A DNA stretch of 64,000 bases, taken from the NCBI GenBank assembly GCA_021234155.1, contig JAJEKV010000017.1, positions 6,981,253-7,045,252 on the forward strand, in the 5' to 3' direction. Positions 1-64,000 of the stretch are shown one piece after another. Position 1 is the first letter of the stretch. Each line of letters opens with the position of its first letter. The notes below the pieces were generated by a model, which saw only the letters and a program-made list of their open reading frames with translations, was not told the DNA's origin and searched no databases. The translations under genes and the position numbers were made by a program. The stretch comes from Isoetes taiwanensis (Eukaryota; Streptophyta; Lycopodiopsida; Isoetales; Isoetaceae).

Positions 1-130
1 TAATTAAAAAAAATTGTTATGACACGTAGAAAAAAAAGAAGGTGTTGTTTCTAATATCTTTAACCAATATTGCCACGTGGCTATTGATAATTTCAAACTG
101 CATTTTTTCAAAACATAGTCTTACTAAAAG

Positions 131-186
131 GAAAAACACAACATTATTCAAATCAGAAGAAAAACACAACATTATTCAAATCAGAG
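131..186. repeat. 28-bp tandem duplication
   Basis: Two adjacent copies of a 28-bp A-rich unit (131-158 and 159-186) that begin with GAAAAACACAAC and differ at the last base. There is no coding context. A second two-copy duplication with the same 28-bp period lies at 782-838. Confidence 0.85.
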
Positions 187-781
187 GGCAAGCGTTATTT
201 GAAAGCATCATTTGAATGCAAATAGAATGAATACAGAATTGTGAACTTGCATTAAACTAAGTTTTCTTTGAAATACTGATTTGAATTCATTCAAATTTTA
301 CACTTCAATTTGCCTTGAAACACAGGTTATATTTTCATAAATTTATATGCACTATGAAATCATCTTCGTCTTGAAATAAATATTTGCTTTGTTCACAAAC
401 TGATAACCAGTAGAAACAAATCAGGGCGAAGAGAAAAGAAAGACCAAGCTTTTTCTACAAGCTGCATTACTTGCGTGCAACAGCAACATAGTCTTCTATA
501 GCGGTTATTAGCACAAGCTGCAATATCATATATGTCTGCAGTACATCTGTGCAAGAAACAAAGAAAAGAAAGAACTCAGACAAAATCATGTTCGAAACAA
601 ACTTAGAAACAGAGTTAAAAACAACTGCAGTGCTTTGTGGATGCAAAACCTGCCCTTGCCCTTGCAAATCCGGCCAGCCCCTGCCGCTAGAATATGAGCT
701 GAAAAAACAAAAGACAATTTCATTTATTAAAGAAACACACAACATAGGAAAAGGTTTAGCCGTGTTCACCTTAATGCCATG

Positions 782-838
782 TTCCTCCAATCCTGTAACT
801 TTTGTGGATTTCCTTCAATCCTGTAACTTTTGTGGATT
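782..838. repeat. 28-bp tandem duplication
   Basis: Two copies (782-810 and 810-838) of a unit containing CCTGTAACTTTTGTGGATT, with one C/T difference near the start. Reading frames cross it on both strands, but none resembles a known protein. Confidence 0.85.
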
Positions 839-2700
839 CGGCAAGCAAAGAATCAAACCTCGCCCTCCCACACCATGCAACAGGATTGCCCAGTTTATCC
901 CTTAGACATAGGCCTTTGTGGGCGCTCTTAAACCGAGCAGAAACAGACCACAACGAAAATCGCTTCTGTGGCCCTTCCAGGCCTTCTGATCCGGCAATAT
1001 TACAGCCCATTAATGGCAGAACGTCCTTACAAATCCGGCCTGCAGAAGCTGCCCTTGTAAATCATATCATGCCAGAGACGATAACATGCTTGATTGAACC
1101 ATAGCCAATCTCGAACCAGCATAGCCAAGCCTTGAAGGATGCAAAAACCAGCCATAGAATCGAGCTGTAAAGGGGCCAGAATGGAAGTAAAAAGACTATT
1201 TTGCTGCTTATTCTTGGGCATGCAGGGCTGGAGATGCATCATTCCAGCGAAATGGGAAGCAGCGCCTAGCTAAACATGAGAAAATCTTGAGTGAAGAAAC
1301 CGTGAGCGAAAATCTTGAGGAAAAACTGTAGAAGCGCCATGGCTCGTCCGAGTGAGCCGAAAGCGACAAAAGTGAGCAAAGGCGGACGAAAGCAGAGGTG
1401 AGCCGAAGGCAACCAAGGCGGACGGCGAGGACCAAAGGCGGGAAAATCGACCCTTAACCTGGACCAATAGGATGATAGTACAAGGATCGGGATCTTGGCC
1501 GTTCATCTCGGCCATTGAGCAGGGACACTTTTTACTATGTATTTTAATTGTCAACATATGATAATTTATTTTCTAGCATGCTTTAGGGGGTATCTTTTCT
1601 TATGGGTTTCGCCTTATGGCCATGGCCAAAATACATGAACATCCTTCGTGTTGGCCAAGGCCATAATGGCCCCTCATATTTTTCTCGTGCGCACTTAGGT
1701 CATGGCATTATCTACACCTCGTCTAAGTGCAACCTTTTTTATTTTTTAGCTTAACCATTGGATTACAACCATTGGATTGTTAAAGATAAGCGATGAATAC
1801 ATAAAGCCGTAGAAATACATGCTAAAACCCACAGCTAGCTGCCGCCACCTAAACCGGCGTGACAAGGGAGCAGTCGAAATCCGAAGCAGGCAAGGTTTGT
1901 GCTTCGAATGGAGACGGCTGGCCAAAAATCTAGAGAAACAGAGGTTGGCCAAAAATCTAAAGAACAAACTAAGCGTATGCTGGTTATCTGCCTCAAGTGC
2001 CGGATTGATCTATCTCCAAGCAACAGGGCGACTACAGCATTATCCGCAAAATCCAAATTGATGTTGCAGCACACAGGCTCTGTCCGAAGGAGTAATCTAG
2101 AGGCGCAAGCTAAAATAAAAACCAGAGGCATGCAAAACAAAAGCAAATTGTCCCAACGATGGTCCCAAATTGAATCTGCTCCCATATCATATTCACCGCC
2201 ATCTCTCCGAACAAGATTGGGTTACATCAAGAAAGGAAGTTCATGCACTTTCTAAAAATAAACCTTAGAAAGCACACTGAACAAAGGACACAATATTGAA
2301 AACCCTCTCAACCTTTGAAAACCCGATGAAGATTATCTATAGCAAATCTTATAGCATTCTAGCACTTCCCTTTCATATTTAGATGGATGGTTTTGGCTCA
2401 TTTAATGCTTGATGGCAATTATTAGTATTTTTTTCCCGTCGTAAGGTTCAGTCCATTGTCTAGAAATCATAGAGATCTTCTTTAGAATCATAAGATTCAA
2501 TACTTTGTTGATAATGGATTTGCACATTCCTCAAACCCCGTCAATCAAAGTAGGCGCCCTAAGTAATCCAATCAAAGTCATCATTGGACCTAGCACCTAA
2601 ATATCATTAACCTCATAGTTGCAGTTTATGGGTGAAGGTTGATTGTGAGAAGGACCATGCATACACTATTTCAGTTAAAGAAGCAAGGAACACCATTATT
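839..2700. other. No recognisable gene
   Basis: Short reading frames on both strands overlap one another and show no family resemblance. Visible details are GC-richer sequence with recurring GGCGGACGAAAG/GGCGGACGGCG words at 1380-1440, a short repeated word AACCATTGGATT near 1743-1775, and a direct repeat of GGCCAAAAATCT near 1919-1960. I see no gene, RNA or element boundary here. Confidence 0.5.
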
Positions 2701-2705
2701 GCAAC

Positions 2706-3715
2706 GTTGCAAAATTGGAGCCTAGGCATGTTAGAGCCTAGGTGGCATGTTGGAGCCACCTTGGCATGTTTGAGCCTAGGTGGCATGTTGGAGCGACCTT
2801 GGCATGTTAGAGACTAGGTGGCATGTTGGAGCCATCTTGGCATGTTTGAGCCACCTTGGCATGTTAGAGCCTAGGTGGCATGTTGGAGCCCACGTGGCGT
2901 GTTTGAGCCACCTTGGCATATTTGAGCAACCTTGGCATGTTGGAGCCCACGTGACATGTTTGAGTCACCTTGTCATGGTGGAGCCTAGGTGGCATGTTGG
3001 AGCTCAGCGGGCATGTTTGAGCCACCTTGCCATGTTTGAGCCTAGATGGCATGTTTGAGCCCAAGTGGCATGTTTGAGCCACCTTGGCATGTTTGAGCCT
3101 AGGTGGCATGTTTGAACCACCTTGGCATGTTGGAGCCGGGGTGGCATCTTTGAGCCACCTTTCTTGTTGGAGCCTAGGTGGCATGTTGGAGCCACCTTGG
3201 CAAGTTGGAGCCTAGGTAGCATGTTTGAACCATCTTGGCATGTTGGAGCCTGGGTGGCATGTTTGTGCCACCTTGGAATGCTTGAGCCACCTTGGCATGT
3301 TAGAGCCTAGATGGCATATTGGAGCCACCTTGGCATGTTGGGGTGACCTTGGCATGTTAGACCTGGGTGGCATGTGGAGCCCACGTGGTGTGTTTGAGCC
3401 ACCTTGGCATATTGGAGCCCACGTGGCATGTTGGAGCCCACATGGCATGTTTGAGCCACCTTGGCATGTTTGAGCCTAGGTGGCATGTTGGAAACCACCT
3501 TGACATGTTGGAGCCGGGTGGCATGTTGGAGCCTAGGTGGCACGTTGGAGCCTAGGTGGCACGTTGGAGCCTAGGTGGCATGCTAGAGCTCACGAGGCAT
3601 GTTGGAGCCTAGTTGGCACGTTGGAGCCTACGTGGCATGTTGTAGCCACCTTGGCATGTTGGAGCCTAGGTGGCATATTTGAGCCACCTTGGCATGCTTG
3701 AGCCTAGGTGAGGGC
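2706..3715 (+). repeat. 19-bp minisatellite array, forward orientation
   Basis: About fifty units of 19 bp are read directly. A near-invariant part (GGCATGTTGGAGCC) alternates with a short variable block that is usually TAGGT, ACCTT or CACGT; the third base of TTGGAG also varies (TTG/TTT/TTA). Neighbouring units often alternate between the CCTAGG and CCACCTTGG forms, giving a loose 38-bp higher-order period. The CACGT form creates CACGTGG, a G-box-like word. Open frames through the array are by-products of a repeat without frequent stops and are not genes. The same satellite recurs in inverted orientation at 7062-7970. Confidence 0.95.
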
Positions 3716-4420
3716 AAATGCTTGAGCCTCCGGGAGGGCAAATGCCAGTGCCTCCCTTCCCGGAACCCGGTTTCCCTATCCGACCATTGAATTTTCCATT
3801 CAAGTAACTTGCTTGAAAGGCTCAAAAAATTCAAGATCTGTCCCAGAGAACATATCAAACCGCAAAAGTGTCCTGGCAATCGGCCGTGTAGAAACCCAAG
3901 TGTTTTGTCGTTTTAGGCGTACAAAAGGTTCGGAATGGAGATTTGACTTCGCCATGTCGTCCAAAAGCAAAAAATTACCCTAGGGACCACGTTACACGGT
4001 CATTTTTGCAGCAAAAGAAACACGAACCCTCTACATGGCGATTCTCGCACCCTCCGTTAAGGACAATTCACTACGAACATGTTGAACATGAGCTACTTTG
4101 GCGCTTCCGAGAGCAGGGGTGGTCTTCTGCCCACGAAACTTGGTCTCCAGGGTAATGTCGATGTTTTGAGTCCGTTGGCAGAGTCAGATCACAGTTCCGG
4201 GATGGGATAGTTGCCCGTCCGTGGCCAGGGACCCTCTAGAGAGGACCTTTGGGTCGAACTGCTTCTGGAAGGTTTTAGGGCTCCATCTTCTGGCATCAAC
4301 GCCCTCCCACTACCTCATGACATTGTGCAAGATCATGGTCCAATCTAGCTAGGGTATGGCCTCCAAAACGCAAACCCTGTGCCTTGCCAGGTTATTGTAG
4401 GGTTTACGTTATGGAGGCCA
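3716..4420 (-). repeat. Inverted copy of the ~815-bp repeat unit
   Basis: This segment is the reverse complement of the unit repeated three times at 4590-7050. Matching landmarks are the CCTAGGGACCA and GCAGCAAAAGAAACACGAA words at 3980-4025 and the end GTTTACGTTATGGAGGCC at 4402-4419, which answers the start of each direct copy. The left end joins directly to the 19-bp satellite, so satellite plus unit forms one arm of a very large palindrome. The 170-bp stretch 4421-4589 between the arms is single-copy here and is the natural loop. No protein is recognised. Confidence 0.85.
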
Positions 4421-4589
4421 AAATGTGGTCAGTTGCACTTGGGACCTGGTGTACCTTTTTTGAACATGCATGCGGAGCCATGGCAACTGAAATAACAGAC
4501 TTTGGATCTATTGGCGATCCCGAATCATTCCAAAAAAATTTGCTACTACAAAATGTGTTCTTGACTTCTAATTGCGACACTGGGAGGAG

Positions 4590-7050
4590 GATAAATCCAA
4601 ACCCCATTTAAATTAGGTTTCTATTGCTTCTTGTTTTCAAACGCAGGCTTCTCCGACCATGTCTCGGGTGCAATGAATAAAACTCGACCTCCATAACGTA
4701 AACCCTACAATAACCTAGCATTGCACAGGGTTTATGTTTTGGAGGCCATACCCTAGCCAGATTGGACCAGGATCTTGCACAATGTCATGAGGTAGTGGGA
4801 GGGCTTTGGCGCTTGAAGATCGGAGCCCTAAAACCTTCCGTAGAAGTTCGACCCAAAGGTCCTCTCTGGAGGGTCCCCGCCCGCGGGCGGGCAACTATCC
4901 CATCCGGAACCGTGATCCGACTCTCGCCAGCGGACTCGAAACATCGACATTACCACGGAGACCAAGTTTAGTGGGCGAAGACCACCCCAACTCTCGAAGC
5001 GCCAAAGTAGCTCATGTCCAACATGTTCAGTAGTGAATTGTCCTTAGCGAGGGGTGCGAGGACTTTGCCATGTAGAGGGTTCGTGTTTCTTTTGCTGCAA
5101 AAATGACCGTGTAACTTGGTCCCTAGGGTAATTTTGCTGTTTGGGGACGACATGGCGAAGTCAAATCTCCATTCCTGACCCTTTGTAACTTGCCGAACGA
5201 CAAAACACTTGGGTTTCTACGCACGGTCGACTTGCCGGGACACTTTGCGGTTTGATATGTTCTCCCGACAGATCTTGAATTTTTTGAGCCTGCTCGAAGC
5301 AAGTTACTTGAATGGAGAATTCAGCGGTGGGATAGGGGAACCCGGCTCCGGAAGGGAGGCAGCATTTGCCCTCCCTGAGGAGCACCGGTAGGAAAGCCCC
5401 GCCTCGGTAAATCCAAACCCCATTTCGTCGGTTTCTATTGCTTCTTGTTTTCAATTTGCACTTCTTCGACCATGTCTCAAGTGCAACCCAGATAAAACTC
5501 GACCACCATAACGTAAACCCTACAATAACCTAGCAACGCACAGGGTTTATGTTTTGGAGGCCATACCCTAGCCAGATTGAACCAGGATCTTGCACAATGT
5601 CATGAGGTAGTGGGAGGGCGTTGACGCCAGAAGATGGAGCCCTAAAACCTTCCAGAAGAAGTTCGTCTCAAAGGTCCTCTCTGGAGGGTCCTTGGCCACG
5701 GGCCGAACTTCGCCCACCCGGGCCGTGATCGACTCCACGCCCAGCGGACTCGAAACATCGACATTACCACAGGAGACCAAGTTTTGTGGGCAGAAGACCA
5801 CCCCTGCTCCCCGAAGCGCCAAAATAGCTCATGTCCAACATGTTCGTAGTGAATTGGCCTTAGCGGAGGGTGCAGAATACTGCCCTGTAGAGGGTTCGTG
5901 TTTCTTTTGCTGCAAAAAGTGACCGTGTAATTTGGTCCCCAGGGTAATTTCACTGTTTCGGACGATATGGCGAAGTCAAATCTCCATTCCGGAGCCTTTG
6001 TACTGCCCGAACGACAAAACACTTGGGTTTCTACTCGGTTAGACTTCGGACACTTTAAGGTTTGATATGTTCTCCTGGACGGATCTTGAATTTTTTGAGC
6101 ACCTTTCGAAGCAAGTTACCTGAATGGAGAATTCAACGGTTGGGATAGGGAAACCGGGTTCCTGAAGGGAGGCATTGGCATTTGCCCTCCCGGAGGAGCA
6201 CCGTAGGAAAGCCCGCCTCGGTAAATCCAAATCCCATTTCGGCAGCTCTATTGCTTCTTGTTTTCAAGCTGCAGCTTCTCGACCATGTCTCAAGTGCAAT
6301 CGGAATAAAACTTCGACCTCCATAACGTAAACCCTACAATAACCTAGCAACTCCACGGGGTTTATGTTTTGGAGGCCATACCCCAGCCCAGATTGGACCG
6401 GGGATCTTGCACAATGTCATGAGGTAGTGGGAGGCGTTGGCGCTGAAAAGATGGAGCCCTAAAACCTCTTAGAAGAAGTTCGTCCCAAAGGTCCTATCCG
6501 GAGGGTCCTTGGCCACCGACGGGCAAGTCTCCCACCCGGCGAACCTGATCCGACCGCGCCAACGGACTCGAAACATTGACATTACCACGGAGACCAAGTT
6601 TCATGGGCGAAGACCACCCTGCTCCGGGCGCCAAAGTAGCTCATGTCCAACACGTTCGTAGTGAATTGGCCTTAGCGGAGGGTGCGAGAATCTTTACCAT
6701 GTAGAGGGTTCGTGTTTCTTTTCTTTTAAAAAAATGACCATGTAACTTGGTCCCTAGGGTAATTTTGTGTTTCTGGACGATATGGCTAAGTCAAATCTCC
6801 ATTCCTGACCTTTTGTATCTTGCCCGACGACAAAACACTTGGGTTTCTACGATTAGACTACAAGACACTTTGCGGAGGGATATGTTCTCCCCGGACGGAT
6901 CTTGAATTTTTGAGCCTGCTTTCGAAGCAAGTTACCCGAATAGAGAATTCAACGGTTGGGATAGGGAAACCCGTTCCGGGAAGGGAGGCATTGGCTTTTG
7001 CCCTCCCGGAGGAGCACCTTGGTAGGAAAAGCTGCCTCGGTAACGATGTC
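4590..7050 (+). repeat. Three direct copies of an ~815-bp unit
   Basis: Copies run at about 4590-5407, 5408-6221 and 6222-7050. Each starts near AAATCCAAACCCCATTT, continues through a TATTGCTTCTTGTTTTCAA word, the GTTTATGTTTTGGAGGCC word, an AATGTCATGAGGTAGTGGGAG word and a GGAGGAGCACC end. Copies differ by scattered substitutions and many one- or two-base indels, so no frame stays open across copies. This argues for a non-coding satellite-like unit. The last copy runs into the 19-bp minisatellite in inverted orientation at about 7062. Confidence 0.9.
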
Positions 7051-7061
7051 CGTCTCACGGG

Positions 7062-7970
7062 GTGCGGCCACCTAGGCTATAACATGCCACAGGGCTCCAA
7101 ATGCCACGTGAGCTCCAACATGCCACGTGAGCTCCAACATGCCAAGTTGGCTCCAGCGTGCCACCTAGGCTCAAGCATGCCAAGGTGGCTCAAATATGCC
7201 ACCTAGGCTCCAACATGCCACACAGGGCTTCAACATGCCACGTAGGCTCCAACATGCCAACTAGGCTCCAACATGCCTCGTGAGAGCTCTAGCATGCCAC
7301 CTAGGCTCCAGCGTGCCACCTAGGCTCCAACATGCCACCTAGGCTCCAACATGCCAAGGTGGCTCCAACATGCCACCTAGGCTCAAAGCGTGCCAAGGTG
7401 GCTCAAACATGCCAATGTAGGGCTCCAACATGCCACCTATGCTCCAACATGCCACGTGGTCTCCAACATGCCACCTAGCATGCCACCTAGGCTCCAACAT
7501 GCCACCTAGGCTCCAACATGCCACACTAGGCTCCAACATGCCACGTGAGCTCCAACATGCTAAGTTGGCTCCAACGTGCCACCTAGGCTCAAGCACGCCA
7601 AGGTGGCTCAAATATGCCACCTAGGCTCCAACATGCCACCAAGGCTTCAACATGCCACGTAGGCTCCAACATGCCTAGCATGCCACCTAGGCTCCAACAT
7701 GCCACCTTGGCTCCAACATGCCACGTGAGCTCCAACATGCCACATAGGCTCCAACATGCCAAGTTGGCTCCAACGTGCCACCTAGGCTCAAGCATGCCAA
7801 CGTGGCTCAAATATGCCACCATCAGCTCCAACATGCCACGTAGGCTGCAACATGCCACCTGGGCTCCAACATGCCACGTGAGCTCTAACATGACACCTAG
7901 GCTCCAACATGCCACCTAGGCTCCAACATGCCACCAAGGCTTCAACATGCCACGTAGGCTCCAACGCATG
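7062..7970 (-). repeat. 19-bp minisatellite array, inverted orientation
   Basis: Same satellite as at 2706-3715 but on the opposite strand: the plus strand reads CTCCAACATGCCACCTAGG repeatedly, with the variants CCACGTGAG, CCAAGGTGG and CCAAGTTGG. About 47 units are present. Short internal duplications (for example around 7470-7500 and 7670-7690, where CATGCCACCTAG is repeated with a shortened unit) show unequal exchange. The array ends in single-copy sequence around 7970. Confidence 0.95.
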
Positions 7971-8179
7971 AATGACCAAGGCAAGATATGAATGACATGG
8001 ACATGGACTTGATGACGTTAGGATATTGTTAGGATTTTGCGTGGTCCTATGACATTAATGCTTATGGATTTGTTGCAGCGGTCCTGCACCCCGTCAAGGA
8101 ATACAAATCAAATTCTTGATGGTTTTGTTATGCAAAAATAGGCGTTAAGTAATTGAAGTAGTTGAAGTAACTTGTCTTG

Positions 8180-8720
8180 CATGGAATACTAGTATAAGGA
8201 CATGTGATCGTGCTTGTGCATCACATGTAGCAAATCAAGTACTCTGTCCTACCACTATAAAGACCCGTGATATGGAAGGATAGGACATGTAGAGAATCAA
8301 GTATTCTTTCCTACTTCTATAAAAACATGTGACAATAGAAGTATTATACATGTCGTAATTCATGTATTCTTTCCTACAATGCCTTAGAAAATAAAAGTAC
8401 TACTGTCCTACTACTATAAAGACATGTGACATGGAAGCATACGACATGTAGAGAATCAAGTATTCTTTCCTACTTCTATAAAGACATGTGACAATAGAAG
8501 TATTACACATGTCGTAATTCATGTATTCTTTCCTACAATGCCTTAGCAAATAAAGTACTCTGTCCTACTACTATAAAGACATGTGAATGGAAGTATAGGA
8601 CATGTAGAGAATCAAATATTCTTTCCTACATCTATAAAGACATGTGACAATAGAATTATTAGACATGTAGAAATTCAAGTATTCTTTCCTACAGTGGATT
8701 GTATTATAAAATGACATGTC
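8180..8720 (+). repeat. ~158-bp tandem repeat, about 3.5 copies
   Basis: The landmark GACATGTAGAGAATCAA occurs at about 8283, 8443 and 8599, giving a period of roughly 156-160 bp. Each unit contains CTATAAAGACATGTGAC and TATTCTTTCCTAC. Each unit itself looks like two related half-units built around (A/G)ACATGT and TTCTTTCCTAC, so an older ~80-bp duplication underlies it. No coding potential is seen. Confidence 0.85.
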
Positions 8721-8755
8721 ACAATAGAAGAAACTACAAAACAACAGTGGATGTT

Positions 8756-10834
8756 TTAGTCCACTGAAAAAAGAATACCATTATCGAACAAAACCATACC
8801 TCCACAAATCCACATGTAGGATTCTTTGAAAACAGGACATGTAGACCTGCCAAAACTGATGTTTTCAACAGTGGACCAAAAACCGGGGTGAGTGTGTCTC
8901 ATCTTCCATTGGAAGATTGGAATCCCATCTCTCACCCAAAAAGTGAACTGCAGAGGCCTGGAATGACCTTCAAGATCCAATGTATAACCATCCACAAAGC
9001 TCTTCCAATCGGGCACTTCTTCTATGAGAGAAGCTATAGGGTTTGGAGTAGTGCATTCATACAAGATTTCCATTAGCCTAGGAAAGTTGGTCCTTTGTTT
9101 TGTTTGCTTCAAGATACAACTATATTTGCCAAATAATGCATCCACGCATATATGCGGGGCATAAGAAACCCTAAATTAACTCTTTCAAATATCCCCACAC
9201 CATGTTAAGTAGGATAGGGAAGAAAACATCCACTGTTCTTATTTTGGCCAGCACAATTATCAAGTTGCAAGAGAAACCTTTTGGGTAGATCTTGAGGTTT
9301 AACACGTGAAGTTGAAGCTCCAACATGTTCATTAGACCCATGCTTCCTAAACCTTGCCTTGCTGAACTTTTCAATATTGTTAGGGTTTCCATCTAACAAT
9401 GCTCTATGTAGTGCCCTAGGCTAGTCATGTAAGGTCCTAGAGGTGACCATTGTATCCATTTTCATAGTTTCTCAAACACCTCATGATACTCCCCAATATG
9501 AAAATCTGACCATCACTCCACAACTCCAAACTAAAATGGCCATAGTAGGTTTGATTCTGCCCATGCAAGATTGCCCCATCATTGAGATCTGTAAAGGGTA
9601 TGATCTTCCACATGACTTTGGTATGTACTTGAATTGTGGAAGACAAGTCTTTTCTTTGGTCCATCTTGTCATGTATAATACATAAATAGTTATTGGGTTC
9701 CAATGCGGATAAAGTCCTCCACATCCAATAACATGATCTACATGATAGTTGGTCAGTCCATATGGTCCTTCATATGCTCCCTTATCCTAGCCCTTTGACT
9801 AGGTTGCACAGTCTTATCAAGAGTCTCCTTCAACTTAGCACATAAATTGCACTTTGCAAAGTTGTTTGAAGTTGCTATGGTGACATGATTGAAATGCTTC
9901 TTCCATAACCTACTAAAGCTAGGTTGGGATATTGGAAGAATTCCCAATTCTCGAAGTAGAAATTCACTTCTTCCAAAATACTCTTTTGAGTACAATGTGA
10001 TGGCAGCCTTTTTCTCAACAAATGCTCTTTCCTTTTCATCCCTTACGCTTTTGTGTGGCATAGACTACGCATTGAAATCAATATATTTTTCAAATATCTC
10101 CCTGGCGACCAAGGTCCTAATTTCTCAACAAACTATTATTTCCATGTAAAAGCAATCCTGTTCCCCTCTGCTTTTTTTTTGCCAATTATGCCATGAAGAA
10201 GTTGGAATTGCATGGATACTACGCCATGCTTTTGCACATATCCATTTGCCTAGCAAAGGGTATCTTTTTTCTTTTGGGTTTCTTTCATCTTGAAGTGCAT
10301 GCTTTCGAAGATTGTGTACATGTAGGTCCTCCTCCTCCATCAGCAGTGTACTCTTGAAAAGTGGCTCTTGCTTCCACCAATTGTTCTATTGTGAAGAATT
10401 GCATACAAGCACTCAACAACAATCTGAGCCCCTAACCTTCACCATTGTCTCACGTTTGGTGTCACTAATCAATTTGGCTATTTTGCTAGGATAATGTCTG
10501 GCAACTGATACTTCTCCCCTTTTGCCTAGGTTTAGAGTTCCAACTGCCAATGGATCAATATCAAGACAATCATTGTCCCCAACAACCTCAGGCTCTGGAA
10601 AAATATAATCCTCCACAAATTGAACACTACTTATAGGCCATGCCATGATGCAAGGAACCTCCAATTGCTTGACACAACCAAAACATTCCTTGTCACCCAA
10701 ACCTTTACCTTTCGGTTGTCTTCCAACATCAAAATTGCAATACCAATATTGTCTTCCCCTAGCCTTTCATCATTAACACTTGACCGGGATCCGCTAGCAC
10801 AATGACTCCTTGGCCTACTATTTCCTTGTTGCAC
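8756..10834 (-). pseudogene. Decayed DUF7869-like (transposase-like) gene
   Basis: Fragments in successive frames on the minus strand read as one protein. From the N-terminal side they are an acidic/serine segment (10834-10413), a segment with GKWICAKAWRSIHAIP and HNWQKKSRG (10340-10125), one with FNHVTIATSNNFAKCNLCAK (10061-9753), LCIIHDKMDQ followed by ILHGQ (9724-9437), PKRFLLQLDNCAGQNKN (~9320-9205), and a C-terminal piece (9145-8756). The set of a short Trp/Lys-rich motif, a CxxC pair, an xxHDxMDQ motif and an xLDNCxxxNKN motif is what I know from the DUF7869 family, which looks like a mobile-element nuclease with spaced Asp residues. At least four frameshifts break it, so it cannot make a full protein. 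Family name moderately sure; enzymatic role is inference. Confidence 0.6.
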
Positions 10835-11330
10835 TTGTGCATGATTCTCACCTTCTTATTCCTCCATTGCACCCTACTATAGAGGACTAATTGTTTTTCT
10901 TCAACATTCTTGCTAGGAGTTGGTTTTCATTGATATTGCTCTTTTCAATATGTTGCACATCATCTTGAGTTGGAGAGGCACCATTGACCTAGGCAAATTG
11001 CACCCTTTTTAGTCAATGAGTAAGAAAAAAATTACACCATATAAGATAAAAAAGTAATTACATTTATGGAATATGTAGAGGTAAATCAATTTTTTTAAAA
11101 GCAAAAATTCCTTGGAAATATGTTTAATATAATAATAACAATGGGTGTAAAACGAAATCATTTAAAACAAAATTTTCATTGGCAACAACAAAGGAAATGA
11201 CATTTATATAAATATATCAAATTTTAATTATCGAAAATTTGGATATATGATTCTGAAAAGACATATAGCTAATAGGCGTGAGAATTTATTATCCATAATA
11301 ATATACCCTAGATGATATAGTTTGGGGAAT
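10835..11330. other. AT-rich stretch without gene
   Basis: The 5' flank of the minus-strand DUF7869-like relic followed by strongly AT-rich sequence (11030-11300). No open frame of note, RNA gene or repeat boundary is visible. Confidence 0.5.
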
Positions 11331-11335
11331 TTAAA

Positions 11336-11432
11336 CGTGCGCTGGCGTGTTATTTGAGGCAATAAATTATTCACGCTAATTTCTAATTAACCCTATATAA
11401 ATCCGGTTCCGCGCTCTCAAGACCTCCATTAC
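11336..11432 (+). promoter_or_regulatory. Duplicated TATA promoter-like module, copy 1
   Basis: A block containing AATTATTCACGCTAA, then CTATATAAATCC (TATA-box-like, 11393-11404), then CTCTCAAG is repeated about 1.17 kb downstream at 12507-12603 with the same order and spacing. A reading frame starts at 11487, about 90 bp after the TATA-like word, which is a usual distance for a plant promoter. Promoter function is inferred from position and sequence only. Confidence 0.45.
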
Positions 11433-11486
11433 GTCCCAAATTTGTTTTTTCGCCCGCCATGAAGCGTTGACCTCGGCTCGACCTTC

Positions 11487-11825
11487 ATGAAGAACCCGAG
11501 GTCTCTTCAAAGAGGCGTCGGATTGAAGAACTTCAGCTCAATTCCCCCCATTGATTTTCTTGCCCGGTTCTCCTTTGATTCCTCCTCGGATGAAGAGGAG
11601 AAAGAAGAGGAGTTGGAGGAAGAGGAGGAGTTGAGCTCTCAAGAGCACATGACCGCCTCCTGCCTGGGGGTTGGCTTGACCACGAAGCGAGAGAATGAAA
11701 TCTCTGAAGAGTCGGAGGAGGAGGAGGAGGAGGCGGAGGAGGCGGAGGAGGAGGATTCGGAAGAAGGTCGACAATTCGACCAATTCTTAGAATGGTTGAG
11801 AGATGAACCAGGTTTGCATGTCTGA
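11487..11825 (+). CDS. Small acidic protein, possibly a first exon
   Basis: A 112-residue frame starting ATG at 11487. An upstream ATG at 11459 is closed after three codons, so 11487 is the first usable start. The protein is dominated by Glu-rich stretches (residues ~32-50 and ~73-97) flanked by Ser and ends in QFLEWLRDEPG. The codons GGT TTG after EPG contain a GT, so the frame may really be a first exon spliced near 11812. A TATA-like module lies upstream and an A/T-rich region follows. I do not recognise a family; low-complexity acidic tails occur in nuclear proteins and in transposon proteins. It could also be a chance frame in GAG/GGA repeats. Confidence 0.35.
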   Translation: MKNPRSLQRGVGLKNFSSIPPIDFLARFSFDSSSDEEEKEEELEEEEELSSQEHMTASCLGVGLTTKRENEISEESEEEEEEAEEAEEEDSEEGRQFDQFLEWLRDEPGLHV

Positions 11826-12506
11826 TTTTTTTTTTTTTTTGGCACCTTTCTTTCTTTTCTAACACCTTTCTTTCTTCTTTGTTGCGGGCGTGGAAGATCA
11901 ATGATCTCACCGATCTCTCAGGCGGCCCTTTCTTTTTGGTTTCTTCTGAGAAGCTTTGGACCGCGCCTCAGGGCATTTTTTCCTGTAATTTTGTGTAAAG
12001 CCTTGAGGGCAAATTGCCCTAAAGCCTTCGGGCATCTGTACATATAACTCTTATGAATGAAATCAAACAGTTTTCTTCATAAAATTTTCTTCAAACAGTG
12101 TTCTTCGAACAGTTTTTCTGTACATCAAATTATTTGAATTAAATCCAACTGTTTTCTCCAATTATTTTGTCTCCAAAATTTTTTCTAAAATTTTGTACAC
12201 GCAAATTTTGTCTCAACAAAGTCTCGGGACACTATAAATCAACCACATGAGAAATCTCGATTCATCCACCGAAACCATAGGAAATTTTCCTATACGACCT
12301 AAAACAATTCCCCAACCTTACAAGTCATTTTTTAGCCTTGATAATTTTGCCTTTAAAATCATTTTTAATTTAGCCTATATAAAATTTCTATATTTTATTT
12401 TTTCGAATGCAATAAATGGAATAAAATGCCGTGAGAATTTATTGCATAAAATGCAATATTCTCCATATATACCATATACATGTCATATCCAGGCGGGAAG
12501 GCCGTG

Positions 12507-12603
12507 CACGCCCGTGCGTGTTAATTCAAGCAATCAATTATTCACGCTAACTTATTTCTAATTATGCCTATATAAAATCCATTTCACGCCCTCAAAGTTC
12601 CTA
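12507..12603 (+). promoter_or_regulatory. Duplicated TATA promoter-like module, copy 2
   Basis: Second copy of the module at 11336-11432: AATTATTCACGCTAA, then CCTATATAAAATCC (TATA-like, 12567-12580), then CGCCCTCAAAG. It is followed at 12928 by another short first-exon-like frame. Preserved order across two diverged copies suggests duplicated 5' ends of one element family. Confidence 0.45.
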
Positions 12604-12927
12604 CATTTTCTTCCTTCCTTCATACGATTTGCGGTTTAAACCTGCGTGTTTGGATCCGCCCTCCTAAAATCTTGGTGGCGATTTATATTCAAAGAATGTT
12701 GGATGTTTGGTTTCGGCAATTCCTAACTTACTAAAAAGACTCCGCCTTTTGTTACGTAGCATCGTAGCGAGAGGACACGGAGGCTCAAATTAAAACCAAA
12801 AGCAGAGGACTAAGGTCTGCGAATCGAAAACCTCGGAATCCTTCCGTTCTTGAATCCTCCGTTCTTGAATCCTTCCAAAATCGAACTCAAGGTTAGTTTT
12901 CATTTAGTTTTAAAATTTTGCATCTCA

Positions 12928-13044
12928 ATGGCGGGTTCAATCCAAGAAGACAAGCTTTTGCATTTGCTCGAGATAGAGGAAGCGGATGATGTTTATGAAA
13001 ACCGTAATAGTTTTTATAAACTTCATCTCGCTTCTTTTGTTCGA
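12928..13044 (+). CDS. Short first-exon-like frame, unknown protein
   Basis: ATG at 12928 opens 39 codons (MAGSIQEDKLLHLLEIEEAD at the start) that end exactly at a good donor, CGA|GTAAAT, at 13044/13045. The peptide is charged and helical-looking with no family I recognise. It sits about 350 bp downstream of the second promoter-like module and 150 bp upstream of a long foldback. It may be the 5' exon of a mobile-element gene whose later exons are decayed. It may also be chance. Confidence 0.3.
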
Positions 13045-13193
13045 GTAAATTCTTGAGTTTCTCTTCTGAATTAATCATGCTATTGCATGCAAGTTTCTAT
13101 TATGAATAAGTGTAGTAGAAAGCATTAGAAAAATCGAAGATAATATTTGAAACACGCTAAGCGTGTTTCATGCTAACCTTAACCTTCAACATG

Positions 13194-13401
13194 AATACAC
13201 GCCGGCGTGCATTCAATGAGAGGGGAAAAAAAAAAAACCATGATAGATAAGTAAATAGATAAAGGCCGGGCAATTATTTACGTCGTGAGAGAGGAGAAAA
13301 AAAGCATGCATAGATAAGTAAATAATTGCCTGGCCTTTATCTATTTACTTATCTATCTGTACGGTTTTTTCCCCCTCTGAATGCACCCGAACGTGTATAG
13401 T
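13194..13401. repeat. Long foldback (hairpin), arms ~85-90 bp
   Basis: The core arms 13242-13281 and 13318-13357 are reverse complements over 40 bp with a single mismatch (GGCCGGGC against GGCCAGGC). Weaker pairing extends outward to about 13194 and 13401 through the A-run/T-run and the CGTGCATTCA/TGAATGCACC words. The 36-bp loop contains CATGCATAGATAAG, a partial third copy of an arm end. This is the structure of a foldback element or MITE, or of a small-RNA precursor. No target duplication could be fixed. Confidence 0.8.
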
Positions 13402-14990
13402 TTTTCCTATATAGCGGTTTACACGCCGAAATGCAAACAATTTATCCCTAGTTTCAACTTTTACGCTAAACACGCGGCGAGGCGTGTCTCTTGTTTATAA
13501 ATAAATAAATATAACACGCCCGGTGAATGCGATACTCAAGCTCACTTCCTATGGATAGATGCCAAGTTACATTAATCACCGGTTGGTGGCGAAGATGCAT
13601 TGGAATTACATTTGGGCCAGCAATCACCACGGCCCAACTCGGTTTCGGCTCCAATCTCCATCCGATTGAACAGCGGTAGAGCACTAGTCCTATTGGAGCA
13701 CCGATCTTGCAACCCCTGCAGTACTTGGATCAAGTAATGATGATGGCGGCAGAGCAGGGCAATGATAGATCACGGGCTCGAGGCCTCCCGTAATCGTCCT
13801 GAGGGTGGCCCTCTTATCTAATGACTTCGAATGCGGTACATGCATTGATCGAGTGAATCTCGATCCGTCGGCCGAGATTCAAAATGAGGAGCTGCATTTC
13901 TTAGTGGTTAGCCTCTACGCTTCGGATGCCCCAACACGAACCACTACCACAAAGGCGGTATCTGATGCAATGGAGATGGCTCAACCAATGGAGCGGGGAG
14001 ATGGAGCGGGAGGTGGAGCGGTGGTGGAGGTGGAGCGGCGGGGGAGGTGGAGCTAGAGCACAGTGTTTTTCTTTGGGGTTTTACCCGATCAGTTCACTAT
14101 GCCCAGCTATGGAAATGGGAGTATCGATAGCCCACTACTCGATGGCCTGGGCTTGAAACAAAATAGTCCGGGATTTTGCCCGGTTTATCCGGTTTATCCA
14201 GATTATATACAATTGTAAACTTTTTTCCAATGAATACAACAAATTTAGTCTACTTCTATATTTCTACAATGTAATACATGTTACATACCTTTTTAAGCGG
14301 TTTCTTGGCCATGCAACAAATGTTCCAACACTTTCTCCAACCGTATCCCCACCGGTGTCTGCGAGGTAAAGCTTCATCCGTAAGCGCAAAGATTAATCAA
14401 TCAGAACTTTCGGACATACTTATCCCCCTCGGAATTCCATGACGGTTTGCGATTCGAATCGATGGAGTCGATCTTGCATAATCCTACTTTCCTTTTCTGA
14501 TTTTTTAGTTAACATGAAACATTCATCTTCGACCGCTAATGCAGACAATTGCCTATTCGGACACCTTCACTTTGGAAATTATTGTACAAACTATAGGAAT
14601 GAGATGCTTACCAGTTTCAGAGCCATTCTTGAGAAGCCGATTCGAGTTCTCAAATCACAAAGCGCTATGGAAACGCAGCGGCCGGGGAAAAATTCGAGTT
14701 ACAAGAAAGCTTAGGTTAATTACATTTTGGCGGGATAAATTTGGCGGGATCTGATTTGGGTAGATTGGTTTTAAAAACTTAATGAAAGAAGTCGGGGACG
14801 GGTCTTCGTCATTATTATTTGTATGTGTCAAGAATATTTGGAAACTGCATTTTGTGTTTTCTTGAAATTCAAATTTCTCTCGTGCAGGTAGAAAACGCTA
14901 TTTCTCGTGACATTGTGTAGAAAAACTATTTCTTGACGACTTGAGCGCGTGATCCAGCGACCTTAGACTCTGTTGCTGGCGACTCAGGAG
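13402..14990. other. No confident gene; GGAGGT-rich patch
   Basis: Fragmentary frames only. 13980-14055 is a purine-rich patch of GGTGGAGCGG-type words. Short stretches look formerly coding but shift frame repeatedly, as elsewhere in this block. A CACGCCGAAATG word and an ACACGCGGCGAGGCGTGT inverted motif occur near 13425 and 13471. Confidence 0.35.
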
Positions 14991-15125
14991 ATGTCTTCTA
15001 AAAACGAATCGGAGGTCGGACGACCGAGGCAAGGGAAGGTGGAAGAGGAATCTCAAAACCCGGCTCTTCTCAAGTTTCAGAGGACGTTGATCAGAATACA
15101 CAGAATATACAGAACCCTATTCAAG
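14991..15125 (+). CDS. Short first-exon-like frame, unknown protein
   Basis: ATG at 14991 opens 45 codons (MSSKNESEVGRPRQGKVEEE at the start) that end at a donor-like AAG|GTATTT at 15125/15126. The peptide is basic at its end (RTLIRIHRIYRTLFK). I do not recognise it. Position suggests a 5' exon of the ParB/methyltransferase-like relic that begins about 450 bp downstream, but continuity cannot be shown. Confidence 0.3.
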
Positions 15126-15559
15126 GTATTTAATTTGCCACAGAATACACACTGTGTGGAGAGTATTATGCTTGCATGAATTTGAGATATTTCCTTGCCT
15201 TCAGTTAATATGCTTTGCATGAGTTTGAGTTATTATGCTTTGCATGAATTTTAATTATTGCAATGTCGTTAATGCTCGATTGTCCGTTTTGTAGAACATA
15301 ATTTTGCTACGTTTTTATAGAATATAGCAAATGTTAGATAGTTGGAGATAGCAATGTTCAATGAGGTTAAATAGTGTGAAATATGGATTCATAAAGGGTA
15401 TGTAGCTTAAAATGTGGATGCAAACTAATTTAGTTTCAAAATCACGCATAGCATGGTCAAGAATAGGAGCTACTAACACGCCAAGCGTGAATTGTACTAA
15501 TTTAGGTTTTAAATCGCATCTCTTGTTACGAAAAGTACTCTAAAAAATGTTCATCTTCT

Positions 15560-18500
15560 TTTTGCGGTGCCCAAGAGGAAGAAAACCCTAATAATTAGGG
15601 TTCTAATCCTGCCAAAAAAAGCAATGGTAGATGACCGGATGCGCACCATATGATCTCACCTTAGATGATGAAGGGCCGATTCTTATAGCAACCACTTGAC
15701 CACCGCCTGAAGAGGAAATGGGCGAGGGTGCCGAGTGAATGCGTTGACCTTGCCAAGACAAATGGCAAGCTCGAAGCTTAACTCTCTTCTCGAGGAAAAA
15801 GGGGAAGCGGCACAAGATGACCAAACAAGGGATCCTAGTAATCTCTTGTGAGGAAGAAGATGACACCAAACCGCAAATTGCTCTTGGAGATTACCACGAA
15901 GCGTAAGAAAGATCTCGCTTCGGACTTACTCACTTTGTAGAGCTATCGCATACAAGGATACGTTCATGAAGACAGATGTGAATCGGTGAGACATGTTTTA
16001 AGTATGGTTGGCCAACCAATGTAGCGATTCGCCAATATCTATTTGCCAAGGGGTTACGGTATGCGTGAGAGGCATGTTCACTAAACCGACACCAAGTCAC
16101 TATTTTTGCAAGCAAGCTAGGGAATTAGCTGACTTGAAAGCTTCTAAGAGGGTCCTAGATCTAGGGAAGGATGTTCAACCCTTGATTTATTCGGCAGGCA
16201 TGGAGGCTTCGTTTTTGAGAATGAACAGAACATGAACAAGTCAATAAATACTCGACCATTATCCATTGGGTCTTAAGGAAACTTTGCGATCCATGTGAAG
16301 TCCCTCATCCGTTCACCAAGCTCCATTTATGTTAGCGAAGATATGATCCACATGCCATGGAGATTGTTCGGAGCATGATTAGTAATCCGGTCAAATGCCT
16401 ATGCCGTGGATGTGCTACCTTGGGATATGATCTCGAACAAGCTGTGCTTTGTGGTGGAATGACGTCCGGAGCTATTATCAAGTGATGATATTAAATATGT
16501 CATCATCGGCGGGCAGCATTCCGTTGAGGCACAAAAGGCCATCATCGGCGAGAAAAAGCAGGCCAAAAAGTGTTCTACAATCACTATGCATATAGGAGGT
16601 GTCATTATCTTGGATGCCAATACTTCACACAGTAGATTTGGTTTGATTAGTGCAACTTTGAATGAAATGGGAAGACATTTCTATACGGGTAACTAAGCGC
16701 ATTAGGATGTTAGCATTTTAATATTCACGCCAGCGTGCTTTCAATTCAATTGAATTCATGCGCGGCCCGGTTTCATAAATTGAATTCACACAGGGCGTGC
16801 TTTCAAATCGGACCAATTCAGCCCGGTGTTTTCAAATCAATCGAATTCACGCCAGCGTTTGGAAACACGCCGGGCGTGAATGATTGATTTGAAAACACGC
16901 CCCGGCGAATTGGTCTGATTGAAAGCACACCGGCGTGAATTGCATTAGTAACTTAATTCATTTCACGCCAGCGTGATTTTTCTCTTGATCAATTCTATTT
17001 AAATCGCCGGCTGTTTCTATTCTATGATATCGATTCAATGTCCGTACTATTGCAAACCATACGCGAACAACCGCTACGCCCAACAACGATTAGGTGGAAT
17101 ATGGTTGCCCATTGCCCATCGACGATGCATGGTCAAAGTCCGAGGCATTCAAGCCTGCTGGAGCCGGACTGGCAGCATAACAATTATACAGAGAAGAAGA
17201 AGACCGCAAGAAAATCAAAGAAAAAAGGTGGTGATGACATTGCAGTCCTTCCAAAGCTCATCTAGCGTGTCGGGACCAACGGACTCGTATAAGATTGTGT
17301 TTTGTAAGGAGGCAGATGGCTCAAGTGGAATGAATTCCCGGACGCTTTATGCACAAGGGAAGCTGCCGAGATACTATGGGTAGGGTGCCTCTGTTGATGT
17401 AAGCATCTTTGACTTGAATGTGACAGAGATGAGAAAGACTCGGGGCTAGACGACGCCAGAGACCATTTGAGTTTTAGAGCGGTGCTTAAAGAAGGAAGTC
17501 TTATACAAGAAGGGTGCTTTCACCAAGGATAGGATGTCCTTCGTTGAGTGTTGCAACCATGTGAAGGATGTACGCATACAATGAAGTCACCGTAGGAGCC
17601 GAAAGTTACAAAGGCTATCGGGGATGTGGCATTATCCGAAATTGGATTCTTTGGACAAATACAAGGTCGAATGATGACATCAAGAAGTTTGTATTCGGTC
17701 AAAGGACTTCCTAAAAATTGGAAGGCTAAAAATACAAAACATAAGGAGACTCTACCCCTAAGGTGCTTGGCCGAGTTGAGAAGAAAAGTGGCCCTTGTGA
17801 AGAAGATTACCGGAGAAGACGACAATCATCCGGTTATTAGGTCTCCATTGGGTACAAAGGTCTCTTTGCCGAGAATCAACTTCGGCCTTAAAAATATAGC
17901 ACTCTTTGTGTTGGACAGCGGGGGGTGGGAGAGGAGATATGGGCATGAACTAGAAGGACTACAAAGACTTCTTTACCAAATTGTATAGGATTGACAACCG
18001 AGAGGTCCTTCACTATTGTCATCGTTTGTCCTTGGTGAGTCAAAATACATGCACTATCCACTGCTCATGATCTGGAGTGCCTCAAAGTTATTAGGGAGGG
18101 ATGCCTAATATATGATGTTAAGGATAATGAGCTGCGAACAGAACGGAAGATGGCACATGTGATCTTTATTATGATATCCATGCTGTCAGACGAGGAATAT
18201 GATATTGCTAAGGCCAAGGGTGACAATAGCAGTGCATGGGAATGTTTTCTTCTAGATGATCCAGACTTAAGAACTATATTCTTTCATACGGATCAGGATC
18301 AGTCAGAACAGGATGAGTCAGAAGAGGATGAGGATCGGGACCCCCTCCTAAGTGGGGAAATCAAGTACGAGCTACAAACTAAGGAGAAGGGCCCCTTAAA
18401 TAAAAATGGATTTCCCCTGCCTATGGTCAAGCACCTGTCGGAGGCATTTGCTCCAATTGATACAACCCGCTTGGAGCTTCATGTTGGAGGTTATATTGCC

Positions 18501-18572
18501 CGAGAGGCTCTTATGGGTGCAAGAAGATGTCACTGCTTTGTGAGTGATGAGCAGGCCAAAGACTTTCTTTAA
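15560..18572 (+). pseudogene. Decayed ParB-like / DNA-methyltransferase-like gene, copy 1
   Basis: Plus-strand pieces in changing frames read as one protein. First come RYDPHAMEIVRSMISNPV (~16338-16395) and AYAVDVLPWDM; then KYVIIGGQHSVEAQKAI (~16493-16543) followed by VIILDANTSHSRFGLISATL. The order DP..M....I.NPV / IxGGQHSVEA resembles the ParB/DGQHR nuclease-like fold. This part ends at a donor-like GTAACT at 16689. After a foldback, further pieces follow: ALFVLDSGGWERRYGHELE (~17900), and a long frame 18150-18572 ending LELHVGGYIAREALMGARRC then CFVSDEQAKDFL. The last part aligns without gaps to LDFFSAGTASRVALMQGKRS and VVFEKDDK in the second copy (20878-22287), the SAM-binding motif of N6-adenine-type DNA methyltransferases. 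LDSGGWE lies where the DPPY catalytic motif is expected and is degenerate. Domain names are inference from motifs. Confidence 0.5.
16725..16985. repeat. Long foldback with CACGCC/GGCGTG motifs
   Basis: Arms of about 80-85 bp (16779-16863 and 16866-16946) pair around an axis near 16864 with almost no loop. Matching words in order are ATTCACACAGGGCGTGCTTT, GGACCAATTC, TTTTCAAATCAATC and CACGCC, answered by the reverse complements on the right. Outer CACGCCAGCGTG words occur at 16731 and 16967. The structure lies directly after a donor-like GTAACT (16689) and before coding-like sequence resumes near 17024, so it reads as an intronic foldback element or small-RNA-type hairpin. Confidence 0.8.
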
Positions 18573-19827
18573 CCATTCCTCATGCATGTGCTTCCCAAAT
18601 CTCCTAAAGGCCCTTATGGCAACCTGAAATCATCAGCAATCAAAAGTCTCGTAGACTTGTCCAATTCGAAAGTGGACATTGCTTCTGGTGAGGGAACTAG
18701 TAATCCGCAGCCTGATAAGGAAAGCAATAATGAACAAATAGCTGCTAAACTGGCTGCTCAAAGTACTGTGATGGCGGCGAACATAGGGAATATGTTGTGC
18801 CATGTATCGATAATTTCGAGTCTGGAATTGCCTCGCAAATAATGCAATCTGTTATTATCAAACCTAATATTATCATCTATCGAGCAAGCAATTTTGGTCT
18901 CATCTATGTTAGCAACTTGCTCTTCATTTTTGCATATTTCAATTCGCATATGAAACGTCACACGTGAATCGCAACCTTATGTTATTTTTGAAGTCCAAAA
19001 AAAAAGATTAAAAAAAACAAAAACCCCCTAGAAGACAATAGCAGGTTGGCGTGATTTTGGAGTTGACATAATCCCAATTTAATTGGATGATGGTTTTGTG
19101 CTAAAATCTTTATATTTGAGAGAGTGCTTTCTTCAGGTACTGATATGGCCGATTCTAATTCTTGTCTGGTACCTCATACAGAAATGGTGCTAAATCTTGC
19201 TTCAAGTAGGATAGGATTTCTCTTCTTATTTTCAAATTACAAGAAGATTTATTAGTTCATGTGGACTGGTTGTATCATTCGGAAGCCTATCTGCCTTATT
19301 CTTGTGTCATCACATATTCTCTAGTTACCAGGTGGAAGGATTTTATATGCTTCATATGCTTCAGATTGGTTATGACAGTTTGAGTATTTGCTTTTAGAGC
19401 TCTCAATAGTTTCTGTAAGTAGAGGATGAAGATGTAGAGATTACTCCTGTAGTAATTCTCTAGTTGCACTAAAATATTGTACCTTTTATTATTATATAAT
19501 ATAAAAAAAATTCGTACCCTCTTAAAAAAAAAAGGGGAAGCGTGAAACATTTAGTCGCCGGGGCAAACCGTCGGCGACAAAATCCCTGCCTGTGGAACCC
19601 ACAACTATCATTGAGCCATCGCTGCCGTTAATTCTACCAAACCCCTAGCCATGAAAGCCCCTGATGCACCTTCCAAGAAAATATTCACATTCAAGTTTAG
19701 ACTACAGCAAGACGTACCAATGACAGCTCCCAGCCGTCCAGTTCCCAAACACCTCATTCAGTCAAAGGTGGGCCATTCTCAAATGCCCTTGGATGGCCAA
19801 ATGCACCCAGCAGCAACTCTAATTTGA
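18573..19827. other. No confident gene
   Basis: 18582-18842 continues as a low-complexity Ser/Asn/Lys-rich frame that may be the tail of the preceding relic. 18843-19550 is AT-rich with poly(A/T) runs and no structure I can name. 19555-19580 holds a short GCCGGGGCAAACCGTCGGCG inverted motif. Confidence 0.45.
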
Positions 19828-20790
19828 AGTTTTTTTTTTTGATGAACGTGGACCTTTATTACTCAAAAGAATACAAAAAGTACATGGGGGACTCAAAACC
19901 CAGTGGAGAAGATGTCCACTAGAGCAACACTACCCACCACATACATAACAAAGAAAAGCAAAAAATACATAACACCACGAGCACAACTGTTTGCTATGAA
20001 CAAGTCTGAATCTGCAGATATCACTCCCAAATGACTCTGTTGACGTCCTCCTTTAAGGAAGAACACTGGTACGCCTTTACAATGCGACTACGAGCATCGC
20101 TAAGCACTTGTGTATTAGAAAAGACCTGTCCCTTGAAGATGAGGAGATTTCGTCTCTTCCAGATGGACTAGATAATCCACGCAGATGCTAAGTGGAAAGC
20201 CCTCTTTGCCAAATTGTCCCAAGAACTAGGATAGACTGATAGCAGGACCTGCTGACTATTCAAGTCACAATGGAAAAGGCTCAAAAGCCACTGCCATGCA
20301 AGTCGAGCATGGTGACACAAGAAAAAGCAGTGCTCAATTGTCTCGTTCCTCTGCATGCAAAGAGGGCAGATCACAGAGACTTCTGGACGAAATCGATGAA
20401 CAACAGTGTTTACCCGCACACATCTATGAATGATCTGCCACCATAAAATAAATAGCTTAGGGTGGAGCAATTTATCCCATACCCATCGCCAGACTGCTTT
20501 TCGATGAGGCTCAGGGATAGCCAAAGGCCACTTTGGCGATGGAGGCAACACCTCAGGATGAAGCAGGACCACATACATTGAGTGCACCAGGTGCTTCTCC
20601 TTAACACTGCCATGAACCACCCAGAGCTGGGGAGCCACGTCTTGTGGGTGTGGAGGAAGTGTAGCAGCTACTTTTTCCCAAATGCTACGGTCCCACCGAA
20701 GTTTGGTCCTAAGGAAGAGAAGAAGATGGCAGAGCAAACTGCTTAAACTAGAGCAGTTCAAGCGATTTTATCCGATGGACATAAATTGGT
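19828..20790 (-). mobile_element. 5'-truncated LINE fragment (zf-RVT end)
   Basis: The plus strand starts with a T-run at 19830-19841, i.e. a poly(A) tail on the minus strand. The minus-strand frame 20761-20168 (197 residues) contains KLFILWWQIIHRCVRVNT, then CPLCMQRNETIEHCFFLCHH, the zf-RVT zinc-binding domain found at the C-terminus of plant LINE reverse transcriptases. Coding similarity continues past an in-frame TAG at 20168-20170 into SIWKRRNLLIFKGQ, so a Trp codon has probably become a stop. Reverse transcriptase and endonuclease are absent, as expected for a 5'-truncated copy. It lies between the two methyltransferase-like relics. Confidence 0.85.
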
Positions 20791-20877
20791 TTATGGGCAG
20801 GAAATGATCATGATCAGCCCCCAGAAAAGCCAAACAAAGATTTTTTCAACAAAACTTGGCTCAGATACCTCCGAGGC

Positions 20878-22287
20878 ATGTCCAACGCAGAACTAGCCCA
20901 GTTGCTAGATGAAATTCTAGAAGGAAAGACCTACCTGAAAGTGCAGTCTAGATATTCCGGCAGGTTTGATTGCAAACAAAGGCCAATTGACATCAGAACT
21001 TTAACGTCCAATAGCGTTGTCGAAAAGGAATACACGTTTTTTGAACTGTTAGTGGATTTTCCAGATTTCACTAAACGAAGGATATTAGATATTACTGGTG
21101 CCGACGCCAAATACGTGAAGGCCAATTGGAATAAAGTTCATGGGTTTGATAACTTGCCCATTTCCTTTTTGGAACCTATCAGATCAATGTTAAAGCTGGA
21201 AGAGGCCAGTAGAATGAAGGAGAAAAACAATATTGTTCACCTGGTCACGAAAGAGGGTATTCCTGTGTTTGCCAGCGTTTTTGAAAATGCAACCCTGGCC
21301 TTTATTGATTTACGTGGTATAACTAAACTATGGGAATGTAAGAGATACTTCGAGCTATTTACAAGGATAGCCAGCATGACAACAGCGAAGGTTTATCATT
21401 CGGTTATATTACTGCGCTCTGTGAACTTGCCAAACTGTTTGTACAGTCAGAACCAAATTCAGAGGGGTTCGCATATTACCGTGGGCACATATGACGAGTA
21501 AGAGTGGGCGAGCAAAAAGAAGATGAAGAAATATCAATATTACATCACTCAAATGTGTATCAACAGGAGCAATGCACGTGTTTTGCGAGTGCAACCTGAA
21601 TTAGAACTACGCCTCAACTAGTTGAACAATGCTCCGAAGAGCATTCCCCTGCTGCCCATGCTACTAACTGAATGCAGATGAAGATGAAAAAAAAAGTAAA
21701 AAAATACCAGATCTACTTCACAGGTAAGCCGAGATACATTTGGGTTGCAATGGATGGAGACCATGTCTTGAAATGCCAGCTAAAAACATCATACGCATAT
21801 CACATTATTGCTCAGCTGGTGCCTCAAGATGGTTGCATCCTAGACTTTTTTTTCTGCTGGCACAGCTTCACGTGTTGCACTCATGCAAGGAAAGCGGAGT
21901 GTGGTGTTCGAGAAAGACGATAAAGTATGCAGATTTCTTAGATCTTTTCTTGAAACGCTGGAGAAAATGGCAACTGGTATCTCGGAAGAAGAGAACGCAG
22001 AGGAGAGAATGTACAAGAGGGTGACACTTCAAGGATTAATCTCAGGATTACCCAAGGCACGGACGTATCTAATCTGGATCAGATATTACAAGGGCTAGAT
22101 GAGAAGAGCTACGAGGAAAGGATGCAGGAGACGAAAAGACTATTGGAGTCCACTGAGAAAGGTATTGAGGCCTTAGAGCCTACTTTTCAAAAGCTTGAGG
22201 ATCTTAATCAGTTTCTTGATCGCGCATTACCCATCGTTACAGGGGGGAGGTACATTCGAATTTATAGGTCCTGACGATATTGAAAAC
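20878..22287 (+). pseudogene. DNA-methyltransferase-like relic, copy 2
   Basis: A clean 207-residue frame (20878-21501) is followed by broken frames to 22287. Residues ~139-152 read TLAFIDLRGITKLWE, where N6-adenine methyltransferases carry (D)PPYG...WD; Asp144 is kept but PPY is not. Downstream, after stops, AMDGDHVLKC leads to GCILDF and then, after a T8 run (21846-21853), SAGTASRVALMQGKRSVVFE and KDDKVCRFL. Together these form motif I of a SAM-dependent DNA methyltransferase, placed after motif IV as in the beta class. One T fewer would join them. A coiled-coil-like tail (RMQETKRLLESTEKGIEALE) follows to the stop near 22287. The pairing with copy 1 (15560-18572) is clear; catalysis is unlikely. 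Confidence 0.55.
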
Positions 22288-25009
22288 AACGAGCTCGAAG
22301 AGGGTGGAACCCAGGAGCACGACATTTCTTGCAGAAAATTAAAAATATTTCATTCTACTGAATTCTCAAATGAGCTAGAACAGGAGTTGCTTGGATCTGA
22401 AGTCCTCATATTTTGCATCATATGGGTAGCATGCGACTTATTTCGTGCTCAAATAGAATTTTGAATTTCTCAAAATAATTAATGTTTGCTTAATCTTAAG
22501 GAGGTGCCGCTTATGCAAATGCATGCAATCATTAAGGTCTTAATCGATTGCTATGATTGTTTAGTCTCCGTGATTTTAACAAATGACACGCGGACGATCA
22601 TCAAAGGATACACAGTCACCCTTGAATGTTCAACTAATGTCCTTTGAATCGATGACGATTTCCATCGAAAAGGGAGATGAAATCATGATAGTGATATTGA
22701 AAAGTTCCAAAACAGAGGCATTCTAGGTCTTAGAATGCCAGACACTATAAAAAATGTCCTAGTAGAGTTCCCACAAGTGTAATGTTCCTTGCCTAAACGT
22801 ATATCTAGGAAGTCATTTTGATACAACCTTGTCACCAATACATCACCCGATATATATGAAAGGTCGATAACTCTAGACACTAATTTTAAACCTATATCTC
22901 ACTCAAAATACTATAGTATTGCTGGATCTAATATATGTCCAACTCCTGGGGAGTCATCTAATTATTCGACATCCTCCACGTGAACCCACAAATGAGCATC
23001 TTATTTTGAAGAAAACCAGTCGTGCCATGGCCGCCAGAGTGTTTTGAAAATATACACTCAAATGATATTTCTAACGGATTGAATGATGGCGTGCATCTTA
23101 ACCTATGGGGATTCTGCTCCTACAATATCTACGCATTTTTATATAATAAATAAGTCATGCTTGTTGTATGTTAGGGATAATGTGCAGAAGGAGGCAATTT
23201 CGTCTGATAAGGGCCTGGCTAGCCAGGTCTAGTCCAGGCGAAATTGCCTCCTTCAACTCATCTTCCAGCGTAAAGTTTTTGTTGGGGGGGACTTCATGCC
23301 ACCTGGCATCATTACGACCACACAATTTAAGATTACAAGTTGTAATCTAGGCCAAGAATCCAACAAAATTATCTCCCCTCGCTTTACGTGTATATGATGG
23401 ACTAGTGGGTATTGGCGTTACTTTAATCCACATATGAGTACTATAGTCTACGTGCTTTTAGGAAGTTTTAAATGTGCACCTTTTTCTTATTCGATATAGT
23501 TGTTGATTTATACACCTAGTGGTTATTCTCCTCTAGATTGAAAATAATGTTATAAATATGCTAGGATTGCATGATGTACATTGACTCAAACCAAAAGAGC
23601 ATGATTGACATATTTGCAGCTCATCGATAATTCATGACAAAGCATTTCTTGAAACAATGAATTAATTCAGTTTATTCTGCTTCAATTTATGTTAATGATG
23701 GTGAATGCTCACGCAAATTGTTTTGTTGTGAAAATGATGAGATGGTCATTCATCCACTCCCCTAATATTTTACAATTCTTTAGCTATTACCTAATTAGAT
23801 TCCATCATTCCAAAAGTGTGTAAAATGGTCTATGCTGCGAATGTCTTTATTGTCTACAACACAACTTGACAAATGAGTTTAACGGATAAATACTAAGATT
23901 TCAGCAAGACAAATGAAGGTTGGAAATAGTTAGCTATGCCTAACATCAACATCAGTGGCAACAGAAAGATTCGAGCAGTGTGGTGTAGGGTGTACGTGTA
24001 ATGTTTTAGAAGTTATATACAGCATGTACAAGATTGATACGCCTACCAATGTCGTTAAACAATTCACCAAACGCAAGGACAAGAGACCAACAGGCGAGCG
24101 AACACCATATATAGGGGTGCAAGGGGCTTCTGTTTCTTGGTTTCCTCTCTCAACTAATAATGGACAATTAGGTGACAGACAAACAAAACATCACTTCCGA
24201 TTCCTTATTTTCCCCTCAGCTAATAGAAGAAGCAATTTATGCGCATGACGTAAAGTTCCTAATTTTCAGCATAACATAGATCTTCCTTATATTCACCTCA
24301 ATTAATACCCAATGAGGTGACAAAAAAAAAATCAAAACATGACTTCTATTCCTTAGTTTTCGTCCAAACTAATAGACAATTAGATTAGTTAGATGACAAA
24401 CAATTAAAACACGGCAAAAAGTGCAAAAAATGTATTGAATGAAGGAAAAAGGCAAAGAAAAAGACAGATAGATAGATACAATTTTAAACCATGAACATAT
24501 ACATCTGCAGGGAGAAAAATTAGAAAAAAAAAATATACCTGACCACTTTCAAACAATTCTGTGGTATATACGAACGTACCTATACATAGACGGCCAATAT
24601 ATATGTAATAACGTAGTGTAATGATAAACAGAATATGATTGAATCTTTTATATATGTGTGTATTTTGGATCGTGCGCGTAATATATTAGCTAGAATTTCC
24701 GTTTGTTCCAGGAAGCTTAACGTACCCCATTCCTCAGCCGGATTGATCGACCACTGAACAAGCTCCCATTTTGAGCTCTGTCCATACCAAGCTCCCAAAG
24801 TATTTATCCGGCTGTTATTGGATTTGGGTCTCTGCCTTTATCGATTTTGGGTCCCTTTTCCTGGTGCCTTTTTTGCCTATTGTGGCTTTCAAAATTTGAT
24901 CTACCTTAAGCTTATGGTCGGCTGATTGTTGGAAACCGGCAAGCGGTTGTCTGAATGGGGAGTTTTGTGTTATGATCACCTCCAAGTTTGAGGCTGAGAA
25001 AGCTATAGC
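22288..25009. other. AT-rich intergenic region
   Basis: No gene is recognised. 24130-24420 contains two diverged copies of a short block with CAACTAATAATGGACAATTA-like and GACAAACAA words. A strong small hairpin lies at 23187-23254. The last few hundred bases probably hold the 5' flank of the GT31 locus; I see no convincing TATA box there. Confidence 0.5.
23187..23254. repeat. Small two-part hairpin
   Basis: Perfect 16-bp stem, GAAGGAGGCAATTTCG (23187-23202) against CGAAATTGCCTCCTTC (23239-23254). A perfect 14-bp palindrome CCTGGCTAGCCAGG (23214-23227) sits at the centre of the loop. The size is that of a short foldback or small-RNA hairpin. No element ends are identified. Confidence 0.8.
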
Positions 25010-28000
25010 ATGAAGAGAAACAAAGCAGACAACTCTTGTCTGGGGCGTTTCAGGTTTATACATGTGGTGTTATTGGTTATTTTATGTTTTGTATTACTTA
25101 TGAGCCTTGAGGCACCTGCTCTGTTCAAGCCAAATCTTATTCCCTATTCGCACGCAGCCCTTGAAGTGATTGAGGCTGGAAATATAGATGCTATTAGAAG
25201 CAGAGTCAGTGTAATGCAGGATGCCTCTAACCAACATAGAAGGTTTGTTATTCCACGGGTAAGTCAAGTAGGTCCTGAGATTGATGCAAAACGGGAGCAA
25301 AGCTCTGCAATAAAAGAAGAAGAAAGAAAACTAAGTGAGAAGGAAGAACACTCAGCACATAGAGGCACACAAAGTCCATTGCCTGATCTTCGGACTGTTG
25401 CAGCCGGGGCATGGGCAAGTGGTGCTGTTGCTTGGAAGGAAATGGAAGAAACAATAGCAGGGCAGAATTCAACCATAAGACACGTTAAAAAGGAAGGAAT
25501 TGTAGAGAATTGCCCCAAGATGTTGCTTTTATCAGGGGAAGATCTTAAAAATGCAGGAAATATCATGATGCTCCCTTGTGGTCTCATGTCAGGTTCATCT
25601 ATTACTGTCATTGCCAAACCTAAAAAGGGGCATATAAAACCCAGGCCTAACATTGCAACAGTAGTAGATGATGTGAAAAATGTCATAGTCTCTCAATTTA
25701 TATTAGAGCTACAAGGATTAAAGATGGTGGATGGCGAGGATCCACCACGCATACTACATGTTAATCCAAGGTTGAAAGGGGACTGGAGTGGAAGGCCTGT
25801 TATTGAATTGAATACCTGCTATCGTGGCCAATGGGGGATTGCACAACGCTGTGAAGGCTGGGTATCTCCAGATGATGAGGATCCAGGTACTTTAATTGTT
25901 TTGGCTTTTAAAATATGTAAGATTTATGTTTACTCACTAAAGTGCATACTGTCAAATAGGTTGCTTCTATATTGTAGTTATTTATTTTTCCTTGTGTGTT
26001 TCAGTTGATGGACTAGCAAAATGCCAAAGGTGGATCCAAAATGACAATGATACATCAGAGGATTCTAAGTCAACATGGTGGAACAAGTTAATTGGACATT
26101 CTGCAAAATCAAGTGTGGAGTGGACCTATCCGTTTGTGGAAGAGCAATTGTTTGTCCTTACTATCAGGGCAGGATGGGAAGGCTATCACATTAGTGCTGA
26201 TGGAAAGCATGTTGCGTCGTTTCCATATAGAACAGTGAGTAATTGTTAGTCATGCATAATTCAAGAATCTTGAGCGGTCTATGTAGTAAATTATCATTCT
26301 CACAATTGGCTGATGCAGGGTTTTATTTTAGAAGAGGCTACAGGCTTTACTATTTCTGGAGATATTGATGTACACTCTATTGTGGCCACATCATTGCCAT
26401 ATTCTCATCCAAAGTTCACTCCACAGCAGCTTATAGAGGAATCTGAAACATTGAGAGCACTTCCATTGCCAAAGACCCCAGTCGATCTGTTTATTGGAAT
26501 TCTTTCAGCAAGCACGCACTTCGCAGAACGGATGGCTGTTCGCAAGACTTGGATGCAGTCAAAATCAATTAGATCATCGGGGGTGGTAGCACGTTTTTTT
26601 TGTTGGGATGGTATGGGTCCCCTCTATTCTGGGAATGTTAAACACTATTAACTGGATATGCTATACTAAACATGAATTGTTTTCCAGCACCCACATAAGG
26701 ATATCAATGTGCAAGTGAAGGAGGAGGCTGACTACTTTGGAGATATGGTTATTTTACCGTTTATGGACCACTATGACTTGGTTGTGCTGAAAACTATTGC
26801 TATTTGTGAATATGGGGTAAGTTTTTGAAATAATCTTGATACTTCTCGCCTTTGTTTTTATTACTTATATTTGGACTTGCCAACATTCATTCTCAGGTCA
26901 AAAACATATCAGCTAGGCACATAATGAAAACTGACGATGACACATTTGTGAGAGTGGAAAAGATTCTGAAGATGGTCCGGGTAGCTCGTAAAGCACGTGG
27001 ACTATATATGGGCAATATTAATCAATTCCATAGGCCATTGAGAGTTGGGAAGTGGGCAGTGACATATGAGGTAATATGTTTATTATTTTTCTTAGTATGC
27101 TAATTCAATTCTTCTGAATATATTTGTCACTGATGTTTAAGGATGTTACTTTAAGCTATGCAAAAATAGGCACACATAATATTTTAACAGACTTATAGGA
27201 CAAAACTGCCCCCCTGGAAAAAGCTGATATTGTGGACAAGAACGCAATGCTTTTTGCAATAAGGGAAGGAAGCGAACTCCCCTTCTATCCTTTCTCATTG
27301 TTTCTATTGGACTTCTAAGCTTCGAGCTTTCAATATTTAACTTCAAGGTCTCTTCATCTCATATGGAAGCCATGAACTCATGAGTATCGCAAAACTTTTA
27401 ACTGTGGCACAAAATTTGGTGCACAAATCTTAATTGCTGTTAGAGGATCCATAGCTGAATCTAAATATTGTCCTGTAGAATGGTACTCAAATATTCATCT
27501 ACTTGCATTATGTTTCATCTGTCTTAATTGGCGGCCCTGAAAGCTTCTGCATAGTACTTTATGAAAAGGATATTAGAATGGAAGGCTATATTACATGCCC
27601 ATGATAATAATCTTAACATAACAATGTTAAAGATAGATCTCACATATTCATGTTCATTTGTTTTCTTAATTATACAGGAATGGCCAGAGGAAGAATATCC
27701 CCCATATGCAAATGGGTCCAGGATATGTAATTTCTTCAGATATTGCTAAATTTATCTTTGTCACAGCATGAGAACAACACACTCAGGGTACGTATTGTGT
27801 ACATCAGGTTCATATTTTTGTAATTCTTAAGACTTATTAATTGCTTAACATTTGTGGGATGTGCTGCAATTATTTAAGATGGAAGGTGTCAGCATGGGAA
27901 TTTGGGTGGTCCAGTTTAACCAATATTATGCTGCTCACTATGTACACAACTTGAAGTTTTGCTAGTGGGGTTGTGTTGAAGATTATTTCACGGCTCATTA

Positions 28001-28073
28001 TCAATCTCCACGCCAGATGTTGTGTATGTGGGAGAAGCTTAGAGAAGGGGAAGCTCAATGCTGCAATATGTGA
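25010..28073 (+). pseudogene. Hydroxyproline O-galactosyltransferase-like (GT31) gene, broken
   Basis: Seven exons can be traced: 25010-25886, 26005-26234, 26319-26610, 26688-26816, 26897-27070, 27678-27787 and 27870-28073, nearly all with GT/AG borders. The product would be a Golgi type II membrane protein with a short cytosolic N-terminus and a membrane anchor at residues ~18-33. It then has a galectin-type domain (WTYPFVEEQLFVLTIRAGWE) and a GT31 domain with [20 protein letters not shown] and the DxD metal site KTDDDTFVRVE. The ending MLCMWEKL...CCN matches the family. The family adds galactose to hydroxyproline of arabinogalactan proteins. Lesions are a T8 run in exon 3 (26594-26601) that shifts frame to a stop, an extra G in exon 6 (GGG ~27710), a further shift near 27757, a lost acceptor before exon 7 (CAA instead of CAG) and an in-frame TAG at 27963. 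Homopolymer breaks could be assembly errors; the last two could not. Confidence 0.85.
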
Positions 28074-28950
28074 TGATTTATTTCATTAGCTGATAAAATG
28101 TCATCTATCCCTTGGCTTCCGTCTCGGGGGCAGGAGGTGCACTATTTAACCCCACATATTTTACTAACCCAACATATAGTACTGTACATGCAAAATTTTG
28201 GGTAAACATTCCATTTTTCCTGAATAGACCTGACAAGAAGGATGAAGGATATCACCAACCTAATGTTAATTTATGGCAAAACATATTTGTCTGACAAGTC
28301 TCCCTTAGAGACTGCCTATTTCAATGCCAAGAGGGGCCACGTTTTCCGTGGCTATTGTACAAGAGCATCCAACAATTAATCAAAGAGTGTTCAAGAAAGT
28401 CAGAAGTGTATCTGTTGACCTCTAAACACGAGATTGAACTGTGTCCTATTACTCTACACAAATAGTAAAAATAGCTTTTACAGAAGTTTGTTTTGAACTT
28501 TTTTTTGTCTCTCGAATGTTGTGCAACTTTTAACATATCATTCGAGGGCAGTGTGTTGTCATATTGTTGGATGTAACTTATATTAAGGAAGTTCAAATCT
28601 ATCTGTGAAGCCTCGAAGGACACGAGTTACGACCGGCCATGACATACATCAGGTCCTAGGTTCTGGCAAAATATTTATTTACCATGCCATGAAAATTCTA
28701 CCTCCTTCCCATGAAGAGCCGAAAGCATTGTTTGCATACTTTGCACATGTTTCGTCTTTTTGAGTTTGTGGATATCAATGCAATATAATTATAAACGGTA
28801 GGAATGATTGCAATAATGTTGGCCGAAATTTAGAATCGTATATTTGTAACGTAAGGTTTCTAATGGTGTGTATAAGTATTCGTATGTGAGTATGGTATTT
28901 TGGTGACGGTGGCAGTGGGGATTCGAAACCCTGGAATGTAGGCCGAGCAT
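28074..28950. other. No gene seen
   Basis: The 3' flank of the GT31 locus. AT-rich, with overlapping short frames and no family resemblance or repeat boundary. Confidence 0.5.
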
Positions 28951-29109
28951 CTTTTGCCCGGTTGGCCGGAACTGGTAGTGCCGCCGTGGTGTGCTCCAGG
29001 GATGGCGGAGATGCTGAGGGCGGAGGTTCTGATGCGTCCTGGCTCTGGGCTTGTTTCTTTTTTGGGGTTTTAGATAAGCAGGGGTCGGGTTGCTTGGTGG
29101 GGAGCGGAG

Positions 29110-30224
29110 GTGGAGTCTTCTCGAAGGGGATTTGTGCCCGAGGTGTTTCTACCGTGTTCTTCCCTTTGTTTTGTCTCTAAATTTCGCCACATGTCTCTCA
29201 AGAGGGCAGCCAGAAAGGGAAGAGTGTTGGTTGCTCGTCCCCCCGGTTCTCTAAGCCACATTATAAACCTCGCTTCTTCCAATTCCCAAGAGCGTGAGAC
29301 CTGGGGGATATGGTGGTTTTTCCTTGAGCGGGACCGAAATGCCATAGATGTGAGTGTTACCTTAGGTCTGTCTGGGCAAGATGTGCCCATGAGTTTTATG
29401 ATGGTCTTGTGGGGTTTTGCAATCGGAGGTGTGTTCTTTGGAGCAAAGGCCATGGAGCGTGGTGCCATCAGTAGATCATTTGCATTGTCAGTCAGCCTTT
29501 AGAGCCCTTGAAGAGTCCTAGGGCCATGAATGATGCTATAAAAAGAGATTTCAATTGGGTTTCTAAGCCTCCTGGTGTGATATTGGTATGCAAAGCCCTT
29601 AAAAATACTCGTCTTCATTGTTTTGAGGGTATGATTGGGTAATGTATGAAGGATGTGGAAAAGTTCATTATGTCTGCCATCTTCATAATGTGAGTGAGGC
29701 TGCCATCGAGAAAGGTAAGAATTTGTATTTGAGATGGGGAGCTGGTGATACGAAAAATTTAGTTGTGCTTGATAACAAAAACTTGTTGAATCGAGCTGCC
29801 CATTTTGTGAATTACCACGAGAACCGTAGATTGACTGCCAGTTTGTTGTATACTGCCGCCGTGATGATTCGCTCGAAAATTTACCTTGTCTAGTTCTTGG
29901 ATTATCCCTTCTAACACTGCCCATATCAATGAGCACCGTGTCCGGGCTGCATGGAGAGTCCTGTTCAATCCTAATCACTGCATGTCATCGGATATGAGAA
30001 CCATCTTGTTTGGCCTGCCAGCAGGTTTTGTACTTGTGGAAAGGAATGGGCCTGGGAGGAGGCGGTATTGGGATGATGTTATTCCTGCTGATGAAAAAGA
30101 TAATAACTTTGAGGATATTCATGATGCTTCTTATAGTGGAGACAGTGATGATGTTGTGATACTTCAGCCTGGTGTAGATTACATCCCTGTGCACAAGGGT
30201 GATTATACCATGGCTGCTGGGTGA
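29110..30224 (+). pseudogene. Degenerate HUH (Rep-type, Replitron-like) endonuclease gene
   Basis: Plus-strand pieces in successive frames read as one protein. MSLKRAARKGRVLVARPPGS and WFFLERDRNAIDV come first (~29190-29345). Then a G-A-ME-RG segment leads by a frame change to VDHLHCQSAF (29471-29500), an HUH motif (His codons at 29477 and 29483). PPGVILVCKALKNTRLHCFE follows, then GMIG, a TAA at 29640-29642, and CMKD. The family pattern here is YCMKD, so the stop sits exactly where the catalytic Tyr of Rep motif III (YxxK) is expected. HLHNVSEAAIEKGKNLYLRW, LNRAAHF and an acidic C-terminal frame (29886-30224) complete it. HUH proteins nick single-stranded DNA through that Tyr. The motif spacing fits Rep/Replitron proteins. 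Frameshifts and the lost Tyr codon mean it is dead here. Upstream limit uncertain. Confidence 0.6.
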
Positions 30225-30982
30225 TGAACTTGGTTGGCTCTTCATTGTACAGTTGGGTTTGTTTTCATAGTTTTGTTTGTTTTTAGTTGCAGGAGTTATG
30301 GAGACCGATGGGGAAGCAGCTTCTCGGGTGTGGAGCAACCTCTTTGTGTCTTTGCCCCGAGTCTTTTATTTCGTCACGCGTAGAGGCATCCCATCCGGAC
30401 CCCCGTTGTGTTTTCGCCGAGCCGAGGCGATTTTCTCGCTCGGTTCGTGAATAGTGTTATCCGGGTTGGAACCGAGGCTATACAGTGATTGCGGCATCCT
30501 TGCGCTTGCTTAGCGGGCAGCTTAGAGGGTTCTATGTGTCAATTGACAATGCCATATCTGTTGTGGAGGGGAGCATTTGGGGTGCCTGCTTTCGAAGTTG
30601 CACACCTTTAAGCTCTCATATGAGCCTTGGCGAGGGTATTGCTTGTGCAAGAAATACGGCAACTAGATGCGCCATTAGGCATGCACAAAGTGGCTCGGCT
30701 ATGAACTGATTTCTTTACATGTTCTTCTTCTGTTGGCTTGTGATTTTGTGTGTGGAGTTGATAAACCTTGATCTGGATTTGTATCTGGATTTGTATTGTG
30801 AGGAGGCTGGAATTGCTTGATGTATAATAGGTATAGTTTGTTGGTTCTGAAATTGGTTGTGGTAAATGCTTGTAAATAACGTGTTCAATAAGTTTGAGCA
30901 GGCTGCAATTGCTTAACAGAATTGTGTATTAAAATGATGTCTTTAATCGACTGCTTTGCTTTGTTAGTGGGCTTCGGCCCCT

Positions 30983-31024
30983 AAGCATACTAGGCATCCC
31001 TCTTGTGGGATACCTAGTATGCTT
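30983..31024. repeat. 18-bp stem-loop downstream of the HUH gene
   Basis: AAGCATACTAGGCATCCC (30983-31000) pairs with GGGATACCTAGTATGCTT (31007-31024), 17 of 18 bases matched, around a 6-nt loop. It is preceded by a smaller GGGCTTCGGCCC hairpin (30970-30981). It lies ~760 bp past the end of the HUH frame. Single-strand transposons often end in, or nick beside, such hairpins, so it may mark the element's 3' end or origin. That link is inference. Confidence 0.75.
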
Positions 31025-32455
31025 GGATGAGCGTCGGAACTTATACTGGGGTTTGACTCCCTAGGCTCATTGTTTGTTTGGCCAAACTTTCAAATTTCAA
31101 AGATTGTATTTATTCAATGGTTTGCTTGGCTGATAGGGGTAAGTCAAATATAGGGGATTTGACCCTATCTTGACCTCCATTTGAGGGCTGGAATTTGATG
31201 GCGTGGCATATGCTGTGGCATATGCTTGGATCGGATGGTCCCAAAAAATTATTGGACACCCCAAATGATAATACACCCCAAATTATAGTAAGCTAATCCA
31301 TAACTAGCTTGTCTTGTTAGAGCTCAACATCAAGCAAAGTTTGGATTCGAGCCTTGCTAGAGGTGATGATAAACTAAGTTAGTTGTAGACAAAGGACCCA
31401 TGTAACTAAGGAAGCACCATGAATTATTGGGGCAACAACGCCAAATAGCCACTTCCACTATCGAATGCAGATAGAATTATGCGATTGCTCAAAAATGTTA
31501 GCTTAGATCCAGAACACTTGAACCAATCCAAAAAGATAAGTACTAGGTAATTTTCGTTGGAAAGAACTTTATGTCTTGTACAAAGTTAACATGGCATTGC
31601 TAGATGAGGTAGGCGAAGCCATGAGTGGTGCCAAGTCTGGCCTTATAGCCAAGACTGTTTAAATATACAAAGTTAAAGAATTCTATTGCATCCAGATGTT
31701 CAAACTACGAAATCCTGCAAGTACATTGGGTTGGGAATTGGTCATTGCTGCTATACTGCTCTTCCTGGAATTTGGGAAAAGGTTGACAATGTAGAAAGTA
31801 TGGGAGAATGAGAGCAAATGCAAATTCTATTGGGAACAAAGCATTTGGTGCATAACCCTTGGAGAAAACCAACTACATTGGATGAAGAATGAATAGGATG
31901 CAGTAGGTTGCCAGTGGCACGTGTGGCATGAACTACTAGGTTGGAAAGCATTTCTAATTGAAAGAAAAGAAGGCATGATGCAGTAGTCATAAGATATAAG
32001 CCACCTGATGACATTTTGGAAATGCACCATGAACCATGAACCTGTGGTGTAAATGTATTGTATTTACCTATATGATATGAATATGTAAACCAATTTTCCA
32101 TGAAAATCGACAAATGATATTCAATGTCTATGCATTAAATTTTATTAAATTCTGATCGAATTCGGATATACAATTTATTTCAATGTACATTGATGTACAA
32201 CTTAAATGTCCTTATAAGTCCATGACATCTACAGTTGTTGAAGTTGTGATAGCAATGACTCATGAACTTCATCTAGCAAATAATCATCCCAGCTAACCCA
32301 CACGAACTTGGCATCCACGTGGCAGCATGGGAGCATAAAAAGGAATAAGAGATTTGCAATGGGGGTGGAAAAGATATCACAGATTTGCATTATTAATGAA
32401 AAAATTGATCCATAGCCCCATATTATATTTAACAAGAGAATACAATGAAAATAAT
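31025..32455. other. No confident gene
   Basis: Scattered frames on both strands; 31560-31900 on the plus strand looks weakly coding but has many stops. No LTR matching 37382-39272 is found here, although a 5' LTR would be expected on this side of the gypsy element. Confidence 0.4.
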
Positions 32456-32459
32456 TTAT

Positions 32460-35400
32460 AATTTCTTAGTGGCCCCTTTGGAGACCTCAGATTTTCTCTA
32501 ATGTAACTCTCTTAGAATCCATAATTGTTCTGCCTTTGTTTGTTGACATATCTGACATTGTTTAATGTATCTCACAATGTGCTTCTTCATTCCTGGCCAA
32601 AAGTAGCTGGAGATGATCTTAAAATATATCTTCATAAATCCTGCATGCCCCGCTATAGGACTGTTATGTGTGTCGTGAGGAATGAGCTTGCGAATTCTAG
32701 ATGTTTCGGGGACGTATAACTTATTCTTACAATAAAGAAGATTATACCTTCCTTCTTATAATGGCAGAAAGCTTCCCTCTCCTTATCCGTTCTGGTTTTC
32801 TTGGATAGACTTTGCCATATTTCCTGAAATTTAGGATTTGTAGGAAGAGTCTGCTCTATCACTCGCTGATGAGATTAAAAATCGCATTACAATGCGTTTG
32901 GGTGACCAATGGATGCCTAGAAAGAGCATCAACAATAAATTATGCTTGCCTGGCTTATACACTACTTCAAAATCATACTCTTCCAAAAATTCCATTCATC
33001 GTCGCTGTCTAAGATTGAGGTGGGATTGCGTGAAAATGTATTGGAGACTTTGATGATCCGTATCCAACTGGAATCGTCTCCCAAGCAAGTAATGTCTCCA
33101 TATACGCAAGGCACACACAATCGCAAGTAATTCCTGGTCATGCGTAGGGTATTGCTGCTCTGCGTCATTCATCTTTCTAGAATCATACGCGATTACCCTA
33201 CCTTCTTGCATTTTACTAGTGTCTGTGGCAACCCACTTATCCTTCTGAGAATCTGGCAAGGTAAGAAGTGGTTGTCAAGACACATTTCAATGACTGAAAT
33301 CGACTTTCTCTTTCCAATGTGCCATCTAATCTCTAACATTCTCATGTTTTGTAAGGTCTGTAAGAGGCGCTGCAAGCTTGGCGAAGTCTTTAATAAATTT
33401 GCGGTAATAGCCCGCCAACCCTAGAAACTGCGGACCTCCAAAATATTTGTTGGAACCGGCCAATCTTTTGCTGCCTCAATTTTGGCTCTATCCGTTGCTA
33501 TCCCTTCAGCAGACACAATGTGTCCCAAATAATTGATCTTGGTGGTCGCAAACCTACACTTGGAAAACTTGGCATAAAGTTGATGGCCGCTCAATTTGTG
33601 CAGGGCCATCCGAAGATGACACCCATGGTTTTCTAAGGTTTTACTGTAAATGAGGATATCATCGAAGAAAATGATGATAAAATCATCGAGATATTCGCGG
33701 AAGACATCGTCCATCAACCTCATGAATGTAGCAGGGGCATTAGTTAGCCCAAAAGGCATAACAGTATACTCATAGTGCCCATAGCGTGTCCGAAAGGCGG
33801 GCTTATGGACCTCATTCTCTTTAATTCTGATCTGGTGATATCCTGAGCAAAGATCAATCTTCATGAAGTACTTGGCCCCCTGTAATTGGTCCATGAAATC
33901 ATCGGCACGCAACAGAGCGTACCGGTTCTTAATTGTGTGCTTATTCAATTGCCTGTAATCAATGCACATACGCAAGGTACATACTTTTTCTTGACAAACA
34001 AAATAGGGGCACCAAAAGGTGACACACTTGGCCGAATGAATCCCAACTTAAGAAGCTCTTGCAGCTGCTTCTTAAGCTCTACCAATTTTGATGTACTCAT
34101 TCGGTACGGAGCCTTCCTGGTAGGTGTAGTACCTGGTTCCAATGTGATTTCACATTCCACGCCTCAGAAGGGTGGTAACTTTTGAATCTCATCCGAAAAA
34201 AGGTCGTGGAATTCATGAAGTATGGCAGCCAATTCCTTTGGGCAAGCTCTCAATGACTTCTTCCTGTTTGGACTTGGCCATTACGGATGCAAGTCTAACA
34301 ATGCAAACAACCTGATACCAAGTGACGCAATGAAATACACTGCATAATTGAAATAAGTACCTACTATAGTTACACGAGCTCCATTAGCTGTGTTAAAGGT
34401 GAATTCTCGCTTTTCATAATCAATGTTTGCCTTTACAGCAACCAAGAATTCCATACCCACAATGAGATCATACTGACCAATATTCATAATCTCGGTCCCT
34501 AGAGCAAAGGGTGCTTCTGGCAACTGAATGTTCAAGTGAATGCGTTGGCCTTGGGCGTGACGCACGACTCCACTAGCCAGCTTAACTGGCCGTGGCTTTG
34601 ATTTCAAAGGAGTAAGTTGTAAGATTTCCACCATTCTACGTGAGAGAAAATTGTGCGTACTACCCGTGTCTATAAGGATGACAAAAGGTTTACTGTCTAC
34701 TTGGCCAATCGTGGATATGACGAAAGGTTGACTATCTGCCTGACCTATTTCAACAGCAGCATAAATGTGGGACACACCTTGTATATAGTCCGGTGCCTCG
34801 TCATCAACAACGGTTGAAGTTCCAAACGTTGGCAAGATATCGTCCCAATCCACTTTGGCAAGAGCAGGTTGAGCAGCCTGAGTAACATAGGGGCAATCTT
34901 GCATACGCTTTCCCGGTCGGAAACACCAAAAACAGGCTTTGCCTTTCCGTAACTGCTCACGAGCTATCTCGCATGGCTCCCATGATATTAACAGACTTAT
35001 CTGGTACATTGAAAGAGACTTTCTTGTCCTGCTTCTAATACCCAGCCGATGGGGGAAGTCCTGGGCTAGGAGAGCGTCCCCGATGTGGTGTATAGTTCGT
35101 ATTCTGACCAAACATAGAGGAACGTTGTGGCTGGTATTTGGGACTATCCTTCTCCAAGTTAAGGGTCTTAGCTTTGGCTTTTGCTACTGTTTTTGGATTT
35201 ATGGCTCGCACCATTTTTCTAAGAGTGGGGGATGACCCCTCAATATAACCTTCAACTGCTCTGTGTTCATTAATTGCTGGGACATACAATCGTAAACGCA
35301 TGAACTCATCCTTGTATGCTTGGACTGTGAGGTTTCTCTGTTTTAGGCGGTAAAAAGTTTGGATATGTTGGTAGTGATGAGCTCTGGGAACATAATGAGA

Positions 35401-36000
35401 TTTGAATGATTTAGCAATGACCTTGTATCGGCACCTGCCTTGTGTCAGTCCATGAGAACATGCATATCTTTTTTACCAAATACGGGCCGACCCTGTGAGG
35501 TTGGTGGTAGCAACCTGCCGATATCCTTCTCCTCATTCCATAGGACTTGCCGAACTCATGCATCTCATCTAACCAGGATTCAGCATCCACCCCTGACCTG
35601 GTCTTGCCCGAAAATTAGGCCAATTTACGGTTCTTCCAAATGCTTGTGATAGCAGAGTCCACGGTCTTTCGATAGTCCTTTCTACGAGACTTAGCATTAT
35701 CTTCTGAGGACTCAATGAAATCCGATGACTCTGACAAATCAGAACTTGCATCAGATGATGAGCTGCTCCGTGTACGCTTTGAGCGTTGGATGTAGCTGGA
35801 GCAGGTACTGGTGCAGCTGGTGGTGGTGGCAGCTTTTGATTAGCTATAACAGGAATTTCGGGACCATACTCCTGTGTTATTGTCGGGGGATTGTTTTGAA
35901 GTGCATAGGTTTAGAGCTCAGTAAGCTGACGCTTCATAAGTATGAGCACTTGCTCTGGAGTTAGACGACCGGGTTGCACGGGGGTCACCCAAGGAGGGGG
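32460..36000 (-). mobile_element. Ty3/gypsy gag-pol segment (gag to integrase zinc domain), inverted
   Basis: On the minus strand, in order: gag (~36000-35035) with a Pro-rich N-terminus and YRLKQRNLTVQAYKDEFMRL; a zinc knuckle remnant CFWCFRPGKRMQDCP (~34900), where the His is lost; aspartic protease LIDTGSTHNFLS (~34640-34675). Reverse transcriptase (34160-33421) follows with FMKIDLCSGYHQIRI, VMPFGLTNAPATF and FFDDILIYS in place of YxDD. RNase H (33259-32996) has YDSRKMNDAEQQYPTHDQEL. The start of integrase (32990-32510) shows YKPGKHN and, in broken frames, the GH...WPGMKK...C..CQ zinc domain. Several frameshifts and stops make it defective. It stops inside integrase at about 32460; the missing integrase end is on the plus strand starting at 36003. 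Confidence 0.9.
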
Positions 36001-36002
36001 GC

Positions 36003-36790
36003 ATGCACCGTAGCACAGCTTACCACTCGCAGACAGATGGCCAAACCAAGCGTACTAATCGCATAATAGAAGATATGCTATGTAACTACGTCTGGAACAA
36101 GCAATCCCAATGGGCAGATTATATCCATTTGGTGGAGTTTGCATATAACAGTACAGGAGTCTTTAAGGATGTCTCCTTTTATGATCAACTATGGCTATCA
36201 AGCCTTACTCCAGACACGTGGCATAATCCAGTTTCCAAAGTAGAAGTTTCTCAGCAGTTACTTACAGATATGCAAGCCTTAGTTGAAGAAGTTCGAGGTA
36301 TTTGTTAGCTGCCAGAACCCGACAAAAGAGCTTGCTGATAGCCATCGGACATCATGGGAATTTCAAGTTGGTGAGTCTGTACGGCTAAAGATTAAGGTCA
36401 AGTAGGCCAAGCTCAAATTTGGCAATTGTAAGAAGCTGGCACCTAGATGGATGGGACTCTTTGATATAACTGAAAGGATAGGCTTCCAAGCCTACCGATT
36501 GAACCTACCCGCACATTTAAAGGTCCATAAAGTCTTTCACGTGAGCCTCCTCAAGAAGCATACACCCGATCCGAAAAAGATCCTTGATACGCTGACACTT
36601 CTGGAGATGACGGAAGATCAGTTGAAGATTGTGCTTGAGGCTCTCTTTGATCATGTATATAAGCAAACCTGCAGGACTCAAATCTTGCAGCATTTAATTA
36701 AGTAGAAACACTTACCAACAAAGGATCCAACATGGGTTCTTAAAGCAGATTTGGACAAGGCTTACCCAGACTTTATGCGGCAATGTTAGG
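36003..36790 (+). mobile_element. Ty3/gypsy integrase C-terminus and chromodomain
   Basis: Begins abruptly inside the integrase core with STAYHSQTDGQTKRTNRIIE (the core Glu region, which normally reads STAYHPQTDGQTE) and continues EDMLCNYVWNKQSQW. After a stop at 36306 come the C-terminal module MGLFDITERIGFQAYRLNLP with HLKVHKVFHVSLLKKH (36451-36570), then a chromodomain-like end with KDPTWVLKADLDKAYPDF in a broken frame. It is exactly the part missing from the minus-strand gypsy segment next door and points away from it, which suggests an inversion inside one element. Confidence 0.85.
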
Positions 36791-37381
36791 GCCGAACTAT
36801 TCATGATGCAATTGACTCCAACTCTAATGGTAAGCAATGCATTATGGATTGGCAGGGGTCATGTGAGTGTTCGATCCGACAAGGATCATATAAGGGGTTG
36901 GGCTAGATACATCTTAGATGGGGATATGGGCATATAGGCATTCTTGATAGGACGTGTTCCTCTACGACTATAATGGGTTTCCTTACGCCGAGACGAAACG
37001 CAAGCCTTAGGCATTATTAGATTTCCTTCATTCCTATTTCTTTTTTTCTTTAAGGGGATGATCCCTTCAACCACCCTATTTTAATTATTTTAACTAATGT
37101 GCTGTAATTTTGCAGGCTAGTAGCTTGTATTTCCGTATTGCAGAAGATTCCAAGCCTCAATCTGGGGTCATCTCCTGTTATTCGAGTGTTGTTTTGCATC
37201 TGTGCTACTATGTAATTTTGTGATCTGGTGTTTATTGTCTATTGTCAAAAGACTCTGGTTCTAGAACAACTTTATGTCATCCTATATTACTTCAGCAATT
37301 AAATTTACCTTTTATAACTTAATTGCTTATTCTTACCTAACCCCAATGCTGAGGACAACATTATTCCAAGGGAGGAGAATA

Positions 37382-39272
37382 TGACGTTCCATATATTTAT
37401 ATGGTATACGTATACATACTATGACACGTCACCAGGGTCTAAGCAGACCCTTATGGGTCATTAGGGGATAACTTGGATTAATCTAAAAGGGCTTTTATTA
37501 GCTATACTAAATTATTAGTAAGTTAAATAACCTAATTAGACTAATTAATGTATTAATTAGTAAAAGTCATCTAATTAGGGAGTGCCACCTGGCCCAAATC
37601 AATTCGGCTGGGAGAACTTGCTAAGATTAGGGTCCAAATTGGATCCCTACCCCCAGTTCTGACCCAAATCAATTTGGGAAAGGTTGGAGGAAGGAGGAGC
37701 TATTTGCCACTACAGCCAGACGTAAAGAATGGAAGCCTTTCGTGATAATGGCTCTAGCCAAGAGACCGGTTAGTCTCTAGATAGTTTGTGCTTCAACTAA
37801 CCCTTGTATGATTAGATGGATGGTTAATTTCTCTATTATCTACTGTTAAGATGAGAATGGTTACCTTGTTCATGATTATGTTCTCTCTTTCTGTTCCTCC
37901 TGTGTGTCTGGAGTTAAGGGTGGATAGAGACCTAGAAGCTTCTTAGTAGTGTAACACTAACTAGAACCCTTAAGACCCAGTAAATGCAGCCTGTGCACAA
38001 GAACCCACGTGGTTGTGGATGCTATGTTGTAATTCAACACCAGATAATGGGTATGATGGTGAAACGAGGGTGGGATCTTGTGCAGCGTAGCTACAAGATT
38101 CCTATAGTGTGCGAGGCTTATAATCGGTCACTGAAGGGCCGAGTATGGGTTTGACACTCCCTGGGTCGCAGGATACGTGATATAGGGATGTCCTGGGCTC
38201 AAACCGGGCGTGGTGAACCGGCCTTTAGATTTACGAGAGTAAGTCGGGTACGGATGCAGGAACTGCTGGCGTGGCCCGTGTCCTCTAGCACACCCAGGGA
38301 TCCATTGTGCCCGGGGAGGGAACGCTTCCCTAACCTACATCATCGGACGGGGGAGATGTAACCCGGAGTAGTCTCATAGGGTGATTCCATGAGATTGCAT
38401 CTCCTGAAGGCTACAATCACGATATAGCATGTTTTAGCCTATCTGCAAAGTGTGCACAGAAGGGGCGGATGGAGTGGACTACTCTAGCCATTGTTCTACC
38501 AGCCAACGCCATGTTATACCTCTGTCTGCTATTATCTGGAGGCCTTGACCGTCAGTCGATCCCATAGAGTCTGGGCCCGGAGTAGAGCCCTTATTTATGG
38601 TAGATTGCTTATGTTATCTTATTCTTGTATTGTTATTTATATGATGATTGATGGACCACCCTTTGTGGTGGTATATAATATTGTGTATGATTTGCTAAGT
38701 GCTAATATGTATGTACGCTTTTGCTGTATAGGATTTCCATAGAGGATGTGGGACAAATGACACCTTCGTGTCCTTCACCCGGACACTTCGCCATCCCAAG
38801 TGGTCCGAGTTAGACGGAGGGCCTTTCCATGGTGATATAGTTGCCACGGGAGGGGAATTCCTTGTACTTGGATTGGACGATGGGAGCATCGTATTGATTC
38901 TAGGAGCGTCACACCTAGGTTGGACCTTTGTCTAGGCTTTCTAGTGCAATTATCTCTATTTGATCCATGAGGGATCTTTGACACCCAAATTAAAGGGTGG
39001 GCTGAGGTATTGCTAATAGGTGGAAAAAATCATGAGCTGCCCCTATAGTATCTGCCGTATGTTGGGAAGAAGCTGGGCCCGAGTGTCCGCCATAGTATTA
39101 GACGTGGTAGAGAAGATATAGAGCGACTCTGGTTTTAGTACTAAGTTAGTTAATGCTTCTCTCTCCCTTGAATTTGGGTGTGGGGCAAACATTTCCTATC
39201 TAGCCTTTTGAGGGGCTTTTAAATAAGGTTGTATATCATACTTATTATTAATAAAATATCCTGCCTTCAACA
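37382..39272 (+). mobile_element. Probable 3' LTR of the Ty3/gypsy element
   Basis: A polypurine tract AAGGGAGGAGAA (~37368-37379) lies directly before TGACGTTCC, and the block ends ...AATAAAATATCC...CTTCAACA at 39272, giving TG...CA ends and a length near 1.9 kb. A polyadenylation-like AATAAAA lies 20 bp from the end. It follows the integrase/chromodomain part after ~590 bp of non-coding 3' sequence. No second copy exists in the window, so the boundaries cannot be confirmed by comparison. Confidence 0.45.
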
Positions 39273-39312
39273 GAAAAAATGGTGTGCTTCACACGAGGGT
39301 CCTCCTAAACTA

Positions 39313-39460
39313 TTTTTAAGTCTCTCTCTCTTAGGTCGGCCACATGATCGGAAAAAAAAATTGTCTCTCGCGCTATACGCGAGAGACAATTTTTATACTG
39401 TATGGCGTGAGAGACTATGAGAGATGATAATCTCTCATCAATCTCTCATCGTTTAACAAG
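39313..39460. mobile_element. MITE-like hairpin sequence with short TC run
   Basis: TCTCTCTCTC (39321-39330) is followed by GGCCACATG (39338-39346), an A-run, then a perfect 17-bp stem AAAAATTGTCTCTCGCG (39356-39372) against its complement (39378-39394) with loop CTATA. A second stem ATGAGAGAT/ATCTCTCAT follows at 39417-39438. The same order (TC run, GCCACATG, A/T run, TCTCTCG/CGAGAGA hairpin, TTTATAC) recurs at 40438-40600. Confidence 0.65.
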
Positions 39461-40425
39461 GCTGTTAGCCAGAAAACTACCCCTTTATGCCGGATTTTTT
39501 TCCCGTGACTTGTTTTTGTTTTCAGACCAGTTCCTATTCGACCCCATCCTCCTGTTCATCATATGAACAAGAGCAGAATCGTCTGGCCAAATTTCAATGT
39601 CGGTCTTATCCGGATATCTATGTGGATTTTCTATTCGGCTTTCTGTAGCAGAGGAGCTCGGTTTGCCTATTCAAAAGCCAAAGCTGTTTTTCTATATCAT
39701 TTAGGCTATTTTTCTCTTTGGGCGTATGCAAAAATGCAAAATAGAGTATCGTAGTTCTTGATGAAATAGAAGAATGAAGCCAAAATATCTTTCCGAAATC
39801 CAGAAAACCTTTTCTTCTTTTTGGTTGTGAATGTAGAAGCCCTACTGGAAAACTGGAAGTAAAACCGGAAGCAGTTGCAGGATGTGCTGCTTGTGTAGAA
39901 GGAGCCGTTTGAGCCAAAAGGGGCCGATGCCATAGCAATCAAAGAGCCATCCCCTGCTCGTCTGTTGTCGCAGAAGATTAAGGAAACGCCCATGCTCTGT
40001 GCTATTAAGAAAACTTAACTGAATAAGGTAAAACCTTGTGACCAGTATATGCTAGAACTATCTTTACATCTGGTAAGCTTGAAATGCTTGTCGATGCCAT
40101 AGCCCAGGTCTTTGTATGGAAGCTTTGTATGCATCGGTCTTTGTATGGAAGCTCAGGTCGACGCCATAGCCAGAAGGCTTTCCCTTTGCCGCAGAAGAAA
40201 AGGCAACAAAACCCAAAAATTTCACGAGGCCCCAAAACTTTTACGGGCTCGAAAACTAAAACTAAAACTAAGACTAACAAGTTAAATATAATGGAAACAC
40301 CCCTCACAGCAGTTAGGGGCAAGTTGTCTCCCAATGCAAGAGTCCACTTGGTGGACTCTCGCACGTCTCTCATTATCTCTCCTCTCAAATTGTCTCTCAA
40401 CTCATCTCTCATGATCTCTCATGCT

Positions 40426-40600
<175 letters not shown>

Positions 40601-41003
40601 ATATGTGTTCAGAGTTGGACGAGAGACAAATGTCCTCTAACTGGCCCGTTAGCAAGGAGATCCACCGGAAAGGGAGGGAATCCACCGGGATTTTTCTTCC
40701 CGCCTCTTCCTTGGCGCCAGCTCCAAGCTCGAATTATCCCACAGTCAAGATTTCGCCTCCTGGTGAGTACCAAAATATCCCATATCCTTGTTTTCCAGTC
40801 TCTGTTGTCCCATATTTTGTGTTCAGCAGCCATTTTTGTTCAATCTCAACTCTACAATCAGACTTCTCGGCCCGGATTTGCATTATTTGATGAATCCGGT
40901 CATTTTGGGCATGATTGCCATGCTTTTGAGGGTTATTCAACTCGGCTTGGCTTTCCAAAGCTACTGTCTACATCTGATACAAGAGAATGAATGAGATGGG
41001 TCA

Positions 41004-42245
41004 ATGGATATTTTAGAGCAGAATGCGGAGGTACAAGATATTATTAATTACATGTGTGCAGCATCCACACTCTTCCTAGCCGCTTCTTCGAGATTAAGGA
41101 GGCCTCCCCGGAAATTTTGGGTATGTCCAAGGCAGACAACACAGTGGGACAGCATTGACAATCACGCTTGGAAATGCCTCCCCTCTTTTGAGGATGATAT
41201 GTGGCACCAGTTCTATCGGATGAAGAGGGCTGCATTTGAGAATTTAGTTGGCCTAATTGTGCCTTACTTAATCAGACCTGGAATGAAGGTCAGATCGCCT
41301 GTTGATCCCAGGAAGGCAGTGGTCATGGTGCTTTATTTCTTAGCACATGGTGAGAAACCCCTGCATGTAGGTCAAAGATTTTATGTAGGTAAAGCTACTG
41401 TGCAGAAATACACGAAAAAAATAACTCTTGCCTTGGCATCCAAGACTATGCTTTACAAGAGGTTCATTGCTTTACCAACAGGCCAAAGATTGTTGGACAT
41501 AAACAAAGAATTTGAAGATGCAATAGGTATACCAAATATATTTGGAGCTGTTGATGGATCTCATATCTATTTGTACAAAAAACCATGGAGCAAAGACAAG
41601 GGTGATGACTATTATTCCAGGCACAAAAGACCTTCCTGCCTTATGCAAGGTGTGGTTACTCACCAAAGACTCTTCATTAATGTTTGTGTAAATAGGACTG
41701 GTTCTGTGCATGATGCAAATCAATTCAAGAAAAGTTTGTTATACAAGAGGTTGGCTGCCAAACAGATAATGCAAGAGCCTACTGTTCAGATGACAGGTAA
41801 AAAGATTAGTCAGGGTCAAATGACTGATCAGGAGGTGGTTGTTACAATTCCACCAATGTTGCTTGGGGATTCAGCATATCCCTCTCGAAGATTTCTAATT
41901 AAAGTTTTCCCTGATGGAAAGGGAGCCTATGGCAGATTTAATAAAAGGATCTGCAGAGGTAGAGTGTGTGTAGAAAATGGTTTTGGTATCATAAAAGAAA
42001 AATTCAGAATTTTAAAGACATTGCCTATCCATGTTGGTAGAGCTGCCAAAATAATCCATGCTACTTGTGTGTTGTGGAACTTTTGTATCATGCAAGATCT
42101 TCAGCTAGATTGCTTGCCATTGCTACCTGATGTTCCTGAAATTGATTACTATGAGATTGAGATAATGAACAAAAGGATGAAGAAAGAAGGGGATCAAATT
42201 CGACATGTTATATTCCAGAATCTGGAACAGGTAAATGCAGATTGA
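41004..42245 (+). CDS. PIF/Harbinger transposase (DDE_Tnp_4, HARBI1-like)
   Basis: An intact 413-residue frame. It starts with a helical N-terminal part including WKCLPSFEDDMWHQFYRM, as in plant HARBI1-like proteins, followed by a helix-turn-helix-like stretch (residues ~95-140, VGQRFYVGKATVQKY). The RNase H-fold catalytic core has Asp184 (GAVDGSHI), Asp289 (LLGDSAYP) and Glu324 (VENGFGIIKEKF), so the DDE triad is complete. The enzyme cuts and pastes DNA at 3-bp TWA-type targets, usually with a Myb-like partner, which I do not find here. Length fits the family. A possible leader exon ends at a donor CTG|GTGAGT near 40761. It could be an autonomous element's transposase or a domesticated gene; element ends were not found. 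Confidence 0.92.
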   Translation: MDILEQNAEVQDIINYMCAASTLFLAASSRLRRPPRKFWVCPRQTTQWDSIDNHAWKCLPSFEDDMWHQFYRMKRAAFENLVGLIVPYLIRPGMKVRSPVDPRKAVVMVLYFLAHGEKPLHVGQRFYVGKATVQKYTKKITLALASKTMLYKRFIALPTGQRLLDINKEFEDAIGIPNIFGAVDGSHIYLYKKPWSKDKGDDYYSRHKRPSCLMQGVVTHQRLFINVCVNRTGSVHDANQFKKSLLYKRLAAKQIMQEPTVQMTGKKISQGQMTDQEVVVTIPPMLLGDSAYPSRRFLIKVFPDGKGAYGRFNKRICRGRVCVENGFGIIKEKFRILKTLPIHVGRAAKIIHATCVLWNFCIMQDLQLDCLPLLPDVPEIDYYEIEIMNKRMKKEGDQIRHVIFQNLEQVNAD

Positions 42246-42359
42246 GTGCTGCTACATAATTGGTACATAATGCATACATCTGTTATGCAAAAACATAAAA
42301 TCATGTGAAGATCTGAAGATGTGCTTGAACAGCAATGTTACATAGTTGAAATACAAATA

Positions 42360-45300
42360 TCTTTCTTCTTTTTTTCTTTTTTCTTTTTTTTTTTGTAGAA
42401 ACGGCAGTAGTATTATATTACATGCAATACATGATAATATAAAAGAACAGAGCAAGGCTCTGTAATAGAGGCCATGACATCAAAATTGGTCGGTCACTCC
42501 AAAGGGGGAAGTTTTAACAAAATCAAACACTGTTTAAAGTTATAAAACCAAACAAACATGACATTAAGTTATATGCAGATCATGAAATAAAGGGTTCTTC
42601 TGAAAACAACTGCAACCTCATTCATCAATTACCCCATCCAGAGTAATTATTGCAAAGGCATGATCTGTATGCTTGAAGAGCAGATCGTCTAACTCAATTG
42701 CTCCGTATCCAGTATATATAGGATCCACGATTCGCGCACTCCCTCAACTATGCCAAGTTTTTCCTCAAAATACGGCTTCAGCTCTTATTTAAACTGCCAG
42801 ATATCAGCATCCTGCAGAACCCTCTTGAATGTCCGGATCATAATCCTCTCTGTTGTGACCCAAAGGAGGGCTTCCAGAACCTCCTGATGAGACATTGGCA
42901 TTGTACCTTCCGGGACCTCTCTAACGTGCCCTCCTTCATGATGCTTCTTGACCAAGTAATCTGTTATCATCATCAGACAGATTGTTAAAATAGGAAGTAA
43001 AATATGAATAGAACCCCTGGAAGGAGCCCAATGCATCCCAGCTTTTATCATAATTGGAGCCCCTGCAAAGTCTATGAGCCATGGCTGCATCTGCCAGCTC
43101 TAATTGGAGTGTTGTTTTGATGTAGTTCAAATCTGGGTTAGAATGATTGATAGCCGCATTATTCCTGTGTATCCAAATCACCCACAAACAAAGAGTTCTG
43201 ACCGTATCCAAGAAAGGGGAACTGTTTGCAATGAAAACAAAAAGGTCAGACTCATGAGTTGGAGTAATACCTATATGGGGACTAATCCAATTCCAAAAAG
43301 GAGATAGCCAAGGACAGATAAAGATGTGACTTGAGGATTCAGTCTGGCCACATCCTAAAGGGCATCTATCCGAGATCTGGTCATTATATTTAGCTCGGTA
43401 TGCATTGCACTTAAGACTCCTATTCAAAAATAGCCATCTAAAAAGGATGATCTTTTTAGCACACTGTAGTTTCCAACCCTTTCTGATGACTCGAATAGCT
43501 TCAGAATCAGGACAGTCCCATTGATCAGCAACTTTTGTTCCTTGAGCACTCAATAAAATTGAGTAGATTTTGGCTACTTTGTAGCCATTTCCATCTAAAG
43601 CCCAATTCTGTTCATTTGTTTCAGCATCTGGTCTCCTTTGGTGCCGAGTAAGTGCATTGTAGATGTTTCTATTACAATTAGAATCTTGCACTAAACCAGA
43701 AATTTCCTGCCATGTCTTCCAGCCCTCACCCCTGACCATACTGCCAACTGTGCATAATCCATTAAGTTTCCATTCCTTATACTTTTTAGGGTGTTTCAGA
43801 GCTAGACATCCCTAATCCTCTTCTGTGAGGCCTTGATGCCAAAAGAAATTAAACTCCTGTGAAGCATTCTCTATTGGAAGAGCTTTGAAGCATACAGGTA
43901 CTTTATTCCAAGCTTGAATGATTCTCCTCATAATATTGGAAGTACCACTGCTTGGGTTAAGCTGGTAGAAAGCAGAATCAGGCATATGATGGGGAGTAGA
44001 TGGACTCCCCACAAGTGAGGTTTTCCCAATCCAATATTTGATTAAGTGGAGAGCTGGGGACTTTAATGATGTGATTAAAGACCTCCATACTTGTTTAGCT
44101 GCCAGTACCTGTGCTTGCAGAAAGAGATCCTTACATCCTAGACCTCCTCTTTTCCTAGGGAGGGTCAAATTGTGCCAGCCAACCATATGAGAACCCTGCC
44201 AAATGAATTCCTTCATGATTATCTCCAGTTCCTTATAAGTTTTCTTGTCTGCAATTATTGCAGAGGAAAAGTAAACATGGGAACTAGCAATGACACTGTT
44301 GATAATCTCCAATCTTCCAGCCATGGAAAGTGTTTTAGGATACATTTGTAGCTTCTTCTTTATTTTTGTAACTATAGGCTCCCATAAACCATGTAAACTC
44401 ATATTAAGGGCCAGAGGCAAGCCTAAGAGTTTAGTAGCAGACTGGTATCCACAAACTCTAATCCCTTCAATGTAGTCCTCCGAGCTGTCAGAGATTATTG
44501 CACCACTCCAGAAGCTTTCCCAAACCAATCCATTGCCATGAGAAAGTTTTGAATATGATCTACTTGTCTTTTCAAAAACACAAATGTGTCATCTGCATAC
44601 TGCATAGCTGACAAGGTCTCACATGTGTCTGGAAGTTTAAGGCAGCTAATTTTGTCACTTTGCTGCAATTTCAAGATGATTCTGGTTACCATCTCAGCTA
44701 CTATCAAGAAGAGATAGGGAGCCAGAGGACAACACTGTCTAACCCCTCTTTTACGCTCAAAGAATGGAGATGGAGAACCATTTACCAACACAGCTGAGCA
44801 TCCTGTAACATTAAGTCCAGCAACCTTTTTTATTACTGCCTCTGAGAATCCCAACTGAGACATGGCCCTATACAGAAAACTCCAGTCAATGGTATCATAG
44901 GCTCTTTTAAAATCCAGTTTTAGTAACACACAGTCTTGATTTGTGGTTCTATTCCAATGGAGTCCTTCATATGCACCAATGAAGTTATCAAGGATACTCC
45001 TCCCTGGCAGAAAACCTGATTGGACTGGGTTGATCCTTGCCTGTAGAATTTTCTTGAGCCTGTTAGCAAAGATCTTGGCTATAATTTTATATGTTACATT
45101 GGTCAATGAGATAGGTCTCCAGTCCGAGAAGGTAGCAGGCTTGTCTACTTTTGGGACTAAGGCAATGAGTCCAGCATTGATAGCTGGGTGTAGTCTTTCA
45201 GCCTGCCATGCACCCTGTATGAATATTATAAGGTCTTTGCACATTATACCCCAGAAGTGTTCATAGAACTCAGGGGGCAAACCGTCTGGCCCTGGGCTTT

Positions 45301-46700
45301 TCCCATGTGCCATACTCCTTATAGTTCCCAGGATTTCATTTTCCATTGGAATAGTCATAAGCTGATCTTCTTCAATTGGCAAATCTTTAGGACCAAGAAA
45401 ATTAAAGAAGTCAGACATGTTCTCACTATCCATGGCTTTTGCTGCAAAGAGTTCTTTGTATTTGCTATAGAACAAGTTCTGTATGTCTTCCTGTTTGGAT
45501 AACTCTTGTTGATCATCCATCACTGAAACAATCCCATTGTTCATTATCCTGCTCTTAGCAGCCCTAAAAAGAACTTGGAACTACAGTCATCCATCAGGTT
45601 AATGTACAGGCTTCTACTTTTGATTGCCAAACTCTTTGCCTCGTATTCTTCTATTAACTTAACCTTTCTTTCCAGAATTTCCTCTCTTTGTTGTAGAATC
45701 AAATCATGTTTGTCCAGAAAGAGTTTTTGTCTGACTTCTTTCATCTCTAAGTAGATCTCTGTCTTTTCCTGCTTCTTTTTCTGGTTCCACTGTTTACCCC
45801 ACTGTTTTATCCAATTTTTGATCTGCTTACATCTGGTAATAAACTCTTTCATTGATCCACTTACATTCAAAGCCTCCAGAGAACCATAGTATGTGGTAAA
45901 ATCATCACAGAAAGCTTTGTTGTTCAATAAACTATTATTGAACTTAAATGGGATGTCAGTAGGTCTATTCTGGGGCAAATTTCCTGTGTCCAAAATCTGG
46001 GGAAAATGGTCCGAGATAGAATTACTGCAATCATTGTTTATGGTCAAGTTGTCCCAGCCTGCTAAGGTAGATATGTTAGTGTAATATCTATCAAGAAGAC
46101 AAAACACTCTATCCAAGCCCTTCATTTTATTACTCCAAGAGTAGGCATGTGAAGAAGAAGGAGCATGGTACACAAATCTGTGGACCAACTTATCCCATTG
46201 GAACCTTTCTCCTCTCGACATGTTTAATTTTTTGCCTGCCTTCTGATCCCATGAGGGGGTGTTATTGAAGTCCCCACTCAAGATCCAATTGCTGACATTT
46301 TGCCTCTGCAGCCATTCTGACATTTCTATCCATTGTTTTTCTCTTTCTTCAGGGGAAGTCGAGGCATATACATTGATGATGCCTACCTGCTCATTTTCTA
46401 TTTCCAAAAAAACCACCTGCCATCTGCCCGAGGGATGCAAGAAAGAACCTGTTTTTTTTTCAATCCATTCCAAACAATGCATATACCACCTTTGGTACCA
46501 TCTGCTGGAGCCCATATGGAATCCCCATTTGGGAAAATCCAGTTACCCAAGTTTGATGCTTCAAATGGTGGGAGTCTGTGCTCCTGCAGCAGGATTATAT
46601 CTGCCTTGATCTCCCTAATGGCAATTAGAGCCCTCTTTCTTTTCAGAGGACCCTTAATACCCCTCAAATTCCAAGAAACAATCTTCATTGGAGTTTGGTA
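42360..46700 (-). mobile_element. LINE retrotransposon (endonuclease, RT, zf-RVT), frameshifted
   Basis: Minus strand, in order: AP endonuclease starting MKIVSWNLRGIKGPLKRKRA (46688), continuing after a frameshift near 46450 with WILSGDFNNTPSW and SDHF (to 45544). Reverse transcriptase (45544-44495) follows with SPGPDGLPPEFYEHFW, LIALVPKVDKP, LKLDFKRAYDTIDW and the active-site YADDT. A connection region (44528-43812) precedes the zf-RVT end (43739-42936) with CPLGCGQTESSSHIFICPW. ORF junctions are broken by one- or two-base indels, one at a T-run near 45566, and by stops. A T-rich run on the plus strand at 42362-42396 is a candidate poly(A) tail. No ORF1 (gag-like) is seen upstream of the endonuclease, so the 5' end is truncated or not recognised. 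Confidence 0.9.
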
Positions 46701-46966
46701 CTCCTGGTGACAGGCCCATGCTCCCTTTTTCTTCCTCTTTGTAATGTGTGGGAGTGGGGTAACAAAGGACTGATCATTGGATTCTTTGGGGTATTTTCTT
46801 CTCCCTCAATATCTTTCTTGTTTTCACTTTTACATTGTGTAACACCACAAGTGTAATTGTTGTTTGCAGTTTAGGTGCACAGTTAAGTACACATAACTTT
46901 GATTGTAAACTCAAGTTCTTGTATGTTGTTGATAGTGGCACTATTCATTTGGCAGATAGTTCTTTT

Positions 46967-48242
46967 TGATGAAATTTCAGCTTTATAAGTTGGTTAAACC
47001 TCCATGAGAAGAAGTGGCAGTGGAGGTAAGGTTTGATGATTGCAAAGGCAGGATAGTCTGCAATACTTTTATGAGAAGCAGTGGCAGTAAAAGTATTTGT
47101 GAATGGTGACTCATGAACACAATTATGGCACAAGATCAAACAAGCAATCATTTGAAGATCAAGCAAGCAATTGTAAGAAGTAGGTGCTAGAAGATGATTG
47201 TCTAGGTTTTGTTGATCTAGATAATTATTGGTTGCCTATGTAACCTAGGTAATATTTGCCTAGTTATTGATTAATATCTTCAATGGTAATATGTTCAATG
47301 GTCGAAGGAGCGCAATAGCCAATTTTATGGTTCAGGCATGTGGGATATATTGAAGCTAAAGTCTCCATTTAGCAGGTGATGCCGGATCGGTAGGCCATAA
47401 CCGCCGGACTGGCAAAATATAAACACAAGGAGAACTCTTAAGAAATACACAGAGGTGAGACCCAGGACTTGGGCTGATAAAAAATGATCGAGATTGGATT
47501 GCATTCCTTACTGATTTTATGCTATAAGAAATGAGTCAATGACTTCGAAGTGGAGTTAAACCATTAAGCCTATGTTTTATTATGGTTTATAATTTCTTGC
47601 ACTAGGATATTTGGTGATTGAAGGTCTTGACATTAAGCATATTTGCTTGAACTATTTACTTTGGATTATTTTGAGAATGAATGACCATTGAGGATGAATC
47701 TCATACCCTTCAAAGTTGCCCAAAGATATGATCAAATTCGACGCCACGCTTATGCGGAGTTGGTCGCTTGGCGGCCATACATGTGACATTGAGCCCGGCG
47801 ATCCAGACGGGTGCTAGGATCATACCTTCGAGGTCATGGACATGCGAGATCAGCTATGTCCTCACGCACTTGACATGTACATACACATTTATTTCATGAT
47901 GATGTATACTTGTACAGTTTGACAGCATTCTTATTACTGCCACGGTTTTTCCCTCGAAAACCCTTCCGGTAGTGGTGTTTTTAACCCTGACAAGAATAAG
48001 TTTGTTAAGCTCATACCGGGTCCCATAGGCCGATTGGTCTCAGTGGACGATAAAAAAACTATTCTTATTCTTATTCTTATTCATAATGTGGCTTCTCAAA
48101 ACTTCCATGTATATTGAAATTTCATTGTCAATGGGTTTAAGTTGATTCTTGGTTTGAAGAACAACTTGAGTTGAAAATTAAATCTTGCTAGTCATTTGGT
48201 GAAGTGTTGATTCAATTGTCATTTCTTAGACTAAATCTATCA
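46967..48242 (+). repeat. 5' LTR of the copia element
   Basis: Starts TGATGAAATTTCAG and ends AAATCTATCA (TG...CA with short inverted ends TGAT/ATCA). It matches the 3' LTR base for base over long stretches, apart from scattered changes and an insertion at about 47689-48084. It is 1276 bp against 885 bp for the 3' LTR. Confidence 0.95.
47689..48084 (+). mobile_element. SINE-like insertion inside the 5' LTR
   Basis: About 395 bp present only in the 5' LTR, entering after GAATGACCAT and ending in a short tandem tail (TTATTC repeated ~4 times, 48060-48083). TATGCGGAGTTGG (~47751) resembles a pol III A box and CCTTCGAGGTC (~47827) a loose B box; their spacing (~75 bp) is wide for a tRNA. A simple-repeat tail and pol III-like boxes are SINE traits. 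Only AT or CAT is shared at the edges, so the target duplication is not convincing. A deletion from the 3' LTR is the alternative. Confidence 0.45.
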
Positions 48243-48243
48243 G

Positions 48244-48255
48244 TGGTATCAGAGC
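48244..48255 (+). other. Primer binding site for initiator tRNA-Met
   Basis: TGGTATCAGAGC begins one base after the 5' LTR. It is complementary to the 3' end of plant initiator tRNA-Met, the usual Ty1/copia primer. The gag ATG follows at 48264. Confidence 0.95.
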
Positions 48256-48263
48256 TATTCTTC

Positions 48264-49484
48264 ATGGCTAGCAGATTTGGAGCTAGTTTGCTCAACACCA
48301 TAGAGGTGTACAAAGGAGGTGCAGGATTCCAACTTTGGAAAGATGCTATTATGCATGTGCTGGATGTTGAAGACCTTTGGGAAGTTGTAGATCCCAACAG
48401 TCAAGTTTCAGCAGGTATATTGGCCAGAACTGTTTCCACAGGTTCAGTAGCAGGAGGAGCTGGAGGTCAATCAGCTGAAAGTACAGGAGCTGGAGGCTCA
48501 GGAGGAGCTGGAGGCTCAGGAGGAGCTGGAGGCTCAGAAGGAGCTACAAGCAGAGGAGGGACAAGCACAGCTGGAGGAAAGTCATTGCAGACTAAGATCA
48601 AGGAAGCTCATGGCATTATAACCTGTAAGTTGAGTCTAGTTATTCGTTTAAGAGTTAGATCTTTAAGTCCAAAGGAAATGTGGAAGTATTTACTTAAACA
48701 TTATGAGGAAAAGACTTCCTCACAAATAGATGTTCTGGAAACTGAGTTAAGGAATTTAAAATTAAGGGAAGATGAGGATGTGTCTGAATTCTTCAACAAA
48801 TTTGACAATTTACTGGCTGACCTTGAAGGGGCTGGGGTAAGCATATCTGACAGGAGTCAGGTGTTGCAAATATCCAGGGCCATAAGTGAGAATGAGACAC
48901 TAGCTTTGTTCATAAGAAACTCAAACAAAAGTAGAGAAGAGGCTGAAGTTATGCTAAGGACAGAATGGGAACAGAAAAAAATTTTAAAACAAACTGAAGA
49001 AACTCCTGAGATATTGATGGTGAAATGGAAAGATAAAGTTATTTGTTATCACTGCCATGAAGCTGGACATTACAAAAATAAATGCCCTAAACTTAGAAAA
49101 GAGTTCAATTGTTTCACATGTGGTGGTAGAGGGCATATGGCTGCCAAATGCCCTACACCAAAGAATTTTGGCAGAGCATCAAGAGGAAGAGGTGATTCGA
49201 GCTCTGGCAGGTCTGGAAGGGGTAGAGGCCGAAATTATGAGAGAGCTTATGTGACACAAGAAGCTTTAGAGGAAACCAAAACCAAGTCAACAGAAGATGA
49301 AGATGAGGTAATACATGGTTTTGCAGTTATCAATGAGGATGTTTTTACTGACAAATATAATCATTTGATAGTTGATTCTGGAGCTGAAAGATCAGTAGTT
49401 CAAACTACTGACCTTTTGAAGAACATCTCTGCCACAAAATCAAGAAAGATCCAAGTAGAAAATGGAACAACGCAAGATGTCTGA
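48264..49484 (+). CDS. copia gag and protease start
   Basis: An ATG at 48264, 9 bp after the primer site, is the likely start; the frame is open further upstream but that part lies in the LTR. The protein has a copia gag start (YKGGAGFQLWKDAIMHVLD), a Gly/Ser/Ala low-complexity stretch (GGSGGAGGSGGAGGS, residues ~75-110) and a retrotran_gag_2 region. Two zinc knuckles follow (CYHCHEAGHYKNKC and CFTCGGRGHMAAKC). The retropepsin active site VDSGAERSVV comes just before a stop at 49482. Coding similarity continues in the next frame, so the stop is a +1-type frameshift. Confidence 0.9.
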   Translation: MASRFGASLLNTIEVYKGGAGFQLWKDAIMHVLDVEDLWEVVDPNSQVSAGILARTVSTGSVAGGAGGQSAESTGAGGSGGAGGSGGAGGSEGATSRGGTSTAGGKSLQTKIKEAHGIITCKLSLVIRLRVRSLSPKEMWKYLLKHYEEKTSSQIDVLETELRNLKLREDEDVSEFFNKFDNLLADLEGAGVSISDRSQVLQISRAISENETLALFIRNSNKSREEAEVMLRTEWEQKKILKQTEETPEILMVKWKDKVICYHCHEAGHYKNKCPKLRKEFNCFTCGGRGHMAAKCPTPKNFGRASRGRGDSSSGRSGRGRGRNYERAYVTQEALEETKTKSTEDEDEVIHGFAVINEDVFTDKYNHLIVDSGAERSVVQTTDLLKNISATKSRKIQVENGTTQDV

Positions 49485-50802
49485 GGGAGAAGATTGTTTT
49501 GCCTTTCGAGGGGATTTAGATGGAAATATTGTGAACATAGAAGATGTGCTATGTGTGCCAGCTATTATAAAAAATTTAATTTCAGTGAGCCAGTTATGTG
49601 ATTTAGGATATCGAGTTACTTTTGATGCAGATCAATGTACTGTTCTACTTGATAATAAAATAAAGTTTTATGGAAAGAGGGTTGGCAATTTGTTTGAACT
49701 TGATAACCTCATACACTTTCGAGTGTGAATGCAATATCAAATTGACATGGAAATGTGGCACAAACAGTTAGCACATACAAACCACAAGAATTTAGACATT
49801 TTACATAAGCAAGGACATATAGATCTTTGTGATAACAAAGGCGGTTTATTTGTGAGGGATGTGCTCTTGGTAAACTTCCTGACATTACCATTTTCTACAA
49901 GAAAAACCAAAGCATCTCAAACTTTGGAACTAGTACACTCAGACTTATGTGGTCCATTGAATGTGCAAAGTAGAAACAACAACAAATACTTCATAACTTT
50001 CATGGATGATCACAGCAGAAAATGTAGAACATATTGTCTAAAGAAAAAGTCACAAGCTCTAAATGCTTTTAAGCAATATGTGGCAGAAATGGAGAGAGAA
50101 ACTGGGCACAAACTCAAGTGCATAAGATCTAACAGAGGAGGAGAATACCTATCAGCAAAATTCAGAACTTTCTGCATAGCTCATGGCATCAAAAGGCAAG
50201 TAACTTGCAGGTATACTCCTCAGCAAAATGGAGTTTCTGAGAGAAAGAACCGAACCTTAATGGATGTTGTTAGGTCCATGTTAAAGCAAAGTGGATTACC
50301 AAATACTTTATGGGAAGAAGCATTGCAAGCAGCAGTAGAAATACAAAGTCTGCAAGGAAAAATACCAGAATGCATATGGAATCCTGAAACAAAAATTGAT
50401 TATGACAAATACAAAGTGTATGGATGCTTAGTGTATACTCACATACCAGCAGAACTAAGAAAGAAATTGGACAATCGAGCTGAGGTGGGTTTTTTGGTGG
50501 GATATGACAGTCAGGCAAAAGGATATAGAGTATACATACCAGAAAAAAGGACTATTACAATTAGTAGAGATGTATTATTCAATGAGAATGTTTTGTACAA
50601 ACATAGGTACAAGAAAGGTGTAAAATTAATGACAAAGGAAACACATCCAGAATCAAGATTTGACATAAATGATTCAGATGAAGAAGAAAAGGTTGAAGGT
50701 ATGGATATGGAACAAGATATGCATGAAGAAGCATCAGAGGTAGAAAAGGTAGTACAGCAAGAATCTGAGCAGGAAATACAAAAGGAACAAGAGTTAGAAT
50801 AG
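49462..50802 (+). pseudogene. copia protease end and integrase, broken
   Basis: 49462-49728 continues the protease/gag_pre-integrase part (IEDVLCVPAIIKNLISVSQL) and ends in a stop followed at once by the integrase frame (49729-50802). That frame opens with the zinc-domain histidines (MWHKQLAHTNHKNLDILH), but the expected CxxC is lost (GLFVRDVLLVNFLTLPFS). The catalytic core keeps Asp (LVHSDLCGPL), Asp (FITFMDDHSR) and Glu (QQNGVSERKNRT). The frame ends in an acidic linker and a TAG at 50800. Confidence 0.85.
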
Positions 50803-50817
50803 GAAATAGTTGAACCA

Positions 50818-52211
50818 GTGATGCCAAAACCTAAGAGGAAGACTCAAGCTGAAAGATTAATTGAGGAGGCCAGATTGGGAAACAAGTCTTATGGGAGGAC
50901 TGAACTAGGTAAGAGCAGAAGAATTGAGAAAGCAAATCATGAACAAATAATGGCAATTTTAGAAGATGAGGTTATACCTCAAAATTTTATAGAAGCCCAA
51001 GAAAGTGTAGACAGGGATAAATGGGTTGCAGCCATGGATGAGGAACTCAAATCATTTGAGGAAACTAAGACATATGAGTTAGTCAAATCAAATGGGGAAC
51101 AAAATATTATTGGGAGCAAATGGCTCTACAAAATCAAACTAAACCCATATGGAAGTAAAAAATATAAGGCCAGACTTGTAGCTCAAGGTTATACTCAGGA
51201 AAAGGGCAGGGATTATGATGAGACATACTCCCCTATAGTAAAGTGTACAAGCATCAGAATTCTCCTAGCTATGGCAAATGCTATGGATTTGGAATTACAC
51301 CACATGGATGTCAAAACAGCATTTTTGAATGCAACTCTTGAGGAGGAGGCTTTTATGAAACCAGCTCCAGGGTATGAACAAGGCAAAAACATGATTTGGA
51401 AGTTGAACAAGGCTGTTTATGGGCTTAAACAATCACCAAGGGAATGGTATTTGTGCATGAATCAATTTCTACAAGAACAGGGATTTGAGAAACTGCAAAA
51501 TGATGGCAATCTTTATAGATTTGAGCAAGGTGAAGAATATTGTATAATTGCATTATATGTAGATGATTGTATCATGGTGCAAACTCCATAAAAATTCTGA
51601 ACTTGTGCAAGGGAATATTGAAATCAAAGTTTTAGATGTCAGACCTAGGTGAATTGAAGAAATTCCTAGGCATAGAAGTTGACAGAAATAGAAAAGCAAA
51701 ATGTTTAAGACTACATCAAGAGAAGCATGTAGAAAACATGCTTAAAAGATTCAATTTGGTTGAAGCAAAAACAGTAAAGACTCCTATGGTTCCAGGTCAT
51801 AAGTTAACAGAAGTGCATGAGTTGACAGACAAAGAAATGATGCAAATGGAAAATGTGCCATACAGGGCTTTAATTGGCTGCTTACTGTACCTAACAAATA
51901 GTACACGGCCTGACATATCATACTCAGTCAATATTCTGAGCAGAAGAAATCATAATCCAACAAAGGTGCACTGGGAGGCTGCCAAAAGAGTACTAAGATA
52001 TCTCAAAGGAACTCCAGATCATGGTATTTGTTTTACATCCAAAAATCTAATTATGAAATGTTATAGTGATGCAGATTGGGGAGGAGATTTGCAAACTAGA
52101 AGATCAACCTCAGGATATGCCATTTTTCTAGGTGGAGGGGTCATATCTTGGAGATGCAAAAAACAAGCTGTTGTGGCAATGAGTTCAGCAGAGGCAGAAT
52201 ATGCAGCAGCA
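50818..52211 (+). pseudogene. copia reverse transcriptase and first part of RNase H
   Basis: 50818-51591 encodes the RT core with KWLYKIKLNPYGSKKYKARL, HHMDVKTAFLNATLEEE and the active-site ALYVDDCIM, closed by TAA at 51589. The thumb and RNase H continue from 51636 with FLGIEVDRN, RALIGCLLYLTNSTRPDISY, CYSDADWGGD, then RRSTSGYAIFLGGG and VAMSSAEAEYAA. At 52212 the host reading frame is interrupted by the nested element; it resumes at 55944. Confidence 0.9.
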
Positions 52212-52364
52212 AAGTCGTATTTAATTAAAGTGGGACAAATCTTGAATTTTGAGACTCGGACTGAAAATGGGACTCATACTAAATTATTTTTTTTGAAATG
52301 AATGCTTGAATAGAATTTTTTCTTAATAGAGCAACAATAACATTTACAAAGAACAATCCGAGAA

Positions 52365-52590
52365 AAGAAGAGGAGACGGTGGAGAAAGAATGGTAGGAAG
52401 GAAGGGGATGGAAGGAAGGGAGAGGGAGGAGGCAGGGGAGAGGTAGGAGAGGCAAGGGATAAGTTGGAAGAAGGGGAAGGGAAGGGGCTGGGAGAGAGGA
52501 GGGGGGGAAGGAGGGGGGGGGAAAGAGAAGAGCAAAGGGGCAAAGGAGGAGAGGGAGGGGCAAAGTGGGGCAAGGTCCCCCCCTCCCCCA
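52365..52590 (+). repeat. Purine-rich (G/A) tract
   Basis: About 225 bp almost without pyrimidines on the plus strand, including G8 and G7 runs near 52501 and 52514. Frames on the opposite strand give Pro/Leu/Ser-rich peptides that are compositional artefacts. Such a tract can form triplex or quadruplex structures in principle. Confidence 0.85.
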
Positions 52591-54649
52591 AAAGTATTAA
52601 TTATTAATGTATAATTAATAATTAATTAAACTAACTAAATAATTAATTAAATAATAAATTAAATTAATCTAATGACTAAATACAACACCAAACATACAAT
52701 ACAAGCGCCTCCACTCTGACTGACCCGGTCGAGAATGAAGCTCACCCTAAGCATCCTTTTATACTTCCCTAAACATGTTGATTTGCTTCATTCTCGACTC
52801 AGCCGACTGTGAATGAAGCATCCTTTTTCTCAAGCTTCGCCAAAAAAAATGAATCCACCATGGTTCAAAACTTCATTAAATCTTCGCTTCAAAACTTTAG
52901 GCTAGTGCATGGCAACAGGATCCTCCTTGCCATCTCTTTGGCATATCTTCATCTTTGCCATCTCTTTCGGTGGCTTGTTTCAAATTTATCAAATAAAAGC
53001 CTATAAATTTATCACATGATATTTGGAATTTTTTTCAGACATGCACGCATCACCGGGCCGGCCGACGCCAAGATGGCGCGTGCGAAACACATGAGCTGCC
53101 CTTGCACGCTCATCTGCTCATCATTGCATTCTACAATGCAAAATTTGCGGGGATCTCGCCATGGTAACACCCAAGAGTCATTATATGTTCTACAATCGCG
53201 ACCTTGATTCTACTATTATGCACTCCGCTCTGTTTCTGCGAGATGGAGCCCAACGCAAGAAGAGATTGGTTACAGATTTCCATTTCCAATCTGCTCATCT
53301 ATTTCCGGACCAATCGCTTTCCGAATTACATTCAGGACGGACTCAATCTTGAAGGTCATTTGTTGGGGATCCGAGGAGGAAGAATGCGCAAAGGATGCCC
53401 GACAGAGGAAGATTTAAGGGGTTACCTATGCTTCCCCTTTTGGCTTTCCTTCTAACTCGCTGTGAGTATTCTTGGTGCATGCGATTCTTGACCTGTAATC
53501 TTAGATATCCAGAGCTCAAATCGAGCTCAAATCCTAGCTAGAAGGCAAGCACAAATCCGAGCTCAAATCCGAGCTTAAATCCGGCAATGGGCTCGAGCAT
53601 TACAGCGCAATCGGCAGATTCAAAGTACAAAATTTCGAATTGCATGGAGGGGAAGGAAGATTAAACGTCTACTATTGAATTAATTAAATGGGTCCTTTGC
53701 ATATGAGGCTACTTGAATCGGGTTTTAAATCTCGGATGTGGAGGTGAAAATGGTGGGCGGCGATCGCGCCGCTAAGATTTTGTCACAGCCGCCCTCGCCA
53801 AATTAAAAGCCATAGCCACACAAATGTCACCACCATCGAACAGATTTTGTAAGATTTTGGGTTCCTGCTCCAGCATTTATTGTTTGATTCCTTCCTTTCC
53901 CCTCAACTGCGGCTTCGCCCACATGTATCTGTCTGCGGTCCATTTTTTCACATGGGCGCCCCTTTTTTCTCGATCTTGACTCCTTCCGGGACGGCTCCTT
54001 TTTGCTCGTTTAAGGTCCGCTTTTTTGGGTCGATTGTGATCAACATGTCCCGAGCTTAGCGCCATGGCTCCTCTTCTTTGTGTTTTGGCTATGGCTATGA
54101 ATGTAATGGAGGCGAAGATGGAGATGGAGCACCATGCACGAGTTCTTTGCACCAGCTAGGTCGGCTTTGCGGCAGATATACCGAGAGATCCACATGAATC
54201 GGCTGAAGAATCGGCTGAAGAAAGGGCTTTGCAAGATCTGCTTGGGAACCGAGTGCTTTCTCCTTTCCCGTGGTACAACAGATCAGCGGCACAAAGGTGT
54301 GTACCAAATTTCAAAATTCAAATATTGGGGGAAAAAGGGCTGGTACAAGAAACAATTAAATAAGTCTTGGGGGGAAAAAGGGCTGGGTATAAGAAACTTG
54401 AAAATAAGTCACGTGAGTTTTGAAGTCATAATATTTGTATAATGCATTATTATTAGTTGTAAGGGGTAAGTAGGGTAAATTATTTTTCAGTTGTTATAAT
54501 GTGCATTATAGGTGCATATGATGTCCATTAGATAAATACATGGGAAGAGTCTATTTATCATAGAAAATACATAGGATATTTATGGGGAGGTAATTTTTTC
54601 ATAGAAAATACATAAAATATTGTGTTTATTAAAAAATACATAGTATAAT

Positions 54650-54870
54650 ATAGTGTGTGCTAATACTAATGTGTGCTAGTATAAAATGCTAATGTGTGCT
54701 AATACTAATGTGTGCTAATACTAATGTGTACTAATGTATAAAAATGCTAATGTGTGCTAATACTGATTGTGGTAGTATAAAGTACTAATTGTGTGCTAAT
54801 TGTGGTAGTATAAAGTACTAATGTGTGCTAATTAAGGGTGTGCTAGTATAAAAATGCTAATGTGGATAGA
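54650..54870 (+). repeat. Minisatellite of CTAATGTGTG units
   Basis: Irregular tandem units of 16-40 bp built from TACTAATGTGTGCTAA and GTATAAAATGCTAATG words. No coding potential. It lies within the nested 3.7-kb element. Confidence 0.85.
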
Positions 54871-54964
54871 TAGAGAAAATGATGGAAAATTAGATGGATA
54901 GATAGGTAAAATGATGCTCTGCAAAAATAATCTCTGGCCCTTGAAATTGCCTTTTTTTACTCTT

Positions 54965-55215
54965 AGCTGCCTTTCTCGACTTCATGGCCCTTTCGAAAGG
55001 CCCTAAAACATCGTTTTTTAAACTTTGAGTCGCCTTTCTCGACTTCTCATGAAAAACCTCGAAAGGCCTTCCGACTCTAAACCGCTTTTTAAACTTTTCT
55101 CGCCTTTCACTTTCGCGAGAAAGGCCTTCAACGACCCTAAAACTTGCGTTTTTTGCTTTGAGCTGCCTTTCTCGACTCGCGAGTCGAGAAAGGCTCTCAG
55201 GCCTGTATTTTCCAA
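54965..55215. repeat. ~65-bp tandem repeat with a perfect 30-bp palindrome
   Basis: GCCTTTCTCGAC recurs at 54969, 55032 and 55165, with a weaker copy near 55095, so the unit is ~65 bp. At 55165-55194 the half GCCTTTCTCGACTCG is followed directly by its reverse complement, a perfect palindrome with no loop. TTTCGAAAGG (54990) and TTTCGCGAGAAAGG (55110) are further self-complementary words. It lies within the nested element, ~750 bp from its right end. Confidence 0.85.
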
Positions 55216-55942
55216 AAATGGCCCTAAGAACTGTGTTTTATTTTATTTTTTTTGCCTGTCGCATCACTTGACTAACTTGATTTTGTCTTTTGCAGTCCTT
55301 ATCTCGACCAGATAGTACATGCTTGGGAGCAATGAAAAGACTAGTTCATTGAAGAAAGATGCCGAGAAGAGGGTGGTGACATCAGTTGGACATACAAGCA
55401 CGTGGCCTATGAAGGAACTACTCATACAAATTTCTATCGTCTGTAAGTTGCTCCGTGACTTGGACAGAGCTCCACGCGCCGTTTGCAGTAGGTTGGTTCA
55501 TGTGTGAAGAGGGTGTAATCATTGTGATAATACGACCACTATGGTCTCTTCACCCACTGTAATGTATATTGTAATGAGCCCATTTGTAAATATAAGGCAT
55601 CTCAAAACTAGTATTCTTTGGTGATTAAGTACACAATTTGCTTAATTTTTGTTGGAATTTATGATCTCTTGTCTTAACCAACTAAGAAAATAGAGCCAAA
55701 AAGTCTTGGTAAAGGAATTCACCCTCACGCGAATAACTCTTATTTTGAATGACAAATAAGCCCCAAAACAGGGACTCGACTCGATATCCAAGAAAATTGG
55801 GAGAAAGCTTGGATGCACAGTTCCAGATAAAATTTCGAATTAAGGACAGTTTTCGGGTCGGGTTGCTCCTTTCTGTGTAAAATAACAGGGTTCCGAAAAA
55901 AAGTGGGAATGGAATGAGTCCCACTTTAATTAAATACGACTT

Positions 55943-56279
55943 AGCATCTTTGGTAGCTAAAGAAGTGGTATGGTTGAGGAGATTGCTAGATGAACTAAAT
56001 TGTCCACAAATGATGCCAACAGAAATATGGTCTGATAGTCAAATTTGTATAGCCATTGTTAAAAACCCTGTGCAGCATGACAGGACAAAGCATATTGAAC
56101 TTAGCATACATTTCATACGAGATTTGGCTGACAAAGGATTAATTCAAATGAAGTATATTGAAACCAATAAGCAGGTAGCTGACATCTTTACCAAAGCACT
56201 TGGAGAAAGCAAACATTCAAGCTTTAAAGCTGAATTGCAGGTGACAGATGCTCCAACTTATAAGCTGAAGGAGGAGTGA
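55943..56279 (+). pseudogene. copia RNase H, second part
   Basis: The host frame resumes after the nested element with ASLVAKEVVWLRRLLDELNC, SDSQICIAIVKNPVQHDRTK and HIELSIHFIRD, the usual copia RNase H ending with VADIFTKAL. The stop TGA (56277-56279) forms the first three bases of the 3' LTR. The purine-rich CTGAAGGAGGAG just before it serves as polypurine tract. Confidence 0.92.
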
Positions 56280-57161
56280 TGAAATTTCAGCTTTATAAGT
56301 TGGTTAAACCTCCATGAGAAGCAGTGGCAGTGGAGGTAAGGTTTGATGATTGCAAAGGCAGGATAGTCTGCAATACTTTTATGAGAAGCAGTACAGTAAA
56401 AGTATTTGTGAATGGTGACTCATGAACACAATTATGGCACAAGATCAAACAAGCAATCATTTGAAGATCAAGCAAGCAATTGTAAGAAGTAGGTGCTAGA
56501 AAATGATTGTCTAGGTTTTGTTGATCTAGATAATTATTGGTTGCCTATGTAACCTAGGTAATATTTGCCTAGTTATTGATTAATATCTTCAATGGTAATA
56601 TGTTCAATGGTCGAAGGAGCACAATAGCCAATTTTATGGTTCATGCATGTGGGATATATTGAAGCTATGGGAAAGTCTCCATTTAGCAGGTGATGTCGGA
56701 TCGGTAGGCCATAACCGCCGGACTGGCAAAATATAAACACAAGGAGAACTCTTAAGAAATACACAGAGGTGAGATGCCGGACTTGGGCTAGTCGTAAATG
56801 ATCGAGATTGGATTGCATTCCTTACTCGATTTATCTGCTATAAGAAATGAGTCAATGACTCGAAGCTGGAGTTAAACCATTAAGCCTATGTTTTATTATG
56901 GTTTATAATTTCTTGCACTAGGATATTTGGTGATTGAAGGTCTTGACATTAAGCATATTTGCTTGAACTATTTACTTGGATTATTTTGAGAATGAATGAC
57001 CATAATGTGGCTTCTCAAAACTTCCATGTATATTGAAATTTCATTGTCAATGGGTTTAAGTTGATTCTTGGTTTGAAGAACAACTTGAGTTGAAAATTAA
57101 ATCTTGCTAGTCATTTGGTGAAGTGTTGATTCAATTGTCATTTCTTAGACTAAATCTATCA
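56277..57161 (+). repeat. 3' LTR of the copia element
   Basis: 885 bp, TGATGAAATTTCAG...AAATCTATCA, nearly identical to the 5' LTR without its 395-bp insert. It is followed by CTTTT, the second copy of the target duplication. Confidence 0.95.
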
Positions 57162-57469
57162 CTTTTTTCATTAACCAATTACAATGTGAATTGTGTCTGA
57201 TTTACAATAGCAGCATCCATAAATTTTCTTGGTCAATGCACTATTCATTTGGCATTGACCAGAACACTGTAGCAGTAACTTTTGTTGGAATGCATTCGTC
57301 ACATTGCTGTTTATTTCTCATATGTTAATGTAGTTGAACACAGATTTGACAGATTTAAAAACAGATTTGAAGAAGTAGAAACAGATTAGACAAACAGATT
57401 AAACACATTTACAAACAGACCAATAACATGTATTAAGGTTTCTGTATTTAATATGGGAAAAAGTACATT

Positions 57470-57637
57470 CCAGATAGTTTTAGTGCCAACTGAATATGGG
57501 AAGCACAACTGAAAATGGAAAGCCTTAAACAATAGGGCAAAACAACTACTCATCCAGATAGTTTTAGTCCCAACTGAATATGGGAAGCACAACTGAAAAT
57601 GGGAAGCCTTAAAAAACAGGGCAAAACAATTACTCAT
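57470..57637. repeat. 84-bp tandem duplication
   Basis: Two copies (57470-57553, 57554-57637) containing CAGATAGTTTTAGT and TGAATATGGGAAGCACAACT, with few differences. 84 bp is 28 codons, and the minus strand is open through both copies (FHFQLCFPYSVGTKTIW repeated), but no family is recognised and it may be non-coding. Confidence 0.85.
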
Positions 57638-57915
57638 CGACCCTGGACCTCCAACCTATGCATAGACACAAAGAAACCCAAAAAACTTATTAGTAGGACA
57701 CTAGCAAATCATTGAAACATGCTTTCATTCATATAAATACATATATTACAAAAAGCAGTGCTACAAAAAGCACTGGTTTACAGTAGCCAGCAACCAAAAA
57801 GGGCTGTAAAGCCATAGAAGCCGAGATTTCTTTGTGGGAAAAGTAGTTAGCTGTATAAAACAGAATAAGGTCATAAGAACAAAAAAAAATACGAAATAAC
57901 CATGGCAGGACGACT

Positions 57916-58269
57916 TCAGCATGCAACACAACCGTTTGTTGGAGTTTTGATCTCCATCAGCACCCACGCACCAGAAATTTTCACAAATGTGAATTCCACA
58001 TGCACCTTTTGTCGCACAGGTGCATGCATAGCCCAGTTGAACAACTCCTCCTCGATTCTGACAGTGCCCATATCCAGATATTGCACAAAAGCTTGTGCAG
58101 TGATGGAGTTATGGATTTTCCTTGTTTGCAGAATAGAAACCTCATTCTGCTCTACCGTGCATGCAGAAGTTGCATTACCCTCGGACATGGCTGAAGATCT
58201 TGAAGAAGATGGAGATGGCGAACGGCGGAATCTGAAGAGCTCCCTCACAACCACTTTCGGCCTCGCCAT
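57916..58269 (-). CDS. Hypothetical protein (~117 aa)
   Basis: ATG at 58269 (MARPKVVVRELFRFRRSPSP) opens 117 codons; the frame is also open 18 codons upstream. It has a basic, Ser/Pro-rich N-terminus (residues 1-30) then a hydrophilic part with EEELFNWAMHAPVRQKVHVE and FTFVKISGAWVLMEIK. No membrane segment and no family I recognise. A plus-strand frame also crosses the region, but the minus-strand peptide has the more protein-like composition. It may be a gene fragment. Confidence 0.35.
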   Translation of the reverse strand: MARPKVVVRELFRFRRSPSPSSSRSSAMSEGNATSACTVEQNEVSILQTRKIHNSITAQAFVQYLDMGTVRIEEELFNWAMHAPVRQKVHVEFTFVKISGAWVLMEIKTPTNGCVAC

Positions 58270-58826
58270 CTCCTCAAAGGCAAAAAACAAGAAATAATGT
58301 TGGCACACCATCCGAGGGTGCATTTATGTGGTGCTGGCGGATGGTACATTGGACCAAAATCTATATTGGTCCGAAATCTATATATGTTCGAAAGGGAATT
58401 ATATGACTACCAGACCAATAACAAGGATGTTATTGGGTTCGAACTTATGGGGGCGCATCGTTGTGTCAGACTACTTCAGTTTGCAAATAGCAAAATCCTA
58501 AAGAATTGAACATGACATACACATTACATCATGAGACAATATAAGACAAATCAGCAACAAAGAACTCGATTTGTAAATGTAGCAACCACTTACGTAATAA
58601 CAAAAAAGCAAATATTGAATTGATGTGTAAAAAAATACCTCGGAAATTTGGCCTCAATTTAGAATTGATTTGGATGAAGCAAGCTTGGCAATCTCGGGGG
58701 GTGTCTTTTTGTCATTTGACATATGCTTTGTGTCATGTTGGCCATTGATTCAGCAATTTTCAAGCTATTAGCTGATCTCATTGTCTCTAATTCTCTCTCA
58801 CCTACTCTAAGTCAGCATGTGGCCAA

Positions 58827-58966
<140 letters not shown>

Positions 58967-59470
58967 CTTTACGTATGTGCAAATAGCTATGGCATATTAT
59001 TTAAGGCATCGTTACCTATAAGGTAAAAAGCTCCATTTATGGGTGCTTTGTTTCTGGCTAATACTAATTAAGGTCCAATGAACGTACATCGTACTAAATT
59101 GAAGGACAAATTCGTGCATTTTTTGGGTACATTTTAGGTGTATAACACAATACTCCAATTCGTCTTTTTGTGGCAGTCCGAAACAACAATCTCCTGATAG
59201 CTCCCATCCTCCCCTCTCCCCTTTGAATTCTTGGCGCATCGAATCAAACTCAGTTTGAATAGATCCGTCCCTCCCTTTTCGAAATCCCCCCTCTCTAGAA
59301 CGATCTTCAAACAAGAATTCCACAAGAAACACAAATCAATTCAACCTACAAGGAATTCCAATCAATTTCATTTTTGTAGATGGAGGGCGAGAACTCCACT
59401 AGAAGTGGTGGTCTTAAACGCAGGTATTCCAACATTGGACTGTGTTATACCACAAAATAAATAAAGTAAT

Positions 59471-59794
59471 GTGTTGACAAGTCTGGATTGCATTCTCAGT
59501 TGTTTGCAAATGCTTCGTCTAGATCAAAGAGTAGTTTTTGGTGCTCATTTGTTGCATTTCAAACCTACGATTGGAAATCCGTCTAAAGTTATTGTTATGA
59601 AATCAATGATCGGAAACTTGAAAGGTGGGCTTCAAGACGTAAAGTCTATTAATAGCAAAGACAAGTTGGCTGCAAAGCATTCACTATTATCAATGATTGT
59701 TGGAAAAAAACGAGATATAAATAAGATTGTGTCTTCAAAATGGCTAAAGATACAACCAATAAAATTATCCAAAGTTGCAGCAAGAAGAAGATAA
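59471..59794 (+). CDS. Hypothetical protein, probable gene fragment
   Basis: A 107-codon plus-strand frame with a basic C-terminus (SKWLKIQPIKLSKVAARRR). It has a plausible body (HFKPTIGNPSKVIVMKSMIG) but no recognised domain. A second frame (59740-59870) continues in similar style after a shift. It may belong to the same decayed element as 60562-60894. Low confidence. Confidence 0.25.
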   Translation: MLTSLDCILSCLQMLRLDQRVVFGAHLLHFKPTIGNPSKVIVMKSMIGNLKGGLQDVKSINSKDKLAAKHSLLSMIVGKKRDINKIVSSKWLKIQPIKLSKVAARRR

Positions 59795-59876
59795 TGTCAT
59801 TAAGTGGAGCAAACACGTCGGCTTTGGCAGGGAGGACACCAAGATCAAATATTGATGGTCGAATCAAGCGTCAGGT

Positions 59877-60332
59877 TCATGAATTTTGGCTTGGGAATAC
59901 CAAAGTTTCACCGAAGGTTAAAGGTGTCCAAGAGAAAGGACATATGAAGCTTCCTACAGGATTCAGTGTAGCCTTGTATTTTTCGTCATCGGTTAGGACT
60001 ATATTGCCATAGTACTCTAAATACTCTTTCCATACCATAGCTAATGGTTTCACAAACAATCCGTTGTCTGGTTCAGTGAGGCAATGCTCTTGACTGTAAA
60101 CAAACTTAGGTTTTATGGCAAAATTATTGCAGATATAGTCCACAACTGGCTGCAGATTCTTAGATGTGAGTGATGACAAAAGGGCAACATCAAAGCCTTC
60201 TCTAACAAATGCCAACAATGAAGCTAACCCTGCCAACAAGTTATCAAAGCCTTCTCTAACAAATGCCAACAATGAAGCCAACCCTGCCAACAAACATACA
60301 CTGATAATTATGCATCCAATGTCCATGTACAT
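59877..60332 (-). pseudogene. FCP1/NIF-type phosphatase domain fragment
   Basis: The minus-strand frame contains LLSSLTSKNLQPVVDYICNN, CLTEPDNGLFVKPLAMVWKE and NIVLTDDEKYKATLNPVGSF. These match the second half of the NLI-interacting-factor (FCP1-like HAD) phosphatase domain: SS....L.P.V, KPL..VW, and (D)D..YKA..NP. The N-terminal DxDxT catalytic motif is missing, so this is a fragment. Just before it, an 18-residue segment (LLAGLASLLAFVREGFD) is tandemly repeated, corresponding to a 54-bp duplication at ~60190-60297. The protein would dephosphorylate Ser/Thr if whole; here it is a captured or decayed piece. Confidence 0.55.
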
Positions 60333-60561
60333 TATATTGGATGTGCATCATATGTACATCCAATGTACAAATGTATAGATTAGTACTTTGGATGCATCTG
60401 CTTGCTAACATCAAATTGCTAATGTATGGTCTAATGCTTATGTTATTGCAGTTTGAGTTGTTGCTTATGCTAGTGCATGTGGATATGTTGTATGCAGAAG
60501 ACGAGCCTAGTTTAAATTAGGAGTTTCAGATGTCTTCGCATCATTTGCAGCACCAGACAAT

Positions 60562-60894
60562 GTGGAAGATGTTCCATATTATGTTCAGATATGTACCAGG
60601 GAAAAGCATGCATTGGAAGAAGATTCGGTTGATGACTATGAAAATGAGTACTCTGCTGGTATTAATGCCATTGAAAGGCAATATTATGAACTCCCAGGCT
60701 GCTCCAACAAGTATAAACCACTTCCTAGTAAGAATGCTTTGGTGCCTGCAGAATCGGCGATTGAGGTTAGAATTCCATTCAACAAAGTAACTCACAAGCT
60801 GAAGGGGGCAACCACAACATTTGGGCTTGATTTCACTACCTTCTACCACTCCCCAGGTGGATTCCCTCATCAATATCAGTTGGAACTTTACTGA
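60562..60894 (+). CDS. Hypothetical fragment of unknown protein
   Basis: 110 codons with an acidic centre (HALEEDSVDDYENEYSAG) and LVPAESAIEVRIPFNKVTHK. Upstream codons in the same frame (from ~60535) extend it without an ATG. It overlaps the end of a minus-strand copia remnant, so its 3' part (after ~60815) is not its own. No family recognised; probably the end of a mobile-element gene. Confidence 0.25.
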   Translation: MEDVPYYVQICTREKHALEEDSVDDYENEYSAGINAIERQYYELPGCSNKYKPLPSKNALVPAESAIEVRIPFNKVTHKLKGATTTFGLDFTTFYHSPGGFPHQYQLELY

Positions 60895-61409
60895 CCAGGT
60901 ATGGAAATTGTTCCCAGTAAGTTTGTCCAAGAATTTTTCCAGGAATCTATCTAGCCCTTGAGATGCTGCCATTTTCCCCCCTCTTTCGAAAATGCAGAGT
61001 GGGATTATTTATTGCCTCTGTATCGCTTCTTCCTTTGAAGGACAATCGTTGAAAGACACTTCTTCTATTTGCTTGTTTGGCATGCTGCCTCCTACGTGCA
61101 GAAACGTCTCCAAACTGATGCCGCTTCAGTCTTCGCTGTCGAAGCCTTTCGTTCACTCTAAGAATTGCCAATCATACCCTTATTTCTCGTCGGTGTTTTG
61201 CTTTGCTCTTATTCTCCATCTCTGAGCTCTAATACCATTTTAGGAATATATATTGCGGGGAAATAGGTACTGGAATTGTATTGATCATAAAGAAAGATAG
61301 TTTTATATATGCATCCGGACAGACAGATGCGACTCTTTGGTGTAATGACATCCTACTTGGACACTACTATTTGACACATCAGCAGAGACAGTGCTGACTC
61401 ATTCTAACA
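60830..61409 (-). mobile_element. Short-LTR copia remnant (LTR, primer site, gag start)
   Basis: On the minus strand: an LTR-like block starting TGTTAGAATGAG at 61409 and ending ~61240 (~170 bp). The primer site TGGTATTAGAGC (61238-61227), complementary to initiator tRNA-Met, comes next, followed by ~250 bp of leader. A gag start MAASQGLDRFLEKFLDKLTG then NNFHTWSVKFQL follows (60972-60840) and breaks off near 60830. Everything downstream of the first ~45 gag codons is missing. Confidence 0.7.
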
Positions 61410-62107
61410 TGGCCTGTGAGACAAAAGAGGCTAATTCACGAGCAGGTTTTCAATCAAAATTGCAAGTTTTGCCCTCATTCCATGCGGGCAACCCAAAGTG
61501 CGAAAGCACCTGGTTAGCTGGATAAAGATGGCTTAAGCAAAGTATTTTAGAAAGCATACAAGATTTCTTTCATAGCAAAACATATACAAGTTTTCTTTCA
61601 TAGCAACATTGCATAGAAGAAGGATTTCAAAGGTTTTCAACTTCCTCGGCAATTTGCAAAGCACCAAAAACGAACAGACAACACCAAGAAGGAACAAATC
61701 ATGCCTTAAATAAAGGCCCTTAAGAAATTTCTATGTTTCAAATTGAAGAAGGAACCAAATGGGCACATGAGTTTCAGAAAACCCAAGTCCGATTGAGAGC
61801 AAAAAACCCAAGTCCGGTTGAAGCCATTCTAGCCACAGATCACAGAACCACTTTCCATTGATGCCATCGAAACAATAAACTCATCCAAAACTTGCTCTGC
61901 AGATCAGAGCTTATGCCGGAGTACACGACCCCAAAGAGCTCTGCTGGAATTTCCTACGGCAGATCAGAGAATAAACGATTCCTGTGGCTATGGCTGCATC
62001 TCTGTCGCAACACAGAACGCCTGTATTTTTCCTCGGAGAATAACCCGAGGAATTCTTTGGAAGTATTTGATTAGATAATTGAAAAAATTAGAACTTTTAA
62101 CACTTAT
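61410..62107. other. No gene seen
   Basis: No coding or RNA feature recognised. A doublet TTTCTTTCATAGCAA occurs near 61563 and 61589. The A/T-rich bases just before 62108 are a normal plant tRNA upstream context. Confidence 0.5.
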
Positions 62108-62192
62108 GGGGTGGTGGCGCAGTTGGCTAGCGCGTAGGTCTCATAGCTAAAGTGAAATCCTGAGGTCGAGAGTTCGAGCCTCTCTCACCCCA
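62108..62192 (+). tRNA. Elongator tRNA-Met(CAT) with intron
   Basis: Complete cloverleaf: acceptor GGGGTGG pairs with the 3' TCACCCC, discriminator A at 62192; D-arm with A box TGGCGCAGTTGG; T-arm with B box GAGTTCGAGCC. The anticodon CAT lies at 62142-62144. An 11-nt intron (62146-62156, GCTAAAGTGAA) follows A37, the position of the intron found in plant elongator tRNA-Met genes. A T-run (62196-62201) supplies the pol III terminator. It delivers methionine to internal positions during translation. No CCA is encoded, as in eukaryotes. Confidence 0.97.
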
Positions 62193-62201
62193 CATTTTTT
62201 G

Positions 62202-63250
62202 TTTGCCATCAAAATTGCGTTTGTTCTTTTGCTATTGCTTGCATCTGTTCTTTCAGTTGCTTAAGTAAATTCGAGAACATAAAATGGCAAAAAACTCTGT
62301 CCCTTCGAATTTGATACATCATACAATCATCTTGTCTTCTAATAATGATGAGTTATGACTTTCTCATTTATTTTTTTAATTCGGACAATTTTAAATGTCA
62401 GACTTGGCCACACAAGTGTGTTTCTATTACCATTACCAATTATGTCTGATTAAATCCTTTCGTAGCAAAGGGCATACTCAAGTTTGTGAACTTGCAGTTT
62501 ATTGTAGGCTGGCTCAAAACAGTACTCGCTTTTGTTTCTAATAATCATTATTTGTTCAATACAAAGCACAACATTGATGCAACCTTCTTTACATGGAGCG
62601 AAATCTTTGAAATTTCTGTGGAGATATTGCCATGAACTTAAATTGCACAGATTCGGGTAGAAGAAATCGACATCTAATAAAATCATCTAAAAACGGGCCC
62701 ACTTTCATACTTTAAGCTGTTGTTGCCAGACATGCATGTAGAATCCGATTTGAGAATAAAAGCTATGAGAACTTAAAAAGGTAAGAACAGAATAAGCCAG
62801 TGTAGACTTTGAGTTCTTGCAAGCTGAATAGTGTTACATTAGCATCAAAGACTGCATCAGTAAGCAATGACACATAAAACCATGAAGACACAAATCTTCT
62901 GTACTTTCATGTCTGAAATACATAACTATCACCTTCAAAAATTTCTCATTCCTTTCCTCAACGGTTAAGATGGCAAATAGAATTTTCTTACATCTGCCCT
63001 GCTATAGAATAGAAACCATGATTCCTGAAGGAGCAAACAGAGGTATACAGTGCATCCTTGAATTCTGAAGAAGAACCTGACTGTGTAGATGAAGCCTGTG
63101 ATCGAATAGTGCATATACAAAACGGTTTCAACTAAGCAAGCAGAAAGTCATATAACTCGGCTTTTCTAAGACAAAAGAAGCAAGAGTTCAAAATATCCAT
63201 AGAAATGGTGGCGTTTAAAAACGCCAATTTTTCAGCAAATACCAGGAAAC
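62202..63250. other. No gene seen; 3' flank of H2B
   Basis: Nothing recognised on either strand. The part next to 63250 will hold the 3' UTR of the minus-strand H2B gene. Confidence 0.5.
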
Positions 63251-63685
63251 CTAAGTGCTTGTAAACTTAGTAACAGCCTTGGTACCCTCAGATACGGCAT
63301 GTTTAGCAAGCTCGCCAGGCAAGATAAGACGAACAGCAGTTTGAATCTCCCGAGAAGTAATAGTGGGCTTCTTATTATACCTAGCAAGCCTGGAAGCCTC
63401 TTGAGCCAGCTTCTCAAAGATATCATTTATGAAAGAATTCATGATCCCCATAGCCTTAGAAGAAATGCCAGTATCAGGATGTACCTGCTTCAGAACCTTG
63501 AAGATATAGATCTTGTAGCTCTCAACACTGCGCTTGACGCGCTTCTTCTTCTTCTCGCCTTCTTTTGCAGCAGCGGCGGGCTTCTTCTGGGCTTTGCCCT
63601 TTGATGCAACAGGGGCCGGCTTCTTCTCGGCCTTGGTGGTCTTGCCAGCCTTCTGCTCTGAATCTGCGGCAGCTTTGGGTGCCAT
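63251..63685 (-). CDS. Histone H2B
   Basis: An intact 144-residue protein, the usual plant length. The N-terminal tail (residues 1-50) is rich in Lys, Ala and Pro. The histone fold starts at [20 protein letters not shown] and runs through [20 protein letters not shown] and [20 protein letters not shown] to the C-terminal helix [21 protein letters not shown]2B pairs with H2A and forms two of the eight core histones of the nucleosome. Lys140 in AVTKFT is the conserved mono-ubiquitination site. No intron, as normal for H2B. TATA, octamer-like and E2F-like sites lie upstream (63736-63845). Start ATG at 63683-63685; no earlier in-frame ATG fits. Confidence 0.98.
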
Positions 63686-63735
63686 AGCTCTTCACTCCGG
63701 CGATCAAATTTGAATCAGAAAAGATTGAATGCTTT

Positions 63736-63845
63736 GCAAATGAAGCGGATCGATGGTTTTTTGCTTCAAACTTAGGTATTTATAGAGAGCTGTGTGCAAA
63801 AGGCGGGAAGAATTTGGACCAATCGCGTGCCTTCAAGCGGATCGA
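63736..63845 (-). promoter_or_regulatory. H2B promoter elements
   Basis: Read on the minus strand: TATA box CTATAAATACC (plus 63777-63787), about 95 bp before the ATG. An E2F-like CTTCCCGCC (plus 63802-63810) and an inverted CCAAT word (plus 63819-63823) lie further upstream. AGCGGATC occurs at plus 63744-63751 and 63836-63843, close to the plant histone octamer CGCGGATC; the first copy is between the TATA box and the ATG. Together these suggest S-phase expression. Function inferred from known histone promoters. Confidence 0.6.
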
Positions 63846-64000
63846 CCTAACCTCGCATCATAGCCGTCGGTCTGATTGAACCAGTTTTCGTCTCAGCCGT
63901 TGAGTAAAACGCTTAAATTTCCTCCTCGTATTAGACTAGTTGGGTGTTTATTCCTTCTTATTTGACCACGTCTTCCTTGCATTTTGTTCCACTAACATTT

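Follow-up and report, generated by a model that had tools for sequence, protein, structure and literature searches.

Two decayed repeats of Isoetes taiwanensis as probable representatives of a two-gene superfamily of DNA transposons with a methylase-like gene

Two neighbouring repeats at 15560-22287 of a 64,000-nucleotide window from the lycophyte Isoetes taiwanensis (contig JAJEKV010000017.1, positions 6,981,253 to 7,045,252) raise the question of whether mobile elements of a vascular plant carry a gene of DNA-methylase ancestry. A sequence-only reading had taken them for two copies of one gene family, both ParB-like and N6-adenine methyltransferase-like, and had proposed a mobile system that marks DNA with N6-methyladenine. 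Its core idea, a mobile system with a beta-class methylase-like protein, proved largely right; activity, N6-methyladenine and nuclease function are putative, as is the ParB fold. The sequence blocks that it quoted are indeed present, at the positions given below.

Copy 1 belongs to a 12.25-kb family (family 1) with terminal inverted repeats (TIRs) and 4-bp target site duplications (TSDs). The TIR DNA transposon that holds it (element 1, 8896..19095, plus strand) is colinear with the full-length 12.25 kb copies, lacks the first ~1 kb and has lost another ~1.15 kb internally, at 18793. Its right end, at 19095, is formed by the right TIR (CCCAATTTAATTGGATGATGGTT, 19073..19095, plus strand). The family-1 TIR, AACCATCAT[T/C]CAATTAAATTGGG, is present at both ends, and identical 4-bp flanks (ATTG, ATGC and AGTA) surround all three copies from which both ends were fetched. 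These TIRs and TSDs bear out the earlier claim of a mobile repeat family. One 46-nt foldback also lies near the interval, at 23175-23266.

The accessory gene of element 1, on the plus strand, was read as a series of exons. A candidate first exon (14992..15124) would start at an ATG (MSSKNESEV...) and end at a donor-like CAAG/GTATTT. A second exon region (15573..16690), suggested by open reading pieces over eight copies, would include the GxHS block and be bordered by an acceptor-like TTTGCAG (in other copies) and a donor-like GGTAACT; the copy-1 ParB-like motif IIGGQHSVEA (16502..16531), which has a homologous region in family 2, lies within it. After a probable intron of GC-rich repeats (16700..17000) comes a third exon region (17000..18793, limits approximate), which carries the methyltransferase-like domain and is cut by the deletion at 18793. 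This region contains the motif-IV position, LFVLDSGGWE (17902..17931, with LDSGGWE at about 17911-17931), and the motif-I position, LELHVGGYIAREALMGARRC (18471..18530). With an HMM of bacterial beta-class motif I, the latter scored 1.7 bits in the family reading (30/2000 shuffles) and -1.0 bits in the window's own letters (342/2000 shuffles). Taken alone, copy 1 would thus bear a weak resemblance to methylases, barely there and near chance.

Copy 2 represents, in truncated form, a larger family (family 2) related to that of copy 1. A family-2 HMM recognised its methyltransferase-like exon on the plus strand in five pieces and several frames (20785..22271, E 1e-139 to 2e-14), and DNA identity was 66-67% over 20836-22192. 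Just upstream, LKLEQFKRFYPMDINWFM (20742..20795, plus strand), compared by eye, appears to be a remnant of the family-2 exon that precedes the ParB-like block. The block itself is absent from copy 2, and the description of this copy as a ParB-like plus methyltransferase gene had to be given up. The motif-IV position reads FIDLRG (21301..21318, plus strand), followed by ITKLWE, and motif I reads LDFF/SAGTASRVALMQGKRS (21840..21900, plus strand), its two parts lying in different frames on account of a T8 run. With the T run bridged, copy-2 motif I reached 14.0 bits with the same bacterial HMM (0/2000 shuffles), and its raw pieces ranked 1 and 16 among the 1255 pieces of the window (E 0.16 and 5.9). 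The earlier identification of SAM motif I blocks in both copies therefore held for copy 2 but not for copy 1 alone. The right end of the remnant (...AATGTTTGCTT, 22436..22491, plus strand) matched positions 9199-9257 of sequence A by BLAST (E 4e-5). The TIR evidence for family 2 concerns right ends. The 3' end of an unrelated LINE lies inside the interval (19830..20701).

The membership of both copies in one gene family was supported by the ParB-like regions of families 1 and 2, which matched each other at 43.2 bits (0/2000 shuffles), but tblastn found no link between copy 1 and copy 2 within the window. Natural open reading frames of the copy-1 type scored 5.0 to 17.5 bits over seven copies with the family-2 HMM, and the window's own copy-1 pieces were unlisted at E <= 10. 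As for the nature of the ParB-like region, the proposed ParB/DGQHR domain stands at the level of its GxHS motif: the putative ParB label and the term "nuclease-like" both rest on a motif. The six-frame search with PF02195 gave no match over the cut-off genome-wide (its sole match, 19.2 bits against a cut-off of 26.3, lay elsewhere in the genome), with the caveat that such a search cannot bridge the intron interrupting the block. Pfam did not list PF02195 for the spliced reading of family 1 either. A narrow YbdM profile (55 sequences) was not significant, with a P of 0.064 in hhalign and scores of 1.1 bits (48/1000 shuffles) and -2.2 bits (511/1000 shuffles). Searches for ParB in PDB, NCBIfam and PHROGs found nothing.

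Kinship with beta-class methylases was more clearly upheld. The motif-I region matched the profile of beta-class N6/N4 methylases (hhalign P 9e-6, probability 83%), a result reached by 0/100 column-shuffled nulls, which supports its assignment to the SAM motif I of these enzymes, as judged from sequence. The full-length profile comparison was weak (P 0.0016, probability 6.5%), with motif IV placed before motif I. PF01555 (N6_N4_Mtase) passed its curated cut-off at all 150 scored places in the genome, among them the sister-family loci C976:451678-452409 and C1039:76120-76806; it reached 16.1 bits on copy 2 of the window, under the cut-off of 26.7, and was unlisted in a Pfam search with an intact family-2 exon. 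Single pieces of the window gave nothing both significant and relevant in Pfam, PHROGs, NCBIfam or PDB, the best lead being CcrM (E 0.063) for the motif-I part of copy 2, and viral contigs, prokaryote contigs and phage records contained no confirmed relative (one phage match, E 3). The degenerate DPPY that had been suspected was confirmed: of the 20 family-2 sequences read, 19 have D-x-R-G here (FIDLRG in L086) and one has N-x-R-G, and copy 1 reads LDSGGW. As to whether members keep both motifs, a point raised by the sequence-only reading, motif I is intact in 14 of the 20 family-2 sequences but the catalytic DPPY is replaced in the whole set. Because DPPY is missing, marking with N6-methyladenine is doubtful for the two families of the window.

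What makes these copies a transposon system is a second gene, missed by the earlier reading. On the minus strand of element 1, tblastn with the family-2 DUF7869 protein located the core of a broken, putative transposase gene (8888..9297, E 3e-20 and 4e-9) and an N-terminal part of the same gene (9605..10280, E 7e-26). DUF7869 (PF25273) is a Pfam domain of unknown function; it was detected at 3.6e-37 in family 2 and at 6.4e-12 in a family-1 relative. In both families this gene is divergent from the GxHS and methyltransferase-like gene, and the two genes were seen inside one TIR pair in family 1. Genome-wide, from 150 x 97 places, 20 pairs of DUF7869 and copy-2-type genes lay within 20 kb (one of them the source of the DUF7869 query), all 20 divergent, against 0.35 pairs expected, with gaps of 5.0-5.8 kb in 15 of them. 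With Pfam models alone, from 150 x 150 places, 22 of 24 DUF7869/N6_N4_Mtase pairs were divergent and 2 were not (0.54 expected), with gaps of 4.7-5.6 kb in 17 of the 22; these involve 22 of the 150 PF01555 places. The DUF7869 protein is most likely the transposase.

The accessory exon is under purifying selection. Relatives keep stop-free exons of up to 657 aa, and dN/dS was 0.12-0.54 in all 15 pairs drawn from six natural exons. In the gene region of the eight family-1 copies compared, differences amounted to 14.1% at CG/CHG sites, 12.35% beside them and 2.1% more than 3 bases away, C>T or G>A changes making up 46% of those at the sites and 6% of those beside them. The idea that decay by deamination chiefly accounts for the differences between copies was rejected, since the bases beside CG/CHG differ almost as often as the sites themselves. 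Most differences between copy-1-type elements, at or beside CG/CHG, look like nanopore errors. Caution is called for: the damage of such genes in the assembly would largely stem from sequencing error at methylated cytosines.

TIRs and TSDs in family 1, the divergent two-gene layout and motif-I homology are observed, and the architecture of a two-gene transposon superfamily appears very probable. That both copies belong to this superfamily, in decayed or truncated form, mechanism included, is the explanation that we favour as moderately probable. From a mechanistic point of view, one gene would encode the DUF7869 protein, a putative transposase, and the other, divergent and typically ~5 kb away, a protein whose N-terminal GxHS part resembles ParB/DGQHR and is followed by the methylase-like domain, the two exons probably being spliced into one transcript. 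This accessory protein may bind element DNA via its methylase-derived domain. Where a family retains a methylase that Pfam recognises, the protein may act as a modifying enzyme on adenine or N4-cytosine; in both families seen in the window, with D-x-R-G for DPPY, it would more likely be a SAM-binding or plain DNA-binding partner; it may help the transposase to find the ends, or protect the element from silencing. Considered by itself, this mechanism is put forward tentatively, as one possibility.

A DNA methylase that is active in every family, with D-x-R-G as a tolerated motif IV and elements marking their own DNA with m6A or m4C, would be in line with the intact motif I of most family-2 sequences, with purifying selection and with sister families that exceed the PF01555 cut-off. 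It is nevertheless unlikely, given the uniform replacement of DPPY in family 2 and PF01555 matches that mostly span profile positions 133-220, with motif IV outside. Passenger cargo, caught once and without a role in transposition, would find a precedent in the NIF/FCP1-like extra exon carried by 7/7 other family-1 copies and lacking in family 2, which indicates that cargo does get caught; the arrangement is however fixed over diverged families and dN/dS is low, making this reading quite improbable. The missing canonical DPPY and the weak single-copy scores would also suit a protein acting on RNA or another substrate, or a non-methylase Rossmann protein. This is highly improbable in view of the beta-class match of the motif-I region, of the methylase M.RsrI found in the PDB search (E 0.2) and of the same sister families. 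A fortuitous likeness among dead repeats, or a pair of adjoining repeats with no relationship, would fit the broken window copies and the near-chance scores of copy 1, but was already disfavoured and is hardly credible beside stop-free relatives, a selected exon and DUF7869 pairing far in excess of chance.

The favoured two-gene transposon shares several features with known systems. With beta-class N6-adenine/N4-cytosine methylases (YhdJ, CcrM, M.RsrI; PF01555) the accessory protein shares the motif X/I region with its surroundings and the order of motif IV before motif I; it differs in the D-x-R-G (family 2) or L-D-S-G-G-W (copy 1) in place of DPPY, in its long extra N-terminal part and in riding a eukaryotic transposon. 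ParB-methylase fusions occur in bacteria and phages with the same order, a ParB-like block then a methylase-like domain, whereas here ParB is a motif-level likeness and no relative was found in viral or prokaryotic contigs. Sola superfamily DNA transposons also have a 4-bp TSD, and are likened to family 1 by TSD length alone. For the anti-silencing protein of Vandal elements, we know of no methylase ancestry. According to PMC12730594, these plant MuDR elements have such a protein, so that an accessory gene stands beside the transposase in both cases, with a different transposase and with an anti-silencing role that is conjectural for the Isoetes element. The same paper describes fungal DNA transposons (KDZ, Plavaka, hAT and others) that encode TET/JBP dioxygenases, likewise an added gene of DNA-modification ancestry, but a dioxygenase rather than a methylase, with other transposases and fungal hosts (PMC12730594).

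Whether genuine N6-methyladenine occurs in plant DNA is disputed (PMC12695648), and a transposon gene family of beta-class methylase type that is very large, under selection and intact in part offers a candidate enzyme. Among transposons that carry epigenetic genes, a methylase-derived accessory protein would be an addition, and DUF7869 gains a likely role. We may speculate, at rather long odds, on a lycophyte transposon superfamily of possibly thousands of copies, in whose autonomous elements a gene of bacterial methylase ancestry, joined to a ParB-like domain, would still encode a working enzyme in certain families and persist elsewhere as a conserved pseudo-enzyme, writing or reading a base mark on the element's own ends for transposition or escape from silencing. 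If true, transposons would be a source of N6-methyladenine or N4-methylcytosine for a vascular plant.

Copy 1, the first of two gene copies which the sequence-only reading had placed in the window between 15560 and 22287, is part of a DNA transposon. A search of the genome (1,658,258,908 bases, 1110 contigs), in which the best 40 of 6457 candidates were scored and gave 80 match rows, yielded at least 38 rows above 1000 bits of copy-1-type sequence (some being pieces of one copy), at 80–94% identity, not counting the window itself or five rows that matched a LINE. Seven other copies of this family (family 1) were taken in 20-kb stretches. Two copies are colinear over 12.25 kb, the element ends in AACCATCAT[T/C]CAATTAAATTGGG, and identical 4-bp flanks (ATTG, ATGC, AGTA) were found in all three copies fetched with both ends. 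A broken gene for the putative transposase DUF7869 (PF25273, matched by a family-1 relative at 6.4e-12) lies at the left of the element on the minus strand; its parts in the window, at 8888–9297 and 9605–10280 (both minus), match a family-2 protein with best E values of 3e-20 and 7e-26. The accessory gene, which carries a GxHS block (IIGGQHSVEA in copy 1) and a methylase-like domain, runs up to 18793 and is cut there by a deletion; the window copy lacks about 1.15 kb after this position, as well as the first 1 kb of the element. This deletion removed a NIF/FCP1-like phosphatase exon (PF03031, 7.8e-9; motif DLNGV), which follows the methylase-like exon on its 3' side in 7/7 other family-1 copies (L010, L012, L014, L015, L017, L019 and L021, one shortened by the alignment range) and is absent from both family-2 elements read.

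Copy 2 is what is left of a second element, at about 20742–22491, and belongs to a larger family, family 2. The 3' end of a LINE (19830–20701, minus strand) also lies within the interval first attributed to the two genes. Within the window, tblastn gave no match joining copies 1 and 2, and their proposed kinship holds through relatives elsewhere in the genome. The 238-aa open piece of copy 2 matched at least 150 scored places, including the window, down to 54% identity and in many cases without a stop (150 places scored; 2905 first-look candidates). An intact 657-aa family-2 exon gave at least 76 matches, several of them without stops, one such at 56% identity (best 67 of 5859 candidates scored). 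Among six natural family-2 exons, dN/dS was 0.12–0.54 in 15/15 pairs; silent sites were saturated in pairs involving the window copy. Two family-2 elements, read over 16 kb each as far as their right ends, both carry an opposite-strand DUF7869-type gene (PF25273 at 3.6e-37 in one; the N-terminal part in the other, whose core falls outside the 16-kb stretch). Both end in ...AATTAATTAAATCGTGCTT, which resembles the family-1 end and of which a 25-base form occurs at 599 + 663 genome places with up to three mismatches (control 0).

The two genes were clearly paired across the genome. Among the 150 copy-2-type places and 97 DUF7869 matches listed (the best 93 of 13942 candidates being scored), 20 pairs lay within 20 kb, where 0.35 were expected, one of them being the element that supplied the DUF7869 query; all 20 were divergent with DUF7869 upstream, and 15 had gaps of 5.0–5.8 kb. 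In an independent test, Pfam models alone, among the matches listed, gave 22 divergent N6_N4_Mtase/DUF7869 pairs and two others (0.54 expected), with gaps of 4.7–5.6 kb in 17 of the 22; such counts say nothing on the share of DUF7869 elements with a second gene. All 150 scored places were above the cut-off for N6_N4_Mtase (best 150 of 1442 candidates; 9/14 controls, which were prokaryote genomes, also passed) and for DUF7869 (best 150 of 9904; 0/14 controls). DUF7869 and the accessory gene probably form one two-gene element, the family-2 ends being read on the right side. The pairing by Pfam models further indicates a superfamily wider than the window's two families, in which sister families keep a domain recognised by Pfam as a DNA methylase.

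As to the methylase-like domain, a motif-I HMM was built from YhdJ and 27 IMG/VR relatives. The proposed SAM motif I was supported in copy 2 (14.0 bits through a T run, 0/2000 shuffles) and by the family profile, while copy 1 alone was unconvincing. Using hhalign, family 2 matched the methylase motif-I profile at P 4e-5 (probability 70%), and at P 9e-6 (83%, 62 columns) with family 1 added, each with 0/100 column-shuffled nulls. A full-length profile comparison aligned VFIDIRG with IFADPPY and LDFFSAGTASR with LDPFAGSFTTG, weakly (P 0.0016, probability 6.5%). In a PDB profile search, M.RsrI was found over motif I at E 0.2, ranked between a cytochrome c555 construct (0.0057) and GTPase Der (0.48). 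Copy 2 fell below the PF01555 cut-off, and PF01555 was not among the Pfam matches of an intact family-2 exon. Motif I was intact in 14/20 family-2 sequences read, and the degenerate DPPY position (motif IV) was indeed recovered, as D-x-R-G in 19/20 and N-x-R-G in 1/20, so that family-2 proteins are probably not ordinary methylases.

The GxHS regions of families 1 and 2 are homologous (43.2 bits, 0/2000 shuffles), the family-1 reading having been fixed before family 2 was seen. The pattern occurs in 12/20 family-2 sequences; copy 2 lacks the region. The motif itself favours the proposed ParB identity, which other comparisons did not bear out: PF02195 had no genome match above cut-off (although an intron interrupts the block), the YbdM profile gave no significant match to the region, and PDB, NCBIfam and PHROGs returned no ParB match. 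Judged by these comparisons, "ParB-like" is a description, not a family membership.

The state of the copies must be read with the assembly in mind. Its description (PMC8566536) gives 1658.30 Mb in 204 scaffolds and 909 contigs, made with a nanopore 9.4.1 flow cell and the programs racon and pilon. Differences from the majority were counted in the gene region of eight family-1 copies (window 15429–19095 and seven others): the rate fell from 14.1% at CG/CHG bases to 12.4% at a distance of one base, 5.0% at two and 1.4–3.3% beyond. Of the changes at CG/CHG sites 46% were C>T or G>A, against 6% of the changes at adjacent bases. Deamination was rejected as the main cause, since it would leave the neighbours of CG/CHG intact and these were also changed. 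We infer that the best explanation is miscalling of bases at methylated cytosine, in repeats poorly polished by short reads; on this reading family-1 copies would differ by about 2%, and a large share of the frame damage would be an artefact. Side by side, family-1 copies show a continuous GxHS region ending at a donor-like site. The window copy may also be older than the others, and mis-annotation of repeat genes may be widespread in this assembly. The pattern of errors hints at heavy cytosine methylation of the elements.

Other repeats and genes surround these copies. A foldback of two 46-nt arms without spacer (74% complementary) lies at 23175–23266, and repeats of ~700–800 bases at 4540–6952 share 69–73% identity with a stretch upstream of the family-1-type copy on contig C1103. 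An intact DDE_Tnp_4 (Harbinger-like) transposase ORF (41004–42245, plus, 413 aa, 4.9e-22) is accompanied by ORFs at 40421–40990, the neighbouring ORF being without Pfam match. Retroelements comprise a Copia-type retrotransposon (48204–52301, plus) with gag, integrase and reverse transcriptase pieces in long open stretches, LINE-type reverse transcriptase pieces with zf-RVT (42936–46515, minus) and a further RVT_1 piece (33421–33975, minus); an aspartyl protease piece lies at 34281–35111 (minus). A galectin-type domain ORF (25010–26008, plus, 332 aa; PF00337, 4.3e-10) and a tRNA gene (62108–62193, plus; Rfam 48.7 bits), for which ARAGORN gave two anticodon bases only, were also found.

The sequence blocks originally quoted are present in the window, and the suspected mobile system carrying a methylase-related protein was confirmed by the TIRs, the 4-bp flanks, the fixed divergent pairing and the profile comparison; the reading saw something real, of which the window copies are poor examples, while its nuclease label and N6-methyladenine marking are hypothetical. 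Among the open-licence papers listed, judged by titles and abstract beginnings (most subscription papers and Repbase entries being outside them), none described such elements, and no paper on DUF7869 was found. Among the published kinds found, the nearest are the TET/JBP-carrying DNA transposons. The TET/JBP genes carried by transposons of fungi, and the protein of Vandal elements (PMC12730594), can serve as analogues of the accessory gene and its product. From a mechanistic point of view, the fixed divergent pairing, the TIRs and the selection point to a putative transposase travelling together with an accessory factor. Methylase ancestry suggests that this factor would contact DNA and, together with the suggested heavy cytosine methylation of the elements, makes it plausible that it helps the element ends to be recognised, or to escape silencing.
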